This document shows positions 1 through 64,000 of a stretch of 64,000 nucleotides of DNA, piece after piece. Both the position numbers and the translations under genes were made by a program. Origin of the DNA: an uncultured Phycisphaerales bacterium (GTDB taxonomy: Bacteria > Planctomycetota > Phycisphaerae > UBA1845 > Fen-1342); NCBI GenBank assembly GCA_903914415.1, contig CAIWOY010000152.1:1-64000 (forward strand), read 5' to 3'. The notes beneath the pieces are model-generated. The model was not told where the DNA came from, did not search any database, and saw only the letters and a program-made list of their open reading frames with translations. Each line of letters begins with the position of its first letter. Positions within the stretch are counted from its first letter, which is position 1.

Positions 1-2
1 CC

Positions 3-89
3 CTGCTGACCATCGCCAACGCCCTGCGCACCTACCTGCAAACCGGCCAACTCCCGCCGCTACCCGCCGCAAGTACTGCAAACGGCTGA
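3..89 (+). CDS. C-terminal end of an unidentified protein (partial)
   Basis: The open frame enters from the left edge and stops at TGA 87-89, giving 28 residues that include the stretch ALRTYLQTGQLPPLP. The short helical segment followed by a proline-rich tail would suit the end of a transposase or other DNA-binding protein, but I do not recognise the family. The stop is in the same frame as the following FG-GAP gene and only 18 bases before its first usable GTG. This raises the possibility that a mobile gene was inserted into the FG-GAP gene. The upstream sequence needed to decide is outside the window. Confidence 0.4.
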   Translation: MLTIANALRTYLQTGQLPPLPAASTANG

Positions 90-107
90 ACTCTTACCGT
101 CTATGAA

Positions 108-3100
108 GTGTCCGTCCTTTACGGCCAATCCGATGGATCGCTTTCCGAGCCCCATGGCTATTCGACGGGTGGCCTCTCAGGAAGCGACATGGCTGCGGCA
201 GACCTGGTTCCGGACGCCGATGGCCTGCTTGATCTCGTCGTTGTTGGGACGAGCGGGTCGAACAGCCTTGTGACGATACTCCGCAATCTTGGACCGCCAA
301 GCTACGGCTTTGCCGTGAATGAGACGTATAGCGTTCCTGGACAAGATCACTCCGAAGTCGTCACCGTTGGCGATTACAACGGTGACGGGCTGGTGGATAT
401 TGCGCACGCCGGGCACTATGGGGGAACTTACGTGCGCTTCGCCCAGCCGAGCGGGTGGTTCGGGGAACCGCTTCTCATACCGTCGTTGGGATGGATGACT
501 AGCGGGCTGGCATCCGCCGACTTCGACGGGGACGGCCGGTGCGACCTTGTCATCCGTGATTCCGTCGCCCTCTCCGTTCTGCATGGTACTCAGGGCGAGG
601 GGTTCGACCGCGGGGAGGACTACCCGCAGTGTCCAGCCCAAGGCCAGCAGGAGAAGATCGTCATCGCCGACTTCAACGGGGACGGTCGGCTGGACATCGC
701 CCACGGCAATCAGTACACGATGCAGGTGTACGTCTACTATGCCCGAGAAGAGGGCGGTTTCGCCCCGCCGCAAGCGATCGATGTGGGGACGTACACCGGC
801 AACATCGCGGTCGGCGATGTCGATGGTGACGGACGCATGGATCTCGTCGCTGCCCCGGACAGCACGTTCGGCGGGAACAACAACGTCCAGGAGGGCGTGG
901 TGCTCTACAGCCGCGGGGCCGGCGGCTTCAGCAGCCCCGTGCGATTCGCGTCAGTGCACTATCAACGTTCGTTGGGCACGGCTGATCTGGACCGCGACGG
1001 TCGCGCTGAGATACTCGTTGCCGGCGGCTACAACCGCAATAGCGTCGCGGTGCTTCGGTCTCGGCCGCGCGGCCTAATCGGCACCGGGCGTGATTATCTC
1101 GTCGGGAATAACCCGAGCGCCCTCGCGGCCGGCGACTTTGACCGAGATGGGTTCTCAGACCTGGCCGTGCTGAATCGCGATGACGACGATGTCACGGTGC
1201 TGTGGGCGGTCGGCGACGGCAGTCTGGAGCGCCGCGGTCCCGACCTGCACGTCGGTGTCTCGCCGCGCGACATTGTGGCCGGGTATTTCGATGATGACGA
1301 TGTGCTGGACCTGTGCGTCACGAACGGAGGCAGCAACAGCCTCACGATCTGGCACGGCGACGGTCCAAGCGGAGGGTCATTCTCCACCCGGGAGTTCCTG
1401 TACCCGACGTTGCCCGGGAGTCCTACGGCCCTCGTCGCGGGTTACTTCGATGACGACGACAGAATGGACGTTGCGTTCTTGGCCGGTGGAAAGGTCGTGG
1501 TCCTGCGCGGGGTCCCGGGCGGATCGCTGGACGACGAGCATCCGGAGCAATACACCGTCGCCAGCGGCGCCGTCGACATTGTCCAAGCCGACCTCAACGG
1601 CGATGGCCTCGCCGATCTGGCCACCGTTGCCGCGCAGACGATCTCGGTCCTGTATGGGCTGGCCGATGGGACATTTGCTGCCGCGGAGGATTACAGCATA
1701 ACAGCGCCCGCCGGGGCTTGGTCCGCGCGGATCGGGGCGGGCGACGTCAATGGCGACGGGCTGGTGGACCTGATCGCATCCTCACCCACACCCAACCCCC
1801 CCCAGGAGATGAACAGCTATGTCACGGTCCTTTATGGGCAGCCCGGGGGCGGTTTCGGGAACCTGACGCGTTTCAACACCGGATCCGAATCGTTGGGCGA
1901 GATCATCGTCGATGACTTCGACCGGGATACCCTTCCGGACGTGGCCGTTTCGGGCTACGCGGCCCAACACATTTTCTTCGGACAGCCCGACGGGACGCTG
2001 GTTCATCAGGAGTATGCCCACCGGATCGGAAACCAAACCGCCACCGATCCGATGGCGGTCGGCGACTTCGACGGCGACGGACGCCCGGACATCGCCAGCG
2101 TCCGCTGGACCGGCACAGGGGTTACGTACGCCAGCGTCATGCTCAACCAGTCCAACGCGAAGATTCGCGGTGAGCTGGCCGTGACGGCGATGACTGCGCC
2201 CAGCAGCGGCACGACCGCCGACGTGGTCAGCGTTTCGTGGACCGTGCAGAACCAGGCTTCGACGCCGCTCACCGGAAAATGGACGGACGCCGTCTACCTG
2301 GCGCGCGACGAGTTGTGGGATATCAACGACATTCGGCTGGGCACGCTGGACTTCCTGGGCACGCTGACCAAGCACGGCACGAGCGGCGATTCGTATTCGC
2401 AGACGCTGGACGTCGCGCTGCCGGGCGTGTTCGAGGGCAACTGGTACATCCTGGTCCGCACGGACGCGACCGATGCGGTGGCGGAACAGAACGGCGAGGC
2501 GGACAATCTGATGGCCCGGCCGATTGCGATCGAGTGGCCCGAACTGCCGGTGTGTGCCGCGGGGTCGCCGTGTCCGGGGCTGACGACCGCGTTCAGCGCC
2601 CAGCGTCGGGCGCTGTACTACAAGCTCCAGACGGTCGGCGGCGAGGACCTCCAGATCTCGCTCGAGGGGCTTTACGAGGAGGGGGCGAACGAGTTGTACG
2701 TCCGGTTCGGCGCGCCGCCGACGCGCAGCGTGTACGACGCGTGCTACGGTGGCCAGTTCGACACCTATCAGACCGTGCGCATCCCCGGCACGCAGGCGGG
2801 AACGTACTACGTGTTGGCGTTCGCGGCCGAGCTGCCCCCGACCAGCCCAGCCTTGTTCATTATCAAGGCCCAGTACCTGCCGTTCACGTTTACGGAGGTA
2901 ACGCCGGAGCGCGGGGGGAACACCGGGAACGTTACCGTTACGTTGCTGGGTTCTGGCTTCCAAGCCGGCGCGCAGGTGGCGCTCCTGCCGTACGGCGCGA
3001 CCCCAATACAGCCCGTGCGGACGAATCTCGACGACGCTGGGACGATCAGCGCGACGTTTGACCTGGACGGAAAGCCCGCGGGCCTTTGTGGCGTCCGTGT

Positions 3101-5543
3101 CACGAACCCCGGCGGCGCGGCTATCGTGCTCGACGAGGTGTTTACGATTGAGGCGGGCGTGGAACTGAAGGTGGCCGGCACGCTCGCCGGGCCTGCCGCG
3201 GCCAGACCGGGGCGGAAGGCGACGTACTACGCGAACATTCTGAACACCGGCAACGTCGATATTCCGTACCTGCTCGTGGACATCTCGGTTCCGGGCGAGT
3301 ACGCGAATGGCATTTCGATCGCCTATCCTGAGATCGCGTACCCGCCCCCGGTGGATGGCCTGGACTGGACAACGGTTAACCCGACCGTGGTGCTGGATGG
3401 TCGCATGCACTACCCGCTCTTGTGGAGGGACGTTCGCCCGTCCGGCGGCGCATCGGTTAAGAGCCGTCTCCGGGGCATGGGGGCGGCCGCGGGCAACCTG
3501 AAATTCGACGTCGATATCGCGCCAGGGGCTGCGGCGCATACCAGCTATGACGTCGCAGTTGGGTTGGCCGCGTTGACGCGCGAGCAGTTCATTGCCGTTT
3601 TAGGCAATGATGCGGAGGTCATTCGGACCCTCATGCTTGCGGAGCCGCCGCTGAACGACGCAATCGCACAGTTACAGAACGATCCGAGCATCTGGGGCCC
3701 ACTTTCGGAGGGGCTGCAAAACCAGGTCTTATGGCGTCAGGCCTATCTTGACGGCTGGGCTGCATTGGGGCTGCTTGATTCTGATGGAAGGGCGACCGGG
3801 ATTGACAAGGCGAGAGATTGGCTCGTGGATTCGTCCTCGGGTCTGCTTTCGGCGGCGGGAGTTTTCGCTGTCCTGCCCGGCATGGCGGTCGCCCCGTGGG
3901 CCTGCTGGGCGGCAGCGGCTGGAGGATGCTACGCATTCATGTATGACAAATGCAATGGTATGGGCCTCCCAACTGCGTGCGCTGATGCCGCGTCTCTCTG
4001 TGCACTAACAAGCCCCGTGTGTTGGCCGGTATGGTGGTATTGGAACACCGCAACTGTCTACCCGGGCGACCCCGACTACAAGTTCAGCCCGAACGGCTGG
4101 GGACCAAGCGGATTCGTCTCGCGAGATGACGTGGTGGGGTACGTCGTCCAATTCGAGAACATGCCGGCGGCGACGGCTACGGCACTCAAGGTGGAGGTCG
4201 CCGACCAACTGCACGGCAACCTCGACTGGGGCACGCTTACACTCGATGGAATCGCTTTCGGCGAGGTGGTGATCAAGGTCCCCCCGGGTCTGAGCCACTA
4301 TGAAGGGCGCATCCAAATGGACGGATGGACGTGGAATGAGACCGACGGATGGCACCGCTACGACGAAGAGGGGAATCCCGTCATGCCGCTGGTCGTGGAC
4401 ATCGATGCCGGCATCGACGTCGACACGGGCCTTGTACACTGGACGCTTACGTGCGCTGACCCCAACACGGGCAACTTCCCAGAGGACCCATACGCGGGCT
4501 TCTTGCCGCCGAACCAGGAGGCGATCTTCTGCCCCGACCCGAACAGCCCGGACCCCAACAACCCGGTCATGATCCACCCCGGCGAAGGCTATCTGACGTA
4601 CTCCGTGCGGCCCAAGGCCGGCCTGGCGACCGGGACGCAGATTACCAACAAGGCGACGATCGTGTTCGACTGGAACGCGTCGATCGACACGCCGACCGTG
4701 CTCAACACAATTGACGCCCTGCCGCCGAGCGGCGCGGTGACCGCTCTTCCGGCGCAGACGGTGCACGCGACCTTCCCGGTATGCTGGACCGGGCAGGACG
4801 ACCCCGGCGGGTCCGGCGTGTTCACGTACACAGTCTACGTCTCGGACAACGGCGGGCCGTACGGCATGTGGCTGATGACCGAGGACGCGTGCGGCACGTT
4901 CACCGACACGAAGCTCAACCACACGTACCGGTTCTACAGCGTAGCGCAGGACCACGTCGGGAACGTGGAGGCGCCGCCGGCTGATCCGAACGGCATGATC
5001 GTGCCCGACGCGGTCACGACGCTGCCCGGCCTCGTGGGTGACATGAACTGCGACGGGCGGGTCACGTTTGCCGACATCGATCCGTTCGTGCAGGCGCTCG
5101 CCGGCGAGTCGGCCTGGATCCAGAACAGCCCCGGGTGTCCGTGGCTTGACGCGGACTGCAACCGCGACGGGCGTGTGACGTTTGCGGACATTGATCCGTT
5201 CGTGGCGTTAATCGGGACGACGAGCCCGCAGCCGCCGACGGGGGCCTGCTGTGTCGCTGGCGCATGTACCGTGACGACCGAGGCGAGCTGTTCGGGAACA
5301 TGGAAGGGCGCCGGAACGACTTGCGCGCCCAACCCGTGTCTGTGCGCCGGCGACATGAACTGCGACGGCCGCGTGACGTTTGCGGACATCGAGTTGTTCG
5401 TGCAAGCGCTGATGGGAGAGTCGGCGTGGAACCAGCACCATCCCGGGTGCCCGTGGCTCAACGCGGACTGCAACGGCGACGGGAACGTGACATTTGCAGA
5501 TATTGACCCGTTCGTGGCGCGGATCGGGAGGACGTGTCCGTAG
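108..5543 (+). CDS. Large FG-GAP/VCBS repeat protein with CARDB, TIG-like and two dockerin modules; N-terminus probably missing
   Basis: The frame encodes 1811 residues from a GTG. Residues 1 to about 690 are tandem FG-GAP/VCBS blades with calcium-loop motifs such as DFNGDGRLD and DVDGDGRMD, which normally fold as an extracellular beta-propeller. A CARDB-like domain follows at about 690-810, then a PPC-like stretch to about 920, an IPT/TIG-like domain at about 925-1030 and DUF11-like beta domains. The C-terminus has two dockerin type I modules, at about 1644-1705 and 1747-1811, each with paired GDMNCDGRVTFADI and ADCN.DG calcium loops. A cysteine-rich linker (GACC...TCAPNPC) separates them. 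There is no signal peptide, and the first residues look like the last strand of a blade (VSVLYGQSDG). The real gene therefore probably began further upstream. The role is likely a surface or secreted adhesion or scaffold protein; its ligand is unknown. Confidence 0.88.
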   Translation: MSVLYGQSDGSLSEPHGYSTGGLSGSDMAAADLVPDADGLLDLVVVGTSGSNSLVTILRNLGPPSYGFAVNETYSVPGQDHSEVVTVGDYNGDGLVDIAHAGHYGGTYVRFAQPSGWFGEPLLIPSLGWMTSGLASADFDGDGRCDLVIRDSVALSVLHGTQGEGFDRGEDYPQCPAQGQQEKIVIADFNGDGRLDIAHGNQYTMQVYVYYAREEGGFAPPQAIDVGTYTGNIAVGDVDGDGRMDLVAAPDSTFGGNNNVQEGVVLYSRGAGGFSSPVRFASVHYQRSLGTADLDRDGRAEILVAGGYNRNSVAVLRSRPRGLIGTGRDYLVGNNPSALAAGDFDRDGFSDLAVLNRDDDDVTVLWAVGDGSLERRGPDLHVGVSPRDIVAGYFDDDDVLDLCVTNGGSNSLTIWHGDGPSGGSFSTREFLYPTLPGSPTALVAGYFDDDDRMDVAFLAGGKVVVLRGVPGGSLDDEHPEQYTVASGAVDIVQADLNGDGLADLATVAAQTISVLYGLADGTFAAAEDYSITAPAGAWSARIGAGDVNGDGLVDLIASSPTPNPPQEMNSYVTVLYGQPGGGFGNLTRFNTGSESLGEIIVDDFDRDTLPDVAVSGYAAQHIFFGQPDGTLVHQEYAHRIGNQTATDPMAVGDFDGDGRPDIASVRWTGTGVTYASVMLNQSNAKIRGELAVTAMTAPSSGTTADVVSVSWTVQNQASTPLTGKWTDAVYLARDELWDINDIRLGTLDFLGTLTKHGTSGDSYSQTLDVALPGVFEGNWYILVRTDATDAVAEQNGEADNLMARPIAIEWPELPVCAAGSPCPGLTTAFSAQRRALYYKLQTVGGEDLQISLEGLYEEGANELYVRFGAPPTRSVYDACYGGQFDTYQTVRIPGTQAGTYYVLAFAAELPPTSPALFIIKAQYLPFTFTEVTPERGGNTGNVTVTLLGSGFQAGAQVALLPYGATPIQPVRTNLDDAGTISATFDLDGKPAGLCGVRVTNPGGAAIVLDEVFTIEAGVELKVAGTLAGPAAARPGRKATYYANILNTGNVDIPYLLVDISVPGEYANGISIAYPEIAYPPPVDGLDWTTVNPTVVLDGRMHYPLLWRDVRPSGGASVKSRLRGMGAAAGNLKFDVDIAPGAAAHTSYDVAVGLAALTREQFIAVLGNDAEVIRTLMLAEPPLNDAIAQLQNDPSIWGPLSEGLQNQVLWRQAYLDGWAALGLLDSDGRATGIDKARDWLVDSSSGLLSAAGVFAVLPGMAVAPWACWAAAAGGCYAFMYDKCNGMGLPTACADAASLCALTSPVCWPVWWYWNTATVYPGDPDYKFSPNGWGPSGFVSRDDVVGYVVQFENMPAATATALKVEVADQLHGNLDWGTLTLDGIAFGEVVIKVPPGLSHYEGRIQMDGWTWNETDGWHRYDEEGNPVMPLVVDIDAGIDVDTGLVHWTLTCADPNTGNFPEDPYAGFLPPNQEAIFCPDPNSPDPNNPVMIHPGEGYLTYSVRPKAGLATGTQITNKATIVFDWNASIDTPTVLNTIDALPPSGAVTALPAQTVHATFPVCWTGQDDPGGSGVFTYTVYVSDNGGPYGMWLMTEDACGTFTDTKLNHTYRFYSVAQDHVGNVEAPPADPNGMIVPDAVTTLPGLVGDMNCDGRVTFADIDPFVQALAGESAWIQNSPGCPWLDADCNRDGRVTFADIDPFVALIGTTSPQPPTGACCVAGACTVTTEASCSGTWKGAGTTCAPNPCLCAGDMNCDGRVTFADIELFVQALMGESAWNQHHPGCPWLNADCNGDGNVTFADIDPFVARIGRTCP

Positions 5544-5553
5544 GCAGGAGGGA

Positions 5554-5573
5554 CCGGCCCATGACTGGGCCGG
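5554..5573 (+). terminator. GC-rich hairpin after the FG-GAP gene
   Basis: Eleven bases after the stop codon, an 8-bp perfect stem (CCGGCCCA / TGGGCCGG) closes a TGAC loop. No T-tract follows, so a classical intrinsic terminator is uncertain. The hairpin lies between convergent genes, where it could protect mRNA ends from both directions. Confidence 0.4.
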
Positions 5574-5704
5574 CTCGGTCAAGGGGCGCTGGCTGGCGCT
5601 GCGCGTGCGGTCTCCGCGAGAATGGTCCGCACAGCGGACCCTACGTTTTTCGCGTTCGGATTGGCGCTCGTTGGCGCCAACGGCGCCGGAACATCCACCG
5701 GCGA

Positions 5705-5737
5705 TCTACGGCCGACACGGGGGTCGGCCGCTACATT
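5705..5737. repeat. Dispersed palindromic repeat, copy 1
   Basis: Bases 5706-5734 form an imperfect palindrome built on CTACGGCCGA and its complement. They are the exact reverse complement of 43613-43641, a 29-bp match nearly 38 kb away. A weaker relative (GTCGGCCGCTA) is at about 5790-5801. It sits between the convergent FG-GAP and rpsA genes, so it does not interrupt coding sequence. Confidence 0.75.
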
Positions 5738-5798
5738 CGGTGGCGCGGGCCTGTACGTTCGGCCACGCGGGGACGCGGGTTGCTACATTTGTCGGCCG

Positions 5799-7574
<1,776 letters not shown>

Positions 7575-7887
7575 GAATTCGGGGTCCTGAGCCGTCCGGC
7601 GGCATGCGACAATGTGAGCGTGCCCCGGCGGCCCGTTATGCACAGCGTTAGGGGAAAGCGCTGTCGATTCCACGCCCCTCGCACCGGACGCCCGGTGCCT
7701 CGTGAGGAGCAAGACCCAATAGTCTATGCCCTGCGGCCGGCGAATGCAACGCCCTTTGCGGCGCTGTGCGCGGTGGCCGCCGAGCCTGAGCGCGCGGAGT
7801 ACGTCGGTTGGCACGCACCCTGCCGTCGCTTGACCCCGCGCTGCGCCGACGCTAGCCTCCGCGGGCTGAAACTTGGAGAGGCGCGCA
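7575..7887. other. Divergent intergenic region between rpsA and rfbF
   Basis: These 313 bases must hold the promoters for rpsA (minus) and the CDP-sugar operon (plus). I see no convincing paired -35/-10 boxes, tRNA or riboswitch. A candidate rfbF ribosome-binding site (GGAGAG) lies at 7875-7880. Open frames crossing the region are shadows with no recognisable protein. Confidence 0.5.
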
Positions 7888-8664
7888 ATGAAAGTCGTCA
7901 TCCTCTGCGGCGGGCTGGGCACCCGGATGCGCGAGGAGACCGAGTTTCGGCCCAAGCCGCTGGTCGAGATCGGTCATCGGCCGATCCTGTGGCACATCAT
8001 GAAGCTCTACGCGCACCACGGGTTCCGCGACTTCGTGCTGTGCCTGGGCTACCGCAGCGACATGATCAAGGAATACTTCCTCAACTACGAGGCGATGAAC
8101 AGCGACTTCACGATCCGCCTCGGGCAGCAGAAGCAGACCACTTACCACGGGGCCCACGAGGAGCAGGATTTCCGCGTCACGCTCGTCGATACCGGTGGCG
8201 AGACGATGACCGGCGGCCGGATTAAGCGCGTCGCCCGCTACCTGGACGACGACACGTTCATGGTGACATACGGCGACGGCCTGGCCGACCTGAACCTGGC
8301 CGAGCTGGTCGAGTTCCATCGGCGGCATGGCAAGCTGGCGACCCTGACCGCGGCGCGCGGGCAGTCGCGGTTCGGGATCGTGTCGCTGGGGGACGATGGG
8401 CGGGTGCTGCAATTCCAAGAGAAGCCGACGCTGGAGGAGTGGGTGCACGTCGGGTTCTTCGTGTTCGACCGGCGCGTGCTGGAGTACCTGGGCGGCGACG
8501 AGTGCATCCTGGAGCGGGAGCCGCTGGAGCGACTGGCGCGCGAGGGGCAGTTGATGGCGTATCGGCATGACGGTTTCTTCCAGGCAATGGATACGTACCG
8601 CGAGTACAAGGCGCTGAACGCGATGTGGGACGCGGGCCAGGCGCCGTGGAAAGTGTGGCCATGA
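7888..8664 (+). CDS. rfbF: Glucose-1-phosphate cytidylyltransferase
   Basis: The enzyme makes CDP-glucose from CTP and glucose-1-phosphate, the first step to CDP-activated deoxysugars. The 258-residue product opens with the nucleotidyltransferase signature CGGLGTRMREETEFRPKPLV and matches the usual length of RfbF/DdhA. The start MKVVILCGG has a GGAGAG Shine-Dalgarno 7 bases upstream; an earlier ATG at 7873 lacks one. The stop overlaps the rfbG start (ATGA), indicating translational coupling in an operon. Confidence 0.95.
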   Translation: MKVVILCGGLGTRMREETEFRPKPLVEIGHRPILWHIMKLYAHHGFRDFVLCLGYRSDMIKEYFLNYEAMNSDFTIRLGQQKQTTYHGAHEEQDFRVTLVDTGGETMTGGRIKRVARYLDDDTFMVTYGDGLADLNLAELVEFHRRHGKLATLTAARGQSRFGIVSLGDDGRVLQFQEKPTLEEWVHVGFFVFDRRVLEYLGGDECILEREPLERLAREGQLMAYRHDGFFQAMDTYREYKALNAMWDAGQAPWKVWP

Positions 8665-9788
8665 GCGCGCCGCTGGCCGACGCGTTCAAGGGCCGGCGGG
8701 TCTTCATGACCGGCCACACGGGGTTCAAGGGCTCGTGGCTGGCGCTGTGGCTGCACAAGTTGGGGGCGCAGGTGCACGGGTATTCGCTGCCGGCGCCGAC
8801 GGAGCCGAGCAATTTCGAGCTTTCCGGCGTGCGGGCGGTGCTGGCGGCGCACCATGAGGCGGATATCCGCGACGCGGCGCGGCTTGCACAAGCGCTGAAC
8901 GACGCGGAGCCGGAGGTCGTGTTTCACCTGGCGGCCCAGGCGCTGGTGCGCGAGAGCTATGCGCGGCCGCGCGAGACGTTCGACACCAACGTGCTGGGCA
9001 CGGCCAACTTGCTCGAAGCGGTGCGAATGCGCGGCAAACCGTGCGTCGTGATCGTCGTGACAAGCGACAAGTGTTACGCACCTGGCGGCGGCGCAGCGGG
9101 CCAGCGCGAGACCGATCCGCTCGGCGGCGAGGACCCGTACAGCGCCAGCAAAGCCGCCGCGGAGCACGTCGTGGCCGCGTATCGACGGGCGTTCTTCCCG
9201 CCGGAGCGGCTGGCCCGGCACGGCATGAAGGTCGCGAGTGTGCGCGCGGGCAATGTGATCGGCGGCGGCGACTGGGCGAAGGACCGCATCGTGACGGACA
9301 TCGTACGCAGCCTCGCGGCTCAGCGGCCGGTGCCCGTGCGCAATCCGCGGGCCGTGCGCCCGTGGCAACATGTACTGGAACCGCTGGGCGGATACCTGAC
9401 GCTGGCCGCGCGGATGCTGGCGTCGGACGACCCGCGCTGGCCGGACGCGTGGAACTTCGGGCCGCGGGGGGCAGGGGACGTTCCCGTCGTGGAGGTGGTG
9501 AACCAGATTATCGCGGCGTGGGGGGCGGGGACGTGGCAGGACGTGAGCGACGCGCGCCAGCCGCCGGAGACGGCCGTCCTGCGGCTGTCGATTGAGAAAG
9601 CGGTCCGCGAACTGGGGTGGTCGCCACGGTGGAGTCTGCACGCCGCCGTGCGCCGCACGGCGGCGTGGTATCGCACGTACTACGAGAACCTGGGGGCCGA
9701 TATGCGGCCGGCGTGTCTCGGCGACATCGCGGCGTACGAGGCCGCTCATGACCCCCCTCCCTCCCAGGGAGGGGTTGGGGGAGGGTGA
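8661..9788 (+). CDS. rfbG: CDP-glucose 4,6-dehydratase
   Basis: This extended SDR enzyme turns CDP-glucose into CDP-4-keto-6-deoxyglucose. The 375 residues show an NAD-binding TGHTGFKGSW near residue 17, the TSDKCY active-site region and a YSASK catalytic tyrosine/lysine pair. The start overlaps the rfbF stop. The last residues (DPPPSQGGVGGG) and the stop codon are encoded by a copy of the 33-bp palindromic repeat at 9754-9786. The natural C-terminus has therefore been replaced or extended by repeat sequence, beyond the catalytic fold. Confidence 0.95.
   Translation: MSAPLADAFKGRRVFMTGHTGFKGSWLALWLHKLGAQVHGYSLPAPTEPSNFELSGVRAVLAAHHEADIRDAARLAQALNDAEPEVVFHLAAQALVRESYARPRETFDTNVLGTANLLEAVRMRGKPCVVIVVTSDKCYAPGGGAAGQRETDPLGGEDPYSASKAAAEHVVAAYRRAFFPPERLARHGMKVASVRAGNVIGGGDWAKDRIVTDIVRSLAAQRPVPVRNPRAVRPWQHVLEPLGGYLTLAARMLASDDPRWPDAWNFGPRGAGDVPVVEVVNQIIAAWGAGTWQDVSDARQPPETAVLRLSIEKAVRELGWSPRWSLHAAVRRTAAWYRTYYENLGADMRPACLGDIAAYEAAHDPPPSQGGVGGG
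9754..9786 (+). repeat. 33-bp palindromic repeat, copy A (inside rfbG 3' end)
   Basis: The element is CCCCTCCCTCCC, AGGGAGGGG, then a GGGGGAGGGT tail, and the first two parts pair as a hairpin. Near-identical copies are at 10703-10735 (inverted), 39051-39083 and 50623-50655. This copy supplies the last coding residues and stop of rfbG. Confidence 0.85.
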
Positions 9789-9824
9789 CCGCGTGGCGTT
9801 CGGGGATTATTCAACCCCCCTATG

Positions 9825-9845
9825 GTCCCCCCTGAGAGGGGGGAC
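9825..9845. other. Perfect G/C hairpin between rfbG and the methyltransferase gene
   Basis: GTCCCCCCT and AGGGGGGAC form a 9-bp stem around a GAG loop, 33 bases before the next start codon. It has no T-tract. Within a same-strand operon it may act as an RNA stability or processing element, or be another short repeat. Confidence 0.45.
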
Positions 9846-9877
9846 GGTCTTGCGCCCGATGCGGTAGCGGAGTCAGA

Positions 9878-11149
9878 ATGCCAGACTGGCACATTCACCA
9901 CCGTTCCGCCTGTCGCCTCTGCGGGGCCGCAAGTCCGCGCCGCTTTCTGCATTTCGCGAATATGCCGCTGACGGACGACTTCGTGACAGCCGCGCGCCGC
10001 GGGCAGGAGTTCCGCGCCGACCTGGATATCTACTTCTGCCCGGCGTGCGGTGCGGCGCAGACGCTGCACGACGTGGACGTGGGCGATTACTACCGCGACT
10101 ACCGCTATACGGTGTCGGCGTCGCCGCTGGCCCGGCGGTTCATGCAGCGGCTGGCCGAGGAGACGTTCCGGCGGTTCCAGCTTCGGCCCGGCGCCCGCGT
10201 GCTGGAGATTGGTTCCGGCGATGGCCATCAGCTCGCGTGTTTTCGCGATTGCGGCGCGCGCGTGCTCGGCTTCGAGCCGTCGCGCGACCTGGTGGCGGCG
10301 TCGCGGGCGGCGGGCGTGGACGCCTTGCAGTGCTTATTCGGTGCGGAGACCGTGGCCCGCATCCCGTCCGACATGCGGCCGGCGCAGGTCGTGCTGCTGA
10401 CGTACACGTTCGACCATTTGCCGGACCCGCCGGGGTTTCTTGAGGCGGTGCGGCCGGTCCTGGACCCGGAGCGGGGCGTGCTGCTGATCGAGGTGCACGA
10501 TCTGGCGAAGATCGTCGCGCGCTGCGAGACGTGCCTGTTCGAGCACGAGCACACGATCTATCTGCACGAGCCGTCGATGGAGCGGGCGCTGGAGCGCAGC
10601 GGGTTCAAGCTGCTGACGGCGGATCTGCTGCCGGAAAAGGAACGGCGGGGGAATTCGCTGCTCGTTGCGGCGGGGCTGCGAGCGGGTGAGCATGACGCGC
10701 TGACCCTCCCCCGGCCCCTCCCTGGGAGGGAGGGGAGTTCCCCGCGGGACCCACTCGATGATTGGGCGACGTACGAGCGCTTCGGCCAGCGTGTCGAGCA
10801 GGCGCACGCGGGGTTGCGCGCCTATGTTCGCAAGCAACTCGCCCAGGGGCGGCGCGTCGCGGGCTACGGGGCCGGCGGGCGCGGCGTGATGACGCTGGCG
10901 ATGGCCGGGCTGACCGCGGGCGACGTCGTGTTCCTGTGCGACCGCAACGCGAGTTTCCACGGGCTGTACACGCCGGCGACGCACGTGCCGGTGGTGCCGC
11001 CGGAGCGGCTGCTGGCGGAGCCGATCGACGAGGTGATCGTGTTTTCGTACGGGTACATGGATGAGATTCGCGCGGAGCTGCGTGAGTTCGAGGCGCGCGG
11101 GGGGCGGTTCACGTCAGTACTGGATTTGCTGTCATGCGGGCCCTCGTAA
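9878..11149 (+). CDS. SAM-dependent sugar C-methyltransferase (TylCIII/NovU type)
   Basis: The 423 residues follow the three-part plan of NDP-ketosugar C-methyltransferases. There is an N-terminal zinc-binding part with CRLCG (about 12-16) and CPACG (about 54-58), then a class I Rossmann core with VLEIGSGDGH, then a C-terminal Methyltransf_14-like domain (YGAGGRGVM...). These enzymes transfer a methyl from SAM to a carbon next to the 4-keto group. Next to rfbF/rfbG, the likely substrate is a CDP-4-keto-6-deoxy sugar; the carbon methylated cannot be read from sequence. A 33-bp repeat (10703-10735) is inserted in frame between the core and C-terminal domain and encodes TLPRPLPGREG. The 3' end overlaps the next gene by 16 bases. 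Confidence 0.85.
   Translation: MPDWHIHHRSACRLCGAASPRRFLHFANMPLTDDFVTAARRGQEFRADLDIYFCPACGAAQTLHDVDVGDYYRDYRYTVSASPLARRFMQRLAEETFRRFQLRPGARVLEIGSGDGHQLACFRDCGARVLGFEPSRDLVAASRAAGVDALQCLFGAETVARIPSDMRPAQVVLLTYTFDHLPDPPGFLEAVRPVLDPERGVLLIEVHDLAKIVARCETCLFEHEHTIYLHEPSMERALERSGFKLLTADLLPEKERRGNSLLVAAGLRAGEHDALTLPRPLPGREGSSPRDPLDDWATYERFGQRVEQAHAGLRAYVRKQLAQGRRVAGYGAGGRGVMTLAMAGLTAGDVVFLCDRNASFHGLYTPATHVPVVPPERLLAEPIDEVIVFSYGYMDEIRAELREFEARGGRFTSVLDLLSCGPS
10703..10735 (-). repeat. 33-bp palindromic repeat, copy B, in frame inside the C-methyltransferase
   Basis: This is the inverted orientation of copy A with one or two mismatches. Because the element is exactly 11 codons long it adds TLPRPLPGREG without shifting frame. 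It sits in a linker between two domains, where an insertion would be tolerated. Confidence 0.85.
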
Positions 11150-12063
11150 CCGGCGCGACCGGGTTCATTGGCTCGTATTTGACCGAGCGGCTGCTGGGTG
11201 CCGGCGCGGCGGTCGCGGTGCTCGTGCGGCCGACGGCGAATCCGTGGCGCATCGCTGATCTGCTGCCGCGCGTGACGCGCATCACCGGCGATCTGCGTGA
11301 ACTCACCCCTGTCGAACGCGAAATCCGCGATTTTGCGCCAGAAGCCGTGTTCCACTTGGCTTGGCATGGCGTCGCGGGGGCGCAGCGCAACGACCCCGCC
11401 CAGCTCGACGCGAATGTGCAGACTACGACCGATCTGGTGCGCCTCGCGGTGCGGGCCGGCTGCCAAACGTGGATCGGCGTCGGCTCGCAAGCGGAATACG
11501 GGCCGCTGAACCGGGTGATCGCCGAAGACGCGCCGACGGAGCCGACGACGGCGTACGGCGTCGCCAAGCTCCGTGCGGGGCTGGCCGCCGCCGAACTCGC
11601 CACCGAGGCCGGGCTGCGGTTCGCGTGGCTGCGTGTGTTCTCGACGTACGGCCCGAAGGACAGTCCGGACTGGATGCTGCCGTATCTCATCCGCACACTG
11701 CTCCGCGGCCAGACGCCCGCGCTGACGGGCTGCGAGCAGAAATGGGATTACCTCTACGTCGCGGACGCCGCCGACGCGATTCACCGCGTCGCCGAAATGT
11801 CCGCGGCCGCGGGGGTCATGAATCTGGGGTCGGGCGTGGCTTGTCCGTTACGCGAGGTCGTGGAGCGCGTGCGCGACCTCGTGAGCCCGGCGCGGGCGCT
11901 GCAATTCGGCGCGGTGCCATACCGCCCCGACCAGGTCATGCACTTGCAGGCGGACATCGCGAGGCTGACGCGTGCGACCGGCTGGCGGCCGGTGACCGCG
12001 CTGGACGAAGGGTTGCGTCGGACCGTCGAGTGGTATCGCAGTGCAGCGGCACAGAAGGCATGA
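11134..12063 (+). CDS. NAD(P)-dependent sugar epimerase/dehydratase/reductase (extended SDR)
   Basis: The 309-residue product begins with the Rossmann motif VTGATGFIGS and has a YGVAK motif matching the catalytic YxxxK of extended SDRs. It overlaps the C-methyltransferase by 16 bases, so it belongs to the same operon. It most likely reduces or epimerises the C-methylated CDP-4-keto sugar to the final CDP-sugar. Sequence alone does not tell an epimerase from a 4-reductase. It is the last clear gene of the coupled rfbF-rfbG-methyltransferase block. Confidence 0.85.
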   Translation: MRALVTGATGFIGSYLTERLLGAGAAVAVLVRPTANPWRIADLLPRVTRITGDLRELTPVEREIRDFAPEAVFHLAWHGVAGAQRNDPAQLDANVQTTTDLVRLAVRAGCQTWIGVGSQAEYGPLNRVIAEDAPTEPTTAYGVAKLRAGLAAAELATEAGLRFAWLRVFSTYGPKDSPDWMLPYLIRTLLRGQTPALTGCEQKWDYLYVADAADAIHRVAEMSAAAGVMNLGSGVACPLREVVERVRDLVSPARALQFGAVPYRPDQVMHLQADIARLTRATGWRPVTALDEGLRRTVEWYRSAAAQKA

Positions 12064-12227
12064 GCGACGCTGCCGCCACTTCGAGCCGTGTATCTCGCCT
12101 TTCGTGAAGCCGTAAGGGCAGCGCGCGCACGGCGTAACACAATCGCGGCGGGGGGGCTCACGTCGTCGGCAAAAATGGCCGACAGGAGGGGATAGCGAAG
12201 GCATGGCCGCGGAAAGAGGAGCTGCGC

Positions 12228-12962
12228 ATGTGGCGCCGAATGAGTATCGCGGTCGCGCTGACACTTCCACTGTGGGTCCTGTCGGGCTGTGCTGATCCCA
12301 CGCTGCAATCGCCGGAGACGCTGCAAGCCGAGTACCAAGCGGCCGTCGCCGATGCCGCGGTCGCGGAGCCGTCCGAGATTTCGCGGGACCTGACGGCGCT
12401 CGTGCCGGACAGTCCGGAGCTGGTTTGGGACGATTCGACCGGCGAGGCGCGGGTCGCGGTCGTGACGTGGACCTCGTGGACGGGCTACGACGGTCAGGTC
12501 GGGCAGACGATCCAGACGAGCCGCGAGGTGTGGGTTACCGCGGTGCCGGAAGTGCAGCGGTTTGCGGCGACACACCTGTTGGGGCCGGCGAACATGACGC
12601 TGCGGCTGGAGCAGTTGCTGGGGCTGCCGTCGAACAACGGCAAGACGCGATTCGTCGAGTTCTGGGTGCGGCCGGCGGATTTGTACCGGCCCAGCCCGGA
12701 CCCCGAGGTCACGGACCGCGAGGCCGAAGTGGACTTCCCCGCGTCCGCCTACACCACGGTGGATCCGAACTACGTCACGTGGTTCCAAAGTCTCGAGGCG
12801 TCGTCGTACGGCGCGAACGGGTATCCGTGGACGCGGCTGGGCTACACGTACGATTGGGGCAACGCGGTGTCCGAGGTCGGTCTCAGCGAATTCGTCATCC
12901 GGCCGGGAGCGACTGTCACCGTGCGGTCGGCGGCGACGACGGAGGACTACTGCCGCTGGTGA
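12228..12962 (+). CDS. Lipoprotein of unknown function
   Basis: This 244-residue protein has a lipoprotein signal peptide with lipobox LSGC at about residues 19-22, so it should be anchored in a membrane facing the periplasm or cell surface. The mature part contains LRLEQLLGLPSNNGKTRFVE and FWVRPADLYRPSPDPEV, which look conserved and structured, but I cannot name the family. AGAGGAG lies 6 bases before the ATG. It is separated from its neighbours by gaps of about 165 and 98 bases, so it may be its own transcript within the sugar block. Confidence 0.8.
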   Translation: MWRRMSIAVALTLPLWVLSGCADPTLQSPETLQAEYQAAVADAAVAEPSEISRDLTALVPDSPELVWDDSTGEARVAVVTWTSWTGYDGQVGQTIQTSREVWVTAVPEVQRFAATHLLGPANMTLRLEQLLGLPSNNGKTRFVEFWVRPADLYRPSPDPEVTDREAEVDFPASAYTTVDPNYVTWFQSLEASSYGANGYPWTRLGYTYDWGNAVSEVGLSEFVIRPGATVTVRSAATTEDYCRW

Positions 12963-13060
12963 TAGGCCGCGGGGCATTTCGAATTCCGGGCTATCATTCT
13001 TGAATTGGGGGGTGCTGCGCTTGCCGTTCCCGCCGTCGGGCCGGATACTGCCGCGGCAGA

Positions 13061-13885
13061 ATGGCTACGCCCGCGCAGGACACGGTGGAGTTGGCACGCC
13101 GGATACGCGCGCACTGCGTGCGCATGACGCACCACGCGCAGGCGTCGCACATTGGCTCGTGCCTGAGCGTGGCCGACGTGCTGGCGGTGCTATACCGCGA
13201 CGTGCTGCGGGTCGATCCTGCGCGGCCGGAGTGGCCCGACCGCGACCGGTTCATTCTGAGCAAGGGGCACGGGGCCGCGGGGCTCTACGCGGTGCTGGCC
13301 GAGTCCGGGTTCTTCCCGCCCGCGTGGCTCGCGACGTATGGCGACGATGGGGGCCGCCTGGCGACGCACGTCGTACGCTATGGCGTGCCGGGGGTGGAGT
13401 TTTCGACGGGGTCGCTCGGGCACGGGCTGTCCGTCGGCTGCGGGATGGCGCTGGCGGGTAAGCGTGAGGGCCGGCCATACCGAGTATTTGTCCAGCTCAG
13501 CGACGGCGAGTGCGACGAGGGCTCGATCTGGGAGGCGGTCCTGTTCGCCCCGCATCACAGCCTCGACAACCTCGTCGCCATCGTCGACTACAACAAGATC
13601 CAGAGCTTCGGCACGGTTAAAGAGGTGCTCGACCTGGAGCCACTGGCCGACAAGTGGCGGGCGTTCCGCTGGGCGGTGCGCGAGATCGACGGGCACGATC
13701 ACCGGCAAATCCTGGACGCGTGCCGCGCGCTGCCATTCGAGCCCGGCCGGCCGTCCACGATCATCGCGCACACGGTGAAAGGCAAGGGCGTCGGCTTCAT
13801 GGAAGACAAACTGCTCTGGCACTACAAGTCGCCGACCGACGAGCAGCTCGCCGCCGCGCTCGCGGAATTGGGGGCGACGCGATGA
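13061..13885 (+). CDS. Transketolase, N-terminal subunit
   Basis: This 274-residue protein is the thiamine-diphosphate-binding half of a two-subunit transketolase. It has HIGSCLSVADVLAVLY, the SKGHGAAGLYA segment and the ThDP/metal motif DGECDEG (D148) followed by a conserved asparagine in VDYNKIQ (about N178). The stop overlaps the start of the C-terminal subunit gene (ATGA). Split transketolases in sugar loci are usually specialised for nucleotide-sugar or modified-sugar chemistry rather than the pentose phosphate pathway. That role here is inferred from the nearby CDP-sugar genes. Confidence 0.92.
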   Translation: MATPAQDTVELARRIRAHCVRMTHHAQASHIGSCLSVADVLAVLYRDVLRVDPARPEWPDRDRFILSKGHGAAGLYAVLAESGFFPPAWLATYGDDGGRLATHVVRYGVPGVEFSTGSLGHGLSVGCGMALAGKREGRPYRVFVQLSDGECDEGSIWEAVLFAPHHSLDNLVAIVDYNKIQSFGTVKEVLDLEPLADKWRAFRWAVREIDGHDHRQILDACRALPFEPGRPSTIIAHTVKGKGVGFMEDKLLWHYKSPTDEQLAAALAELGATR

Positions 13886-14793
13886 GGACCACGTTCATCA
13901 ACACGCTCAGCGAGCTGGCGGCGGCGGATGAGCGGATCTGGTTGCTGACCGGCGACCTGGGCTTCTCGGTGCTCGAGGCGTTTCACGCGCGGTTCCCGAA
14001 CCGCTTCGTCAACGTGGGCGTGGCAGAGCAGAACCTGACCGGTGTCGCGGCGGGGCTGGCGAGCTGCGGCAAGATCGTGTTCACCTACTCGATCGCGAAT
14101 TTCCCGACCATTCGATGTCTGGAGCAGATTCGCAACGACGCTTGCTACAACGAGCTGCCGGTCAAGATCGTCTCGGTCGGCGGCGGGTTCGCGTACGGGC
14201 CGCAAGGCTACACGCACCACGGGCTCGAAGACCTGGCGGTGATGCGGTCGCTGCCGAACATGACGGTCATCGCGCCGGGTGACCCGGTCGAGACGGACCT
14301 GGCGACGCGGGCCGTGTGCGCTCGGCCGGGACCGTGCTATCTGCGGCTGGGTAAGGCCCGCGAGCCGGTGGTGCACCCACAGCCGCCGCCCTTCGCGATC
14401 GGGCAGGCGATTCGACTGCGCGACGGTCGCGACGTAACGCTGATCAGCACGGGCGGAATGCTCGCGCACGCGATGGAGGTCGCCCAGCAGCTCTCACGCG
14501 AGCATAGGGTTGATGCGCGGGTACTCAGCATGCACACGCTCAAGCCACTGGACGAGGAAGCGGTGCACGCCGCAGCTCGCGAGACTGGCGGGATCGTCAC
14601 GGTCGAGGAGCACTCGGTGACCGGCGGTCTGGGGTCGGCGGTGGCGGACGTGCTGGCGACGATGGACGGGGCGCGCGTGCGCTTTCGCAAGTTCGGCGTG
14701 CCGGATCAACTTCATCACCAGATCGGCAGCCAGGCGTACATGCGGGCAGTGTGCGGGGATCTGGCGGCGGCGGTACGGGAGCTGCTGGCGTGA
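13882..14793 (+). CDS. Transketolase, C-terminal subunit
   Basis: This 303-residue protein is the pyrimidine-binding and C-terminal part of transketolase. The GVAEQN motif carries the glutamate (E49) that activates ThDP, and YTHHGLEDLAVMR forms part of the active-site wall. It starts within the stop of the N-terminal subunit gene, so the two are translationally coupled and should form a heterotetramer. I chose MRTTFINTLSEL over the longer frame because homology starts there. Confidence 0.92.
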   Translation: MRTTFINTLSELAAADERIWLLTGDLGFSVLEAFHARFPNRFVNVGVAEQNLTGVAAGLASCGKIVFTYSIANFPTIRCLEQIRNDACYNELPVKIVSVGGGFAYGPQGYTHHGLEDLAVMRSLPNMTVIAPGDPVETDLATRAVCARPGPCYLRLGKAREPVVHPQPPPFAIGQAIRLRDGRDVTLISTGGMLAHAMEVAQQLSREHRVDARVLSMHTLKPLDEEAVHAAARETGGIVTVEEHSVTGGLGSAVADVLATMDGARVRFRKFGVPDQLHHQIGSQAYMRAVCGDLAAAVRELLA

Positions 14794-14846
14794 CGCGGAG
14801 GGAGTGCTGATAACAGGGCAATCTCGCGTGGCACGAGTGGCAAGGG

Positions 14847-14875
14847 TTGTATTCGAACGGCCGCCGGGGTATAAG
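14847..14875 (+). promoter_or_regulatory. Candidate sigma70-like promoter for the PEP-CTERM gene
   Basis: TTGTAT (14847-14852) and TATAAG (14870-14875) are separated by 17 bases, about 62 bases upstream of the start codon. The fit is good for such GC-rich DNA, but promoter consensus in this lineage is not established by the window. Confidence 0.45.
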
Positions 14876-14936
14876 TAGAGTTGTGAGAGGAAGGGTGAGC
14901 GGCACTTGTGCGGGCACTCTGGTGGGAGATAAGACC

Positions 14937-15779
14937 ATGAGGAAAGCACTGGGATTGTTGGCGTTGCTCGTGCTGGTGACATCGGCGAGCGCTGGGATCG
15001 ACATCTACCTGACCAGGGCCGCGGATTTCGAGGCCATGACGGACGACAGCAAGTACGAGACCGGCGAAGCGGACTTCTCGTACAGTGCCCATAGCGGCGC
15101 GTACGGCTTCACCGGCAGGCCAGACTACGGACCCCCGCACTGCCCGTTCATCCAGGAACCCGGCACGACCCAGTCGTACTACATCTGGGCGGGGATCACG
15201 CTGGAGTCCGCGTCGACGCCGGAGGTCTCGAAAGTCAGCCTGTACCGGTTGGATCTGCGCGGCTCGACGGCCACGAACTTCACGTTCGGCCCCGTCGTTG
15301 ATGGAACCGACCAGGGCGGGGTCTTTTACCGCCAGGTCACCGGCACCGCGAAGCGCTGGGACGGCACTGGCCCGCTGCTCTTCGACCGTGACTTCTGCAC
15401 CTCGAACGGAGGTGGCGTGTCGGTTCAGGAGACCGGCGCGTTCGACGATCTCGGGTACAAGACCGGCGCGGGTCTCAACGCTCGGTTTGACATCCTGCTG
15501 GGCACCGTTGACGTGACCGCGGGCACGCTGGCCGGGGGGGTGACGATTGACCCTGGCCCGCTGTACGTGGGGGTCAAGGAGTACCACCGTTCTGGCGCGT
15601 CTACCTACGTGCTGGATCACGACTACGACGGCGCATCTGGCGGCTTCTATCCCAAGCTCAGCATCAACGGCGTGCATGTGGATCAAAACGGCGGCGGCTC
15701 GTGGGTCATCACTGATATAGCCGAGCCGGACAGCCTGTTGCTGCTCGGTCTGGGTCTGCTGCTCCTCCGCCGGCGCTAG
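14937..15779 (+). CDS. Exported protein with PEP-CTERM-like sorting signal
   Basis: The 280 residues start with a signal peptide (MRKALGLLALLVLVTSASA) and end with EPDSLLLLGLGLLLLRRR. That tail is a short acidic/proline motif, a hydrophobic helix and a terminal arginine cluster, matching the layout of exosortase (PEP-CTERM) substrates. The body is a beta-rich exported domain I do not recognise. GGGAG lies about 8 bases before the ATG. Such proteins are sorted by an exosortase, not present here, in bacteria that make extracellular polysaccharide. A strong terminator follows. Confidence 0.85.
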   Translation: MRKALGLLALLVLVTSASAGIDIYLTRAADFEAMTDDSKYETGEADFSYSAHSGAYGFTGRPDYGPPHCPFIQEPGTTQSYYIWAGITLESASTPEVSKVSLYRLDLRGSTATNFTFGPVVDGTDQGGVFYRQVTGTAKRWDGTGPLLFDRDFCTSNGGGVSVQETGAFDDLGYKTGAGLNARFDILLGTVDVTAGTLAGGVTIDPGPLYVGVKEYHRSGASTYVLDHDYDGASGGFYPKLSINGVHVDQNGGGSWVITDIAEPDSLLLLGLGLLLLRRR

Positions 15780-15813
15780 TCGGTGACGGGGGCAAAGAAG
15801 CCTGAAGCGAACG

Positions 15814-15845
15814 AGGAGCCGGACGCTGGTCCGGCTCCTTTCTTT
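15814..15845 (+). terminator. Intrinsic terminator after the PEP-CTERM gene
   Basis: An 11-bp perfect stem (AGGAGCCGGAC / GTCCGGCTCCT) closes a GCTG loop and is followed by the T-rich TTCTTT, 35 bases after the stop codon. Confidence 0.85.
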
Positions 15846-15951
15846 GTTGGCCTCCTCGGGAGAATTCGTGGGAGCGTCGGGGGTCGGGGGCGGGTACATC
15901 GGCGCGCGGGGATGCGGTGTGGGAAAGCGGCCATGCCACGGTCCGGTGGGG

Positions 15952-16071
15952 CTACGGCAGTTGTGGGGGCGTTTTGCGCCTGAGCAAGCCGCGCCAGATC
16001 ACCCAGCCGTCCATCGTGGGGATGGGGAACAGCGTCCAGAACCCGACGTAGACGCCAACGGCCGTCCGCAT
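15952..16071 (-). pseudogene. 39-codon remnant resembling the C-terminal part of a site-2-protease (M50) membrane peptidase
   Basis: Just downstream of the esterase stop is a short frame from an ATG at 16071. It reads GVYVGFWTLFPIPTMDGW followed by VIWRGLLRRK and a stop. LFPIPTMDG followed by a short helix resembles the LLP..PLDGG motif of M50 proteases, in which the aspartate is a zinc ligand. The HExxH part is absent. It could be a decayed gene end or a small membrane protein. The similarity is judged by eye. Confidence 0.35.
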
Positions 16072-16097
16072 GGCCCCCGGCGATCGCCGAAGGCCGG

Positions 16098-17090
16098 CTA
16101 TGGCCGGGCGTCCGGCGTGGGAGCGCCAGTCACTCTGCGGACGAAACGCACGAGGGTTTGGCCGGTGGTATCGCCGGGGGCGCCGACATCGTGGTTGGCG
16201 GCGGAGTGTGTCTTGCCGGGCAGCACGACGGTCCGCACCGTGCCGCCGGCGGCACGGATGAGCTCGGCCATCTTCTCGCTGATCGTCTGCGACGCGGCGT
16301 TGCCTTTTTCGGCGCTGGCGAACAAGAAGGGCGGCATCGGCTTCGATTCGCCGATGTGCGCGATGGGCGACGCGTCACGCCAGGTGCTTTCGTCCGCGCC
16401 GAAGTTGATGCGGATGTAGTCGGCGTACATGCCGCCGCTCTTGACTTTTTCGACGAGATCGAAGGCGCCGCCGCTCCAGCTCACAACGCCCTTCAGATCG
16501 GCGGCCGTGAGGCGGACCTTGGCCAGCGGCCGCGGATCGAGCCCGACCAGCGTTACGAGGTGGCAGCCGGCCGAGTGGCCCATCAGCACGAGCTTCTGCG
16601 GGTCGCCGCCGTAGTCGGCGACGTGGTCGCGGACCCAGCGGACCGCGGCGGCGACGTCCTCGACCTGGGCCGGGTGCTTGGCCTTGCCGCTGAGGCGGTA
16701 GTTGATGCTGACGAAGATCAGCCCCTCCTCGTTGAGGAACTTTGGCTTGAAGCGCACTTCGGACTTGTCGCCCTTGGTCCACTCGCCGCCGTGGACGAAG
16801 ATGACGACGGGCGCGGCCTTGGCGGCGGCGGGGGCGTAGAGGTCGAGGGTCTGCTGGTCGGTGGCGTTGGGGACGTAGGGGAGATCGCGTTTGACCACGC
16901 TGCCGGGGGCGACCACGGGCGACAAGTCGGGTTTGGTGGTGGCTTCGGGCTGCGAAGTGGGGGAGGTCGTGACCGGCGCGGAAGCGGTAGTGGCCGGGCG
17001 CGAGGTTGTGGGTTGAGCGAGCAGAGGCGCGGCGGCGATTCCGAAGAGCAGGGCGGCGAGGAGATGAGGCGTTCGCGACAGGGGGTTCAT
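16098..17090 (-). CDS. Secreted alpha/beta-hydrolase (BD-FAE/esterase-lipase type)
   Basis: This 330-residue protein has a signal peptide (MNPLSRTPHLLAALLFGIAA...), a Thr/Ser/Pro-rich linker to about residue 60, and then an alpha/beta-hydrolase fold. HGGEW (100-104) is the oxyanion-hole motif. GHSAG (171-175, nucleophile S173) and a late GKTH histidine complete a Ser-Asp-His triad. Such enzymes deacylate carbohydrate or phenolic esters outside the cytoplasm. AAGGAG lies 5 bases before the chosen ATG; the longer upstream frame is not similar. It is 46 bases downstream of the pseudopilin-like gene and probably shares its transcript. Confidence 0.88.
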   Translation of the reverse strand: MNPLSRTPHLLAALLFGIAAAPLLAQPTTSRPATTASAPVTTSPTSQPEATTKPDLSPVVAPGSVVKRDLPYVPNATDQQTLDLYAPAAAKAAPVVIFVHGGEWTKGDKSEVRFKPKFLNEEGLIFVSINYRLSGKAKHPAQVEDVAAAVRWVRDHVADYGGDPQKLVLMGHSAGCHLVTLVGLDPRPLAKVRLTAADLKGVVSWSGGAFDLVEKVKSGGMYADYIRINFGADESTWRDASPIAHIGESKPMPPFLFASAEKGNAASQTISEKMAELIRAAGGTVRTVVLPGKTHSAANHDVGAPGDTTGQTLVRFVRRVTGAPTPDARP

Positions 17091-17136
17091 GCGTGCTCCT
17101 TCGTGTGCGTTCGGCTGCGGTGTGGCACCGAGGCGA

Positions 17137-18120
17137 TCATGGGAAAGCGGCCTCGAGGTTGGCGTAGACGGTGGGGCCGCAGAAGTTCTCGGTCTTCTTC
17201 TCGTTGACGACGGCGGCAGTGTCGCTCCTGTTGAGAGCCCGCGGGAAGCGGTCGCCGAGGATGGGATCGACGTGGCCATCGGCGAAGGCGACATTGGCGA
17301 GGAAGTCGGGGCGCGTCAGGCCGGGGTGGCGGTAGCCGATGCGGCTGTCGGCGTCGCCGAGGCGCGTGACGGCCTGGCGGCCCATGTAGATGCCGTCGGA
17401 GACGACGACGAGCTGGGCCGGGCGGCGGGTGCCGAGCTTGTGGAGCTCGATGAACCTGCCGTGGGTGTCGGGGCCGAGGCCGACGGAGGCGGTGTAGTGG
17501 AGGTCGTTGGCGGGAATGTCGCCGGGAGTGCTGCCGATCGGGTTGTAGCCGTTGATCCAGTAGCTGACACGGATGATGCGGGTGAAGCGGCGTTCCGGGA
17601 TGGTCACGGCGACCTTGGACATGCCGTCGCCGCCGACGGCGGTGAACTTTAACGGCCAGTCGGTCCAACCGCGCGGCTTGTCGGGGTCGGAGCCGGTCTG
17701 GCCGGTCTTTACGCCTTCGATGTCGAGGGTCTTGGGGCAATAGAAGATGGTGTTGGTGTCGCGTTCGCGGCTGGGGACGACGGCGTCGCGGTCGAGGATG
17801 GGGGCCCAGCCGTCGAGGGGTTGATCGGGGCCGCCGGTGACGTTGGTGGCGGCGCCGGGTAGCCAGGGGAGGTTGTAGGAGGGCACGACGTAGTCGCGGT
17901 TTTCGTTGCTGTAGAGGACGAGGCCGAGGCCGATGCTGTGCAGGTTCGCGCGGCACTTGACGGCGCAGGTCTGGGCGCGGGCGCGCGACAGCGAGGGCAG
18001 CAGGATGCTGATGAGAAGCGCGATGATGAGGACGACGATGAGCAGCTCGAGCAAGGTGAATGCCCGCCGGGGCAACTCGGGCGGCAGCGCTGGTTTCACG
18101 TCGTCTCGCGGGCTCGTCAT
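17137..18120 (-). CDS. Type II secretion pseudopilin-like exported protein (prepilin N-methylation motif)
   Basis: The 327 residues carry a prepilin signal RRA|FTLLELLIVVLIIALLISIL near residues 18-40, with the conserved Glu at +5. The C-terminal region has VAFADGHVDP, the H-x-DG-type motif typical of the expanded planctomycete prepilin-like family (DUF1559 and relatives). After cleavage by prepilin peptidase, these proteins sit in the inner membrane or a pseudopilus; the function of the family is unknown. It is cotranscribed with the downstream esterase, judged by spacing. Confidence 0.85.
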   Translation of the reverse strand: MTSPRDDVKPALPPELPRRAFTLLELLIVVLIIALLISILLPSLSRARAQTCAVKCRANLHSIGLGLVLYSNENRDYVVPSYNLPWLPGAATNVTGGPDQPLDGWAPILDRDAVVPSRERDTNTIFYCPKTLDIEGVKTGQTGSDPDKPRGWTDWPLKFTAVGGDGMSKVAVTIPERRFTRIIRVSYWINGYNPIGSTPGDIPANDLHYTASVGLGPDTHGRFIELHKLGTRRPAQLVVVSDGIYMGRQAVTRLGDADSRIGYRHPGLTRPDFLANVAFADGHVDPILGDRFPRALNRSDTAAVVNEKKTENFCGPTVYANLEAAFP

Positions 18121-18201
18121 GTTTGCTTTCCGCAGCTCGAATTCACGGCGTGATCGAAAAACCTGGCGCCGGCGCCGTGGCCGGCGCGCGGTCGTTCGAT
18201 G

Positions 18202-19740
18202 TTAACCGATGAGGCGGCCGTAGGCAGCGGCAAGGTCGCGCAGGCGCGCGGCGATCCGCGGCGTGAGTTGGCCGGCCAGCAGCCGCCACTGCCAGTTCCC
18301 CCTGGTCGTCGCGGGCAGGTTCATGCGGGCCTCGTTGCCCAGGCCGAGGAGATCCTGCACGGGGACGATTGCGGTGTTTGCCGGCGACGCCAGCGCGAGG
18401 CGGATGAAGTCCCAGTGAATCTCGCGCCCGGTCGTGCCGAGGTACCTCAGGACACGCCGGTACGGTGTGAGCGCCCCTCGACGGCGCGGGCGGCGGTTGT
18501 CACGCCGCAGACGCTCAAGCCAGCCCACCGTGGTGTCGTTGTCGTGCGTGCCGGAGTAGACGACGCAGTTAGGCGGAAACGCGTGCGGCTGGTTGTAGCG
18601 GTCGCCTTCACGGTCGAACGCGGACTGCAGGATGCGCATGCCAGGGAAGCCGAAGCGTTCGCGGAGCGCGACGGCTTGCGGCGTCACCACGCCGAGGTCC
18701 TCGGCGATGATCTCTTGCGGGCCGAGGCGCCGGCGCAGGGCGGTCAGCAGCTCGCCGCCGGGGACCCGCACCCACCGGCCGTGCTGCGCGGTGCGGGCGC
18801 GGCCGGGCACGGCCCAGACCCGATAGAAGCCGAGGAAATGGTCGATACGGACCGCGTCGAACAGCGAGAACAGCCGCGCGAAGCGGGCGAGCCACCACGC
18901 GAACCCGGTCGCCTGGTGCTGCGGCCAGCGGTACTGCGGGTGGCCCCAAAGCTGGCCGGTCTTGCTGAACATGTCCGGCGGACAGCCGGACTTCGTCTTC
19001 GGTCGTCCGGCGGCGTCGAGGTCGAAGAGGCGCGGGTGGGCCCAGACGTCGCAGCTATCGTGCGAGACGAAGATGGGGCTGTCGCCGATGAGCCCGACGC
19101 CGCGGTCGTTGGCGTAGCGGCGTAGCGCGCTCCACTGTTGATCGAACGTGAACTGTGCGAACAGCGTGAAGCTGAACTCGTCGCGGAGGGCGCGGTTCTG
19201 CGAGACGGCGGCACGGACCGTGGCCCAGTTGGTCCAGGGGCGTCCGCGGTGAACGCGCCGCAGCGCGCAAAAGAGCGCGTAGGGCGCGAGCCACGCGGCT
19301 TCGGTGGTCACGAAACGTGCGAACGCGGGTCGCGCGAAGCCGCCGGCTTGGGCGAATCGCGCGTAGGCGCGGCGCAGACGATCCATGCGGAACGCGATCG
19401 TGGCCGGGAAGTCGACGCGTCCGGGTGACATGGCGCGCTCCGGCGTCAGCTCGGCGCGCGTCAGCAGCCCATCGCGGGCGAGCGCGTCCAGACTGATGAG
19501 CAGGGGGTTGCCGGCGAAGGCCGAGTGGGCGCTGTAGGGCGCGCCGTTGTCCGGGGTGGGGCCGACGGGCAGCATCTGCCACCAGCGTTGGCCGGCGGCC
19601 GCGAGGAAGTCCACGAAGCGGTACGCCCCAGGGCCGAGGTCGCCGCAGCCGTGGGGGCCGGGCAGCGATGTGGGGTGCAACAGGGCGCCGGCGGCGCGTT
19701 GTGCGAAGGTGAAGCGGGGTTTTGTGCGATGGGGGGGCAT
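18202..19740 (-). CDS. malQ: 4-alpha-glucanotransferase (amylomaltase, GH77)
   Basis: The 512-residue enzyme transfers glucan segments between alpha-1,4-glucans in the cytoplasm. GH77 hallmarks seen are LLHPTSLPGPHGCGDLG near the N-terminus, GDSPIFV, DAVRIDHFLGF with the catalytic aspartate, EDLGVVT with the acid glutamate, and SGTHDNDT. The length matches short bacterial amylomaltases. It starts 34 bases after the stop of the giant glycosyltransferase gene, so it may be read from the same transcript. Its link to polysaccharide synthesis is only positional. Confidence 0.95.
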   Translation of the reverse strand: MPPHRTKPRFTFAQRAAGALLHPTSLPGPHGCGDLGPGAYRFVDFLAAAGQRWWQMLPVGPTPDNGAPYSAHSAFAGNPLLISLDALARDGLLTRAELTPERAMSPGRVDFPATIAFRMDRLRRAYARFAQAGGFARPAFARFVTTEAAWLAPYALFCALRRVHRGRPWTNWATVRAAVSQNRALRDEFSFTLFAQFTFDQQWSALRRYANDRGVGLIGDSPIFVSHDSCDVWAHPRLFDLDAAGRPKTKSGCPPDMFSKTGQLWGHPQYRWPQHQATGFAWWLARFARLFSLFDAVRIDHFLGFYRVWAVPGRARTAQHGRWVRVPGGELLTALRRRLGPQEIIAEDLGVVTPQAVALRERFGFPGMRILQSAFDREGDRYNQPHAFPPNCVVYSGTHDNDTTVGWLERLRRDNRRPRRRGALTPYRRVLRYLGTTGREIHWDFIRLALASPANTAIVPVQDLLGLGNEARMNLPATTRGNWQWRLLAGQLTPRIAARLRDLAAAYGRLIG

Positions 19741-19774
19741 TGCTGGTCAGCACCTCCGCGTAGGTCGTGCGTAT

Positions 19775-22700
19775 TCACGGTTCGTCGTGCAGCGCCCACA
19801 CCCAGGGGCGGGCGGCGGCGGCATGGCCGCCCGCGACCAGCCACTCGAACACGTGCAAGTAAGCCTGGTACGCCCAGCGCCGATCGAGGCGGCGGGCACG
19901 TTCGGGCGACAGTTCGCAGCGCTCGTTCGACTCCGCCGCGGCACACAGGGCCTCCGCCAGCGCCGCGACGAAGGCGGGATGGTCGTGCTCGACGAGCCGG
20001 TACCAAGTGTGAAGGTCCATCTGCTCAATGTTGGCCACGGGCGGGGGGACGAGCCAATGTCGGAGCCCGTCCAGCACGTCGCGCGCGGCCCCCACATCGC
20101 TGGCCACGATGGGCAGACCCGCACAGAGCGCCTCGGCCAGCGCGAGGCTCCACCCTTCCACAAAAGAGGGCAACACGAAGCCGTCGCATACCGCGTAGAA
20201 CCGCTGCGGATCCGGCTGGAAGCCGAGCCAGTGGACGGCGGCACCGACGCCCAGGCGCGCGGCTTCGGTACGCACCCGGCGCGCATAGGGCTTGTCCATC
20301 GGCGCGCCGAGAAACGCAACCTGAATGTGCGGGTTTCGCTGCCGCGCGCGGGCCAGCGCGGCCACGAGCAGGTGATGCCCCTTGGGCGGGTAGATCGAGC
20401 CTACGTGGAGAAACACGAACGCCTCCGGCGCAAAGCCCAACGCCGCGCGTTCCGCGGATCGGTCGACGCGGGCCCGCGCCGCCGCGATCGCCTCGGTGTT
20501 GATGCCGTTGGGGATGATGATCATGCGCTCGGGGCCAAAGCCGAGCCGCAGGTCCGCGTAGGCTGCCGCCGCGGTCGACACGCAGACGTAGGCCCGAGTG
20601 TGCGGATCGGCGGCGCGGTGCACGGCCCGCTGCTGCGCGTCCAGGCCGACATACGCGCTGTGCACGGTCTGGATGAACGGTACGCCGAGCGCGGCGGCCG
20701 TCGCGGCAAACTGCGGGGCACAATGGGCATTGACGAGGTCGAAACGCTCACGCAGCAGCAGCTCGCGATAGGCGGCGTCGGGGTCGCCCGGAGGCAGCCG
20801 CAGATAACGCAGGCCCAGGGCGCGGGCCTCCTCCACCGCGGCCCCCTCGCGGCCGAGCGACAGGAGCGCGGGTTCATAGCGCTGCCGGTCCAAGGCCTGC
20901 GCCAAGTCGAGCACCACGCGCTCAAACCCGCCCTGGAGGAAGTGGTCCACCTGGAGCAACACACGCAGGCGGCGCTCGGGCGGCGTGTAGACGCGGGGTA
21001 ACGTGCGGGCTCTCCGGTCCGGCGGGTTCGTCGCCCGAAAGAACACGCGGTTGTTCGCGAACGCGAGCGCCGTGGCGAACAGCGTGGGGCCGGGCGTAGC
21101 GCGCAATACAGGGCGAACTGATTGCTCCAGGCGCGCCGCGGTGACCGCATCCGGCACGAAGCACACGTGAGCGTGGCGCCGGACGTGGGCGGCCAGCGCA
21201 TAAGGTGCACGCGGGTCGCTGTCAAACCAGACGGCGACGCAGGCTGCGGCGGTCGGGGCGCGCCGGCCGAGGGCGGTCAGGGCATCGGCGCGCACGAGGA
21301 TAAGCAGCTTCTCATCCGCAGCGCCCTCGATCCGGGCACCATCAGTGGAGAGATCACGCAGCGTGTGCTCTCCCGCAAACGGTTCAAGCCAGGCGCGCGT
21401 GGGCGTGTCGACGTAGATCGTCCAGGGCCGGGCATAGAAGGCCGCGCGCTCCTGCTCGTACGTCATGAGCCGCTGGACGCGCTCCGCGATGCGGTGCTCG
21501 GGTGCGTGTGCACTGAGCGTGTTGTCGTGCACGCGGTAGCGGTAGAGCACGTCGTCCGTGCCGAGGTGGGCGACCCGGAAAAGGCGGTTCATCCGCAGCC
21601 AGTAATCGAAGTCCTCGACGCCCAGGTCCGGCGCGTAGTCCCCGAGGGCCCGCCCGACCCAGCCGCGATACAGAAAGCACGCGCCGATGAAATTGTCGTC
21701 CCGCGTGTGCAGCGTCGCGGTTGAACGGGGCAAATGGATCTCCGGCGACTCGGGCGAGCGCCGGTTGTGCGGTCGGAACGACTGATCGGCCAGCGGCTGG
21801 CCGCGATCGTCGATGGCTAGATAGTCGCAGTACACCAGCTCGACATCCGGGTGGGCGCGCAGGAACGCGACTTGCTTCTCCAGTTGCTGCGGCTCCATCA
21901 GGTTGTCGGCCGAGGTCCAGGTCCAGAACTCGCCGCGGGCGAACTCGAACCCGTTGCTGAGCGCCTTGGGTAGCTTCTGGTTCGGTTGGCTGAGCACGCG
22001 GACCTTCGGGTGTCCGGCGTATTCTCCCAGCACGCGTTCGACGCCGTCCGGCGACCCATCGTCAATGACGATCAATTCGAATTCCGGGTAGGTTTGAGCC
22101 AGCACGCTCTCGATCGATTCGCGGAGCATGTTGGCCTGGTTGTAGACCGGCAGAACGACACTCACCAAGCCCGGTTCGCCGGCCTGGACAGCGGACGCCA
22201 CGGCGACCGGCAGCGCGGCGCCGGGCAGCGCCGGGGGTACCGGCTCTGTGTGCGCGGGCGCCTGACTGGAGCCGCGCCGCCCCGGGCGTGCACGTAGCCG
22301 CAGGCCCCGTTGCTTCCGCATGAACCACTTGGCGGCGCGCTCACGCTGGCTGCCGCGCGGGAACAGGAAGAAGCGGACGCGGTAGAGCCCTTGCAGGAGA
22401 TGCCAGCCAGTGCTCGCGAAGATGCCACGGAGCTGGGTATAGAGCTCCTGATTCGTGGCGAGCAGTTCGTGCAGCTCGGCCGCCTGCCGGGTGACCTGCT
22501 GCGCCGCCGCTTCGGCCTTGTCTTTCTCTTCGCAATAGGCGCGCCAGATGCGGTCGGCCTCGGCGGTCTTGTCACGTAGCTCGGCGGTCTTGTCCCGTAG
22601 CTCGGCCGTCCTGTCTCTGAGTTGCTCGTCAACCCGGCGATACGCCTGGTCGAGCTCCGCCGCGCGCTGCGACAACTCCTGGACCTGCGACCACAGTTGC

Positions 22701-25534
22701 GCCGTCTCCGCGCACTTGGCCTTGTGGTCCGTGTGCAAGCGCTCGGTCCACGTCGTCAGTTCTTTCCAACGCTCGTGCCAAACCCGCGACTGGACGCGCA
22801 GCGCCGCGATCCGCTCCCACACCTCGCGCCGCGCGCCGCCGCCGGTCCGGAACCCCCGCTTCGCGGCGGCGCGCACGGCGGTCAGCATCTGCTCCACCCA
22901 GACCCGCGCCGTGTCCTCGCCCGCGGACGCGTCCGCCTCGCCCGCCTTCTCGAGCAGCACGATATCTGGGCGCAGCTCGCCGTAGCGCTCGGCCAGACGC
23001 GGCTCCCCGGTCAGCACCACGTCGGCGTCGCGCAGCAGCGCCTGGTGGTAGCGGAGGTATCCGGGCGGGGCCTCGCCGTCATCCTGCACTCGCTGCCGCG
23101 GGTCCTCCAGAATGTGGTAGACCACGATCGGGCGCTCGAATTCCAGCACCGCCGGATAGCTGCGTGCATCGTGCAGGTACAGCACCGGGCGCGCGACGCG
23201 CAGCGCGGCCTGCGCGCCCAGCACGTGCACGCCGCCCGCTTCACGGCGTTCCGCGGCGGTGGGCTGGTCTTCGACCATGTGCACGCGCAGTCCGCGTGCG
23301 GCGACGGCCGTCATAAGCTGCCGCGCTCGAGCTGGGAGCGTGTCCCAGCGCTGGCCGGCGCTGCGCGGGTGGACGACTTCGAACGCCGCCAGGAGCTCGG
23401 TTTCCGTGGGTTCCGGCGTGAGGAACCGCCGCAGGGTCCGCCGCCAGCGCTCCTGCCAGATCGATTTGCTGTAGGCCTCGGCGGAGCGCCGGGCGTTTTC
23501 ACCCAGCCGCCGGCGGGTGTCGCGGTCGGCGATCAGGTGCTCGAGCGCGTCCTGCAACGCGGCCGCCGTGGGCGAGATCACCAGCCCGTTGAAGCCGTCG
23601 CACACGAGTTCCGGCAGCCCGCCGACGTCCGTAACCACGACCGCGTTGCCGCAGGCCAGGGCCTCCAGGCAGGACAGGGACGTGCCCTCGCTGGCCACCG
23701 TCGGGATGACGGTGATGTCCGCGTTCTGGTAGGCGCGGACCATCTCGTCGGGCTGGAGGAAGTCGTGTTGGACCTTGTCGCCGAACTGCGCGCGCAACTC
23801 GTCCATCCGGCGGGCCTCTTCCGGGTCTGCCTGACCCACGAAGCGGAATTCGAGCTCCGCGTGGCGGGCCAGCAGCTCCGGGACGACCTCGGCCAGCAGC
23901 CAGAAGCCGCGCGGGCGATAGAGCCGGCGCGGATACAGCACGACGCAGCGGCCGTCGGACGCCCGCGGCTGCGGGCGGAAGAGGTCCGTGTCGACGAAGT
24001 TCGGGATGTACGTAAACCGGTCCGCCAGGTCGCGGTGCGTCGCGCGCACCCAGTTGATCGTGTTGGCGTCCACCGACACGACGTGCGCGCAGTTGGCCAG
24101 CGCCCGCCGCAGGGCTTGGGTCTCGGCGGGCGTCTGGTACGCGGCGTGATCCCAAAAGATCCCGTGACTGATGCCGAGCGCCCGCGCGTGGCAGAGCGGC
24201 TCCGCGACGTCGAACGCGGAGTAGATCGTCAACGCGCCGGGCGGCGCGCCTTGGTGGAAAAGTGCATTCAGCAGGCGATTGTCCCCGTACGTCGGCAGCC
24301 CGTGCACCGGCGTCCCCTCGTAGCTGCGCTCCCAAGCCTCGTTGCCGCACTGGTAAATGTGCGGCTCGAAGCCCAGCTCGCGTACGACGCGGCTCAGCTC
24401 AGGCAGATAGCGCTCCGCCCCTCCGCCCATGAGCTGTTGCCCGTCCCGGTCGAAAAACAGATACGAGACGATGTTGACCACGGTCGTCGCCACGGGCGGC
24501 GGCGGGCCCGTGAGCTGGGCCGGAACCGCCACTTCCGCCAGCGGCGTCAGCGCGAGTGCCGCCAGGAGGGCGGACACTTCCTCCTCGCGCTGCGCCAGCA
24601 TCTGGTGCAGCGCCGCGACATCACCAGCCTGCCCCCGTTGGGCGCGCCCCACGACGGTCGCCGCTTGCTCCTGCGCCTGCTCGACCAGGCGCCGCATCGA
24701 GGCCAGGGCTCCGTTGGCCGTGCCCAGGGCGTCCAGGTAGAAAGTGCGGTCCAGGGTCTCGCGGTCGTCGTCGGCGCGTGGGGCCGGCGTGGCGGCCGTG
24801 TCCGGGGCGTAGACGAAATACTGGAGATAGGCAGTCCCCTGCGCCGCTTGCCCGCTCGCCAGAATCGCCTCGAACCATCGGCGGTCCCCGGGCGACTTCA
24901 CCACGTAGGCCAGCCACGCCCGCGTGTACTCGGCGCCGCAGTAGCCATACCCGGCCGGCCGCAGTCCCGCGGCGGCGGCGGCGGTTTCGTAGTCCGAGCG
25001 CAGGAACTCGACACCGACGTCCCAGCGCTGCTCGGCCAGCATTTTCGCCCGGTACGCCAGGTAGACCAGGCTCTCGGGGTTCGGCACGATGAAGAGCACG
25101 CGCTCGCGGGCCGCGGCGCCCATCTGTGCGAGGGCGGTCTCCAGCCGGTCGCGGGAGAAGTGCTCGAGGACCCCGCTGTTCCAGACGACGTCGTAGCTTT
25201 GCGGGGCCACGGCGGCGCCGAGCTCCAACAGGTCTCCCGCGATGAACTGCGACGGCGTTTCTTCTCCGAAGGCGGCCCGGTATGCCGCGCGGGCCTTTCC
25301 CAAGGCCACCTCGCTGAAGTCCAGCAGGTCCGTGTCGTATCCGGCCCGACGCAACTCGAGCGAGATGTGTCCGGAGCCGCAACCCGCCTCCAGCAGCCGG
25401 CGCGGCGGCGTCAGTCCCTCCCGCCGCAGCAACTCGGTGACCTCGCGCGCCAGGGCGCGCGCCGCGGGTGTGGCCTCGGCGCCATAGTCCTGCGCGACAT
25501 CGTCCCAGGTCTCGGGCCGGGGCATCAACGGCAT
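19775..25534 (-). CDS. 1919-residue multi-domain protein: methyltransferase, GT4, degenerate GT, coiled coil, GT2, GT4
   Basis: The single frame joins several enzymes. Residues 1-215 are a class I SAM methyltransferase (LLEAGCGSGH, 47-56). Residues 352-705 are a GT4 glycosyltransferase with EGTSLSCLEALACGNAV. Residues 715-890 look like a partial, degenerate glycosyltransferase. A long coiled coil spans about 905-1035, with a tandem heptad of ELRDKTA type. A GT2 domain lies at 1122-1360 (SVVLPVYN, VIDDGSPDG, TSADN). Residues 1365-1515 are a weaker glycosyltransferase-like segment, and 1522-1900 a second GT4 (EGWSLALAEALCAGLPIVASDVG). The ATG abuts the wzt stop with AGGAG 6 bases upstream, so it is co-expressed with the ABC exporter. 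The methyltransferase may cap chain ends. Substrates are unknown, but assembly and termination of an ABC-exported glycan is the best inference. Confidence 0.92.
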   Translation of the reverse strand: MPLMPRPETWDDVAQDYGAEATPAARALAREVTELLRREGLTPPRRLLEAGCGSGHISLELRRAGYDTDLLDFSEVALGKARAAYRAAFGEETPSQFIAGDLLELGAAVAPQSYDVVWNSGVLEHFSRDRLETALAQMGAAARERVLFIVPNPESLVYLAYRAKMLAEQRWDVGVEFLRSDYETAAAAAGLRPAGYGYCGAEYTRAWLAYVVKSPGDRRWFEAILASGQAAQGTAYLQYFVYAPDTAATPAPRADDDRETLDRTFYLDALGTANGALASMRRLVEQAQEQAATVVGRAQRGQAGDVAALHQMLAQREEEVSALLAALALTPLAEVAVPAQLTGPPPPVATTVVNIVSYLFFDRDGQQLMGGGAERYLPELSRVVRELGFEPHIYQCGNEAWERSYEGTPVHGLPTYGDNRLLNALFHQGAPPGALTIYSAFDVAEPLCHARALGISHGIFWDHAAYQTPAETQALRRALANCAHVVSVDANTINWVRATHRDLADRFTYIPNFVDTDLFRPQPRASDGRCVVLYPRRLYRPRGFWLLAEVVPELLARHAELEFRFVGQADPEEARRMDELRAQFGDKVQHDFLQPDEMVRAYQNADITVIPTVASEGTSLSCLEALACGNAVVVTDVGGLPELVCDGFNGLVISPTAAALQDALEHLIADRDTRRRLGENARRSAEAYSKSIWQERWRRTLRRFLTPEPTETELLAAFEVVHPRSAGQRWDTLPARARQLMTAVAARGLRVHMVEDQPTAAERREAGGVHVLGAQAALRVARPVLYLHDARSYPAVLEFERPIVVYHILEDPRQRVQDDGEAPPGYLRYHQALLRDADVVLTGEPRLAERYGELRPDIVLLEKAGEADASAGEDTARVWVEQMLTAVRAAAKRGFRTGGGARREVWERIAALRVQSRVWHERWKELTTWTERLHTDHKAKCAETAQLWSQVQELSQRAAELDQAYRRVDEQLRDRTAELRDKTAELRDKTAEADRIWRAYCEEKDKAEAAAQQVTRQAAELHELLATNQELYTQLRGIFASTGWHLLQGLYRVRFFLFPRGSQRERAAKWFMRKQRGLRLRARPGRRGSSQAPAHTEPVPPALPGAALPVAVASAVQAGEPGLVSVVLPVYNQANMLRESIESVLAQTYPEFELIVIDDGSPDGVERVLGEYAGHPKVRVLSQPNQKLPKALSNGFEFARGEFWTWTSADNLMEPQQLEKQVAFLRAHPDVELVYCDYLAIDDRGQPLADQSFRPHNRRSPESPEIHLPRSTATLHTRDDNFIGACFLYRGWVGRALGDYAPDLGVEDFDYWLRMNRLFRVAHLGTDDVLYRYRVHDNTLSAHAPEHRIAERVQRLMTYEQERAAFYARPWTIYVDTPTRAWLEPFAGEHTLRDLSTDGARIEGAADEKLLILVRADALTALGRRAPTAAACVAVWFDSDPRAPYALAAHVRRHAHVCFVPDAVTAARLEQSVRPVLRATPGPTLFATALAFANNRVFFRATNPPDRRARTLPRVYTPPERRLRVLLQVDHFLQGGFERVVLDLAQALDRQRYEPALLSLGREGAAVEEARALGLRYLRLPPGDPDAAYRELLLRERFDLVNAHCAPQFAATAAALGVPFIQTVHSAYVGLDAQQRAVHRAADPHTRAYVCVSTAAAAYADLRLGFGPERMIIIPNGINTEAIAAARARVDRSAERAALGFAPEAFVFLHVGSIYPPKGHHLLVAALARARQRNPHIQVAFLGAPMDKPYARRVRTEAARLGVGAAVHWLGFQPDPQRFYAVCDGFVLPSFVEGWSLALAEALCAGLPIVASDVGAARDVLDGLRHWLVPPPVANIEQMDLHTWYRLVEHDHPAFVAALAEALCAAAESNERCELSPERARRLDRRWAYQAYLHVFEWLVAGGHAAAARPWVWALHDEP
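22561..22623 (-). repeat. Three tandem 21-bp units encoding coiled-coil heptads
   Basis: Within the giant glycosyltransferase, units at 22561-22581, 22582-22602 and 22603-22623 encode repeated (E)LRDKTA heptads. The first two differ by one base and the third is diverged. This marks recent expansion of the coiled coil by replication slippage. Confidence 0.85.
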
Positions 25535-26926
25535 CTAGGGCTCCTGCGGCCGGATGGGCCGGGCGCTCACGGCGTGCGCGAGGCGGGCGAGGCCGCCGAT
25601 CATCTGGTAGCGCGCCGGCTCGCGCAGCTCAAGTGCGAACTTGAGGATGTCGTGCGCATAGTACAGCACGGCGGCGAAGCCTTCCTCCTGCAATCCGATG
25701 GTCACAAAGTAGGTGTCCGGGCGGAGATCGCACTTCACGGAGGCCTCGATCCGGACCTCCTCGCCCGCCCGCAGCGGCCCCAGCCCCAGTTGCGCGCCGC
25801 GCGTCGAGAAGCCGAAGACATCCGTCCCATACCGGTCCCGCAGCAGCACGCCAAACAGAAAACCCGTCACGTCCGCGTACGCCCGCACGGTGGCATGGAT
25901 TCGCACGGTGTCGCCTTCGAACAGCACCGCACGGGCGGGGTCGTCGGGCCGGATGTCGGCCGTGACCACCCGCAGCACGCCGCTGTCCTGCACACTCGTC
26001 GCCGTATTTGGCGCGTGCACATAGCGGTCGAGCACCGGCCCGTCCTCGTTGCCCGTCGCCGCAGTGCTGCCTGCGCCGGCCGGGTCCGGCGTCGCGGGCG
26101 TGCTGGTGTGCTCCTGCAGCAGGTCGCTCAGATACGCGTCGCAGACCTCGCTGGCCGGTCCGACGCACTGCGTGCGTCCGCGCTGCAGGTACAGCGCGCG
26201 GCTGCACAGGCTCCGCACGAGCTCGAGGCTGTGGCTGACAAAGAGAATGGCGACGCCGCGCGCCCGGAGCTGGTCCAGCCGGCGGAAACACTTGCGCTGG
26301 AACGCGGCGTCGCCGACCGCCAGCGCTTCATCGACGATCAGCACGTCCGGCTCGAGCAGGGCCTGCACGGCGAACGCCAGCCGCACCACCATGCCGGTGG
26401 AGTAGGTCTTGACCGGCTGGTCGATGAACTCGCCGATGTCGGCAAACGCGGCTACTTCGTCGAAGCGGGCGGCGATGGCCTCGCGCGCCAGCCCCAGCAG
26501 CGCGCCGTTCAGATAGACGTTCTCCCGCCCCGTGAACTCAAAGTTGAAGCCCGAGCCCAGCTCCAGCAGGGCATGGACGCGTCCGTGAACCTCGACCTGC
26601 CCCTCGGTCGGCCGCAACGTACCTGCGATCACCTGGAGCACGGTGCTCTTGCCGGACCCGTTCCGGCCGATGATGCCGAACGACTCGCCCCGGCCCACTT
26701 CGAAGGAAACATCGCGTAGCGCCCAGAATTCCCGGTAGAACGACCGCCGCCCGCGCCAGAGCGTCTGCTTGAGCCGGTCGAGCGGGCGGGCGTAGATCTC
26801 GTAGCACTTGCCCAGCGCGCGAACCGCGACTACCGGCGTAGCCGCACTGGCGTACGCCGGGTCCGCGTCGCGTAGCGCCGCGGCCGGCGCGGAGCCGAGC
26901 GTGGTCGCCGGCGGGTCAGGCGTCAT
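25535..26926 (-). CDS. wzt: Polysaccharide ABC exporter ATPase with C-terminal glycan-binding domain
   Basis: This 463-residue protein is the nucleotide-binding subunit of an ABC exporter for O-antigen or similar glycans. Walker A GRNGSGKST (87-95), the Wzt-type signature YSTGMVVRLAFA and Walker B VLIVDEALAVGD are intact. After a low-complexity linker (about 290-325), a C-terminal beta domain of about 140 residues matches the Wzt extension that recognises the glycan's non-reducing end. The start MTPDPPATTLG was taken over a longer low-complexity frame. The partner permease gene (31664-32521) is on the same strand but separated by two opposite-strand genes. Confidence 0.93.
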   Translation of the reverse strand: MTPDPPATTLGSAPAAALRDADPAYASAATPVVAVRALGKCYEIYARPLDRLKQTLWRGRRSFYREFWALRDVSFEVGRGESFGIIGRNGSGKSTVLQVIAGTLRPTEGQVEVHGRVHALLELGSGFNFEFTGRENVYLNGALLGLAREAIAARFDEVAAFADIGEFIDQPVKTYSTGMVVRLAFAVQALLEPDVLIVDEALAVGDAAFQRKCFRRLDQLRARGVAILFVSHSLELVRSLCSRALYLQRGRTQCVGPASEVCDAYLSDLLQEHTSTPATPDPAGAGSTAATGNEDGPVLDRYVHAPNTATSVQDSGVLRVVTADIRPDDPARAVLFEGDTVRIHATVRAYADVTGFLFGVLLRDRYGTDVFGFSTRGAQLGLGPLRAGEEVRIEASVKCDLRPDTYFVTIGLQEEGFAAVLYYAHDILKFALELREPARYQMIGGLARLAHAVSARPIRPQEP

Positions 26927-27301
26927 CGGCAATCCCCGCGGGCGCCACGGCCTCGGGTCGGACGGGCGCCGTCGTTGCCGACGATGGGTGCACAGCGTCA
27001 CCGGTCCGGCCCGCACGCCCCAGAATGACCACACACATCAACATGACCGCTCGCGCTCGTACCGGAGCCAACCGCGCACACCACACCCCCCAAACGCCCA
27101 CCGTGGGCGCCATCCGCCTACGCCGCAGTATTCCGGCGAGACCAGTGTTGCCCGAGTCCGCGTTTAGATCAAGGCCGGCTCGTTACCGTCGGTCCCCGTG
27201 AAGCCGATTGCTGCGCTGGCTCGGCGCCGATACCCTGCGCAGCCGAATTCGCGGGCGGCGTCCGCGAGGGGCCCTGGACGCGTTCGTCGCGAGGAATCGT
27301 G
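26927..27301. other. Divergent intergenic region between wzt and the GT-C pair
   Basis: These 375 bases separate wzt (minus) from the first GT-C gene (plus) and must carry promoters for both. I see no tRNA, strong hairpin or clear -35/-10 pair. A likely Shine-Dalgarno (GAGGAA) for the plus gene is at 27291-27296. Confidence 0.5.
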
Positions 27302-30300
27302 ATGGCGGTGACAGTCGCGGATTGGCTCTGGGTGCTCGTCACTCTGGTCGCGGCCGGTGCCTTCACGTTCGGCGTGTTCGTGGTCGTGCGCCGCAGTGTT
27401 CCGGATCGGCCGCTGAGCGAAACGCTGCTGCTCACGAGCATCGTCACCGCCCTCGCGCTCTATGCCGAGCCGTACCTGCTCTCCTTCCTGCCGTTGGAGC
27501 GCCCGCTGCGGCTGCTCCCGCTGGCGCACGTGCTCCTGACCGCCGCGCTGCTGGCGTGTGCCCGCTGGCGCTACGGCGTCGGCATCGCACGCGAGACGCT
27601 GCGCGCCCTGGCCGGACGAAGCTGGGCCTTCCTCCGCACCGTCGGCCCCGTGCTCACGGTGGCCCTGGTCGGCCTCGTCGTGCTGCTGGGGGTCTACGCC
27701 GCCTACGGCGCGTATACCGTCCCCACGTTCTGGGATGACCTGTGGTACCACGTCCCCATGGCGGTACAGCCTTGGCAGGACGGCCGCGTGGACGCGGTCC
27801 CCAATGAGGCGGCGGTTCGCGAACTCGGCGTCCAGACGCCGCGCGGGCAGTTCCGCAGCGACAGCCCGCAACCGTCCTTGTTCCCGCGCGGCGTCGAGAT
27901 GCTCTGGTATTGGACGCTGCAGTGGACCAGCACTGACTTGCTCTTCCACGCCGTCCTGCTGGCGCTGGGCGTGCAACTGCTCTTGGCGATCTACGTGCTG
28001 GCCCGCCGACTGGGCGCGGCGCCCTGGGCCGCCACCGTCGCGGCGCTGGCCATGGCGAGCACGCCGATTTTCTACCTTCTGACGACCACCGGCTACGTCG
28101 ATATCGGCACGGGCGCCTCGGTGGTGGCGCTGGCCGCGTTTCTAGCGCCGGACGGCCGGCCGGGCAGCCGGGGTCTGCCGAACTGGGGCGCCGCGGCCCT
28201 GGCGCTGGGCGAGGCTTGCATCGTCAAGTACCCGTTCCTCGCGCTCGTGGTCGGCGGCGTCCTAGCCGTCGAAGCCGTCTTGTTCCGCGTGGGCCCGTGG
28301 CGCGGCCTGCTGCATCTGCTGCGATTCGTGTTCTCATGGCGCGGCGTGGCGGCACTGGTCATTGTCGCGGGCTGCGCGCAGACCTACGTGGGGCATTACC
28401 TTCGCTATCGCAATCCCTTCTACGCGTTCCGCATCACGGTGGCCGGTCATGAGATCTTCCCCGGCTGGCACGATCCTGGCACGACGAACCTCGGCGGCGA
28501 GAGCACGGCCGCCAAGCCGATCCCGGAGATGTCGCGGCCCGAGCTGTATTACCATGCCTGGACCGACTTCCGGGCGCCGCTCACCTGCGAATCGTTCGGC
28601 TCGTTCGCCGAGGTGTTTCCGTGCGCTCTGCTCGTTCCGGCGCTGGTGTTCGCGCTGTGGGGACTGCTGACATTCAACACGCCGGTCGTGGCCGCCACCC
28701 TCGGGGTCCTGCTGTGCCTGGCGTTCACGCCGGTAGCCCCGCCGCGGTATGGGTTGCCCATCGTCGCGATTCTGTTCGTGTTCGGCATGCGGATGTGGTC
28801 GGAGCTGCGCGGGCGGTTGACGACGGCGGTCACGCTGGCTGTGCTCGCGCTGTGCACGCCGGGGCTGGCGCGCGGTCTCGCGCACTTCCGCTGGTGGATG
28901 CACGTGTACCGGGACGGAGGGCCCGTGTCGTGGACCGCGCGGAACCGCAGCTTCCACGAGAAGTACATCGTCAGCCCGCCGCACGCCCCCTCGCTCCCCA
29001 TGATCAAGTACATTCGTGAGCATGCCGGGGCGGGCGATCGGCTGGTCTGGACGGTCCACGCGCTGCCTACGCTGCTCTACAATTCCCGCTGGACTAACGA
29101 GTTGTACTTCCTGCCGGGCCTGCCAGAGAAGGAGTCCTGGCCGGCCGTACCGGGCCGGTCGCCGGTGCCGCCCGATCGGCTGAACGCCTGGCTAGCCGAG
29201 TTGCGTCGCCTCGCGCCGCGTCACGTCCTCCTTTACACCAAGTCCGACTATGCGCGCGGCCTGCTTGAGCACCCGGAGCTGGGTTACCGCGAGGTGTTCC
29301 GCGACGACGACCCCGCACGCAAGGAGTTCGCGATGGTGCTGTTCGAGCGCGGTGCCCCGGCACCGGCGACCGCACCCGCTTCGAGCGCGGCGTCGGCGCC
29401 CGCGCCAGCCAGCACGTCGGCACCGGCTGGAGCTGATGGTGGCGGCGGCGCGACGCCGATAGCTGGCGAGGAGTTGTGATGGCGGTGACGGTCGCAGACT
29501 GGCTGTGGGTGTTCGTCACTCTGGTTGTGGCCGGTGCCTTCACGTTCGGCGTGTTCGTGGTCGTGCGCCGCAGCCTTCCGGACCGGCCGCTCAGCGAAGC
29601 GCTGCTGCTGACGAGCATTGTCACCGTGCTCGCGCTCTATGGCGAGCCGTACCTGCTCTCCTTCCTGCCGTTGGAGCGCCCGTTGCGGCTGCTCCCGCTG
29701 GCGCACGTGCTCCTGACCGTCGCGCTGCTGGCGTGTGCCCGCTGGCGGTACGGCACGGGTTTCGCACGCGAGACGCTGCGCGCCGTGACCGGACGAAGCT
29801 GGGCTTTCCTCCGCACTGTCGGCCCCGTGCTCACGGTCGCCCTGGTGGGCCTCGTCGTGCTGCTCGGCGTTTACGCCGCCTTCGGCGCCTACACCGTCCC
29901 CACGTTCTGGGACGACCTCGCGTATCACGTCCCCATGGCGGTACAGCCCTGGCAGGACGGCTGCCTGGACGTGGTCTGCAGCGACGCGCCGGTCCGCGAG
30001 CTCGGCGTCCAGTCGCCACGCGGGCAGTTCCGCAGCGACGCCCCGCAACCGTACCTGTTCCCGCGCGGCGTCGAAACGCTCTGGTACTGGACGTTGCAGT
30101 GGACCGGCACCGACTTGCTTTTCCACGCGGTACTGCTGGGACTGGGGGTGCAACTGCTTTTGGCGATCTATGTGCTGGCCCGCCGGCTCGGCGCTGCACC
30201 CTGGGCCGCGACGGTTGCGGCGCTGGCGCTGGCGAGCACGCCGATTTTCTACCTGCTGACGACCACGGGCTACGTCGATATCGGGACGGGCGCCTCGGTC

Positions 30301-31620
30301 GTCGCGCTGGCGGCGTTTCTGGCGCCCGACGGCCGGCCGGGCAGCCGCGGTCTGCCGAACTGGGGCGCCGCGGCCCTGGCGCTGGGCGAGGCTTGCATCG
30401 TCAAGTACCCGTTCCTCGCGCTCATCATCGGCGGCGTCCTCGCCGCCGAAGCCGTCTTGTTCCGCGCGGGCCCGTGGCGCGGCTTGCTGCACCTGCTGCG
30501 ATTCGTGTTCTCATGGCGCGGCGCGGCGGCGCTGGTCATTGTCGCGGGCTGCGCGCAAACCTACATCGAGCACTATCTCCACTATCGCAACCCCTTCTAC
30601 GCGTTCCGCATTGCGGTGGCCGGCCATGAGATCTTCCCCGGCTTGCGTGATGTCGGCACGACCAACTTCGGCGGCGAAAGCACGGCCGCCAAGCCGATCC
30701 CCGAGATGTCGCGGCCCGAGCTGTATTATTATGCCTGGACCGACTTCCGGGCGCCGCTCACCTGCGAATCGTTCGGCTCGTTCGCCGAGGTCTTTCCGTT
30801 CGCTCTGCTGGTTCCGGCGCTGGTGCTCGCCTTGTGGGGACTCTTCAGGCTCGACGCCCCGGTTGTGGCCGCCAGCATCGGCGTGCTGCTGTGCCTGGCG
30901 TTCGCCCCTGTCGCCCCGCCGCGCTACGGGCTGCCCATCGTCAGCATTCTGTTCGCGTTCGGCATGCGGATGTGGTCGGAGCTGCGCGGGCGGTTGACGA
31001 CGGCGGTCACGCTGGCTGTGCTCGCGCTGTGCACGCCGGGGTTGGCGCGCGGCGTCGCGCAGCTCCGCTGGTGGATGCACGTGTACCGGGACGGAGGGGG
31101 CGTTTCCTGGACCGCCCGGAACCGCACCTTCCACGAGAAGTACAACGTCAGCCCGCTAAGCTCCGCTTCTCTGCCGATGATCAAGTACATTCGTGAGCAC
31201 AGCGGCGCCGGCGATCGGCTGGTTTGGACGGTCTACCTCGCCCCCACGCTCATCTACAACTCCCGCTGGAACAACGAGTTGTACTTCCTCCCGGGCCTGT
31301 CGGAGAAGGACATGTGGCCGGGCGCGCCCGGCCAGTCGCCGGTGACGCCCGATCGGCTGAACGCCTGGCTGGCCGAGCTACGTCGCCTCGCACCGCGGCA
31401 CGTCCTCCTTTACACCAGCTCCGACTACGCGCGCGGCCTGCTCGAGCACCCGGAGCTGGGCTACCGCGAGGTCCTCCGCGACGACGACCCCAAGCGGAGG
31501 GAGTACAAGGTAGAGGCCGTGCTGTTCGAGCGCGGTGCTCCAGCACCGGCTACCGCGCCCGCTTCGAGCGCGGCGTCCGCGTCCGCGCCAGCTACCGCGT
31601 CGGCGCCGGCGACGCAACCG
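27291..31620 (+). repeat. Tandem duplication of about 2.17 kb
   Basis: Two direct copies (about 27291-29467 and 29468-31620) each include a Shine-Dalgarno, the start region and a complete GT-C-like gene. Protein and DNA similarity is very high across the whole unit, including long identical DNA runs mid-gene, and drops only in the Ala/Pro-rich tails. Confidence 0.85.
27302..29479 (+). CDS. Polytopic GT-C-like membrane glycosyltransferase, tandem copy 1
   Basis: The 725-residue protein has many hydrophobic helices. A conserved acidic WDD motif (FWDDLWYHVP, about 143-152) falls in the first large loop, the position of the catalytic D-D/E motif in GT-C enzymes that use lipid-linked sugars at the outer face of the membrane. 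A C-terminal soluble part ends in an Ala/Pro-rich tail. Copy 2 follows immediately; over the first 161 residues I count 13 differences. A third paralogue is at 41390-43465. ATG 27302 and GTG 27299 are both possible. The family assignment is by architecture only. Confidence 0.8.
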   Translation: MAVTVADWLWVLVTLVAAGAFTFGVFVVVRRSVPDRPLSETLLLTSIVTALALYAEPYLLSFLPLERPLRLLPLAHVLLTAALLACARWRYGVGIARETLRALAGRSWAFLRTVGPVLTVALVGLVVLLGVYAAYGAYTVPTFWDDLWYHVPMAVQPWQDGRVDAVPNEAAVRELGVQTPRGQFRSDSPQPSLFPRGVEMLWYWTLQWTSTDLLFHAVLLALGVQLLLAIYVLARRLGAAPWAATVAALAMASTPIFYLLTTTGYVDIGTGASVVALAAFLAPDGRPGSRGLPNWGAAALALGEACIVKYPFLALVVGGVLAVEAVLFRVGPWRGLLHLLRFVFSWRGVAALVIVAGCAQTYVGHYLRYRNPFYAFRITVAGHEIFPGWHDPGTTNLGGESTAAKPIPEMSRPELYYHAWTDFRAPLTCESFGSFAEVFPCALLVPALVFALWGLLTFNTPVVAATLGVLLCLAFTPVAPPRYGLPIVAILFVFGMRMWSELRGRLTTAVTLAVLALCTPGLARGLAHFRWWMHVYRDGGPVSWTARNRSFHEKYIVSPPHAPSLPMIKYIREHAGAGDRLVWTVHALPTLLYNSRWTNELYFLPGLPEKESWPAVPGRSPVPPDRLNAWLAELRRLAPRHVLLYTKSDYARGLLEHPELGYREVFRDDDPARKEFAMVLFERGAPAPATAPASSAASAPAPASTSAPAGADGGGGATPIAGEEL

Positions 31621-31623
31621 TAG
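29479..31623 (+). CDS. Polytopic GT-C-like membrane glycosyltransferase, tandem copy 2
   Basis: The 714-residue near-twin of the preceding gene has the same helix pattern and FWDDLAYHVP motif. Its ATG overlaps the previous stop by one base, with GAGGAG just upstream, so the pair is translationally coupled. One difference next to the putative catalytic acids (W to A) could change specificity. The C-terminal tail is Ala/Ser/Pro-rich and shorter than in copy 1. It is convergent with wzm, whose stop is 40 bases away. Confidence 0.8.
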   Translation: MAVTVADWLWVFVTLVVAGAFTFGVFVVVRRSLPDRPLSEALLLTSIVTVLALYGEPYLLSFLPLERPLRLLPLAHVLLTVALLACARWRYGTGFARETLRAVTGRSWAFLRTVGPVLTVALVGLVVLLGVYAAFGAYTVPTFWDDLAYHVPMAVQPWQDGCLDVVCSDAPVRELGVQSPRGQFRSDAPQPYLFPRGVETLWYWTLQWTGTDLLFHAVLLGLGVQLLLAIYVLARRLGAAPWAATVAALALASTPIFYLLTTTGYVDIGTGASVVALAAFLAPDGRPGSRGLPNWGAAALALGEACIVKYPFLALIIGGVLAAEAVLFRAGPWRGLLHLLRFVFSWRGAAALVIVAGCAQTYIEHYLHYRNPFYAFRIAVAGHEIFPGLRDVGTTNFGGESTAAKPIPEMSRPELYYYAWTDFRAPLTCESFGSFAEVFPFALLVPALVLALWGLFRLDAPVVAASIGVLLCLAFAPVAPPRYGLPIVSILFAFGMRMWSELRGRLTTAVTLAVLALCTPGLARGVAQLRWWMHVYRDGGGVSWTARNRTFHEKYNVSPLSSASLPMIKYIREHSGAGDRLVWTVYLAPTLIYNSRWNNELYFLPGLSEKDMWPGAPGQSPVTPDRLNAWLAELRRLAPRHVLLYTSSDYARGLLEHPELGYREVLRDDDPKRREYKVEAVLFERGAPAPATAPASSAASASAPATASAPATQP

Positions 31624-31663
31624 CGCTGATCCTGCCCCGAACGTCGGGTGCAGCCCCGCGGGG

Positions 31664-32521
31664 CTAGAGCACGTCCGCGAACCCCCGCTTGGTCTTCATG
31701 AACCACGCGTAGCCGAGTTGCAGGACGATGAGGGAGATGACGGTTACCGCCGCCAGCCAGGACCACTCGGGCCGCTGCCCCCACAGCAACGTGTTGCGGG
31801 CGTTCACGACGATGACGGTCAGCGGGTTGGCCCGCATGGCGACTTGGAACGCGAACGGCTTGTCCTCGATGGAGTAGAAAATGGGACTCAGGAACATCAG
31901 CACCTGGAGCACGACGCCGATGACCTGCCCCGTGTCGCGCAGATAGACGCCGAGCGAGGCGAGCCACCACGCCAGCCCGAGCGTCAGCGGCAACAACGGG
32001 AGGAGGACCAGCGGGAACCAGACCAGCGTCGGCGAGACGGTGTACGTGAAGATGAGGCTGCCGAGCAACAGGACCGCCACGCCGATCAGGGCCTGAACCA
32101 GCGCCGCCCCCAGCGCGCACACCGCCAGGACCTCCAGTGGGAATACCACCCGCTTGACGTAGCTGACATTCCCCGCGATCAAGTTGGGGGCCAGGCCGAG
32201 CGTTTCCGAGAAGAGCCCGTAGACGATCAGGCCCGCATAGAGCGTCAGGGCGAAACCGGCGGTGGATTGGCTGACGGCGTTCGGCCAGCGCGAGCCGAGC
32301 ACCACACCGAACACAAACGTGTACACCGCCAGCATGATCAGCGGCAGGAGGAACGACCACAGCAAGCCAAGCGCGGCCCCACGATAGCGCGCCTGCACCT
32401 GTCGGATCGTGAGTTGCCGGATCAGGCCCCGGTATCGCCACAGGGTGCGCGGGATGAGGTCCGGCCGCAGGTAGTGGGCGACCGAGAGCGAACGAGGCTC
32501 GATCCGCATCGTCTCTTGCAT
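31664..32521 (-). CDS. wzm: Polysaccharide ABC exporter permease
   Basis: This 285-residue integral membrane protein is the ABC-2 type permease (Wzm/TagG family). It has an N-terminal cytoplasmic helix, about six membrane segments, and the family-typical RQVQARYRGAALGLLWSFLLPL and VVNARNTLLWG segments. With Wzt it moves lipid-linked glycan across the inner membrane. Usually wzm and wzt are adjacent; here the two GT-C genes lie between them on the opposite strand. The start codon (ATG 32521, or 32509) lacks a strong Shine-Dalgarno. Confidence 0.92.
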   Translation of the reverse strand: MQETMRIEPRSLSVAHYLRPDLIPRTLWRYRGLIRQLTIRQVQARYRGAALGLLWSFLLPLIMLAVYTFVFGVVLGSRWPNAVSQSTAGFALTLYAGLIVYGLFSETLGLAPNLIAGNVSYVKRVVFPLEVLAVCALGAALVQALIGVAVLLLGSLIFTYTVSPTLVWFPLVLLPLLPLTLGLAWWLASLGVYLRDTGQVIGVVLQVLMFLSPIFYSIEDKPFAFQVAMRANPLTVIVVNARNTLLWGQRPEWSWLAAVTVISLIVLQLGYAWFMKTKRGFADVL

Positions 32522-32733
32522 CAGCGGCTACCAAAGACGTTCTCGAAGGGCGCAGCCCGGCGCGCATTGCAGCGCCGCCATGTCTGGGCCGGCACCCGGA
32601 CGCCGAGTGCGCCAAGCGCCCGGGTCCGGGGAGTATCGCGCGGGCACGCGGTTTTTTCAACCAGTGCCGTGCGCCGCGCCGAGTGGGCCGACGGCGCGCG
32701 GCGGCCGTAGCTCGCGTTTCGCGCGGGTCGCCG

Positions 32734-32739
32734 TATAAT
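32734..32739 (+). promoter_or_regulatory. Perfect -10 box upstream of the wecB-family gene
   Basis: TATAAT lies 44 bases before the TTG start, in the divergent region with wzm. I see no good -35 at 16-18 bases, so recognition may use an extended or alternative element. Confidence 0.45.
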
Positions 32740-32782
32740 CGCCGCGGCGCTGGGCGCACCCCGGCCGCCAGAGGGCTGACTG

Positions 32783-33922
32783 TTGAAACGCGTCATGCTT
32801 GTGTTCGGCACCCGCCCCGAGGTCATCAAGCTCGCGCCGCTCGTCCACGCGTATCGCGCCCGTCCGGCTGACGTCGCGTTGACCCTCTGTGCGACCGGCC
32901 AGCATCGGCAGATGCTGGCCGCGACGCTGGCCGCGTTTGACCTGCGGGCCGATCTCGACCTCGACCTGATGGTGGCCGGCCAGCAGCCGAGCGATTTCCT
33001 CGGGCGCCTGCTGCTCGCGCTACGGCCGGTCCTGGAGGAAGTCCGGCCCGACATGGTCGTCGTGCAAGGCGATACCGCCACGGTGATGGGCGCTGCGCTG
33101 GCGGCGTTTCTGCACGGAGGGCGTGTGGCACACGTCGAGGCGGGCCTGCGCACGCGCGACAAGCGGGCCCCGTTCCCGGAAGAGGTCAACCGGCGCGTCA
33201 CTAGCGTCGTCGCGGATTATCACCTTGCGCCGACCGAGGCGGCCCGGCAGAACCTGCTGCGCGAGGGCGTCGATCCGGCCACGGTGTTTGTGACCGGCAA
33301 CACGGTGATCGATGCCCTGCGGTGGATGCAGCAGCACGTGGCCGGCCGCGCGCTCCCCGCAGAGCTGGACCCCGGCGGCCGCCGGCTGATCCTCGTCACC
33401 GCGCACCGCCGCGAGAGCTTCGGCCAGCCGTTTCGGGAGCTGTGCCTCGCGTTGCGGGACATCGCGGAGCGTTTCGACGACACCTGCTTGATCTACCCGG
33501 TCCATCTGAACCCCAACGTGCAGAAGCCGGTACACGAGATCCTCGACGGGTGCCCGCGGGTCCGGCTGGTCGAGCCGGTCGACTACGCGAGGTTCGTGGC
33601 GCTGCTGTCGCGGGCGCACCTTGTGATTACGGACTCCGGCGGGATTCAGGAGGAGGCCCCGGCGCTCGGCAAGCCCGTGCTGGTGCTCCGCGACAAGACC
33701 GAGCGGCCGGAGGCGATCGCCGCCGGCGTCGTGAAGCTCGTCGGCACGCAACGCGGGCGCATCGTGGATGAGGCGACGCGGCTGCTCTCTGATCCGGCCG
33801 CCTACGCCGCCATGGCGCGGGTCGTGAACACGTACGGCGACGGCCTGGCCGCGACGCGGATCGCGGAAGTGACGGTGGACGGCGTGATGCGGACGCCGCC
33901 GTTCGTGGGGCCATCGTGCTGA
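32783..33922 (+). CDS. wecB: UDP-N-acetylglucosamine 2-epimerase family enzyme (WecB/WbpI)
   Basis: The 379-residue enzyme epimerises C2 of UDP-GlcNAc or of a di-N-acetylated uronate derivative. Motifs are GTRPEVIKLAPL, QGDTATVMG, HVEAGLRTRD, TAHRRESFG and the late TDSGGIQEEAP. A TTG start is chosen with GAGGG 7 bases upstream. Together with downstream WbpE-, WbpB- and WbpD-like genes it may act as the last step (WbpI) to UDP-ManNAc3NAcA rather than as plain WecB. Confidence 0.93.
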   Translation: MKRVMLVFGTRPEVIKLAPLVHAYRARPADVALTLCATGQHRQMLAATLAAFDLRADLDLDLMVAGQQPSDFLGRLLLALRPVLEEVRPDMVVVQGDTATVMGAALAAFLHGGRVAHVEAGLRTRDKRAPFPEEVNRRVTSVVADYHLAPTEAARQNLLREGVDPATVFVTGNTVIDALRWMQQHVAGRALPAELDPGGRRLILVTAHRRESFGQPFRELCLALRDIAERFDDTCLIYPVHLNPNVQKPVHEILDGCPRVRLVEPVDYARFVALLSRAHLVITDSGGIQEEAPALGKPVLVLRDKTERPEAIAAGVVKLVGTQRGRIVDEATRLLSDPAAYAAMARVVNTYGDGLAATRIAEVTVDGVMRTPPFVGPSC

Positions 33923-34010
33923 GTTGCGGCGCGGGGCGGGGCGGGAGAGGACCGGCGTGAGGACACGCCGGCTCGGCTGGGTGTCTGTGGGCAGGGGCGG
34001 CGCGGTGCCG

Positions 34011-34016
34011 TATACT
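34011..34016 (+). promoter_or_regulatory. Possible -10 box for the aminotransferase gene
   Basis: TATACT is 33 bases before the ATG, in a 127-base gap after wecB. No clear -35 is seen, so an internal promoter is only possible. Confidence 0.3.
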
Positions 34017-34049
34017 GCCCGGCCACAGACTCACCCAGCGGAGACCGTT

Positions 34050-35171
34050 ATGACCAAGCAAGCAACGGCCGCGCCCGTCCCGTTCCTCGACCTGAAGGTG
34101 CAATTCGCCGCGCTCGAGCGCGAGCTGCGCCCGGCGCTGGACGAAGTCCTCACGAACACGGCGTTCGTCCTCGGCCCCGCGGTCCAGCGGTTCGAGGCGG
34201 CGTTCGCGGCGTATTGCGGCGTACAGCATTGCGTGGGGCTGAACAGCGGCACGAGCGCTCTGCACGTCGCGTTGCTGTGCCTGGGGGTCGGGGCCGGCGA
34301 CGAGGTCATCATGCCGGCCATGAGCTTCATCGCCACGGCTTGGCCGGTGCTCTATCTCGGGGCCAAGCCGGTCTTCGTGGACATCGACCCGCGCCGCTAC
34401 ACGCTCGACCCCGCCAAGCTGGCGGCGGCGATCACGAAGCGGACCAAGGCGATCATCCCCGTGCATTTGTACGGGCAGTGCGCGGACATGGATCCGATCC
34501 TGCGCATCGCCGCCGAGCACGGCATTCCCGTCATTGAGGATGCCGCACAGGCGCACGGCGCGACGTATCGCGGCCGCAAGGCCGGCGCGCTCGGCCGGAT
34601 GGCGTGCTTCAGCTTCTATCCCGGCAAGAACCTGGGGGCGTACGGCGAGGGTGGGGCGGTGACGACGAACGACGCCGAGCTCGCCGACCTCGCGCGCCAG
34701 TATCGCGATCACGGCCAGAAGACGCGGTACGTGCATGAGCGGCTGGGCTTCAACTACCGCATGGACGGGTTCCAGGGCGCGGTGCTCGGCGTCAAGCTAC
34801 GGCACCTGGATTCCTGGAACGCCGGCCGGCGACGCGCTGCGGCACTGTACGATCAGCGCCTGGCGGATACCGGCGTCACAACCCCCGCGCCCTGCCGCGA
34901 CGGCGACCACGTGTACCACATCTACGCGATCCGTACGCCGCGCCGGGAGGAGCTGCGGGCGATCCTCCAGGAAAGTGGCGTCGGCACGAACCTCCATTAC
35001 CCGATCCCGATCCACCTGCAGAAGCCGTTCGCGGCGTGCGGCTACGGCCCGGGCAGCTTCCCGGTGTCGGAAGAACTGGGTCAGACGGAGTTGAGCCTGC
35101 CCATGTACGCCGAGCTGACGCCGGAGCAGATTGACCGTGTCGCGGGCGTGATCCGGTCCGCCACTCGGTAG
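34050..35171 (+). CDS. DegT/DnrJ/EryC1 nucleotide-sugar aminotransferase (WbpE-like)
   Basis: The 373-residue PLP enzyme transfers an amino group from glutamate to a ketosugar nucleotide. It shows GLNSGTSALHVAL, VFVDIDP, VIEDAAQAHGA, and FSFYPGKNLGAYGEGG with the PLP lysine. Segments such as KAIIPVHLYGQCADMD and the RHGQ-like DHGQKTRYVHERLG resemble WbpE, which aminates C3 of UDP-3-keto-GlcNAcA. GGAGA precedes the chosen ATG; a longer upstream frame is not similar. Confidence 0.92.
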   Translation: MTKQATAAPVPFLDLKVQFAALERELRPALDEVLTNTAFVLGPAVQRFEAAFAAYCGVQHCVGLNSGTSALHVALLCLGVGAGDEVIMPAMSFIATAWPVLYLGAKPVFVDIDPRRYTLDPAKLAAAITKRTKAIIPVHLYGQCADMDPILRIAAEHGIPVIEDAAQAHGATYRGRKAGALGRMACFSFYPGKNLGAYGEGGAVTTNDAELADLARQYRDHGQKTRYVHERLGFNYRMDGFQGAVLGVKLRHLDSWNAGRRRAAALYDQRLADTGVTTPAPCRDGDHVYHIYAIRTPRREELRAILQESGVGTNLHYPIPIHLQKPFAACGYGPGSFPVSEELGQTELSLPMYAELTPEQIDRVAGVIRSATR

Positions 35172-35279
35172 CGGTGCGCGCGTCTTGACGACCGGGAGGC
35201 CCGCCGTAGAGTGGGGGCGGTACGTCGCGCGTGCGGATTGGATGAACGGGGCGCCCTTCGGTGGCGCGAGGAGTAGCGT

Positions 35280-36383
35280 TTGGGCCGCTGGTTGCTCGCT
35301 GTCCTGGGCCTGGGGCTGGCCGTGTTGTTCGGCTGGCTCACCGTCCGCAGCGTGGACTGGGCGGCGGCGTGGCACGCGTTCGGGGCCGCGCGATGGGGTT
35401 TCCTGGCGTTGTGCGTCCCGTTGCTGCTCAGCTCGATCTTCTTCCGCGCGCTGCGCTGGCGACTCATTCTCGCGGCCCACCCGGGCGCACGGTTCACGCC
35501 GCTGCTGTTGGCGGCGGGTGTCGGCGTCGGCGGAAATGCGATCCTGCCGGGCAAGCTCGGCGAGGCCGTCGCCGCTCACGCGCTGGGCCGGCTGGCGGAT
35601 CTCAGCCGCATCCAGGCCTTGGGGATCCAGGTCATCACGCGCGTCGTGGATTTGCTGGTCCTGTTCGCGCTAGTGCTGGGCGCGTCGCTGGTGCTGCCCG
35701 GCCTCGCGATGCGCTCGCTCCGCTACCTCAGCGGATCGATCGTCGTCGTGGCGACGCTCGTGCTGGTGCTGCCGCTCGTTTTTCGCGCACGCTGGGCCGC
35801 GGGCCTGCAACGCCTCATGCGCGACGCCGTCCGCCGTGCCTTCGGCGCGGGCGTCCTGGACGTGGCACAGAAATTCGGCCGCGGGCTGGCCAGCGCCGGC
35901 CAACTCCGTCTCCTCGTCGCGTTCGTCCTGGGCACGGCCCTGCTGTGGCTTGTGCTGGCCGCGTCGCTGTACGTGGCGCTGCAAGCGTTCGGCATCCAGC
36001 TTTCGCCGCTGGTCGCGCCGCTGATTCTCGGGTTGATTGCCGCCAGCGCGATGCTGCCGTCGGCGCCCGGCAACGTGGGGACGTTCCACTACTTCGGCCT
36101 GCTGGCCCTGGGAGTGGTGGGGGTCGAACCAGGTCTGGCGGCGGCGTGCATCATTACGTATCATGCGCTGGACATGCTGAGTGCGCTCGCGCTCGGCGCG
36201 GTCTGTGCAGCGCTCGCTGGGGCGCCACTGCTCGTTGTCTGGAAGCCCCCACCCGAAGTTGTCGTGCAGAAGAGCGCATCGGCGGCCGGTTTGGTCGATG
36301 CTGGCACGTCGCTGCCGGGCAGCGAACCTGGGGCTCGGGCCGGCGGTGCGGCGCCAGTGACGGTGACGACGGAGGCTGTATGA
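35280..36383 (+). CDS. Flippase-like integral membrane protein (LPG synthase TM / UPF0104 family)
   Basis: This 367-residue protein has about eight membrane helices and the family motifs LRWRLIL near residue 58, GKLGEAVAAHALGRL, and LPSAPGNVGTFHYF late in the sequence. Members include AglD-like proteins and the membrane half of MprF, and often sit in polysaccharide loci, where a role in lipid-linked precursor handling is assumed. It uses a TTG start with GAGGAG 8 bases upstream. The cytoplasmic tail is Ala/Gly-rich. The stop overlaps the next start (ATGA), so it is coupled with the oxidoreductase gene. Confidence 0.87.
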   Translation: MGRWLLAVLGLGLAVLFGWLTVRSVDWAAAWHAFGAARWGFLALCVPLLLSSIFFRALRWRLILAAHPGARFTPLLLAAGVGVGGNAILPGKLGEAVAAHALGRLADLSRIQALGIQVITRVVDLLVLFALVLGASLVLPGLAMRSLRYLSGSIVVVATLVLVLPLVFRARWAAGLQRLMRDAVRRAFGAGVLDVAQKFGRGLASAGQLRLLVAFVLGTALLWLVLAASLYVALQAFGIQLSPLVAPLILGLIAASAMLPSAPGNVGTFHYFGLLALGVVGVEPGLAAACIITYHALDMLSALALGAVCAALAGAPLLVVWKPPPEVVVQKSASAAGLVDAGTSLPGSEPGARAGGAAPVTVTTEAV

Positions 36384-37408
36384 GCGGCAAGCCGGAACAG
36401 AAGCCCGTGCGGGTGGGCGTCGTGGGTTACGGGTATTGGGGGCCGAACATCCTGCGCAACCTGACGGCGACGCCGGGCGTGACGCCCGTCATGCTCGCCG
36501 ACCAGGACGAGAAGCGGTTGGCGAAAGCGCACATGCAGTACCCCGCGCTGGAGACGACGACCGACGTCGATCAACTCTTCGGGCGCGACGATGTGGATGC
36601 GATCGCCGTGGTGACGCCGGTCTCGACGCACCACGCGCTGGCCAAGCGGGCGCTGGAGAGCGGCAAGCACGTGCTGGTCGAGAAGCCGATGACGGCGACG
36701 GTCGCGGAAGCCGAGGACCTGGTGCGCGTGGCGGCGCGGCAGCAGCGCTGCCTGATGGTCGATCACACGTTCCTGTACAACCCGGCGATCCAGGCGGTCC
36801 GGCAGTTGATCGCCGCGGGCCAGCTCGGCGAGATCCTCTATTATGACTCGACCCGCATCAATCTCGGCCTGTTCCAGCGCGATGTGAGCGTGATCTGGGA
36901 CCTCGGCCCGCACGACTTCGCCATCATGGACTACCTGCTCGGCCAGTACCCGACCAGCCTGACCGCGGTCGGGTCGACCTTCGGCCGGGCGCAGACCAGC
37001 GTCGCCTTCGTCGTCGCCAAGTTCGCCGACTCCACCCTGGCGCACTTCCATCTGAACTGGATGTCGCCGACGAAGGTCCGCCGGATCATCATCGGCGGCA
37101 CGCAGAAGATGGTGGTCTACGACATGGCGCTGCCGGAGGAGCAGGTCAAGGTCTACGACAAGGGCGTAGACTTCATCGAGCACGCCGGCGTGCACCAGAC
37201 GCTGGTGCAGTACCGCATCGGGGACATGCACTGCCCGCAGATTCCGAACACCGAGCCGCTCGCGCTCGTGTGCCAGGAGTTCGCCGGTGCGATCCGCGAC
37301 GGGCGTCCGCCGCTGACCGATGGCGCGGCGGGGCTGCGCGTCGTGCGGCTGCTCACCGCCGCGGAGCGGAGCCTGGAGCGCGACGGCAGCCCGGTGCTGT
37401 TGATGTAG
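36380..37408 (+). CDS. Gfo/Idh/MocA-family sugar-nucleotide dehydrogenase (WbpB-like)
   Basis: The 342 residues start with the Rossmann motif VGVVGYGYWGPN and include VLVEKPMT, the EKP motif whose lysine takes part in hydride transfer, and DLGPHDFAI with the catalytic-region histidine. WbpB/WlbA enzymes of this type oxidise C3 of UDP-GlcNAcA using NAD. It is coupled to the flippase-like gene by an ATGA overlap and precedes the acetyltransferase gene, which fits the WbpB-WbpE-WbpD sequence of steps. Confidence 0.92.
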   Translation: MSGKPEQKPVRVGVVGYGYWGPNILRNLTATPGVTPVMLADQDEKRLAKAHMQYPALETTTDVDQLFGRDDVDAIAVVTPVSTHHALAKRALESGKHVLVEKPMTATVAEAEDLVRVAARQQRCLMVDHTFLYNPAIQAVRQLIAAGQLGEILYYDSTRINLGLFQRDVSVIWDLGPHDFAIMDYLLGQYPTSLTAVGSTFGRAQTSVAFVVAKFADSTLAHFHLNWMSPTKVRRIIIGGTQKMVVYDMALPEEQVKVYDKGVDFIEHAGVHQTLVQYRIGDMHCPQIPNTEPLALVCQEFAGAIRDGRPPLTDGAAGLRVVRLLTAAERSLERDGSPVLLM

Positions 37409-37481
37409 GCGGGCCGACGAGGGGACGGAAGCTGCGGACGCCGGCGTGTGTTCTGCCGCGCTGCCGGGAGAGGCGAAACAG

Positions 37482-38168
37482 ATGATCGACTTCGAGCGTT
37501 ACAAGCAGGGCGAAGGCTGCCAGATCTACCCTGGGGCGTACATCTTCCCGAATGTTCAGCTTGGTAATCACGTCACGGTGTTCCCCGGGGCCGTCATCGG
37601 CCGCCCGCCGCTCAGCAGCGGGGCCACATCGCGCGTCGTGACGACTGCGGAGCTGCTGCCGGTGCTCATCGGCGACGGTTGCGTGATCGGGGCCCACGCG
37701 GTCATCTACATGGACGTGCGCATCGGGGCCCGCAGCATGATCTGTGACACCGCCTGCGTGCGCGAGGAGTGCGAGATCGGCGAGGAGACGGTCATCGCCA
37801 TGGGCGTCACGATCAACTACCGCGCCCGCATCGGCAGCCGCGTGAAGATCATGGACAACAGCCACATCACCGGCAACGCGGTGATCGAGGACGACGTCTT
37901 CGTCTCGACGCATGTGACGACGACCAATGACAACGCGATGGGCCGCAAGCCCCCCTCCGGCCGGGATTGGATCGGTAAAGGGCCGGTGATCCGCCGTTTC
38001 GCGACGATCGGCCAGGGGGCCTGCCTCCTGCCAGGCGTCGAGATCGGCCGCAACGCGATCGTCGGCGCGGGGGCGGTCGTGACGCACGACGTGCCCGCGG
38101 AGACTCTCGTTCTGGGCATTCCCGCGCGGCCGGTTCGGCGGCTGGGCCCGGATGAGATCCGGACCTAA
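37482..38168 (+). CDS. Left-handed beta-helix N-acetyltransferase (WbpD-like)
   Basis: The 228-residue protein is built from hexapeptide repeats (VTVFPGAVIG, IGDGCVIGAHAVI, IGEETVIAMGVTI, IGQGACLLPGVEIGRNAIVGAGAVV) of the LbH acyltransferase fold, which works as a trimer with active sites between subunits. In the Wbp pathway WbpD acetylates the C3 amino group of UDP-GlcNAc3NA. It is slightly longer than typical WbpD because of an inserted loop around residue 45. GGGAGAGG precedes the ATG by about 8 bases; an earlier in-frame ATG at 37446 lacks one. Confidence 0.88.
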   Translation: MIDFERYKQGEGCQIYPGAYIFPNVQLGNHVTVFPGAVIGRPPLSSGATSRVVTTAELLPVLIGDGCVIGAHAVIYMDVRIGARSMICDTACVREECEIGEETVIAMGVTINYRARIGSRVKIMDNSHITGNAVIEDDVFVSTHVTTTNDNAMGRKPPSGRDWIGKGPVIRRFATIGQGACLLPGVEIGRNAIVGAGAVVTHDVPAETLVLGIPARPVRRLGPDEIRT

Positions 38169-38232
38169 GCGGCAGCGGCGCGGTTAGCGTGGCGGGGAGG
38201 CGGCACTCGACACCAACAGGAGTACATCTGCG

Positions 38233-39009
38233 TTGAGCGAGGTAGCGCAGCCAGCCGCAGCTTCACGCCAAGTGCCCGCGGGCTCGCCGGTCTATCCTGG
38301 CCATCGCGTGCTGGCGATGTTCGCCTTCTGGAACGAGGGCTCGAAGCTGCAGCAGATGATTCCGCGGCTGCGGCCAGGGCTCGTGGACCAGTTCGTCGCG
38401 GTCAACGACGGCTCCACGGACGACGGCCCCGCGCTGCTCCGCAACGCTGGCATCCGCGTGCTCGACCAGGCGCACGTCGGGGCGGGGGCCGCGATCAAGA
38501 CGGCGGTGCGCTACGCTCTGGCCAGCGGCTTCGACATCCTGGTGCTCATGGCCGGCAACAACAAAGACAATCCCGAGGAGATCCCGCGCCTCCTCGAGCC
38601 CATCGTCGCCCGCGGCTACGACTACGTGCAGGGCAGCCGCTTCCTCCCGGGCGGGTCGAGCCCGCATCTGCCGGCGTTCCGCTGGCTGGCGATCAAGCTG
38701 CTCAGCGCCGTGTTCCGGCTGTATAGCTGGAAACGCTGCACGGACCTGACCAACGGTTTCCGCGCCTACCGGCTAAGCTTGTTCAGCGACCCGCGCATCA
38801 ACATCTGGCAGGACTGGCTGGACCAGTACGAGTACGAGTACTACGTGCACTGGAAGGCCTACACCCTGCGCTACAAAGTGACCGAGGTCCCCGTCACGAA
38901 GTCCTACCCGGCCCAGAAGGGCGTGGCGTACTCCAAGATCCGCCCGTTCACCGGCTGGTGGCAGATGCTCCGCCCGTTCGTTCTGCTGGGGCTGGGGCTG
39001 CGTAAGTAG
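38233..39009 (+). CDS. GT2 family glycosyltransferase (dolichol-phosphate mannosyltransferase-like)
   Basis: The 258 residues show a GT-A fold with FAFWNEGSKL, AVNDGSTDDG, GAGAAIKTAV and LVLMAGNNKDNPEE, where the usual DAD metal-binding motif is replaced by GNN. QGSRFLPGG and GFRAYR follow as in DPM-like enzymes that charge a lipid carrier with sugar. It has no membrane anchor. The lack of DxD makes activity uncertain, though variants occur in this family. The TTG start has AGGAG 10 bases upstream. It ends the UDP-sugar operon, and a repeat element follows. Confidence 0.88.
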   Translation: MSEVAQPAAASRQVPAGSPVYPGHRVLAMFAFWNEGSKLQQMIPRLRPGLVDQFVAVNDGSTDDGPALLRNAGIRVLDQAHVGAGAAIKTAVRYALASGFDILVLMAGNNKDNPEEIPRLLEPIVARGYDYVQGSRFLPGGSSPHLPAFRWLAIKLLSAVFRLYSWKRCTDLTNGFRAYRLSLFSDPRINIWQDWLDQYEYEYYVHWKAYTLRYKVTEVPVTKSYPAQKGVAYSKIRPFTGWWQMLRPFVLLGLGLRK

Positions 39010-39032
39010 CGGCACCGCGCCGCGCCGTGCTT

Positions 39033-39110
39033 AGTGTGCCTAACAGAACCCCCCTCCCTCCCAGGGAGGGGCTGGGGGAGGGTCAAAACGCCCGGGTTTT
39101 GATAGGCGCT
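39033..39110. repeat. Long form of the palindromic repeat, copy C
   Basis: The element has AGTGTGCCTAACAGAA at the left, the 33-bp core at 39051-39083, then a second hairpin TCAAAAC...GTTTTGA and GGCGCT. It closely matches copy D at 50604-50683. It lies between convergent genes and provides the stop and last codons of the minus-strand gene at 39083. Confidence 0.85.
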
Positions 39111-41131
39111 CTTAGCGACCACAGCGCATACACCGCCAGCGGGATCAGCGCCACGCGCGCCGGGAGCCCGTAGCGGTCGGTCGGCGTGAGCAGGTAAACG
39201 AACGGCGCGAAGTTGCTCAAGGCCAGCAGCGCCGCCGCGAAAACACCATAGCAGCGGTTGCGCAAGGCCAGCCAGGTGCCGGCGAGCGACAGGATCGCCA
39301 GGGGCGGCAGCAGCAGGTGATAGCCCTGGAACAGGCGGTCGAACCAGGCGCACGCCTGGCAGGAGGCCAGGTAGGAGGTATCCACCTTCAGGTCTGGGCA
39401 GGCCGCTGCCACCGCCGGGTAGCCCGGCGCGCTCTCGGTTCCCGGCACGAAGTTGCTGCGCTGCGGGTTCATTTCCGCCGGCCGCCCGCGCAGCGGCAGG
39501 GCGAGGAAGGCATTTGCGCCGATGAACTCGATCGGTGCCGGGTGCAGAAGCAGCCCGGACAGGTACCCGTAGGATTGCGCGGCCATCAGCAGGCTCACGT
39601 GCGGACGGCGCGCGTGCATCTCCGCCAGCGTTTGCGCCCGCGAGAACTTGCCGAAATCCGGCCCGACCTTGTGCCCCGCGCCGTCATAGGCGAACAGCGC
39701 CGTCTGGTTCAGGTCCAGTTGCTTCATCTCGTCGGCCGACTCCAGACGCTTGTCGGGCGTGAAACCCCGCGCCGCCGCCGCGCGGTCCTTCAGTATCGAA
39801 CGCGGCAGGCACAGCGCCATGAGCCCCACGGCGACGATCGGCCCGGCTAGGCGAACCCAACGGTCCGTCCGGTGCTGCAGGGTACTCATCAGCAACGCCA
39901 GGGGCGCCAGCACGAGCAGCGGCGCCGTGTTCGACCGCACGTAGGTCGCAGCCACACAACACAGGCCCACGAAAGCGGCGCTGAGCAACTCACGGGCGCG
40001 GCCGGCCGGCCGGGCCGTATCGCGCACGAAGTGGGAGGTAGCCGCCCAGACGACCAGCACCACCATGAACGTGGTCGGCGTCTCGGTCAATGCGTACCGC
40101 TCGAAGGCCAACTGGATCGGGTCCAAACCGACCAGCAGGAGCCCCACGACCGGCCACGGCGGCGGGACAAACCGGCGCAGCGTCAGGTACGTCAGGACGG
40201 CGCTCGCCACACCGAGCAGCGCGTTGCCGGCGCCGAGGATCACCGATGACGGACCGCCCATGCTCAGCAACAGCGCGAGCCAGAGGGAGAATCCGGGCGG
40301 CCGGAGGGCGCTGAAGTGCTCCAGACTGTGGGTTTCGAGGAACTTGAGCCCGTTGGCCATGTAGTCCGTGCTGTCCCAAGAGTAAAAGAACGGCGCCCAA
40401 CTCGCGATCCAGACGCGTACCAGTACAACCAGCGCGACGGCCAGGACGGCCCACGGCGTTCGCCGCGCCATGCCGGTCCGCGCCACGCGTGCGGCCACGG
40501 CGACGGCCGCGACGACGACACTCAACCCGAGCAGCGTAAGCGCGTACCCGGCCCCATGCGCGGTCCGGCCGAAGCCCGGCACTACGCCCAGTGGCAGCGC
40601 GCCGCTGGGGGAGGTGGTCACGAACTCCACCGGCCACGACGACGCCGTGGTCAGTCGCGCGTCGGCCGACGCGGCCGGTCGCAGGGAACGCTGCCGAAGC
40701 GGGATTCCGTACACCAGCTCGGCCACGCGAGCCTGGCTGAGTCTCACGTGCGCGCCGGGCGAATTGTCCCAATGCAGCGCGAGTTGCGTGAACGCGTATG
40801 TCGGCAGGGCCTGACGGACCTCGAAAGACTGCTCCGCCACAGCGGCCCGGTGCCCGGGCCCGTCGCCGTTGACCGTGGGCGCGTCGACGGCGAGCCATAC
40901 CCCGTTCGCAACCCCGTCTGCCGCGCGCACCCACTGCAGCGACCACCCGTCGTTGGCATTACTGAGGCGCAAGTCGATCCGGATCTGCCGCTCGAGTACC
41001 CACGGTGCCAGGAGTACCCAAAGCACCGCGGCGAGCAGGGGCACAGTGACCAGAAGCCACGGCCAGTGCGTCGCCCGGCGCGCGACCGACGCGAACCGCT
41101 CCGCCATCGACCTGCGTGGCCTACCTGACAT
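39083..41131 (-). CDS. Polytopic GT-C-like membrane protein (ArnT/GT39-type architecture)
   Basis: This 682-residue protein has an N-terminal membrane helix, a large extracytoplasmic beta-rich part (about 45-190) and then about eleven helices. YSWDSTDYMANGL near residue 260 resembles the first-loop acidic motif of GT-C transferases that use polyprenyl-phosphate sugars, and LRPPGFSLWLALL follows as in this fold. GGAGAGG sits 6 bases before the chosen ATG (41131). The stop and the last residues IKTRAF come from repeat copy C, so the gene's 3' end was captured by the element. It is not closely related to the tandem GT-C pair. Confidence 0.8.
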   Translation of the reverse strand: MSGRPRRSMAERFASVARRATHWPWLLVTVPLLAAVLWVLLAPWVLERQIRIDLRLSNANDGWSLQWVRAADGVANGVWLAVDAPTVNGDGPGHRAAVAEQSFEVRQALPTYAFTQLALHWDNSPGAHVRLSQARVAELVYGIPLRQRSLRPAASADARLTTASSWPVEFVTTSPSGALPLGVVPGFGRTAHGAGYALTLLGLSVVVAAVAVAARVARTGMARRTPWAVLAVALVVLVRVWIASWAPFFYSWDSTDYMANGLKFLETHSLEHFSALRPPGFSLWLALLLSMGGPSSVILGAGNALLGVASAVLTYLTLRRFVPPPWPVVGLLLVGLDPIQLAFERYALTETPTTFMVVLVVWAATSHFVRDTARPAGRARELLSAAFVGLCCVAATYVRSNTAPLLVLAPLALLMSTLQHRTDRWVRLAGPIVAVGLMALCLPRSILKDRAAAARGFTPDKRLESADEMKQLDLNQTALFAYDGAGHKVGPDFGKFSRAQTLAEMHARRPHVSLLMAAQSYGYLSGLLLHPAPIEFIGANAFLALPLRGRPAEMNPQRSNFVPGTESAPGYPAVAAACPDLKVDTSYLASCQACAWFDRLFQGYHLLLPPLAILSLAGTWLALRNRCYGVFAAALLALSNFAPFVYLLTPTDRYGLPARVALIPLAVYALWSLRAPIKTRAF

Positions 41132-41389
41132 GGTTGCCTCTCCAGGATTCGAGTACACAAACACTGCGCGCCGGGTCGTGCCGCCGGCGAGATCTTACCG
41201 TTAGTCCGCCTTGAAGGGCTATTCTACGCGCGCCGGTCGCTATGCGAGCTTCGTGGTGCTGCCGGTGCGAGACGGCCACACGCCGCGCTCAACTAATCCG
41301 TGGCCGCTCCGCCAGGATGGCAATGTTTTCGCCGAAACGCGCCGGGAGAATAAGGCGTGCCATGAGGCACGTGCGGATGTTTCGGTACT

Positions 41390-43465
41390 TCAATCTGTCG
41401 GCGCTGAGGCTGGTGGGGGTGGAGCCGGGGCGGACGCTGTTCCGGGCATGACGCCGCCGGCCTCATGGTCGAACAGCGTCATCTGGTAATCCCCACGCTC
41501 CGGTGCGTCCTCATACGCAATGCCGTAACCGAGTTCGGGGTGTCCGCGCAGGAAGCGGGCGTACGCAGAGTTCTTGTAAACCAGCACGTAGCGCGGCGCG
41601 AGCCGCTGGACGGAGCCGATCCAGGCGGCCATTTCTTCGGAGGAAAGCTCGATAAACGCCGCCGGACTGCCCGGCGTACCGGGCCACAACTCCCGTGGCG
41701 ATCCAGGCAGCATGCAAATGCGATTCGACCAGTCCTTGTTCAACAGCAGGGCCGGGAAGCTGTCCACGTTCCAGACCAGCAGCGCGCCGGCCGGGCAGCG
41801 GTGTCGAACGTAGTGAATCAGCGCCGGAGAGCACGTATAAGTCGGGGCGACTTCGACGCGCTCCGGCCGATCGGCGGTTCGCCGCGTCCAGGAGACGCCG
41901 CCCGTCTGCGCCGCCTGCCCCATGAGCCACGTGAGTTCGCGCACGACGCCCTGCACATTGGGCCAAGCCAACAGCAGCAGGCCCAGCGCAATCCCCGTGC
42001 CGGTGCGGCGCGGCAGCTCACTGAACACACACACCGCACAGGCAGCCAGTACGGCTATCACCGCGAAGCCGTAGCGTGGCACCGCGACCGGCGTAAAGAA
42101 CAGGCAAACGAGGATCCCGCCGACCAGCGCCAGCCGCCAGGTATTGCGCCGGAGCAGGGCCGCGACGGCGAAGCCCGCCGCGGGCAGCAGGAGGCCAAAG
42201 GGCAGCACCGGTCCGAAGCTGCCGAAGGATTCGACGGAAAGCGGCGCGTCAAAGTCGGTCCACGCGCGGTAGTAGCGCTCGAACAGGCCCATATCGCCGA
42301 TCGGTTTCTGGGCCGTCGTTTGGCCGCCCAGATTCACGGGGCCCGGGTCATGCGGTCCGCGCAGCAGCTCGTGGCCGGCGACGACGATGCGGTAGGGGTA
42401 GAACGGGTTTCCGTACTCGCGCCCGTACCGCACGTAGAGCGGAAGACCAAGCGCCAGAAAGACCGCGGCTGCGAGCGCCCGGCGTGAGATGATGAACCGC
42501 CCGATGCACGCGGCTGTTTGCGCCGGCCGGGTCCGCAAGAACAGCGGCTCGGCCAGGGCCAGCCCCACCAAGACGCACGCTAGCATGGGGTACTTGATCA
42601 GACACGCCTCGGCGAATCCCGCGGCGGCGAGCGCCCAGTCCGCCGTGACATCGTGGCTCTGCGGCCGCGGCGCGAGAAACGCCAGGGTCGCGACGATGGA
42701 GGCCGCGACGGCCATATCGGTGTAGCCGGATACCACGAGCATGAAGAAGAGCGGCATCGTGGCCAGCGCGATCGCCCCCAGCGCTGCTTCGCGCGGGCGC
42801 GCCCCGGTTCGCCGGGCCAGCACGTATACCCCCAGCAGCAGTTGCACGCCGAAGGCAAGCTGAACGGGATTGAACAAGAGATCGGTGTGCGTGAACTGAA
42901 GCGTCCAGTACCACAGATGCTCGCAGCCGCGCGGATAGAGGCGCCCCGCGGTCGGAATGAACGCATCCATCGGCCCGACGCGGCCGTCCTGATATGGCTG
43001 AAAGGCCATCGGCACGTGGTAGCTCAGGGCATCCCAGGCGCCCTGCACGACGTACAGGCCCGCGGCCAAGTAGATCAGCATCAGCAGGGCGACGCCGACG
43101 GCGCCGATCCCCGTGATCCAACCAATTCGGCGGAACCACGGCCAGAGCCGCCCGAGGATTTGTCTGGGCGCCGCGAGCAGTGCGCCGGGTCCGTGGCGCC
43201 GTCGTAACCACGCCAGGAGTGCCGCGGAACCGAGCACGTGTGCCAGCGGCAGCCAGTCCAGCGGTCGGGCGACCGGCACCCGCGAAAGCAGCTCGACCTC
43301 CGCGTACAGCGTGAGGACGACGATCAGGGTGGTCCCCAGGAGCCACTCCGCCGCGGAACCTTCGGGATCGGCCCGGTGCCGGATCGCAAGTACGCCCACA
43401 AAGAGGGCCCCGACTGCGACGACGGCGAGCGCCGCAAGCAACCAGCCGACAACGGTGACTTGCAT
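41390..43465 (-). CDS. Polytopic GT-C-like membrane protein, third and diverged paralogue of the tandem pair
   Basis: The 691 residues align along their whole length with the proteins at 27302 and 29479. Shared segments include WDALSYHVPMAFQPYQDGRVG, RGCEHLWYWTLQF, TDLLF, YVLARR and NLGG.TTA.KPI. Similarity is much lower than between the tandem copies, so this is an older duplicate. The position equivalent to the WDD acidic pair reads WDA, losing the second acid. The tail is again Ala/Pro-rich. The Shine-Dalgarno is weak. It is separate from the main locus, on the minus strand. Confidence 0.8.
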   Translation of the reverse strand: MQVTVVGWLLAALAVVAVGALFVGVLAIRHRADPEGSAAEWLLGTTLIVVLTLYAEVELLSRVPVARPLDWLPLAHVLGSAALLAWLRRRHGPGALLAAPRQILGRLWPWFRRIGWITGIGAVGVALLMLIYLAAGLYVVQGAWDALSYHVPMAFQPYQDGRVGPMDAFIPTAGRLYPRGCEHLWYWTLQFTHTDLLFNPVQLAFGVQLLLGVYVLARRTGARPREAALGAIALATMPLFFMLVVSGYTDMAVAASIVATLAFLAPRPQSHDVTADWALAAAGFAEACLIKYPMLACVLVGLALAEPLFLRTRPAQTAACIGRFIISRRALAAAVFLALGLPLYVRYGREYGNPFYPYRIVVAGHELLRGPHDPGPVNLGGQTTAQKPIGDMGLFERYYRAWTDFDAPLSVESFGSFGPVLPFGLLLPAAGFAVAALLRRNTWRLALVGGILVCLFFTPVAVPRYGFAVIAVLAACAVCVFSELPRRTGTGIALGLLLLAWPNVQGVVRELTWLMGQAAQTGGVSWTRRTADRPERVEVAPTYTCSPALIHYVRHRCPAGALLVWNVDSFPALLLNKDWSNRICMLPGSPRELWPGTPGSPAAFIELSSEEMAAWIGSVQRLAPRYVLVYKNSAYARFLRGHPELGYGIAYEDAPERGDYQMTLFDHEAGGVMPGTASAPAPPPPASAPTD

Positions 43466-43612
43466 GTGTGGATCCGGTGCCAGGCAAACGGCGGCCGATT
43501 CTCAGGGCCGTGCGCAGCCTCGTCAAGGCACGTGCGACGACTACCGCTGCGCTGCAGAACGTCACAGCGCGGCCTGCGCCCGCAACCCAATGTAGCGGCC
43601 GACCGCGTTGAC

Positions 43613-43641
43613 GTAGCGGCCGACCCCCGTGTCGGCCGTAG
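43613..43641. repeat. Dispersed palindromic repeat, copy 2
   Basis: This is the exact reverse complement of 5706-5734, preceded by a partial unit (GTAGCGGCCGACC at 43592-43604). It lies in the noncoding gap between the third GT-C gene and tRNA-Leu. Confidence 0.75.
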
Positions 43642-43740
43642 GCTGCGGAGAGCTTTGCGCGGCGCGCCACGATCCCGAACGTGTGTAGTACGGGCTGGTG
43701 GCTGGCGTTGGCTGGTTGTTCCTGGGCTTCCAGCCCTCAT

Positions 43741-43822
43741 TGCGAGAGGCGGGACTCGAACCCGCACGGGTTTCCCCGCCAGAACCTAAATCTGGTGCGT
43801 CTGCCAATTCCGCCACTCTCGC
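43741..43822 (-). tRNA. tRNA-Leu (anticodon UAG)
   Basis: Read on the minus strand, the acceptor arms GCGAGAG and CTCTCGC pair, with A as discriminator. The D-arm GGCGGAATTGGCAGACGC, anticodon stem CCAGA/TCTGG around TTTAGGT, a long variable arm and a GGTTCGAGTCC T-loop region give a class II leucine tRNA. CCA is not encoded. An open frame beginning MAELADAPDLGSGG across it is the usual tRNA-shadow artefact. Confidence 0.95.
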
Positions 43823-43833
43823 CGGGCGCGGTC

Positions 43834-43839
43834 ACTATA
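43834..43839 (-). promoter_or_regulatory. Candidate -10 box for tRNA-Leu
   Basis: On the minus strand TATAGT lies 11 bases upstream of the tRNA 5' end, preceded at 17 bases by a weak -35-like TGCAAA. Confidence 0.5.
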
Positions 43840-43906
43840 GCATCGCCGGGCAGCGTTTTGCACTTGGCGCCCGGCGGTCAACGGGCGGCGCCGCCAGGCG
43901 CGCAAC

Positions 43907-43935
43907 TTGACACAACGGGCGGCCCGGCTAAGCAT
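43907..43935 (+). promoter_or_regulatory. Possible promoter for topA
   Basis: A perfect -35 TTGACA (43907-43912) is followed 17 bases later by AAGCAT, a poor -10. It lies about 120 bases upstream of the topA ATG. Confidence 0.3.
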
Positions 43936-44056
43936 CAGGGGAAGATCAGACGCCGGAATCCCGATAAGGTCTGGTCGTCGGCTGGGTCGTGCGCGGACTG
44001 TGGATGTCGTCCGCTGACGCGTAACTTGTTACCGGAAAGCACGTTAGGTTGACATC

Positions 44057-47000
44057 ATGGGTAAACGCAAGCAGTCGGGCCGCTCGCTCGTAATCGTCGA
44101 GTCGCCGGCCAAGGCGAAGACGATCGGCAAGTACCTCGGCAGCGGCTACGTCGTCAAAGCGTCGCTCGGGCACGTCCGCGATCTGCCCGAGCGAGATTTC
44201 GGCATCGATGTAACTAGCGACTTCAAGCCAACTTACGAGATCGTCAAGGGCAGGGTCAAGATCGTGGCCGAGTTGCGGAAGCTCGCGGCCGGGGCCGAGA
44301 GCGTGTACCTCGCGACCGACCTTGACCGTGAAGGCGAAGCGATCGCCTGGCATCTCGTCGAGGCGCTCAACCTGTCGGCGGACAAAGTCCGCCGGGTCAT
44401 TTTCAACGCGATCACGAAGGCGGCCATCACCGAGGCGTTTGCCCATCCGCGCGAAATCGACTTCGACCGCGTCAACGCCCAGCAGGCCCGCCGCATCCTC
44501 GACCGCATCGTCGGCTACGAGCTGAGCCCGCTGTTGTGGAAGAAGATCGCGAAGGGGCTGTCCGCCGGGCGGGTGCAATCGGTTACGGTCCGCCTCATCG
44601 TCGAGCGGGAGCGCGAAATCCGCGCGTTCGTACCCGAGGAAAGTTGGAAGCTCGTCGCGTGCTTGACCGGCGACGACGCCGCCGCCGGCCGGCTGCGCGG
44701 GGCGTGGCACGAGTTCTTGCGGGGCGGCGAGCGCACGCAGAAGGACATCCTGACCTGGCTGGGCCAGCACGGCGGCCTGCGCGTCGAATTGGACAAGGTC
44801 GGCGGCCAGCCCTTCGCCCCCCGCAGTGCGGAGGACGCGGCGCGCGTCGCGGAAGCGCTCGGGCTCCGTATCGAGCGCGTAGCGCGGGAACCGTGGCAGG
44901 ATTACAAGCACCTCGGTCTTCAGCGGGCCACCGTGATCGGGACTTTGGACCCAGCGCGCGTGCCGGCGCTGCGCATCGCCAACCTGACCACAAAACGGAC
45001 CGTCTCCAGGCCGCCCGGGCCGTTCACGACGGCGAGCTTGCAGCAACAGGCAAGCACCGTGCTGCGTTTCGCGGCGTCGCGGACGATGCGTATCGCCCAG
45101 TCGCTATATGAAGGCGTGGACCTCAACGGCCAGGGGCCGGTCGGCTTGATTACCTACATGCGGACCGATTCGACCAACGTCGCCAAGGAGGCGCTCGACG
45201 CGGTGCGCGGGTTTATCCGCCAGAACTACGGGGCCGGGTACGCGCCCGAGAGCCCGAACGTCTTCGGCAAGCGGCAGGAGCGCGCCCAGGAGGCGCACGA
45301 GGCCATCCGTCCCACCGACCCGGCGCTCACGCCGGACAGCATCCGCAGCGCCTTGTCGCCCGAGCAACACCGGCTGTACGAGCTGATCTGGAAGCGTTTC
45401 GTCGCCTGCCAGATGGCGCCGGCGCAGTGGGACGCGACCTCGGTCACCGTCGCCGCCGAAACCGCGCTGGGGACGGCCGCGTTCGGCGGCAACGGACGGA
45501 AGCTGGCGTTTGACGGGTACTTGCGGGTCGCCGGAATTCCGAGCGACGATGCGTTGTTGCCGGGGTTGACGCAGGGCCAGGCGGTCGGGTTGCTCGACCT
45601 GGAGCCGAAGCAGCAGTTTACCTCGCCGCCCGCGCGCTACACCGAAGCGTCCCTGGTCAAGGCGCTCGAGGCGGACGGGATCGGCCGGCCGAGCACCTAC
45701 GCGGCGATCATCGATACGATTCAGGATCGCGGGTACGTGGAGCAGGACGACCGGAAGTTTTACCCGACCGCGCTCGGCGAGCTCGTGACCGACAAGCTGG
45801 TCGAGCACTTCCCCAAGATCGTGGACGTCAAGTTCACCTCGCACATGGAGGATGAGCTGGACAAGATCGAGGAGGCGCACCTCGACTGGGTGCAGGTGTT
45901 GCACGAATTCTACGGCCCGTTCCGCGAGTTGCTCGCCAAGGCGAGCGAGGCCATGCCGACCACGCGCAGCCAGCCGAGCCCGTACGCCTGTCCCACCTGC
46001 GAGGCACCGATGGTGTATCGCTGGGGCCGCGCCGGCCGCTTCCTGGCGTGCAGCAAGTATCCCAAGTGCCGCGGCACGCTGAACGTCAATCGCGAGGGCG
46101 AGCCGATCCAGCCCAAGACCAGCGGACAGGCCTGCGAGCTGTGCGGTCGCCCCATGTTGCTGCGCCAGTCGCGCACGGGGTCCTTCCTCGGCTGCGGCGG
46201 CTATCCCGAGTGCCGGAACACCATGCCCTGCAATCCGCAGGGCGAGCCCCTGCGCCTGGTCAAGGAGGACGAGCTCAAGCGGCCCTGCGACGTGTGCGGC
46301 GAGGGCGAGATGGTCGTCAAGCGCAAGGGGCGCCGGGCGTTCCTGGGGTGCAACCGCTTCCCGACGTGCAAGAACACCAGTTCGCTGCCGGAGGACGTGC
46401 GCCTGGAACACAAGCCGGCCCCGCCGCCGGAGCAGGCCGGCGTAAACTGCCCGCAGTGCGGGCGGCCGATGGTGATTCGAGCGGGCCGGCGCGGCAAGTT
46501 CGTGGCGTGCTCGGGCTTCCCGCGCTGTCGGCACACCATGCCGGTCGAGAAGCTGGACGCCGCCCGGACGCGGGCTGGGTCCGCGACGGTCGCGACGGCC
46601 GGCTCGTCTCCAAACATAGCCGGCGCGCTGCCGGCAGCGGGGGCTGTAGCGCCGAATGGCGGCTGGAAGCCCTGGCAGCCGGACGCGCCGCCGCCGGCCG
46701 GCTTCGCCTTGACGCGGACTGGGCGGCTGGTGATCGAGGCGTTGCCCGAGCCCGGCACGTTGCGCTGCCCGGAGTGCGCCAGCACGGTGGAATTGAAGCG
46801 CGGCCGCTTCGGACCGTTCTTCTCCTGCACGAACTTCCCGCGCTGCCGGTTCAACTGCAACCTGCGCGGCGTGGCGAAGAAGCAGGCGGACGAGTTGCTG
46901 CCGGCCCCGACCCGGCCGCCGCCGATCCCGACGGACATCCGTTGCGACGAATGCGGACAGCCGATGGTCGTGCGCACCGGCCGGCGCGGGCGGTTCCTGG

Positions 47001-47083
47001 GCTGCAGCGGCTACCCCAAGTGCAAGGGCACGAAGGAGCTGCCGGCGGGGTTCAGCACGGAGCAGGCGCTGGCCGCGACGTAG
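44057..47083 (+). CDS. topA: DNA topoisomerase I (type IA)
   Basis: This 1008-residue enzyme relaxes negative supercoils. An N-terminal Toprim domain has VIVESPAKAKTIGKYLG and the acidic DLDREGEA triad. The active-site tyrosine is Tyr367 in LITYMRTDSTN. From about residue 640 the C-terminus carries six zinc-ribbon modules of CPxC...C..YP.C type, more than the three or four common in bacterial TopA. One of them (ECASTVEL) is separated from the others by an Ala/Pro linker, and most end in basic GR.GRFLGC loops. The start ATG follows a 234-base gap from tRNA-Leu. Confidence 0.96.
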   Translation: MGKRKQSGRSLVIVESPAKAKTIGKYLGSGYVVKASLGHVRDLPERDFGIDVTSDFKPTYEIVKGRVKIVAELRKLAAGAESVYLATDLDREGEAIAWHLVEALNLSADKVRRVIFNAITKAAITEAFAHPREIDFDRVNAQQARRILDRIVGYELSPLLWKKIAKGLSAGRVQSVTVRLIVEREREIRAFVPEESWKLVACLTGDDAAAGRLRGAWHEFLRGGERTQKDILTWLGQHGGLRVELDKVGGQPFAPRSAEDAARVAEALGLRIERVAREPWQDYKHLGLQRATVIGTLDPARVPALRIANLTTKRTVSRPPGPFTTASLQQQASTVLRFAASRTMRIAQSLYEGVDLNGQGPVGLITYMRTDSTNVAKEALDAVRGFIRQNYGAGYAPESPNVFGKRQERAQEAHEAIRPTDPALTPDSIRSALSPEQHRLYELIWKRFVACQMAPAQWDATSVTVAAETALGTAAFGGNGRKLAFDGYLRVAGIPSDDALLPGLTQGQAVGLLDLEPKQQFTSPPARYTEASLVKALEADGIGRPSTYAAIIDTIQDRGYVEQDDRKFYPTALGELVTDKLVEHFPKIVDVKFTSHMEDELDKIEEAHLDWVQVLHEFYGPFRELLAKASEAMPTTRSQPSPYACPTCEAPMVYRWGRAGRFLACSKYPKCRGTLNVNREGEPIQPKTSGQACELCGRPMLLRQSRTGSFLGCGGYPECRNTMPCNPQGEPLRLVKEDELKRPCDVCGEGEMVVKRKGRRAFLGCNRFPTCKNTSSLPEDVRLEHKPAPPPEQAGVNCPQCGRPMVIRAGRRGKFVACSGFPRCRHTMPVEKLDAARTRAGSATVATAGSSPNIAGALPAAGAVAPNGGWKPWQPDAPPPAGFALTRTGRLVIEALPEPGTLRCPECASTVELKRGRFGPFFSCTNFPRCRFNCNLRGVAKKQADELLPAPTRPPPIPTDIRCDECGQPMVVRTGRRGRFLGCSGYPKCKGTKELPAGFSTEQALAAT

Positions 47084-47268
47084 GGGGCCGCATTCACGTG
47101 ACCGTGCCCGCAATGCGACGTGAAACGCCGGTCATCGGAGCCCCAAGCGCCAGCGCGGGGTTCCGGTGGGGCTGGCCTCTCCGGTTGACGCGTGGTTACC
47201 GGCAACCCGTCGCTCGCGCTCTGGGCTCCGATGTTGACCCGCCCGCCGAAATCCGGTAGCGGACGGAC

Positions 47269-47453
47269 TTACTGATCCCACGCCTTGAGCGAGTTGTAGT
47301 TCGCCTGGTAGTCCGCGTTGTCGGGGAAGAGCCGCAGGGCCGCTTTGAAGTCCTTGACCGCCGCGTCCATATCCTCGGTCGACTTGTAGTCCAGCCCGCG
47401 CGCGTTGTACGCCCCGGCGAGCTTGCTGTTGCTCGTGGCGGTCTGCGGATCGT
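47269..47453 (-). pseudogene. Truncated duplicate of the TPR gene 3' end
   Basis: On the minus strand, about 57 codons (SKLAGAYNARGLDYKSTED...SLKAWDQ and stop) match the C-terminus of the TPR protein encoded at 48767-50467 with only a few changes. The similarity starts abruptly at about 47453, next to a palindromic element, with no start codon of its own. Flanking noncoding sequence at 47127-47170 also resembles 48626-48665, so more than the coding tail was duplicated. Confidence 0.8.
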
Positions 47454-47460
47454 CTGTGAT

Positions 47461-47502
47461 GGCGACAGGACGGCGCGCCTGTCGCGTACCGTGCCTGTCG
47501 CC
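47461..47502. repeat. Palindromic element at the breakpoint of the duplicated TPR end
   Basis: GGCGACAGG (47461-47469) and CCTGTCGCC (47494-47502) are perfect inverted repeats around a 24-base centre that contains another CCTGTCGC. The element sits exactly where similarity to the full TPR gene ends. Confidence 0.6.
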
Positions 47503-47519
47503 CACGATCACATGATGCC

Positions 47520-47996
47520 TTACGCGACTACGTTGAGCGCGGTCGCGTTCGCGGAGCTACTCGCGGGCGCAGTGGCCACGGGCTGCACTGGCTGCGACGG
47601 CTCCTGGGGCGTGGCACTCGCTGCGCCGCCCGTTTGAGCAACGCCGCGCTGCCGGTGGTGTTTGTGACCGCCGGTGTGTTGCGCCTTCATCTGCGCCTCG
47701 AACTTCGCGGGATCAACCCCGTTCTGTTTCAAGACGTTGTTGATGGCGTCGCGCACCGCGGTGCGCGAATCCGTCGAACCACTGGCGCTCTGCTGTGCGG
47801 ACTGAACCGCGTCCTGGATCTGTTTCTCCAGATCCGTGAGCTTGGTGGGATCCGCACCCGCCGCTTTCAGGGCGGACTCGAACTCGGCTTTCCGCTGCGC
47901 GGCGCGGTCCGCCGAATCCTGGTTGACCTGCAAGCTTTGCAGGCGCTGGGCCAGCAGCGCCTGCGGGTCCGAACCAATACTGGAAATCGCCGACAT
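47520..47996 (-). CDS. Small coiled-coil-like protein of unknown function
   Basis: The 158 residues start MSAISSIGSDPQALLAQRLQ with AAGGAGAT 8 bases upstream. The middle is helical and charged (QRKAEFESALKAAGADPTKLTDLEKQIQDAVQ...), then comes RTAVRDAINNVLKQNGVDPAKFEAQM, then a His-rich and Ala/Pro/Thr-rich tail. There is no signal peptide. I do not recognise the family. It lies beside a TPR gene of similar composition and both begin with short polar N-termini, so a shared process is possible but unproven. The open frame continues far upstream without protein-like character. Confidence 0.7.
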   Translation of the reverse strand: MSAISSIGSDPQALLAQRLQSLQVNQDSADRAAQRKAEFESALKAAGADPTKLTDLEKQIQDAVQSAQQSASGSTDSRTAVRDAINNVLKQNGVDPAKFEAQMKAQHTGGHKHHRQRGVAQTGGAASATPQEPSQPVQPVATAPASSSANATALNVVA

Positions 47997-48378
47997 ACGA
48001 CGGATCTCCTTCGCGGGCCGCATACATGCCCAACGCCGCGAACCGCTCGCGGACATAGCGACGGCCCGTAGCGAGTATGATCCGCAACTTCGGTGCCACC
48101 GATCCGAGCGGCCTTCCGGCGATGGGGAGGGAATGGACGTGCGCAGCAATGACCTGCGCCGCGCAGAGGCTGCGCGGAAGCCAGCACTGGCACGCACCTG
48201 ACGAAGCACGTGGCCAAGTGATTCTGGCCAAGCGGCTGTCCGTACGGAAAATGCGGTCGAGCGTTGTAGCGGGACAGAATCAACCGGGTTCCAGGAGACA
48301 TGCGCGGATACGCTCCTGCATGCCCGACGAGGCGCCGATTGGGGCAAGGCAAGCCTCGATCCCACCTGTCTCGGTGAT
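47997..48378. other. Noncoding or decayed stretch upstream of the coiled-coil gene
   Basis: Open frames here on both strands have biased composition and no recognisable domain. The region probably holds the promoter of the 158-residue gene and leads into the transposase remnant. I see no RNA gene. Confidence 0.45.
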
Positions 48379-48600
48379 GTGGTCGAGCAAGGCCTCCATC
48401 GCGTCCAGGTCTCCGGGTGGGCCGACCCGCGCAGAAAGACCAAAATCGGCGGTGATTGTCTCGCGGTCAGCACCCAGGCGCTGGCGTACATCCGGCTACT
48501 GTATGACGTGGAGGACGCGGCGAAGGAACAGTTCCAGCAGCAAGACGCGACCGCGCCGCAACGACCGCTGGTCACCCAGCGCAACCCACCCTGGCGCCGC
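48379..48600 (+). pseudogene. Likely IS66-family transposase remnant
   Basis: One plus-strand frame reads GWADPRRKTKIG, then QALAYIRLLYDVEDAAKEQF, then further residues to about RNPPWRR. This resembles the CWAHxRRKF ... ALAxIRxLYDVExxAKE segment of IS66 transposases. The rest of the transposase and any start codon are missing, and the catalytic-region residues are altered. It lies between the TPR gene and its truncated duplicate, so an old IS insertion may have caused the rearrangement. Identification is by motif memory only. Confidence 0.5.
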
Positions 48601-48766
48601 GCCGTGTGCTTGGCCGGACGCTTAGCGGTCATCAGAGCCCCAAGCGCAATCGCGGGGTTGCCGCAGGGGCTCGCGTTTCCAGGCGGCGCGCGTTCGCCTG
48701 GCAAGCCGTCGCTTGCGCTCCGGCCTCTGATCCTCATCGGCCGCCAGGATTCGGCGGTAGACCCCC

Positions 48767-50467
48767 TTACTGATCCCACGCCTTGACGGAGTTGTAGTTT
48801 GCCTGGTAGTCCGCGTTGTCGGGGAAGAGCCGCAGGGCCGCTTTGAAATCCTTGACCGCCGCCTCCATATCCTCAGTCGACTTGTAGTCCACCCCGCGCG
48901 CGTTGTACGCCCCGGCGAGCTTGCTTTTGCTCGTGGCGTTCTGCGGGTCGAGCTTGAACGCTTCCAGGTACATGTTGATCGCGTCGGTGAAGTTCATGTT
49001 TGCCAGACGATCGTCCGCGTACGCGGTGAACGCGTCGATCGTCTTCTGTTTGTACGTCGTGTCGTATTTGAAGAGCTGCGCGGCGCGCTGATACGCATAC
49101 GCCGCGTCTTTCAGCTCCCCGTCGGCCGCGTACTGGTCGCCGAGCGCGCTGCGCGTGTCGGCCAGCTTCCGCTTGTACGTGGTGTTGTCCGGATTCAGAT
49201 CGTACGCGGCCTGGAAGGCGGCGACCTCGCTGTCGATCTCGGTGCCGGCGGCGATGCGCCCCCGCTGGAGCCGCAGGCCGAGCGCGTAGGCGCTGTCCGC
49301 CGCCCGCGTGCGCAGGGCCTTGTCGCCGGTCGCTCCGAGCAGGTCCGCAACCCGCTGGTAGTCCGCCAGGGCGGCGTTGGAGTCGCCGCGGTCGGCGTTT
49401 TGCCCGGCCCGCTGCACGTAGCCTTCCGCCAGCGCCGCCGCCACCGTCTTGTCCGTCGGGCTCAGGTCCTTCGCCTGCTCGAAGCTGAAGATGGCGCCGG
49501 ACACATCGCCCCCCTGGAGCTGCTCGCGTCCGATGCCGACATACGCCTTGGCGATTTCCGTGTTGTAGACGACCTTGTCGTCGGCCAGGTCCGCCGCCGT
49601 CGTCAGCGACTGGAGCGCCTCGTCAAAGTGGCCCTGCTGCAACTGGGCCTTGCCGAGGAGCTGGCGCACGAAGGCCGACTTGGGCGCTTCGTCCGCCAGC
49701 GCGGCCAGCCGCTGTGCGATCGTATCGAGCTGAGCGCCCTGGGCCGACAGCAGTGCCGTGCTGTACTGCATGAGCCCGTTGTTGCCGTCGCCGGTGTCCA
49801 GCAGCGCGTCGCCGAGCACCAGATGGGCGTCGACGTTGTCCGGGCTCCGGCTCGTGAGGGCGATGAGGATGCGGATGCCGTCGTCGCGCTGGTCCTTCGC
49901 TTTGACCATCGCGCTGGCGGTCTTCAGGACGGTCGCATCGTCGCCCCGCAGGACGCCGGCGTTGGCGGCGTCCTTGTCATACCCCGCGGTCGGGTCGAGC
50001 GCGTTCGCCTTCAGGAAGAGTTGCTCCGCCTGGTCATACTTGCCGTCCGATAGCTCGACGTTCCCCAGCGCCTGCACGCCCGCGGCGATCGTCGGGTTTT
50101 CGGACAGTAGCTTGTTCAGCACTTCGCGGGCCGCGTCGTACTGACCGCCGTTGGTGTAGTCCAGCGCCTGCTTGACGGCGGCGTCATCCGCCTTCTGCTG
50201 GTCGGGCGAGCGCGCCGTCTGGGAGACGGGGCTGGCGGTGGGGTCCAACACGCTCTGCAAGTTGAATTGCCACGTGCCGGACGCGCCGAGCTGCGTGTAG
50301 TCGTTGAAACCTGCGAAGGACGGCGCGCCATCGCCGATGGAAACCTGCGCGGGCGGTCCGAAAACGGAGGTGGTGGGGGGGGTAAAAAGCGCGCCGGTGA
50401 CGGGATCGGGCATCAGGCCCGTCCAGCCCTGGAGTGCGGTGAGGGACGCGATCTGGTCGATCTGCAT
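48767..50467 (-). CDS. TPR-repeat protein
   Basis: This 566-residue protein is made of about a dozen tetratricopeptide-like helix pairs from residue 90 on (ALDYTNGGQYDAAREVLNKLL, ALGNVELSDGKYDQAEQLFL, ...AAVKDFKAALRLFPDNADY). It has a non-repeat N-terminus (MQIDQIASLTALQGWTGLMP) and no signal peptide or membrane segment. TPR arrays act as protein-binding scaffolds; the partner is unknown. Its last 57 codons are duplicated at 47269-47453. It is transcribed toward the coiled-coil gene at 47520, with the transposase remnant between. Confidence 0.85.
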   Translation of the reverse strand: MQIDQIASLTALQGWTGLMPDPVTGALFTPPTTSVFGPPAQVSIGDGAPSFAGFNDYTQLGASGTWQFNLQSVLDPTASPVSQTARSPDQQKADDAAVKQALDYTNGGQYDAAREVLNKLLSENPTIAAGVQALGNVELSDGKYDQAEQLFLKANALDPTAGYDKDAANAGVLRGDDATVLKTASAMVKAKDQRDDGIRILIALTSRSPDNVDAHLVLGDALLDTGDGNNGLMQYSTALLSAQGAQLDTIAQRLAALADEAPKSAFVRQLLGKAQLQQGHFDEALQSLTTAADLADDKVVYNTEIAKAYVGIGREQLQGGDVSGAIFSFEQAKDLSPTDKTVAAALAEGYVQRAGQNADRGDSNAALADYQRVADLLGATGDKALRTRAADSAYALGLRLQRGRIAAGTEIDSEVAAFQAAYDLNPDNTTYKRKLADTRSALGDQYAADGELKDAAYAYQRAAQLFKYDTTYKQKTIDAFTAYADDRLANMNFTDAINMYLEAFKLDPQNATSKSKLAGAYNARGVDYKSTEDMEAAVKDFKAALRLFPDNADYQANYNSVKAWDQ

Positions 50468-50583
50468 GGTGCTGTACTCCGCGCACTCCTTTCCCTCGAC
50501 GAGAAGTGTTCAAAACGAACCCCGCGGCGGTCAAATCAGAATCGGCGTGGAGTATTCGGACGTTGCAAAACTCCGCCGCGGGC

Positions 50584-50683
50584 GAGTGTGCCTAACAGAG
50601 GCTCAGTGTGCCTAACTGAACCCCCCTCCCTCTCAGGGAGGGGCTGGGGGAGGGTCAAAACGACCGGGTTTTGACAGGCGCTG
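50584..50683. repeat. Long form of the palindromic repeat, copy D, plus a partial unit
   Basis: A partial left end (AGTGTGCCTAACAGA, from 50585) is followed by a full element at 50604-50683: left end, 33-bp core 50623-50655, TCAAAAC...GTTTTGA hairpin and GGCGCT. It abuts the stop codon of the glycosylase gene, as copy C does for another gene. Confidence 0.85.
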
Positions 50684-51385
50684 TCAGCCTCTTCGCTTGG
50701 AGCCCGAATCCGCAGGTGTGACGGCCGGCAGCACTGGCCCCTCCAGGCTGCGCCACAAGTACCAGGTCGCGTAACTCCGGTACGGTCGCCACGGCTCCGC
50801 CAGCTCGTTCATCGCGGCGGTTGACGGCAGCTCAGCGTGCCCGAGGAAGTTCCGCACGGCCTTCTTCAGGCCGAAGTCATCCACCGGCCACACGTCGGGC
50901 CGCTCCAGGCAGAAGATCAGGAGCATCTCCGCCGTCCAGCGTCCGACGCCCTTGATTTGCGTCGCCGCCGCCACAACGTCCTCGTCCGACATGCGCCGCA
51001 GCTTCGCGGGCGTCAGCGTGCGCGACACGAAGGCCTCCGCGATGTTCCGCACGTACGCGGCCTTCTGCCGCGAGAGCCCGGCGCCGCGCAGGTCGGTCTC
51101 GGACACCGCCAGCAGCACGGGCGGCGTCAGGCGGCGGCGCGCGCAGCGCTCGACGACACGCCGGTAGATCGCCCTGCCCGCGCTCATCGAAACCTGCTGA
51201 TGCACGATCGAGCCGATCAGGGCCGCGAACGGGTTGGACGTGATGATCGGCCGGTGCGGGCCGATGCGGTCGATCAACGCGCCCAGCCGCGACGAAGCAC
51301 GCCGCAAGTGACGGACGGCGGCCAGCGCGCCCCGTCGTCGGCGCTCCGCCGCGTCGTGCCCTTCGTGATCGGTCCCTGGTCGCAT
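50684..51385 (-). CDS. DNA-3-methyladenine glycosylase (AlkA-like, HhH-GPD)
   Basis: The 233-residue protein removes alkylated bases from DNA. The helix-hairpin-helix GVGRWTAEMLL and the downstream catalytic aspartate in WPVDDFGLKKAV define the HhH-GPD superfamily, and SNPFAALIGSIVHQQVS is the typical AlkA N-terminal helix pair. The long in-frame extension upstream is low-complexity and discarded; MRPGTDHEGHD is taken as the start. It is divergent from the TsaC fusion gene about 100 bases away. Confidence 0.9.
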   Translation of the reverse strand: MRPGTDHEGHDAAERRRRGALAAVRHLRRASSRLGALIDRIGPHRPIITSNPFAALIGSIVHQQVSMSAGRAIYRRVVERCARRRLTPPVLLAVSETDLRGAGLSRQKAAYVRNIAEAFVSRTLTPAKLRRMSDEDVVAAATQIKGVGRWTAEMLLIFCLERPDVWPVDDFGLKKAVRNFLGHAELPSTAAMNELAEPWRPYRSYATWYLWRSLEGPVLPAVTPADSGSKRRG

Positions 51386-51436
51386 GATGGCGGAGCGTAT
51401 CGTACCCGCGCGCCCCCGGTCGTGCAGTGTCGGCGG

Positions 51437-51465
51437 TTGACACTCCGCGCAGCCCGGCCGACAAT
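51437..51465 (+). promoter_or_regulatory. Candidate promoter of the TsaC-phosphatase gene
   Basis: TTGACA (51437-51442) and GACAAT (51460-51465) are 17 bases apart. The -10 ends 22 bases before the ATG, giving a very short leader. Confidence 0.6.
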
Positions 51466-51487
51466 CTGTTTGCACAGGTGGCAGTGT

Positions 51488-52627
51488 ATGCAGACCATAA
51501 TCATAAGTACTTCCGACACAAATTCTTACGCGCGGAACCTGACCGCCGCCGCCCAGGCGCTCCGCGACGGCGCTCTCGTCGTCTTCCCGACGGAAACCGT
51601 CTACGGCGTGGCTGCCAATGCCGCCGATGCGCGGGCCACCGCGCGGCTGCGCGAGGTGAAGGGCCGCGGGACCGCGCAGCCTTTCACCGTGCACCTGGGC
51701 CAACGCGCTCACGCCCGGCGATTCCTGAGCGCCCCGTCGCCGGTGATTCGGCGTCTGGTGCGGCGGGCCTGGCCCGGGCCGCTGACGCTGATCTGTGAGG
51801 AGCGGTCGCCCCAGGACACCGAGATCGCCGACATATGCCCCGGCGAGCAACTAAGCGCGCTCTATCAGGACGGCACCGTCGGGCTGCGTTGCCCGGACCA
51901 CGCCGCCGCGGCGCGGTTTCTGACCGAAGCGGGGGTGCCGGTGGTCGCCAGCAGCGCGAATCGGCGGGGGGGGCCGCCGCCCGTGGACGTGGACGCGGCG
52001 CTCCGCGACCTCGGCGGGCTGGTGGAGTACGCGATCGACGGCGGACGCACGCGGCACAGCGCCCCGTCAACGATCGTCGCGGTGCACGGGGACGCCTGGC
52101 AGGTGCAGCGCCCCGGGGCGCTGGACGAGCGCACGGTGGCGCGGCTGGCCAACAGCGAGATCCTCTTCGTCTGCACGGGCAATTCATGCCGGTCGCCGAT
52201 GGCGGAGTACCTCTTCCGGCAGGGCTTGGCGAAGCGGCTCGGCCGCCCGGTTGAAGCGCTGGCGGCGGCCGGCTACCGCGTGTCCTCCGCCGGTACGTTC
52301 GCCGCTCTTGGCGCGCCGGCCTCGGCCGGGGCCCTCGAGGAGTTGGCCCGGCGGAAAACCGACCTGCGCGGCCATCGCTCCCAGCCGCTCTCAGTTGAGT
52401 TGGTGCACCGAGCCGAAAGAATATATGCTATGAGCGTAGAGCACCGGCAGGCCGTCGTGGACCTGGTTCCCGCGGCGGCCGGCCGCGTGGCGCTGCTGGA
52501 CCCCGTCGGCCCTGTGCCGGACCCGATTGGCGGTTCGGCCGACCAGTACCGGCAGTGCGCCGATCAGATCGAGCGGGCGATCGGTCTGCGGCTGAAGGAG
52601 TTCGTCGATGAAGATCGCAATTGGTAG
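51488..52627 (+). CDS. Fusion of threonylcarbamoyl-AMP synthase (TsaC/Sua5/YrdC) with a low-molecular-weight phosphatase
   Basis: Residues 1 to about 205 are a YrdC domain (VVFPTETVYGVAANA, KGRG.AQPF, ASSANRRGG) that makes threonylcarbamoyl-AMP for the t6A37 modification of tRNA. Residues 222-379 are a LMW protein phosphatase with P-loop CTGNSCR (C229, R235) and a late PDPIGG bearing the acid aspartate. The Ser after Asn matches the small Thr of the arginine phosphatase YwlE (CTGNTCR) rather than the bulky Ile of tyrosine phosphatases. This hints at phosphoarginine specificity, but that is inference. In Bacillus, ywlC (TsaC), ywlE and ywlF (rpiB) are neighbours; here the first two are one protein and rpiB overlaps the 3' end by 20 bases. 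Confidence 0.92.
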   Translation: MQTIIISTSDTNSYARNLTAAAQALRDGALVVFPTETVYGVAANAADARATARLREVKGRGTAQPFTVHLGQRAHARRFLSAPSPVIRRLVRRAWPGPLTLICEERSPQDTEIADICPGEQLSALYQDGTVGLRCPDHAAAARFLTEAGVPVVASSANRRGGPPPVDVDAALRDLGGLVEYAIDGGRTRHSAPSTIVAVHGDAWQVQRPGALDERTVARLANSEILFVCTGNSCRSPMAEYLFRQGLAKRLGRPVEALAAAGYRVSSAGTFAALGAPASAGALEELARRKTDLRGHRSQPLSVELVHRAERIYAMSVEHRQAVVDLVPAAAGRVALLDPVGPVPDPIGGSADQYRQCADQIERAIGLRLKEFVDEDRNW

Positions 52628-53114
52628 CGACCATCGCGGCTACGAGGCCAAGGAGCGCATCAAGGCGCTGCTCCTCGATATGGGCCTGCAGATTGACGAC
52701 AAAGGCGTGCACGCCAAGCAGGCCTCGGATTACCCCGACACCGGCCTGGCCGTCGCCCAGGACGTGGCCGACGGGCGGGCTGACCGCGGCATTCTCTTGT
52801 GTGGCAGCGGCATCGGGATGTCGATCACGGCGAACAAGGTGCGCGGCGTGCGCGCGGCCCTCTGCCACGACGAGCTGACCGCCCAGATGGCGCGCCGGCA
52901 CAACGACGCGAACGTGCTGTGTCTGCCGGCCGACCTGGTGGGCGACGCGCTGATGCAGGGCATCGTGCGCGGCTGGCTGACGACCGAATTCGGGGGCGGG
53001 CGCCATGCACGCCGCGTGCAGAAAATCCTCCAGTACGAACGCGAGCACATGAAGGACGGGGACGCTACCACCACCCCTGACGCCGGCGACGCCGACCCGG
53101 ACCCCGGCGGCTAG
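52608..53114 (+). CDS. rpiB: Ribose-5-phosphate isomerase B
   Basis: This 168-residue enzyme interconverts ribose-5-phosphate and ribulose-5-phosphate. Motifs are IGSDHRGYEAK, LLCGSGIGMSI with the catalytic cysteine, ANKVRGVRAALC and RRHNDANVLCLPADLVG. About 20 extra C-terminal residues are acidic and Pro/Asp-rich. It overlaps the TsaC-phosphatase gene by 20 bases, so both are coupled. Some members also isomerise allose or other sugar phosphates. Confidence 0.95.
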   Translation: MKIAIGSDHRGYEAKERIKALLLDMGLQIDDKGVHAKQASDYPDTGLAVAQDVADGRADRGILLCGSGIGMSITANKVRGVRAALCHDELTAQMARRHNDANVLCLPADLVGDALMQGIVRGWLTTEFGGGRHARRVQKILQYEREHMKDGDATTTPDAGDADPDPGG

Positions 53115-53143
53115 CGTACCGTCTCACAGGAACTTGCACATGA

Positions 53144-53193
53144 GTGGGGCAGGCCTCTGTGCCTGCCGGGGCGGGCAGGGACGCCTGCTCCAC
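53144..53193. repeat. Palindromic element between convergent rpiB and folD
   Basis: Near-perfect inverted ends (GTGGGGCAGGC / GCCTGCTCCAC) enclose internal GGCAGGC and GCCTGCC hairpins. It occupies the gap between convergent genes and may serve as a bidirectional terminator or be a REP-like repeat. Confidence 0.6.
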
Positions 53194-53208
53194 CGTCGGC
53201 CCTGCGGA

Positions 53209-54093
53209 TCAATCCCGCCGCCGAAGTTGCTTGCGGGCCGCCTCGACCGTGTTCCGGAGCAGCATGGCGACCGTCACCGGCCCGACGCCGCCCGGGACCG
53301 GCGTGATCGCCTGGGCGACCTGAGCCACCGGTCCGAAATCCACGTCGCCGACGGTACGCCGAACCTCTTGGCCTTGCGCATTGCGCTCGACGACGCGATT
53401 GATCCCCACGTCGATGACCACCGCCCCGGGGCGCACGTAATCAACGCCGATGGCCCGCGGCTGGCCTATCGCCACGACCAGGATGTCCGCCCGGCGGGTG
53501 TACGCGGCCAGGTCCTGCGTCGCCGCGTGACAGCCCGTGACCGTCGCCATCTGCGTCAGCAGGGCCATCGTGATCGGTCGGCCGACGACGCGGCTCTGCC
53601 CGACGACCACCGCGTGGGCGCCGCGCACCACCACGCCGCTGCGGCCGATCAGCTCGGCGACGGCCAGCGCGGTGCACGGGACGATGATCGGGTTGTCGTA
53701 GAACAGCCAGCCGATGTTCGCGGGGCTCACGCCTTCGACGTCTTTGTACGGATCGATGCGATCCTGGGCCGTCGCGGGGTCGATGTGCGGCGGCAGCGGC
53801 AACTGGAGGATGATCCCGGTGACCCGCGCGTCGGCGTTGAGTCGGTCGATCGCGGCCAGCAACTCGGTCTGCGCGGTCGCTTCGGGCAGCTCGACCAGCT
53901 CGTACTGGACGCCGACTTGCACGCTCAGCTTGCGCTGCGACTCGGCATACAGCCGCCCGCCGGCATCGCTGCCGACCAGCACGGCGCAGAGCTTGATGGT
54001 CCCGTGGTGGGCGTTGAACCACGCGACCTGGCGGGTGACCTCGGCTCGGATTTCGGCGGCATACGCCGCCCCGTCCAGAATGGCGGCCGGCAT
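53209..54093 (-). CDS. folD: Bifunctional methylene-THF dehydrogenase/cyclohydrolase
   Basis: The 294-residue enzyme interconverts methylene-, methenyl- and formyl-tetrahydrofolate. Conserved features are VGSDAGGRLYAESQRK with the catalytic Tyr/Lys pair, GIILQLPLPPHID, KDVEG (usually KDVDG), GQSRVVGRPI for NADP binding, and TPVPGGVGPVT. GAGGG precedes the ATG. It is convergent with rpiB. Codon use and GC match the surroundings. Confidence 0.96.
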   Translation of the reverse strand: MPAAILDGAAYAAEIRAEVTRQVAWFNAHHGTIKLCAVLVGSDAGGRLYAESQRKLSVQVGVQYELVELPEATAQTELLAAIDRLNADARVTGIILQLPLPPHIDPATAQDRIDPYKDVEGVSPANIGWLFYDNPIIVPCTALAVAELIGRSGVVVRGAHAVVVGQSRVVGRPITMALLTQMATVTGCHAATQDLAAYTRRADILVVAIGQPRAIGVDYVRPGAVVIDVGINRVVERNAQGQEVRRTVGDVDFGPVAQVAQAITPVPGGVGPVTVAMLLRNTVEAARKQLRRRD

Positions 54094-54272
54094 TACGGAC
54101 CCTCAGGGTCGGCGCGGATCATGGCCCCGCTGCCGCGGACTTTCAAGGCCGGGGCTGACAAGTGTGCCGCGGACGGGTATCATCACGCGCCTTGCCGCCG
54201 GGCACGGAATGGCCTAGGCGAGCGGCGCGGTCGCGAAACGGTGCAAACGGGGCACAACGCGGAGGCTGGCCA

Positions 54273-54626
54273 GTGACTCGAACCCGGCTGATAGCGTGCC
54301 TGGTGGCGATCGGGCTCGCAACGGGGGGGTGTACGGTGAACATCCCCGGCAACAACACGACGCTCTTTGCCACAGGCGAGTCGTTCATCCTGCGCGGTAC
54401 GACGGCGGTCATTGACAACAGCGGACCCTGTCTGGTGTGGATCGGCGAGAACGGCATAACGTATCACCTGTTTCAGGGCGGCCGGTTGGAGAACGCGGAC
54501 TTCGACCGCATCACGACCCCGGGCGTGACGTCACGCCTGGAGCTCGCCGCGCGGAGCGACCTCACCGTCTCGTGCCAGGTCGGCGAGATTGTCGAGGTCC
54601 AACGCGTGCTGGAAATCGTCGAGTAG
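54273..54626 (+). CDS. Small lipoprotein of unknown function
   Basis: The 117 residues begin with a GTG (GGAGG 7 bases upstream) and a lipoprotein signal (RLIACLVAIGLATGGC, lipobox TGGC). The short mature domain is rich in beta-forming residues (TTAVIDNSGPCLVWIGENGITYHLF). It contains two further cysteines that could form a disulfide. I do not recognise the family. It lies 23 bases before the SGNH hydrolase lipoprotein gene and is likely co-transcribed. Confidence 0.75.
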   Translation: MTRTRLIACLVAIGLATGGCTVNIPGNNTTLFATGESFILRGTTAVIDNSGPCLVWIGENGITYHLFQGGRLENADFDRITTPGVTSRLELAARSDLTVSCQVGEIVEVQRVLEIVE

Positions 54627-54649
54627 CACTGAGGCCGCCCGGACGAGAC

Positions 54650-56239
54650 ATGCAGGCCATGACACGCCGCCGCCGTCATTCTGAACAGGTCGCCCAAGCC
54701 CGACTGCTCCACCCGTACGCCGCGCGCGGGGCCGCCCTCCTCGTGCTCGCCGCGTTGCCCGGCTGCAATTTGCTCAGCGGGCTGAGTGGCGAGCCGCAGC
54801 GGCCCTACGCCCCGGTCGTGCTGGTCGGGACCGAGCGCCTCGATCGGCCGGCGGTGGCTTCCGTCGGGGATGTGTTTCGCCCCGCCTACAGCTTCGCCGT
54901 GGACGACGCGGATGCCGCTCGTGGGCAGGCCGTGGGGTTCTTCGTCACGCTCGTTACGGGCGACCCGAACAGCCTGGCGTTTCGCCTTACGGACGAGGAA
55001 ACGGGCGCCGACACACGGCTGGTCCGCGTGCCGCCGCCGGGCGACGCCACCGAGCGCGCCGCTGCGGCTACCCCGCGCGCCTTCAACGCCGACACGCGCA
55101 GCCGCCTCGCGGGGGGCGCGGGCCTCTGGTGGCTCGACGCCGGGGCGGGCAACGCGACGTATCGCTTCGCCGTGCTGATTCCGGCCGGGGCGCTGTCGGC
55201 CTTCACGCGGCTGCAGATGTACGCGAGTGCCGCGCCGGATGGCACGCCGATCAACGCCGCCGCGCTGGAACTCGTGCGCGACTTCTTCTACCTCGCGATC
55301 ATTGGGGACTCGCTCCTGTGGGGCAACGGCCTGGAGGAGCAGGACAAGTTCACCGCGCTGGCGTCCCAGACGCTCGAGCGCGAGACGGGGCGCAAGGTGA
55401 TCGGGCAGCGGTACGCGCAGTCCGGGGCCTGCATCGTGCCCGCCCCGGGCGATTCGGTGTGCCAGTGGAGCTGCTCCGGCGAGGTGCCGGTCGCGTCCAC
55501 CTCGATCACCTTGCAGGCCGACCTGATCGAACGCCCGGAGCTGATGGACCTGATCCTGATGGGCGGGTGCATCAACGACGTCGGGCTCGACGCCATCCTG
55601 CTGCCCGGGATGCCTATGGATGACCTCACCGAGCTGACGCAGCACTTCTGCCGGGACGAAATGACGACGCTGCTGCGCAAGGTGCGCCGGCTCGCTCCGC
55701 AGGCCCGCGTGGTCGTCACCGGGTACTACCCGATCATCGGCCCGGACAGCGACTCGTTTGCGATACGGATCTGGAGTCAAGTTCGCGGCCTCCTCGGCGC
55801 CGCGGAGGCGCCCCTGGTGCCGACCCTCGCGGCGCAGTCCGCCGACTTCGAAACGCAGGCGCGGGCGGCGCTTTTGGCCGCGGTGCAACAGGTCAACGCG
55901 GACGCCGATCCGTCCGCGGCGAGCAAGGTGGCGTTCGCCGGCCCGGGTTTCGGCCCCGACCACGCGACCTTCGCGCCGCAACCGTGGCTGTGGGGGCTGA
56001 CGTCGGACGCGGCTTTTCTGCAAAACACGACGCTTGACTACGAGCTGTTCCCCGAGGATCCCCTGCGCGATTTTCGCTTGTCCAACTGCTCCGGGCCCAA
56101 CGTCGGCGGCGACCAGGTCCAGTGCATCTACGAGTCAGTGGGACACCCGAATCGCCGCGGCGCGCGGGCCTACGCCGACGCCGTCGTCGCCAGCCTGCGC
56201 ACCCTCGGCGTCTTGCCCCCCGTGGCCGCACGCCAGTAG
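54650..56239 (+). CDS. SGNH-hydrolase-family lipoprotein
   Basis: The 529-residue protein has a lipoprotein-type leader with a lipobox-like LPGC (about 38-41). After a beta domain of about 170 residues comes an SGNH/GDSL hydrolase: IIGDSLLWGNG supplies the nucleophile serine, GGCIND the block III Asn, and VGHPNRRG the catalytic histidine. SGNH enzymes act on esters, often acetyl groups of surface glycans. The N-terminal domain is unrecognised and may bind substrate. An alternative ATG lies three codons later. Confidence 0.8.
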   Translation: MQAMTRRRRHSEQVAQARLLHPYAARGAALLVLAALPGCNLLSGLSGEPQRPYAPVVLVGTERLDRPAVASVGDVFRPAYSFAVDDADAARGQAVGFFVTLVTGDPNSLAFRLTDEETGADTRLVRVPPPGDATERAAAATPRAFNADTRSRLAGGAGLWWLDAGAGNATYRFAVLIPAGALSAFTRLQMYASAAPDGTPINAAALELVRDFFYLAIIGDSLLWGNGLEEQDKFTALASQTLERETGRKVIGQRYAQSGACIVPAPGDSVCQWSCSGEVPVASTSITLQADLIERPELMDLILMGGCINDVGLDAILLPGMPMDDLTELTQHFCRDEMTTLLRKVRRLAPQARVVVTGYYPIIGPDSDSFAIRIWSQVRGLLGAAEAPLVPTLAAQSADFETQARAALLAAVQQVNADADPSAASKVAFAGPGFGPDHATFAPQPWLWGLTSDAAFLQNTTLDYELFPEDPLRDFRLSNCSGPNVGGDQVQCIYESVGHPNRRGARAYADAVVASLRTLGVLPPVAARQ

Positions 56240-56357
56240 CCCGTCACGTTTCGATTCTCGGGGAGCATCGGCGTCCTGCCGGTGCGAAACCGGGGAAAAC
56301 GCGCCGCCTGACCCGAAGAATAAGAGGCGACGGTCTACCAGTCCCACCTCCCCGGTG

Positions 56358-57860
56358 CTACGTCGCGCGCCGCCGGCGCGCGTCCGCCTCCAGCCAGAAG
56401 TGGTACGCGACCATCCCCAACGTGGCCAGGACGCCCACCGCCGTGCAGATGTACCAGAACGACTGCGGGTGATACGTGTTCCACAGGACCTGGCGAGCTG
56501 CGGCTTCGCTCTGCCCGAGCGCGTCGGCCAGCTTCGACATGACCGCGCCTTTCGACAGCCCGGCCACCGCCTGCGGGTCGAGCCCCAGGCCGTGTACCAG
56601 GTGGTGCCGGGCGAGCGCAATCTTGTCGGACAGCCGGTCGTAGAGCGGCCCGCCGATGAAGTTCGCCCCCGCCCAGCCGACGGCGAAGGGAATGTTGGAA
56701 TAGCCCATATAGAGGGCCTTCTTCTCCGGCGGCGCCATGAGGGCGACGTACTCGCTGAACTTCGGGCTGCACGCCATCTCGCCCAGTGCAAAGATGAAGA
56801 TGCCGAGCACGCACAGCCACCCGGTCGTCATCGTGCCGGCGAAGAGGAACCCGCCGCAGCACACCGCCATCCCGACGATCATGTCGCTGATCGGGCGGAA
56901 CTTGCCGCTGAGGTACGAGATCAGCAGCACGAAGATGATGATCGCCCCCGCATCCACGTTGACGATCCACTCCGGGTTCACCTGGCCGCCGCCCGCCGCC
57001 ATCCGCTGGAAGAAGCCCAGGCCGGTGACGCGCGCCAGGAACTGCGCCACGTCGTTCGAGTCGACCCACTGGTCGATGAAGATCGAGAGCTGGTCGAAAA
57101 GCTGCATGAACATGAACCAGAAGCCCGAGAAGATCGCCAGGAAGACCACGAAGCGCAGGTCCTTCAGGACCGCCATGCTCTCCGCGAAAACCGCGGCCGG
57201 CGACTTGCGCGCGCCGCCCGGCTCCGCTCCCGTCCCCTTGGCGTAGTCCTTCAGGAAGACCAGCGTGATTAGCACGTTCACGATGATGATGCCCGCGGCG
57301 GCGAAGAACGCGAAGCGCCACTGCAACAAGCGGAGGTAGCCGCAGACCAGCGGCCCGATGAACCCGCCGATGTTCACCACTTGGTAGAAGATGCCCCAGC
57401 CCAGCGACGAGTTCGACGTACCCACGCAGTGGGCGAGCGTGCCGTGCAGCGGCGGCTTGAAGATGGCGGTCCCCGTGCCGATCAGGCAGCACGCGCCCAT
57501 GAAGCTCCACCAACTGTGCGTGTACCCCATCAGCGAGTAGCCCACGATGTTGATGCCGAACGCCACCAGCAGCGACCGCCGGTACCCGTACCGGTCGGCG
57601 AATCCGCCCGTGAACATCGGCAGCAGGCACTGGATCAGCGACCACACGCCGAAGAAGATGCCTTTGTCCGTGTTCGAGAGCGCCAGCCCGCCCTTCTCCG
57701 CCTCGGCGACGATGTACAGGGCCGCGATCGTCCGCACGCCGTAGAACGAGAAACGCTCCACCAGCTCGATGGCGTTGGCGACCCAGAAGCTGGACGGAAA
57801 GCTCTTGAATTGCGCGACAAAACCCGGACGCGACGCAGCGGCGGGAACGGCAGCACTCAT
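56358..57860 (-). CDS. POT/PTR2 family proton-coupled peptide transporter
   Basis: This 500-residue MFS protein has about twelve or more helices. The family signature ELVERFSFYGVRTI at helix 1 contains the ExxER motif for proton coupling, followed by GGFADRYGYRRSL and IGTGTAIFKP...GT. It should import di- or tripeptides or related solutes. GAGGAG lies 9 bases before the chosen ATG. A large loop mid-protein is normal for the family. Substrate specificity cannot be read. Confidence 0.88.
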   Translation of the reverse strand: MSAAVPAAASRPGFVAQFKSFPSSFWVANAIELVERFSFYGVRTIAALYIVAEAEKGGLALSNTDKGIFFGVWSLIQCLLPMFTGGFADRYGYRRSLLVAFGINIVGYSLMGYTHSWWSFMGACCLIGTGTAIFKPPLHGTLAHCVGTSNSSLGWGIFYQVVNIGGFIGPLVCGYLRLLQWRFAFFAAAGIIIVNVLITLVFLKDYAKGTGAEPGGARKSPAAVFAESMAVLKDLRFVVFLAIFSGFWFMFMQLFDQLSIFIDQWVDSNDVAQFLARVTGLGFFQRMAAGGGQVNPEWIVNVDAGAIIIFVLLISYLSGKFRPISDMIVGMAVCCGGFLFAGTMTTGWLCVLGIFIFALGEMACSPKFSEYVALMAPPEKKALYMGYSNIPFAVGWAGANFIGGPLYDRLSDKIALARHHLVHGLGLDPQAVAGLSKGAVMSKLADALGQSEAAARQVLWNTYHPQSFWYICTAVGVLATLGMVAYHFWLEADARRRRAT

Positions 57861-57919
57861 GGACGGCGACTCCTCGTTACCAGCCGGACGAGCCCGCGTT
57901 CGAGCCCGCGCACTAGTGT

Positions 57920-58036
57920 AGTGTCTCGTCGAATCTGCGACGTATGGGAGCCGCGACATTTATGTCGCGCGGTCGTCCCGCGCGGCCTGAAGGCCGCGGC
58001 TCAGCCCCTGATACGATCGGTTTCTTACGAGACACT
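57920..58036. repeat. 117-bp element with 10-bp terminal inverted repeats (MITE-like)
   Basis: AGTGTCTCGT (57920-57929) and ACGAGACACT (58027-58036) are perfect inverted repeats. Inside are GCCGCGACAT..ATGTCGCGC and GCGGCCTGAAGGCCGC palindromes. It has no coding capacity and sits between the POT gene and the YkgJ-type gene. No target-site duplication is obvious. Confidence 0.65.
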
Positions 58037-58047
58037 GTACTTGCGCA

Positions 58048-58359
58048 TCACTGCTCCCGCCCCTGCACCCGCCGCGCCGTCAGACAATCCGGCGCACCCG
58101 GCGCCAGGTCGCGGCACAGCGTCGGCCGCTCCCCATAGATCGTGCACCGCCAAGCGCCCAGTTCGCCCTCCAGCGCCACGCAGCGCTCCGTCTCCGGATG
58201 CTTCCGCATGAAACGCAGCATCAGCCCGGGGGCGCAGTGCTGTAGCGCGGTGAGCGGCTCCAGCGCCGGCGTCCGCTCAAAACGGGCCGCCTCGGCGTCG
58301 CTCAACAGCACGTCCAGGCCGAAACAACAGGCTCCGCAGCTTTGACAATCGTACGTCAT
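58048..58359 (-). CDS. YkgJ-family cysteine-cluster protein
   Basis: The 103 residues start MTYDCQSCGACCFGLDV, the CxxCxxCC cluster of the YkgJ/UPF0153 family, with later cysteines in RCTIYGERPTLCRDL that probably complete a zinc or Fe-S site. The family function is not established. The chosen start replaces an upstream extension without similarity. It is followed on the same strand by the next upstream gene (ACT-like) at a 44-base distance, forming part of a minus-strand run. Confidence 0.85.
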   Translation of the reverse strand: MTYDCQSCGACCFGLDVLLSDAEAARFERTPALEPLTALQHCAPGLMLRFMRKHPETERCVALEGELGAWRCTIYGERPTLCRDLAPGAPDCLTARRVQGREQ

Positions 58360-58402
58360 CGGGTTCACTCGCAGGGTGGCGGCGGGCCGTCCGCCCACGG
58401 GG

Positions 58403-58828
58403 TCAGGGTGCCAGCACACGCTCCAGAATCGCCTTGGCCCGGTCCCCGTCGGCGTCGTTGTCGAACGCGATGTTGATTACGGCCTGCTCGCCCAGCGCGG
58501 CCGCCGAAAAATCGCGCAGGTTCAGCCCCGCGTCCGCCAGCGCCGCCGCCACCCGCGCCCCCAGCCCGGCCGTGTTCGGCCCCTTCACGCGGATGATGCG
58601 AAAGGCGCTTTCCGTGGCCAGTCCCGCCCGCTCGGCGATCTCGACCTCCTCGAGCGACCGCAGCGGGGCGACGAAGAGCAGCGCACGACCCGGCTGATCC
58701 GGACGGCCGAGAATCAACTCAAGGTTGAGGCCGCCGGTGCTGAGCGCGCGCAGCTTCTCGGCCAGCGCCCCGGGGTGATCCGGGATCGCGCCGACCCAGA
58801 CATACTCTTTCGTGATGCGGTACGTCAT
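58403..58828 (-). CDS. ACT-domain protein
   Basis: The 141 residues contain two ACT-like halves. The first runs from VWVGAIPDHPGALAEKLRALSTGGLNLE, with the typical small-ligand loop DHPGALA. The second runs from about GPNTAGLGARVAAALADAGLNLRDF to the end. ACT domains bind amino acids to regulate enzymes; no catalytic domain is attached. It starts at MTYRITKEYVW by similarity. It lies between the YkgJ and DUF502 genes on the same strand. Confidence 0.75.
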   Translation of the reverse strand: MTYRITKEYVWVGAIPDHPGALAEKLRALSTGGLNLELILGRPDQPGRALLFVAPLRSLEEVEIAERAGLATESAFRIIRVKGPNTAGLGARVAAALADAGLNLRDFSAAALGEQAVINIAFDNDADGDRAKAILERVLAP

Positions 58829-58903
58829 GCCGCGCCTGCTCCAGCCGAACACGCTCGGGGACAGGACCGCCGCCACTCTACCGGCCGCGCTGACCCCCTG
58901 CAA

Positions 58904-59707
58904 TCAGCGACCCGGCTCGGGCTTGGGCTGCGGCCCGCCGGCCGCCGATGTCGCGCCGGCCTTTCCGGTGCGCATGGTGACGTTCTGCGGCGACAGAATC
59001 CCGCCGGACATGATGGCCTTGACAGCCTCCTCGACCGTCCAATCGACCTCGATGATGTCCGTCCGCTTGAGCACGAAGACAAACCCCGTGGTCGGGTTCG
59101 GCGTGGTGGCGATGAAAGCCGCGCACAACTCTTCGCCCGTCACGGAGTCCTTGAACGTGTTGGTGATGAAGGCGATCGAGCGCGTCAGCTCGTTCGGGAA
59201 GGGCACCAGCGCGACGCGCTGGAAGCTCTGCGATTGCTGGCCGGAGAACAGCCCCACGATCTGCTTCAGCGCGGTGTAGACCGTTTTGACAAAAGGCACG
59301 CGGCTGACGAGATAGTCAACCCAGTCGATGATCCGCCGGCCGATCACGTTGGCGGAAAACACGCCGATCAGGTAGAGCACGAAAAACGTGAGCACGACCG
59401 CAAACCCCCAGATGCTCCACTGCACCGCCGGGGGCAGCGCCGTCAGCCCGCGCGCGCTCCACTGGTCCGCGGTGACACCCCAGCGCGCTGCCAGGGCCGG
59501 GCTCCACGGCCCGTGCAGCAGGATCCCGATGACCCACAGCGACAGGTCCCGCAGCCAGCCGAACACGACCCACAGCAGCCAGGCCGTGACCATGATCGGC
59601 AGAATCGTCAGCAGCCCGGTCGTGACCCGGGCCCGAATCACCGCGCGGACCGCCGATAGGACACGGCTGTGCGGACGTTCGCGGGGGGTTCCAGCACTTG
59701 CAGGCAT
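58904..59707 (-). CDS. DUF502 family membrane protein
   Basis: This protein of about 267 residues has two membrane helices (about 30-50 and 95-120) and the DUF502 hallmarks RARVTTGLLTILPIMVTAW and VPFVKTVYTALKQI. The family is widespread and its role unknown. Start choice: two adjacent ATGs at 59710 and 59707, with GGAG at a better distance from the second. The cytoplasmic tail ends in Ala/Gly/Pro. Confidence 0.85.
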   Translation of the reverse strand: MPASAGTPRERPHSRVLSAVRAVIRARVTTGLLTILPIMVTAWLLWVVFGWLRDLSLWVIGILLHGPWSPALAARWGVTADQWSARGLTALPPAVQWSIWGFAVVLTFFVLYLIGVFSANVIGRRIIDWVDYLVSRVPFVKTVYTALKQIVGLFSGQQSQSFQRVALVPFPNELTRSIAFITNTFKDSVTGEELCAAFIATTPNPTTGFVFVLKRTDIIEVDWTVEEAVKAIMSGGILSPQNVTMRTGKAGATSAAGGPQPKPEPGR

Positions 59708-59799
59708 CATGTCTCCAAACCTGGTGCGACCCTGTCTGGCTGCCGTCGGCCGGTCGCGCTCCGACGATACCGCTTTTTCATCCACCGGCAAGCGCGGGC

Positions 59800-59822
59800 G
59801 CCCCACACCGGAAGCGTGGGGC
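59800..59822. other. 7-bp G/C hairpin (GCCCCAC / GTGGGGC) downstream of the 36-aa gene
   Basis: A stem of 7 bp around a 9-base loop between the DUF502 gene and the small membrane protein gene, without a T-tract. Confidence 0.35.
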
Positions 59823-59860
59823 ACCCGACGACCCGTGGCTGTGGGCCGTTCGCTGCTCGT

Positions 59861-59971
59861 TCAGTTGACCGAGGGACCGGGGCCCAAGACCAGCCTCACG
59901 AGCAACCACGCGATCATGATCGAGCCCACCAGGAACCCAGCCAGGCCCAGGATGCGAAAAAAAGTCTTCAT
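59861..59971 (-). CDS. 36-residue single-helix membrane protein candidate
   Basis: MKTFFRILGLAGFLVGSIMI then AWLLVRLVLGPGPSVN is a clean hydrophobic helix flanked by basic residues, with a weak GGAA upstream. It sits in a same-strand run with DUF502. Small size limits confidence. A longer upstream in-frame extension exists but is cysteine-rich and unlikely. Confidence 0.45.
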   Translation of the reverse strand: MKTFFRILGLAGFLVGSIMIAWLLVRLVLGPGPSVN

Positions 59972-60055
59972 TGTTCCGCGTTCCGTATGAATGCCGAGAC
60001 GACATGCGCGCAGTACCAGCCGCGCACCACAGCAAGTTCCCCCCTGGCAGAACAA

Positions 60056-60421
60056 TCAGATCAGCAGACGACCGTGCACGATGTTGATATCGCAGGGCCG
60101 CGTCAAGTGGGATGGGTCGAGGTCGATCGGTACGGCGCCATCCGACACCGGGCGTAGACCGGGCGTGAGGATAGCTTCGGCGGGCGTGCCGCCGTCTGGG
60201 CTGCGTGTCGCATGGGACAAGGGTGCTGACGCGGTGCTGTCCCGGACCAGCACGGCCTCGCTGGGTATGCGCTCACTGGCGCCGCGCTCGACCTGCTCCG
60301 GCACGCGCCCCGTCGCGACGCGTGCATGGCGGGGTGCAGCTTGGCCGAAAAGCCAGGGCACTGTGATGATGAGTGCCACGACCCGGACATACGGTGATCG
60401 CAACACACGGTCAATATGCAC
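60056..60421 (-). CDS. Hypothetical protein with N-terminal membrane segment
   Basis: The 121-residue frame from a GTG (GGAG 8 bases upstream) starts VHIDRVLRSPYVRVVALIIT and runs on with VPWLFGQ, a membrane or signal-like helix. An unremarkable polar region follows. Third-base GC is consistent with coding but I recognise no family. It is divergent from the glycosyltransferase gene at 60569. Confidence 0.5.
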   Translation of the reverse strand: MHIDRVLRSPYVRVVALIITVPWLFGQAAPRHARVATGRVPEQVERGASERIPSEAVLVRDSTASAPLSHATRSPDGGTPAEAILTPGLRPVSDGAVPIDLDPSHLTRPCDINIVHGRLLI

Positions 60422-60568
60422 GTCCGCAGCTCCCAAACCGCGCTGAGTCTAGCGCCGCTCCGCGTAAACGCAAGCCACAGCGGGGCAAAACGGCTTTCAC
60501 CCCCCGGGGCCGCGCCTGGCCCGCACGCGCCGTGCCTGGCGGCGCATTCCGTGCTATCCTGACCGCCG

Positions 60569-61723
60569 ATGAGCAACCCCAGCCCGGCCGAGTTTGTCGG
60601 GAACGGCCCCTTGTTCGACGGGCATGTCCTGCACGTCGTGGACACCTCCGTCGTGGTGCGCTGGGGGCCGATGCTCCGCCAGACCCTGCGCGCGTTGCAC
60701 GACAGCGGTACCCCCACCTCCCTCGTCACGAACGACCGGGAGTTGCCGGCGAACCTGGAGGGGACCGGCGTCGAGTGCCACGCCGTCGAGCAACTCGCCG
60801 GCTGGCGCGCTTGGCGCCTCGGCGAACGCCTCCTCGCACGCTTCCGGCACCCCCCGAAGATCGTTCATCTCTGGGGTGCGACCGGCCTCGCCTGGGTCCA
60901 ACGCTGGTGCAGACGGAATCACGTGCCGGTCGTGGTCCATGCCTTCGGCGTGACGGATGTCGCTCAACTCACGGCGCCACGTGTGGACGTGCAGACACGC
61001 GTCGCGGTGGCTTCCGACCACCTCGCGGAGCTGGGTTCGCAGCGCGCCGGCGACATGGCTCGCCCTTGGACGGTCATCCCGCCCGGGGTGGCGCTGCCGC
61101 GGCAATCCGCGGCCACACGCACGGGCGAGCGGACGCTCGCCGTGCTCTGTGCCTGCTCCCTCGACCGCCCGGATGCGGCTGGCGTTCTGATCGACGCCAT
61201 CGCGGAGCTGCGGCGCACGCAGCGCGACGTGCAGGCCGTGCTCGTGGGCGCGGGACCAGGTACCGACCTGATCTGGCGGCAAATTCACACCCGCGCGGTG
61301 CACGACTGTTGTGCCGTGCTCGACGAGCCGCGGCTGTGGGAGAAAGGGCTGCCGGGTGCGGATGTCTGCGTCGTCCCGGCGCGGCAGGGTGACTTGTGGC
61401 TGACGCCGCTGCTGGCGATGGGGCTGGGCAAGCTGGTCATTGCCTCGCGCGATCAGCCCGCCCAGTGGTTCATCGAAGGACAGACCGCCTGGCAGTTTAC
61501 GCCCGGGTCCGCCGTGGAGCTGGCCTACCTGCTGACGCGCGCCGCCGACCAGCCACAGCACGTGCAGGAAGCGACCGCGACGGCGAGCGCGTACTTTGAC
61601 ACGCACCATTCGATTGGCGCGTTGCTCGCCCGGCTGGCGGCGCTGTATCGGTCCATTGTCGACGAAGGCCGCACTGCGGGCAGCGCGGCCGCGGAGCACA
61701 GTGGTGGCGACGAACACACGTGA
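60569..61723 (+). CDS. GT4-like glycosyltransferase
   Basis: The 384 residues look like a two-domain GT-B enzyme. An N-terminal half contains HLWGATGLAWVQ, then VIPPGVALPRQ, then LAVLCACSLDRPDAAGVLIDA and VLVGAGPGTD. The donor-binding half has ADVCVVPARQGDLWLTPLLAMGLGKLVIAS, a degenerate version of the EGFGL...A...G.PV motif lacking the usual EG pair. Activity is therefore uncertain. It overlaps the next gene by 20 bases. A -10-like TATCCT is 8 bases before the ATG. Confidence 0.75.
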   Translation: MSNPSPAEFVGNGPLFDGHVLHVVDTSVVVRWGPMLRQTLRALHDSGTPTSLVTNDRELPANLEGTGVECHAVEQLAGWRAWRLGERLLARFRHPPKIVHLWGATGLAWVQRWCRRNHVPVVVHAFGVTDVAQLTAPRVDVQTRVAVASDHLAELGSQRAGDMARPWTVIPPGVALPRQSAATRTGERTLAVLCACSLDRPDAAGVLIDAIAELRRTQRDVQAVLVGAGPGTDLIWRQIHTRAVHDCCAVLDEPRLWEKGLPGADVCVVPARQGDLWLTPLLAMGLGKLVIASRDQPAQWFIEGQTAWQFTPGSAVELAYLLTRAADQPQHVQEATATASAYFDTHHSIGALLARLAALYRSIVDEGRTAGSAAAEHSGGDEHT

Positions 61724-62297
61724 GCTGCCCGGCGACGGATGGGCCTCCGCCCTGAACCTGCTGCTGCCGGGCGGCGGACTCATTCTGATCGGCGCCCCCT
61801 GGTCGGGGCTGCTCATCGGACTGGCGTTCGCCGCGTGCGCAAACTTCGCGCTCGCCGCCGTCCTGCTGTTTCCGGACAGTTTCTCGCCGACGCACCAGGC
61901 GTTGGGCACCGGGCTGGCGGCGGGGGCCTACCTGGGCGCCCAGGTTCGCCTGGCGCAGACGCGGCGCCAAATGCGCGCCGCCGCCGCGGCTGCCTGGCGA
62001 CGCCGGATGCTCTGGCGGACGCGCGAGCTCGTCGAGCGGGGGGAACATGCCGAGGCGTTGCAGACGATCACGCCGCTGGCCGAGCGCTGGCCGGACGATC
62101 TCCACGTGGCCTACCGTGTGGCCCAGGTGCTGACGGAGGTAGGATCGGCGGACGCCGCCCAGGACGCGTGGCGGCGCGTCCGCGCGCTTGACCGGCACGG
62201 GCTTTACCGGGCGCAGATCGGCGCGGGCTTCCAGCGGCTGTCGCAGGGCGAACGGGGCGCTCCGGCCACGGGGGGCGCCGCGCGGCTGGGCGATTGA
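61704..62297 (+). CDS. Small membrane protein with C-terminal helical repeat
   Basis: The product of about 197 residues begins from a GTG (61704, with 61701 as alternative; GGAG at 61693-61696). It has two membrane helices (SALNLLLPGGGLILIGAPWSGLLIGLAFAAC...), then a charged helical part with TPR-like spacing (GEHAEALQTITPLAERWPDDLHVAYRVAQVL). The family is not recognised. It overlaps the GT gene by 20 bases, so the two are coupled. Confidence 0.65.
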   Translation: MATNTRELPGDGWASALNLLLPGGGLILIGAPWSGLLIGLAFAACANFALAAVLLFPDSFSPTHQALGTGLAAGAYLGAQVRLAQTRRQMRAAAAAAWRRRMLWRTRELVERGEHAEALQTITPLAERWPDDLHVAYRVAQVLTEVGSADAAQDAWRRVRALDRHGLYRAQIGAGFQRLSQGERGAPATGGAARLGD

Positions 62298-62466
62298 TTC
62301 CCCTACGCCGCGTGGTCGATAACAACCGTGGCGTCGGGCGTCTGCCTTGCTGGCCCCCGATGCGCGGCATAAGATCACTGCGTTCGAGACGTCCCGTAAA
62401 TCATGTCCGACCGCCGGGCAGGGCGCTTGCCTTGCCGGGCCTGGCGGCCGGTCGGAGTCTGGAAGC

Positions 62467-64000
62467 ATGTTTGAACGCTTCACCGATCGTGCCAGGAAGG
62501 TCATGGCGCTCGCCAACCAGGAGGCCCAGCGCTTCAACCACGAATACATCGGTACCGAGCACATCCTGCTCGGCCTGGTCAAGGAGGGCTCCGGCGTCGG
62601 GGCCAACGTGCTCAAGAACCTCGGCGTCGACCTGCGTAAGGTCCGCATGGAGGTCGAGAAGCTCGTCAAGAGCGGCCCCGAGATGGTCACGATGGGCAAG
62701 CTGCCCCAGACGCCCCGCGCCAAGCGCGTCATCGAGTACGCCATCGAGGAAGCCCGCAATCTCAACCACAATTACGTCGGCACGGAGCACCTGCTGCTCG
62801 GCCTGCTCCGCGAGCAGGACGGGGTCGCGGCTCAGGTGCTCATGAACCTCGGCCTCAAGCTCGAGGAGGTCCGCGAGGAAGTCCTCAACCTGCTCGGCGC
62901 GGGCGTCGAGGGCGAGGAAACCGCGGCGGCGGCGGCGGCGCCGGGAGAGCCCGCGGCCAAAGGCGGCCGCAGCAAGACCCCGGCCCTCGACTCGTTCGGC
63001 CGCGACCTCACCGAGCTGGCCCGCGAGGGCAAAGTCGACCCGTGCATCGGTCGGGTGGCGGAAATCGAGCGCGTCATCACCGTGCTTTGCCGCCGGGTCA
63101 AGAACAACCCGGTGCTCCTGGGCGAGGCCGGCGTCGGCAAGACCGCCGTCGTCGAGGGGCTCGCCCAGAAGATCGTCGCACGCCAAATACCCGAGCTGCT
63201 CTACGACCGCCGCATCGTGATCCTCGACCTCGCCCTCATGGTCGCCGGCACCAAGTACCGCGGCCAGTTCGAGGAGCGCATCAAGGCCGTCATGAACGAG
63301 GTCCGGCGGGCCCGCAATGTGATCCTCTTCATCGACGAGTTGCACACGCTGGTCGGCGCGGGCGGGGCCGAGGGCGCCATCGACGCGTCCAACGTGCTGA
63401 AGCCGGCGCTGTCGCGCGGCGAGATTCAGTGCATCGGCGCCACGACCTTCGACGAGTTCCGCAAGTACATCGAGAAAGACGCGGCCCTGGCCCGCCGCTT
63501 CCAGCCGATTCACGTGGAGGAGCCCTCGCTCGAGCAGACGCTCGATATCCTGAAGGGGCTGCGCGACCGCTACGAGGCGCACCACCGCGTGCAGATCACC
63601 GACGCCGCCCTGCGGTCCGCGGCCGAGCTGTCGCACCGCTACATCACTGGGCGGGTGCTGCCCGACAAGGCCATCGACGTGATCGACGAGGCCGGCGCGC
63701 GCGTCCGCATCAAGAGCATGACCCTGCCCCCGGACCTGGCCGACCTGGAGCGCGAGATCGAGCGCGTGGGCGGCGAAAAGGACGAGGCGGTCAAGAGCGC
63801 CGACTACGAGCGGGCCGCCGAGCTGCGCGACCGCTGCGAGACGCTCCGGCTGAAGAAGGAGTCCATCCAGCGCGACTGGAAGAGCGTCGCCAAGGAAACC
63901 GAGGGCATCGTCGACGAAATCGTCATCGGCGAAGTGGTCAGCCGCATGACCGGCATCCCGCTCACGCGTCTGGAGAAGGAAGAAGCCTCGCGCCTGCTCG
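62467..64000 (+). CDS. clpC: ATP-dependent Clp protease ATP-binding subunit ClpC (partial, 5' part)
   Basis: The frame runs off the right edge after about 511 codons. It starts [20 protein letters not shown], with two ClpN repeats up to about residue 145 ([30 protein letters not shown]). The first AAA+ module has Walker [12 protein letters not shown] (near residue 220) and Walker [12 protein letters not shown]. The middle domain includes a UVR motif ([15 protein letters not shown]), characteristic of ClpC as opposed to ClpA or ClpB. ClpC unfolds substrates for ClpP. Confidence 0.96.

Follow-up and report, generated by a model that had tools for sequence, protein, structure and literature searches.

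In Klebsiella pneumoniae O7, ORF6 carries a methyltransferase, a kinase, a CBM, a coil and two GT2 modules in one chain, and WbbB of K. pneumoniae O12 likewise unites a terminator, a coiled-coil ruler and a polymerase; for both proteins the order terminator-coil-polymerase has been established experimentally (PMC11231755). In the WbdD/WbdA systems of Escherichia coli O8 and O9a, a methyltransferase is combined with a coil that is considered to determine, through its own length, that of the O antigen (PMC11231755), the polymerase is recruited, and the O8 WbdD has a methyltransferase only. WsaE of Geobacillus stearothermophilus, a 2-O-methyltransferase-GT-GT protein whose S-layer glycan bears a methyl cap, is described with three active domains and no ruler coil (PMC2943079). 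In characterised systems, Wzt recognises the terminal group of the glycan through its C-terminal domain (PMC3482155, PMC11231755).

The current study concerns a 64,000-nucleotide stretch of DNA from an uncultured Phycisphaerales bacterium (the window), which encodes a 1919-residue multidomain protein comparable to all of these. Like O7 ORF6, it is a single chain with an N-terminal methyltransferase, a central coil and two C-terminal polymerase GT modules, encoded in a wzm-wzt locus. Unlike ORF6, it has no recognised kinase or CBM, its polymerase modules are GT2 and GT4, another GT4 precedes the coil, on its cap side, and its relatives carry one or two methyltransferases. With WbbB of Raoultella terrigena and K. 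pneumoniae O12 it would share a single-protein design that combines polymerisation, ruler and termination, but the WbbB terminator is an N-terminal GT99 Kdo transferase, whereas that of the window protein is presumably its SAM methyltransferase, together with a GT4. As in both Klebsiella types, the locus encodes Wzm together with a Wzt that ends in a glycan-binding domain, and the coil separates an N-terminal candidate terminator from C-terminal polymerase GTs, an order read here from sequence alone. Where the Klebsiella proteins have a membrane-associated amphipathic helix after the coil, the window protein has a conserved basic/aromatic candidate segment. The WbdD/WbdA systems have in common with it the methyltransferase plus coil and a Wzt with a cap-reading domain, but the polymerase recruited there is fused here, and a split form does exist in other genomes of the same order. 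The window methyltransferase profile matches WbdD (4azw) at E 0.0011, behind many generic methyltransferases, which constitutes superfamily-level similarity only. WsaE also places a methyl-capping domain and polymerising GTs in one chain, and the overlap of wzm, wzt and wsaE can be likened to the coupling with wzt seen here, but the window protein has a coil of 140 residues.

The preliminary description of this DNA proposed a self-contained machine that polymerises, measures and caps. This idea is plausible given the order of cap and polymerase modules, the neighbouring Wzt_C domain and the co-variation presented below, but it is not new, since O12 WbbB, O7 ORF6 and WsaE are already in the literature. 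The window locus differs from these published cases in several respects: 1) the cap-side GT4, 2) the lack of a recognised kinase, 3) the GT2-GT4 polymerase, 4) the exchange of cap halves, and 5) a phylum-wide pairing between methyltransferase and Wzt reader domain. The one-protein plan would reach beyond enteric bacteria into a distant lineage.

The open frame, its domains and its coil

The protein is encoded by an open frame of 1919 codons at the position given in the preliminary description, which left the strand unstated; it runs from 25534 to 19775 on the minus strand, and the plus strand over the same interval is interrupted by stops. Its ATG sits flush against the TAG of wzt, as expected from the earlier remark that it begins directly after that gene, and a GGAG lies ~8 bases upstream of the ATG, within wzt. 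The GTG at 27034 may not be the true start of Wzt, which could lie farther downstream. An assembly artefact as the source of the fusion is ruled out, because uninterrupted chains built to the same plan, of 2049, 2106 and 1482 aa, are also present on contigs of other genomes. An opposite-strand frame of 1365 aa (22622-26719, +) overlies confirmed domains and was dismissed as a chance ORF. Coordinates of the locus features are collected in Table 1.

Table 1. Features of the 1919-residue protein and of its transporter genes
Feature	Position	Strand	Basis
1919-aa multidomain protein (whole ORF)	19775..25534	-	open frame; ATG directly at wzt stop; Pfam
Class I SAM methyltransferase domain, residues 1-245	24800..25534	-	Pfam; motif I EAGCGSG at 49
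Short weak coil between methyltransferase and GT4, residues 273-330	24545..24718	-	heptad score 0.48, near threshold
GT4 domain on cap side of coil, residues 350-705	23420..24487	-	Pfam; EX7E at 616
Region without family match, residues 706-900 (extra GT of the preliminary description)	22835..23419	-	Pfam, PDB searches
Long coiled coil, residues 901-1040	22415..22834	-	heptad score; AlphaFold2 helix
Conserved basic/aromatic segment after coil, residues 1041-1081 (STGWHLLQGLYRVRFFLFPRGS...), candidate membrane-associating helix	22292..22414	-	conserved in relatives
GT2 domain, residues 1119-1375	21410..22180	-	Pfam; DDG at 1158, SADN at 1208
Conserved region without family between GT2 and GT4, residues 1376-1525	20960..21409	-	conservation in relatives
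C-terminal GT4 domain, residues 1526-1916	19787..20959	-	Pfam; EX7E at 1793
Wzt: ATPase domain (residues about 67-300) and Wzt_C glycan-binding domain	25535..27034	-	ABC_tran E 3e-21, Wzt_C E 3e-17
Wzm, ABC-2 membrane subunit	31664..32521	-	ABC2_membrane E 2e-22

From the N terminus, the confirmed order is methyltransferase, short coil, GT4, a region without family, a coil of ~140 residues, a conserved basic segment, GT2, a second region without family and GT4. Pfam places Methyltransf_25 at residues 48-141 (E 3e-12), Glycos_transf_2 at 1125-1251 (E 2e-28) and Glycos_transf_1/GT4 stretches at 518-683 and about 1535-1830 (E 3e-55), whereas NCBIfam matches general GT families only. All motifs listed in Table 1 are intact, including the SAM-binding motif I, and the methyltransferase is 33-38% identical to the coil-adjacent methyltransferases of G021 and G009. 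The methyltransferase, two GT4 domains, GT2 and long coil named in the preliminary description are thus borne out by Pfam, motifs and coil score, but the extra GT that it placed between the first GT4 and the coil is not, as that region has no Pfam match and its best PDB match (E 0.034) is not significant. A PDB search with the region between GT2 and the last GT4 returned no match. No kinase family was found in the protein by Pfam at E<1, a search to be read in light of the O7 kinase, which is itself unannotated in sequence.

Both coils were called with an in-house heptad score, and the long one includes a coil-type Pfam match at residues 935-1019. Structure prediction, which the preliminary description had suggested as a check on the domain arrangement, yielded a single unbroken helix at 901-1057, but the model was otherwise poor: AlphaFold2 was run from single sequences on both halves with a mean pLDDT of 40, and the long helix alone was used. 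Helices at 261-298 and 304-328, overlapping the weak-coil stretch, were of low confidence. As one straight helix, the long coil would extend ~20 nm. The methyltransferase is not joined to it directly, a point absent from the preliminary description; the GT4 and the family-less region lie in between. Within the coil is a 21-bp tandem repeat of 2.7 copies (22559..22615, -), the unit of which is exactly one heptad (TAELRDK), and the longest coil among the relatives (L117) contains 46-residue tandem repeats, which together indicate that coil length can change by gain or loss of repeats. Lengths among the relatives range from about 50 to 830 residues. Such a range fits rulers of differing length, but it also fits a loose spacer; by analogy with the published rulers, the coil of the window protein may measure chain length.

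Seven loci (L086, L095, L100, L115, L117, L118 and L137) encode methyltransferase-coil proteins adjoining wzt that share one related methyltransferase and Wzt C-terminal domain type and whose coils range in length from about 120 to 830 residues. Having one methyltransferase/Wzt type and varied coils, this series provides natural material for relating coil length to glycan length.

Cap halves, polymerase halves and the Wzt reader domain

When examining the distribution of the protein, it is evident that the family is sporadic. A query consisting of the conserved segment and GT2 matched 9 of 114 genomes of the order, and in the rest of the phylum the best matches covered the GT2 part only; a public genome scan with the whole protein returned one match, an unrelated GT2. 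Five other genomes encode the C-terminal half (segment-GT2-x-GT4) at 53-62% identity, with its GT2-GT4 pair kept as a unit, whereas the part preceding this half varies. In place of the methyltransferase-GT4-coil of the window protein, L015 has GT4-MT-MT-coil-GT2-GT4 directly after wzm-wzt, L017 has MT-MT-coil-GT2-GT4 about 1.1 kb after wzm-wzt, and L019 has a methyltransferase and a short coil ahead of the polymerase half. In L024, directly after wzm-wzt, MT-MT-coil is followed by two GT2 domains. Stand-alone polymerase halves (GT2-x-GT4) with neither coil nor methyltransferase occur at L020:8419-11091 and L021:7144-9816, and both begin inside the segment matching residues 1041-1081; each stands beside a different ABC ATPase gene.

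The split form, a separate methyltransferase-coil protein directly after wzt, was found at five loci of the same order (L062, L063, L064, L067 and L068), and methyltransferase-coil proteins after wzt are common phylum-wide. Seven further loci in the phylum (L087, L089, L092, L104, L107, L120 and L129) have a methyltransferase-GT2 protein after wzt with no comparable coil in between; these resemble WsaE but lack its second GT. A 1417-aa methyltransferase-coil-GT2-GT2-GT4 fusion of the same plan was also encountered at L082:10338-14591 (-), away from the wzt operon of that contig.

Since the Wzt C-terminal domain reads the terminal group in characterised systems, it should track the methyltransferase, and not the polymerase, if the methyltransferase caps. 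Among the window (G000), G009 and G045, the polymerase half is 55-61% identical and the Wzt ATPase domain 66-72%, yet the Wzt C-terminal domain is just 19-23% identical. Conversely, G009 and G021 end in GTs of different families but have 49% identity between their coil-side methyltransferases and 45% between their Wzt C-terminal domains. This constitutes a double dissociation, in which the Wzt C-terminal domain goes with the methyltransferase and not with the polymerase half.

The same association is evident across 36 loci having a methyltransferase gene adjoining wzt. When similarity matrices were compared, the Wzt C-terminal domain and the methyltransferase correlated with r 0.96, part of which is accounted for by inheritance of the whole locus. 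Given the Wzt ATPase domain, the partial correlation was 0.82 with a linear correction and 0.60-0.64 with curved fits; the Wzm control gave -0.18. The curved fits, strata, Wzm control, thinning and threshold scan were added because a linear correction can mislead when both quantities saturate. In a thinned set of 24 loci, all 276 of 276 pairs were concordant, 15 being related in both proteins and 261 in neither, although such pairs are not independent. As the first thresholds had been set after seeing the data, a range was scanned: the concordance holds at methyltransferase thresholds of 0.2-0.35 and Wzt C-terminal thresholds of 0.15-0.3, owing to an empty gap between the classes in both distributions, whereas 8 thinned pairs turn discordant at a methyltransferase threshold of 0.15. 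Among the 33 thinned pairs with ATPase similarity of at least 0.62, 15 were related in both, 18 in neither and 0 were mixed; below 0.62 there was no positive correlation, because both similarities are at the noise floor.

A co-variation of this kind is what would be predicted of a cap recognised at export, and these comparisons support a cap-and-export role for the 1919-aa protein. It also lends support to the earlier view of its domains as partners on one pathway. The polymerase half, the cap half and the reader domain of the transporter behave as exchangeable blocks. Pairing of the Wzt C-terminal domain with a methyltransferase thus offers a sequence-only route to propose which neighbouring enzyme terminates a chain.

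Proposed assembly route and its rivals

The window protein is probably an all-in-one assembly enzyme for a polysaccharide exported by an ABC transporter, a reading to which we assign a probability of roughly 0.7. The product would probably be an LPS O antigen. Its repeat-unit sugars would be added by the C-terminal GT2 and GT4, which the conserved post-coil segment would keep near the membrane, while the coil would space the N-terminal methyltransferase and its neighbouring GT4 away from the polymerase. Only chains long enough to reach the methyltransferase would receive an O-methyl cap, and the Wzt C-terminal domain would recognise the methylated end for export through Wzm. Counting against this route are the GT4 and the family-less region that part the methyltransferase from the main coil, the widely varying coil lengths of the relatives, and the two divergent genes between wzm and wzt. 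The arrangement posited in the preliminary description agrees with this route, as polymerase-type GTs appear at the C-terminal end and an active-looking methyltransferase at the N-terminal end, with the long coil between them and a Wzt_C-bearing Wzt adjoining.

Presumably, the methyl group itself is the cap. The lack of a recognised kinase family favours a simple O-methyl cap, of the kind made in E. coli O8 and by WsaE, over a methylphosphate; however, the O7 kinase is cryptic in sequence, so residues 706-900 leave room for a methylphosphate cap. The cap-side GT4 may add a terminal sugar. We tentatively consider, at less than even odds, a two-step cap in which a terminal sugar reserved for this purpose is attached by the GT4 and then methylated by the methyltransferase next to it, the ruler separates the combined GT and methyltransferase unit from the polymerase, and cap units swap among similar polymerases together with a matching Wzt glycan-binding domain.

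Internal O-methyl groups are frequent in surface polysaccharides, and the methyltransferase could therefore decorate residues within the repeat, with the coil as an oligomerisation or membrane scaffold that holds the pathway enzymes together and neither capping nor measuring taking place. The highly variable coil length among relatives and the presence of two methyltransferases in some of their chains would suit such a scaffold. We nevertheless consider it unlikely, as the Wzt C-terminal domain tracks the methyltransferase and neither the polymerase nor Wzm, that domain reads a terminal group where it has been characterised (PMC3482155, PMC11231755), and in the coil systems that have been characterised termination falls to the N-terminal enzyme (PMC11231755). 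Capping might also proceed with no measuring by the coil, leaving chain length statistical or dependent on some other factor. Methylation by WsaE is indeed independent of chain length in vitro (PMC2943079), and the seven methyltransferase-GT2 loci manage with no comparable coil. However, the 140-residue coil occupies a place between cap and polymerase modules that is preserved whether these are fused or split, matching the two systems in which a ruler has been shown (PMC11231755), which renders a passive coil quite improbable. It is barely conceivable that the protein is a mosaic of GTs, each acting once to build a fixed, non-repeating oligosaccharide that offers no polymer to measure. GT2 and GT4 modules are freely shuffled among the relatives, as such a mosaic might require, but GT2 and GT4 are conserved together as one unit, and the combination of Wzm-Wzt with a coil is the marker of length-controlled polymers (PMC11231755).

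Surrounding genes

LpxC was found in the same genome, which makes lipid A, and hence an LPS O antigen, plausible for the product of the all-in-one enzyme. Beyond wzm, the plus strand (32783-39009) encodes a WecB-type UDP-GlcNAc 2-epimerase, a DegT aminotransferase, an LPG_synthase_TM flippase-like protein, a Gfo/Idh oxidoreductase, an LbH transferase and a GT2. This set suggests synthesis of a UDP-ManNAc3NAcA-type sugar, an assignment we presume from general pathway knowledge. The wzm and wzt genes share a strand and are separated by two divergent genes (27299-31623, +), which encode tandem multi-membrane proteins that are 88% identical to each other and fall into no clear Pfam family; near the related G009 locus (L015:17621-19642) lies a homologue with 29% identity. 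Farther away, the interval 8625-14793 (+) contains genes for a sugar C-methyltransferase (Methyltransf_13/14), two epimerase/dehydratases and a transketolase-like protein, which may form a branched-sugar pathway, and the product of a gene at 108-5543 (+), 1811 aa long, combines FG-GAP repeats, DUF7619 and a dockerin domain.
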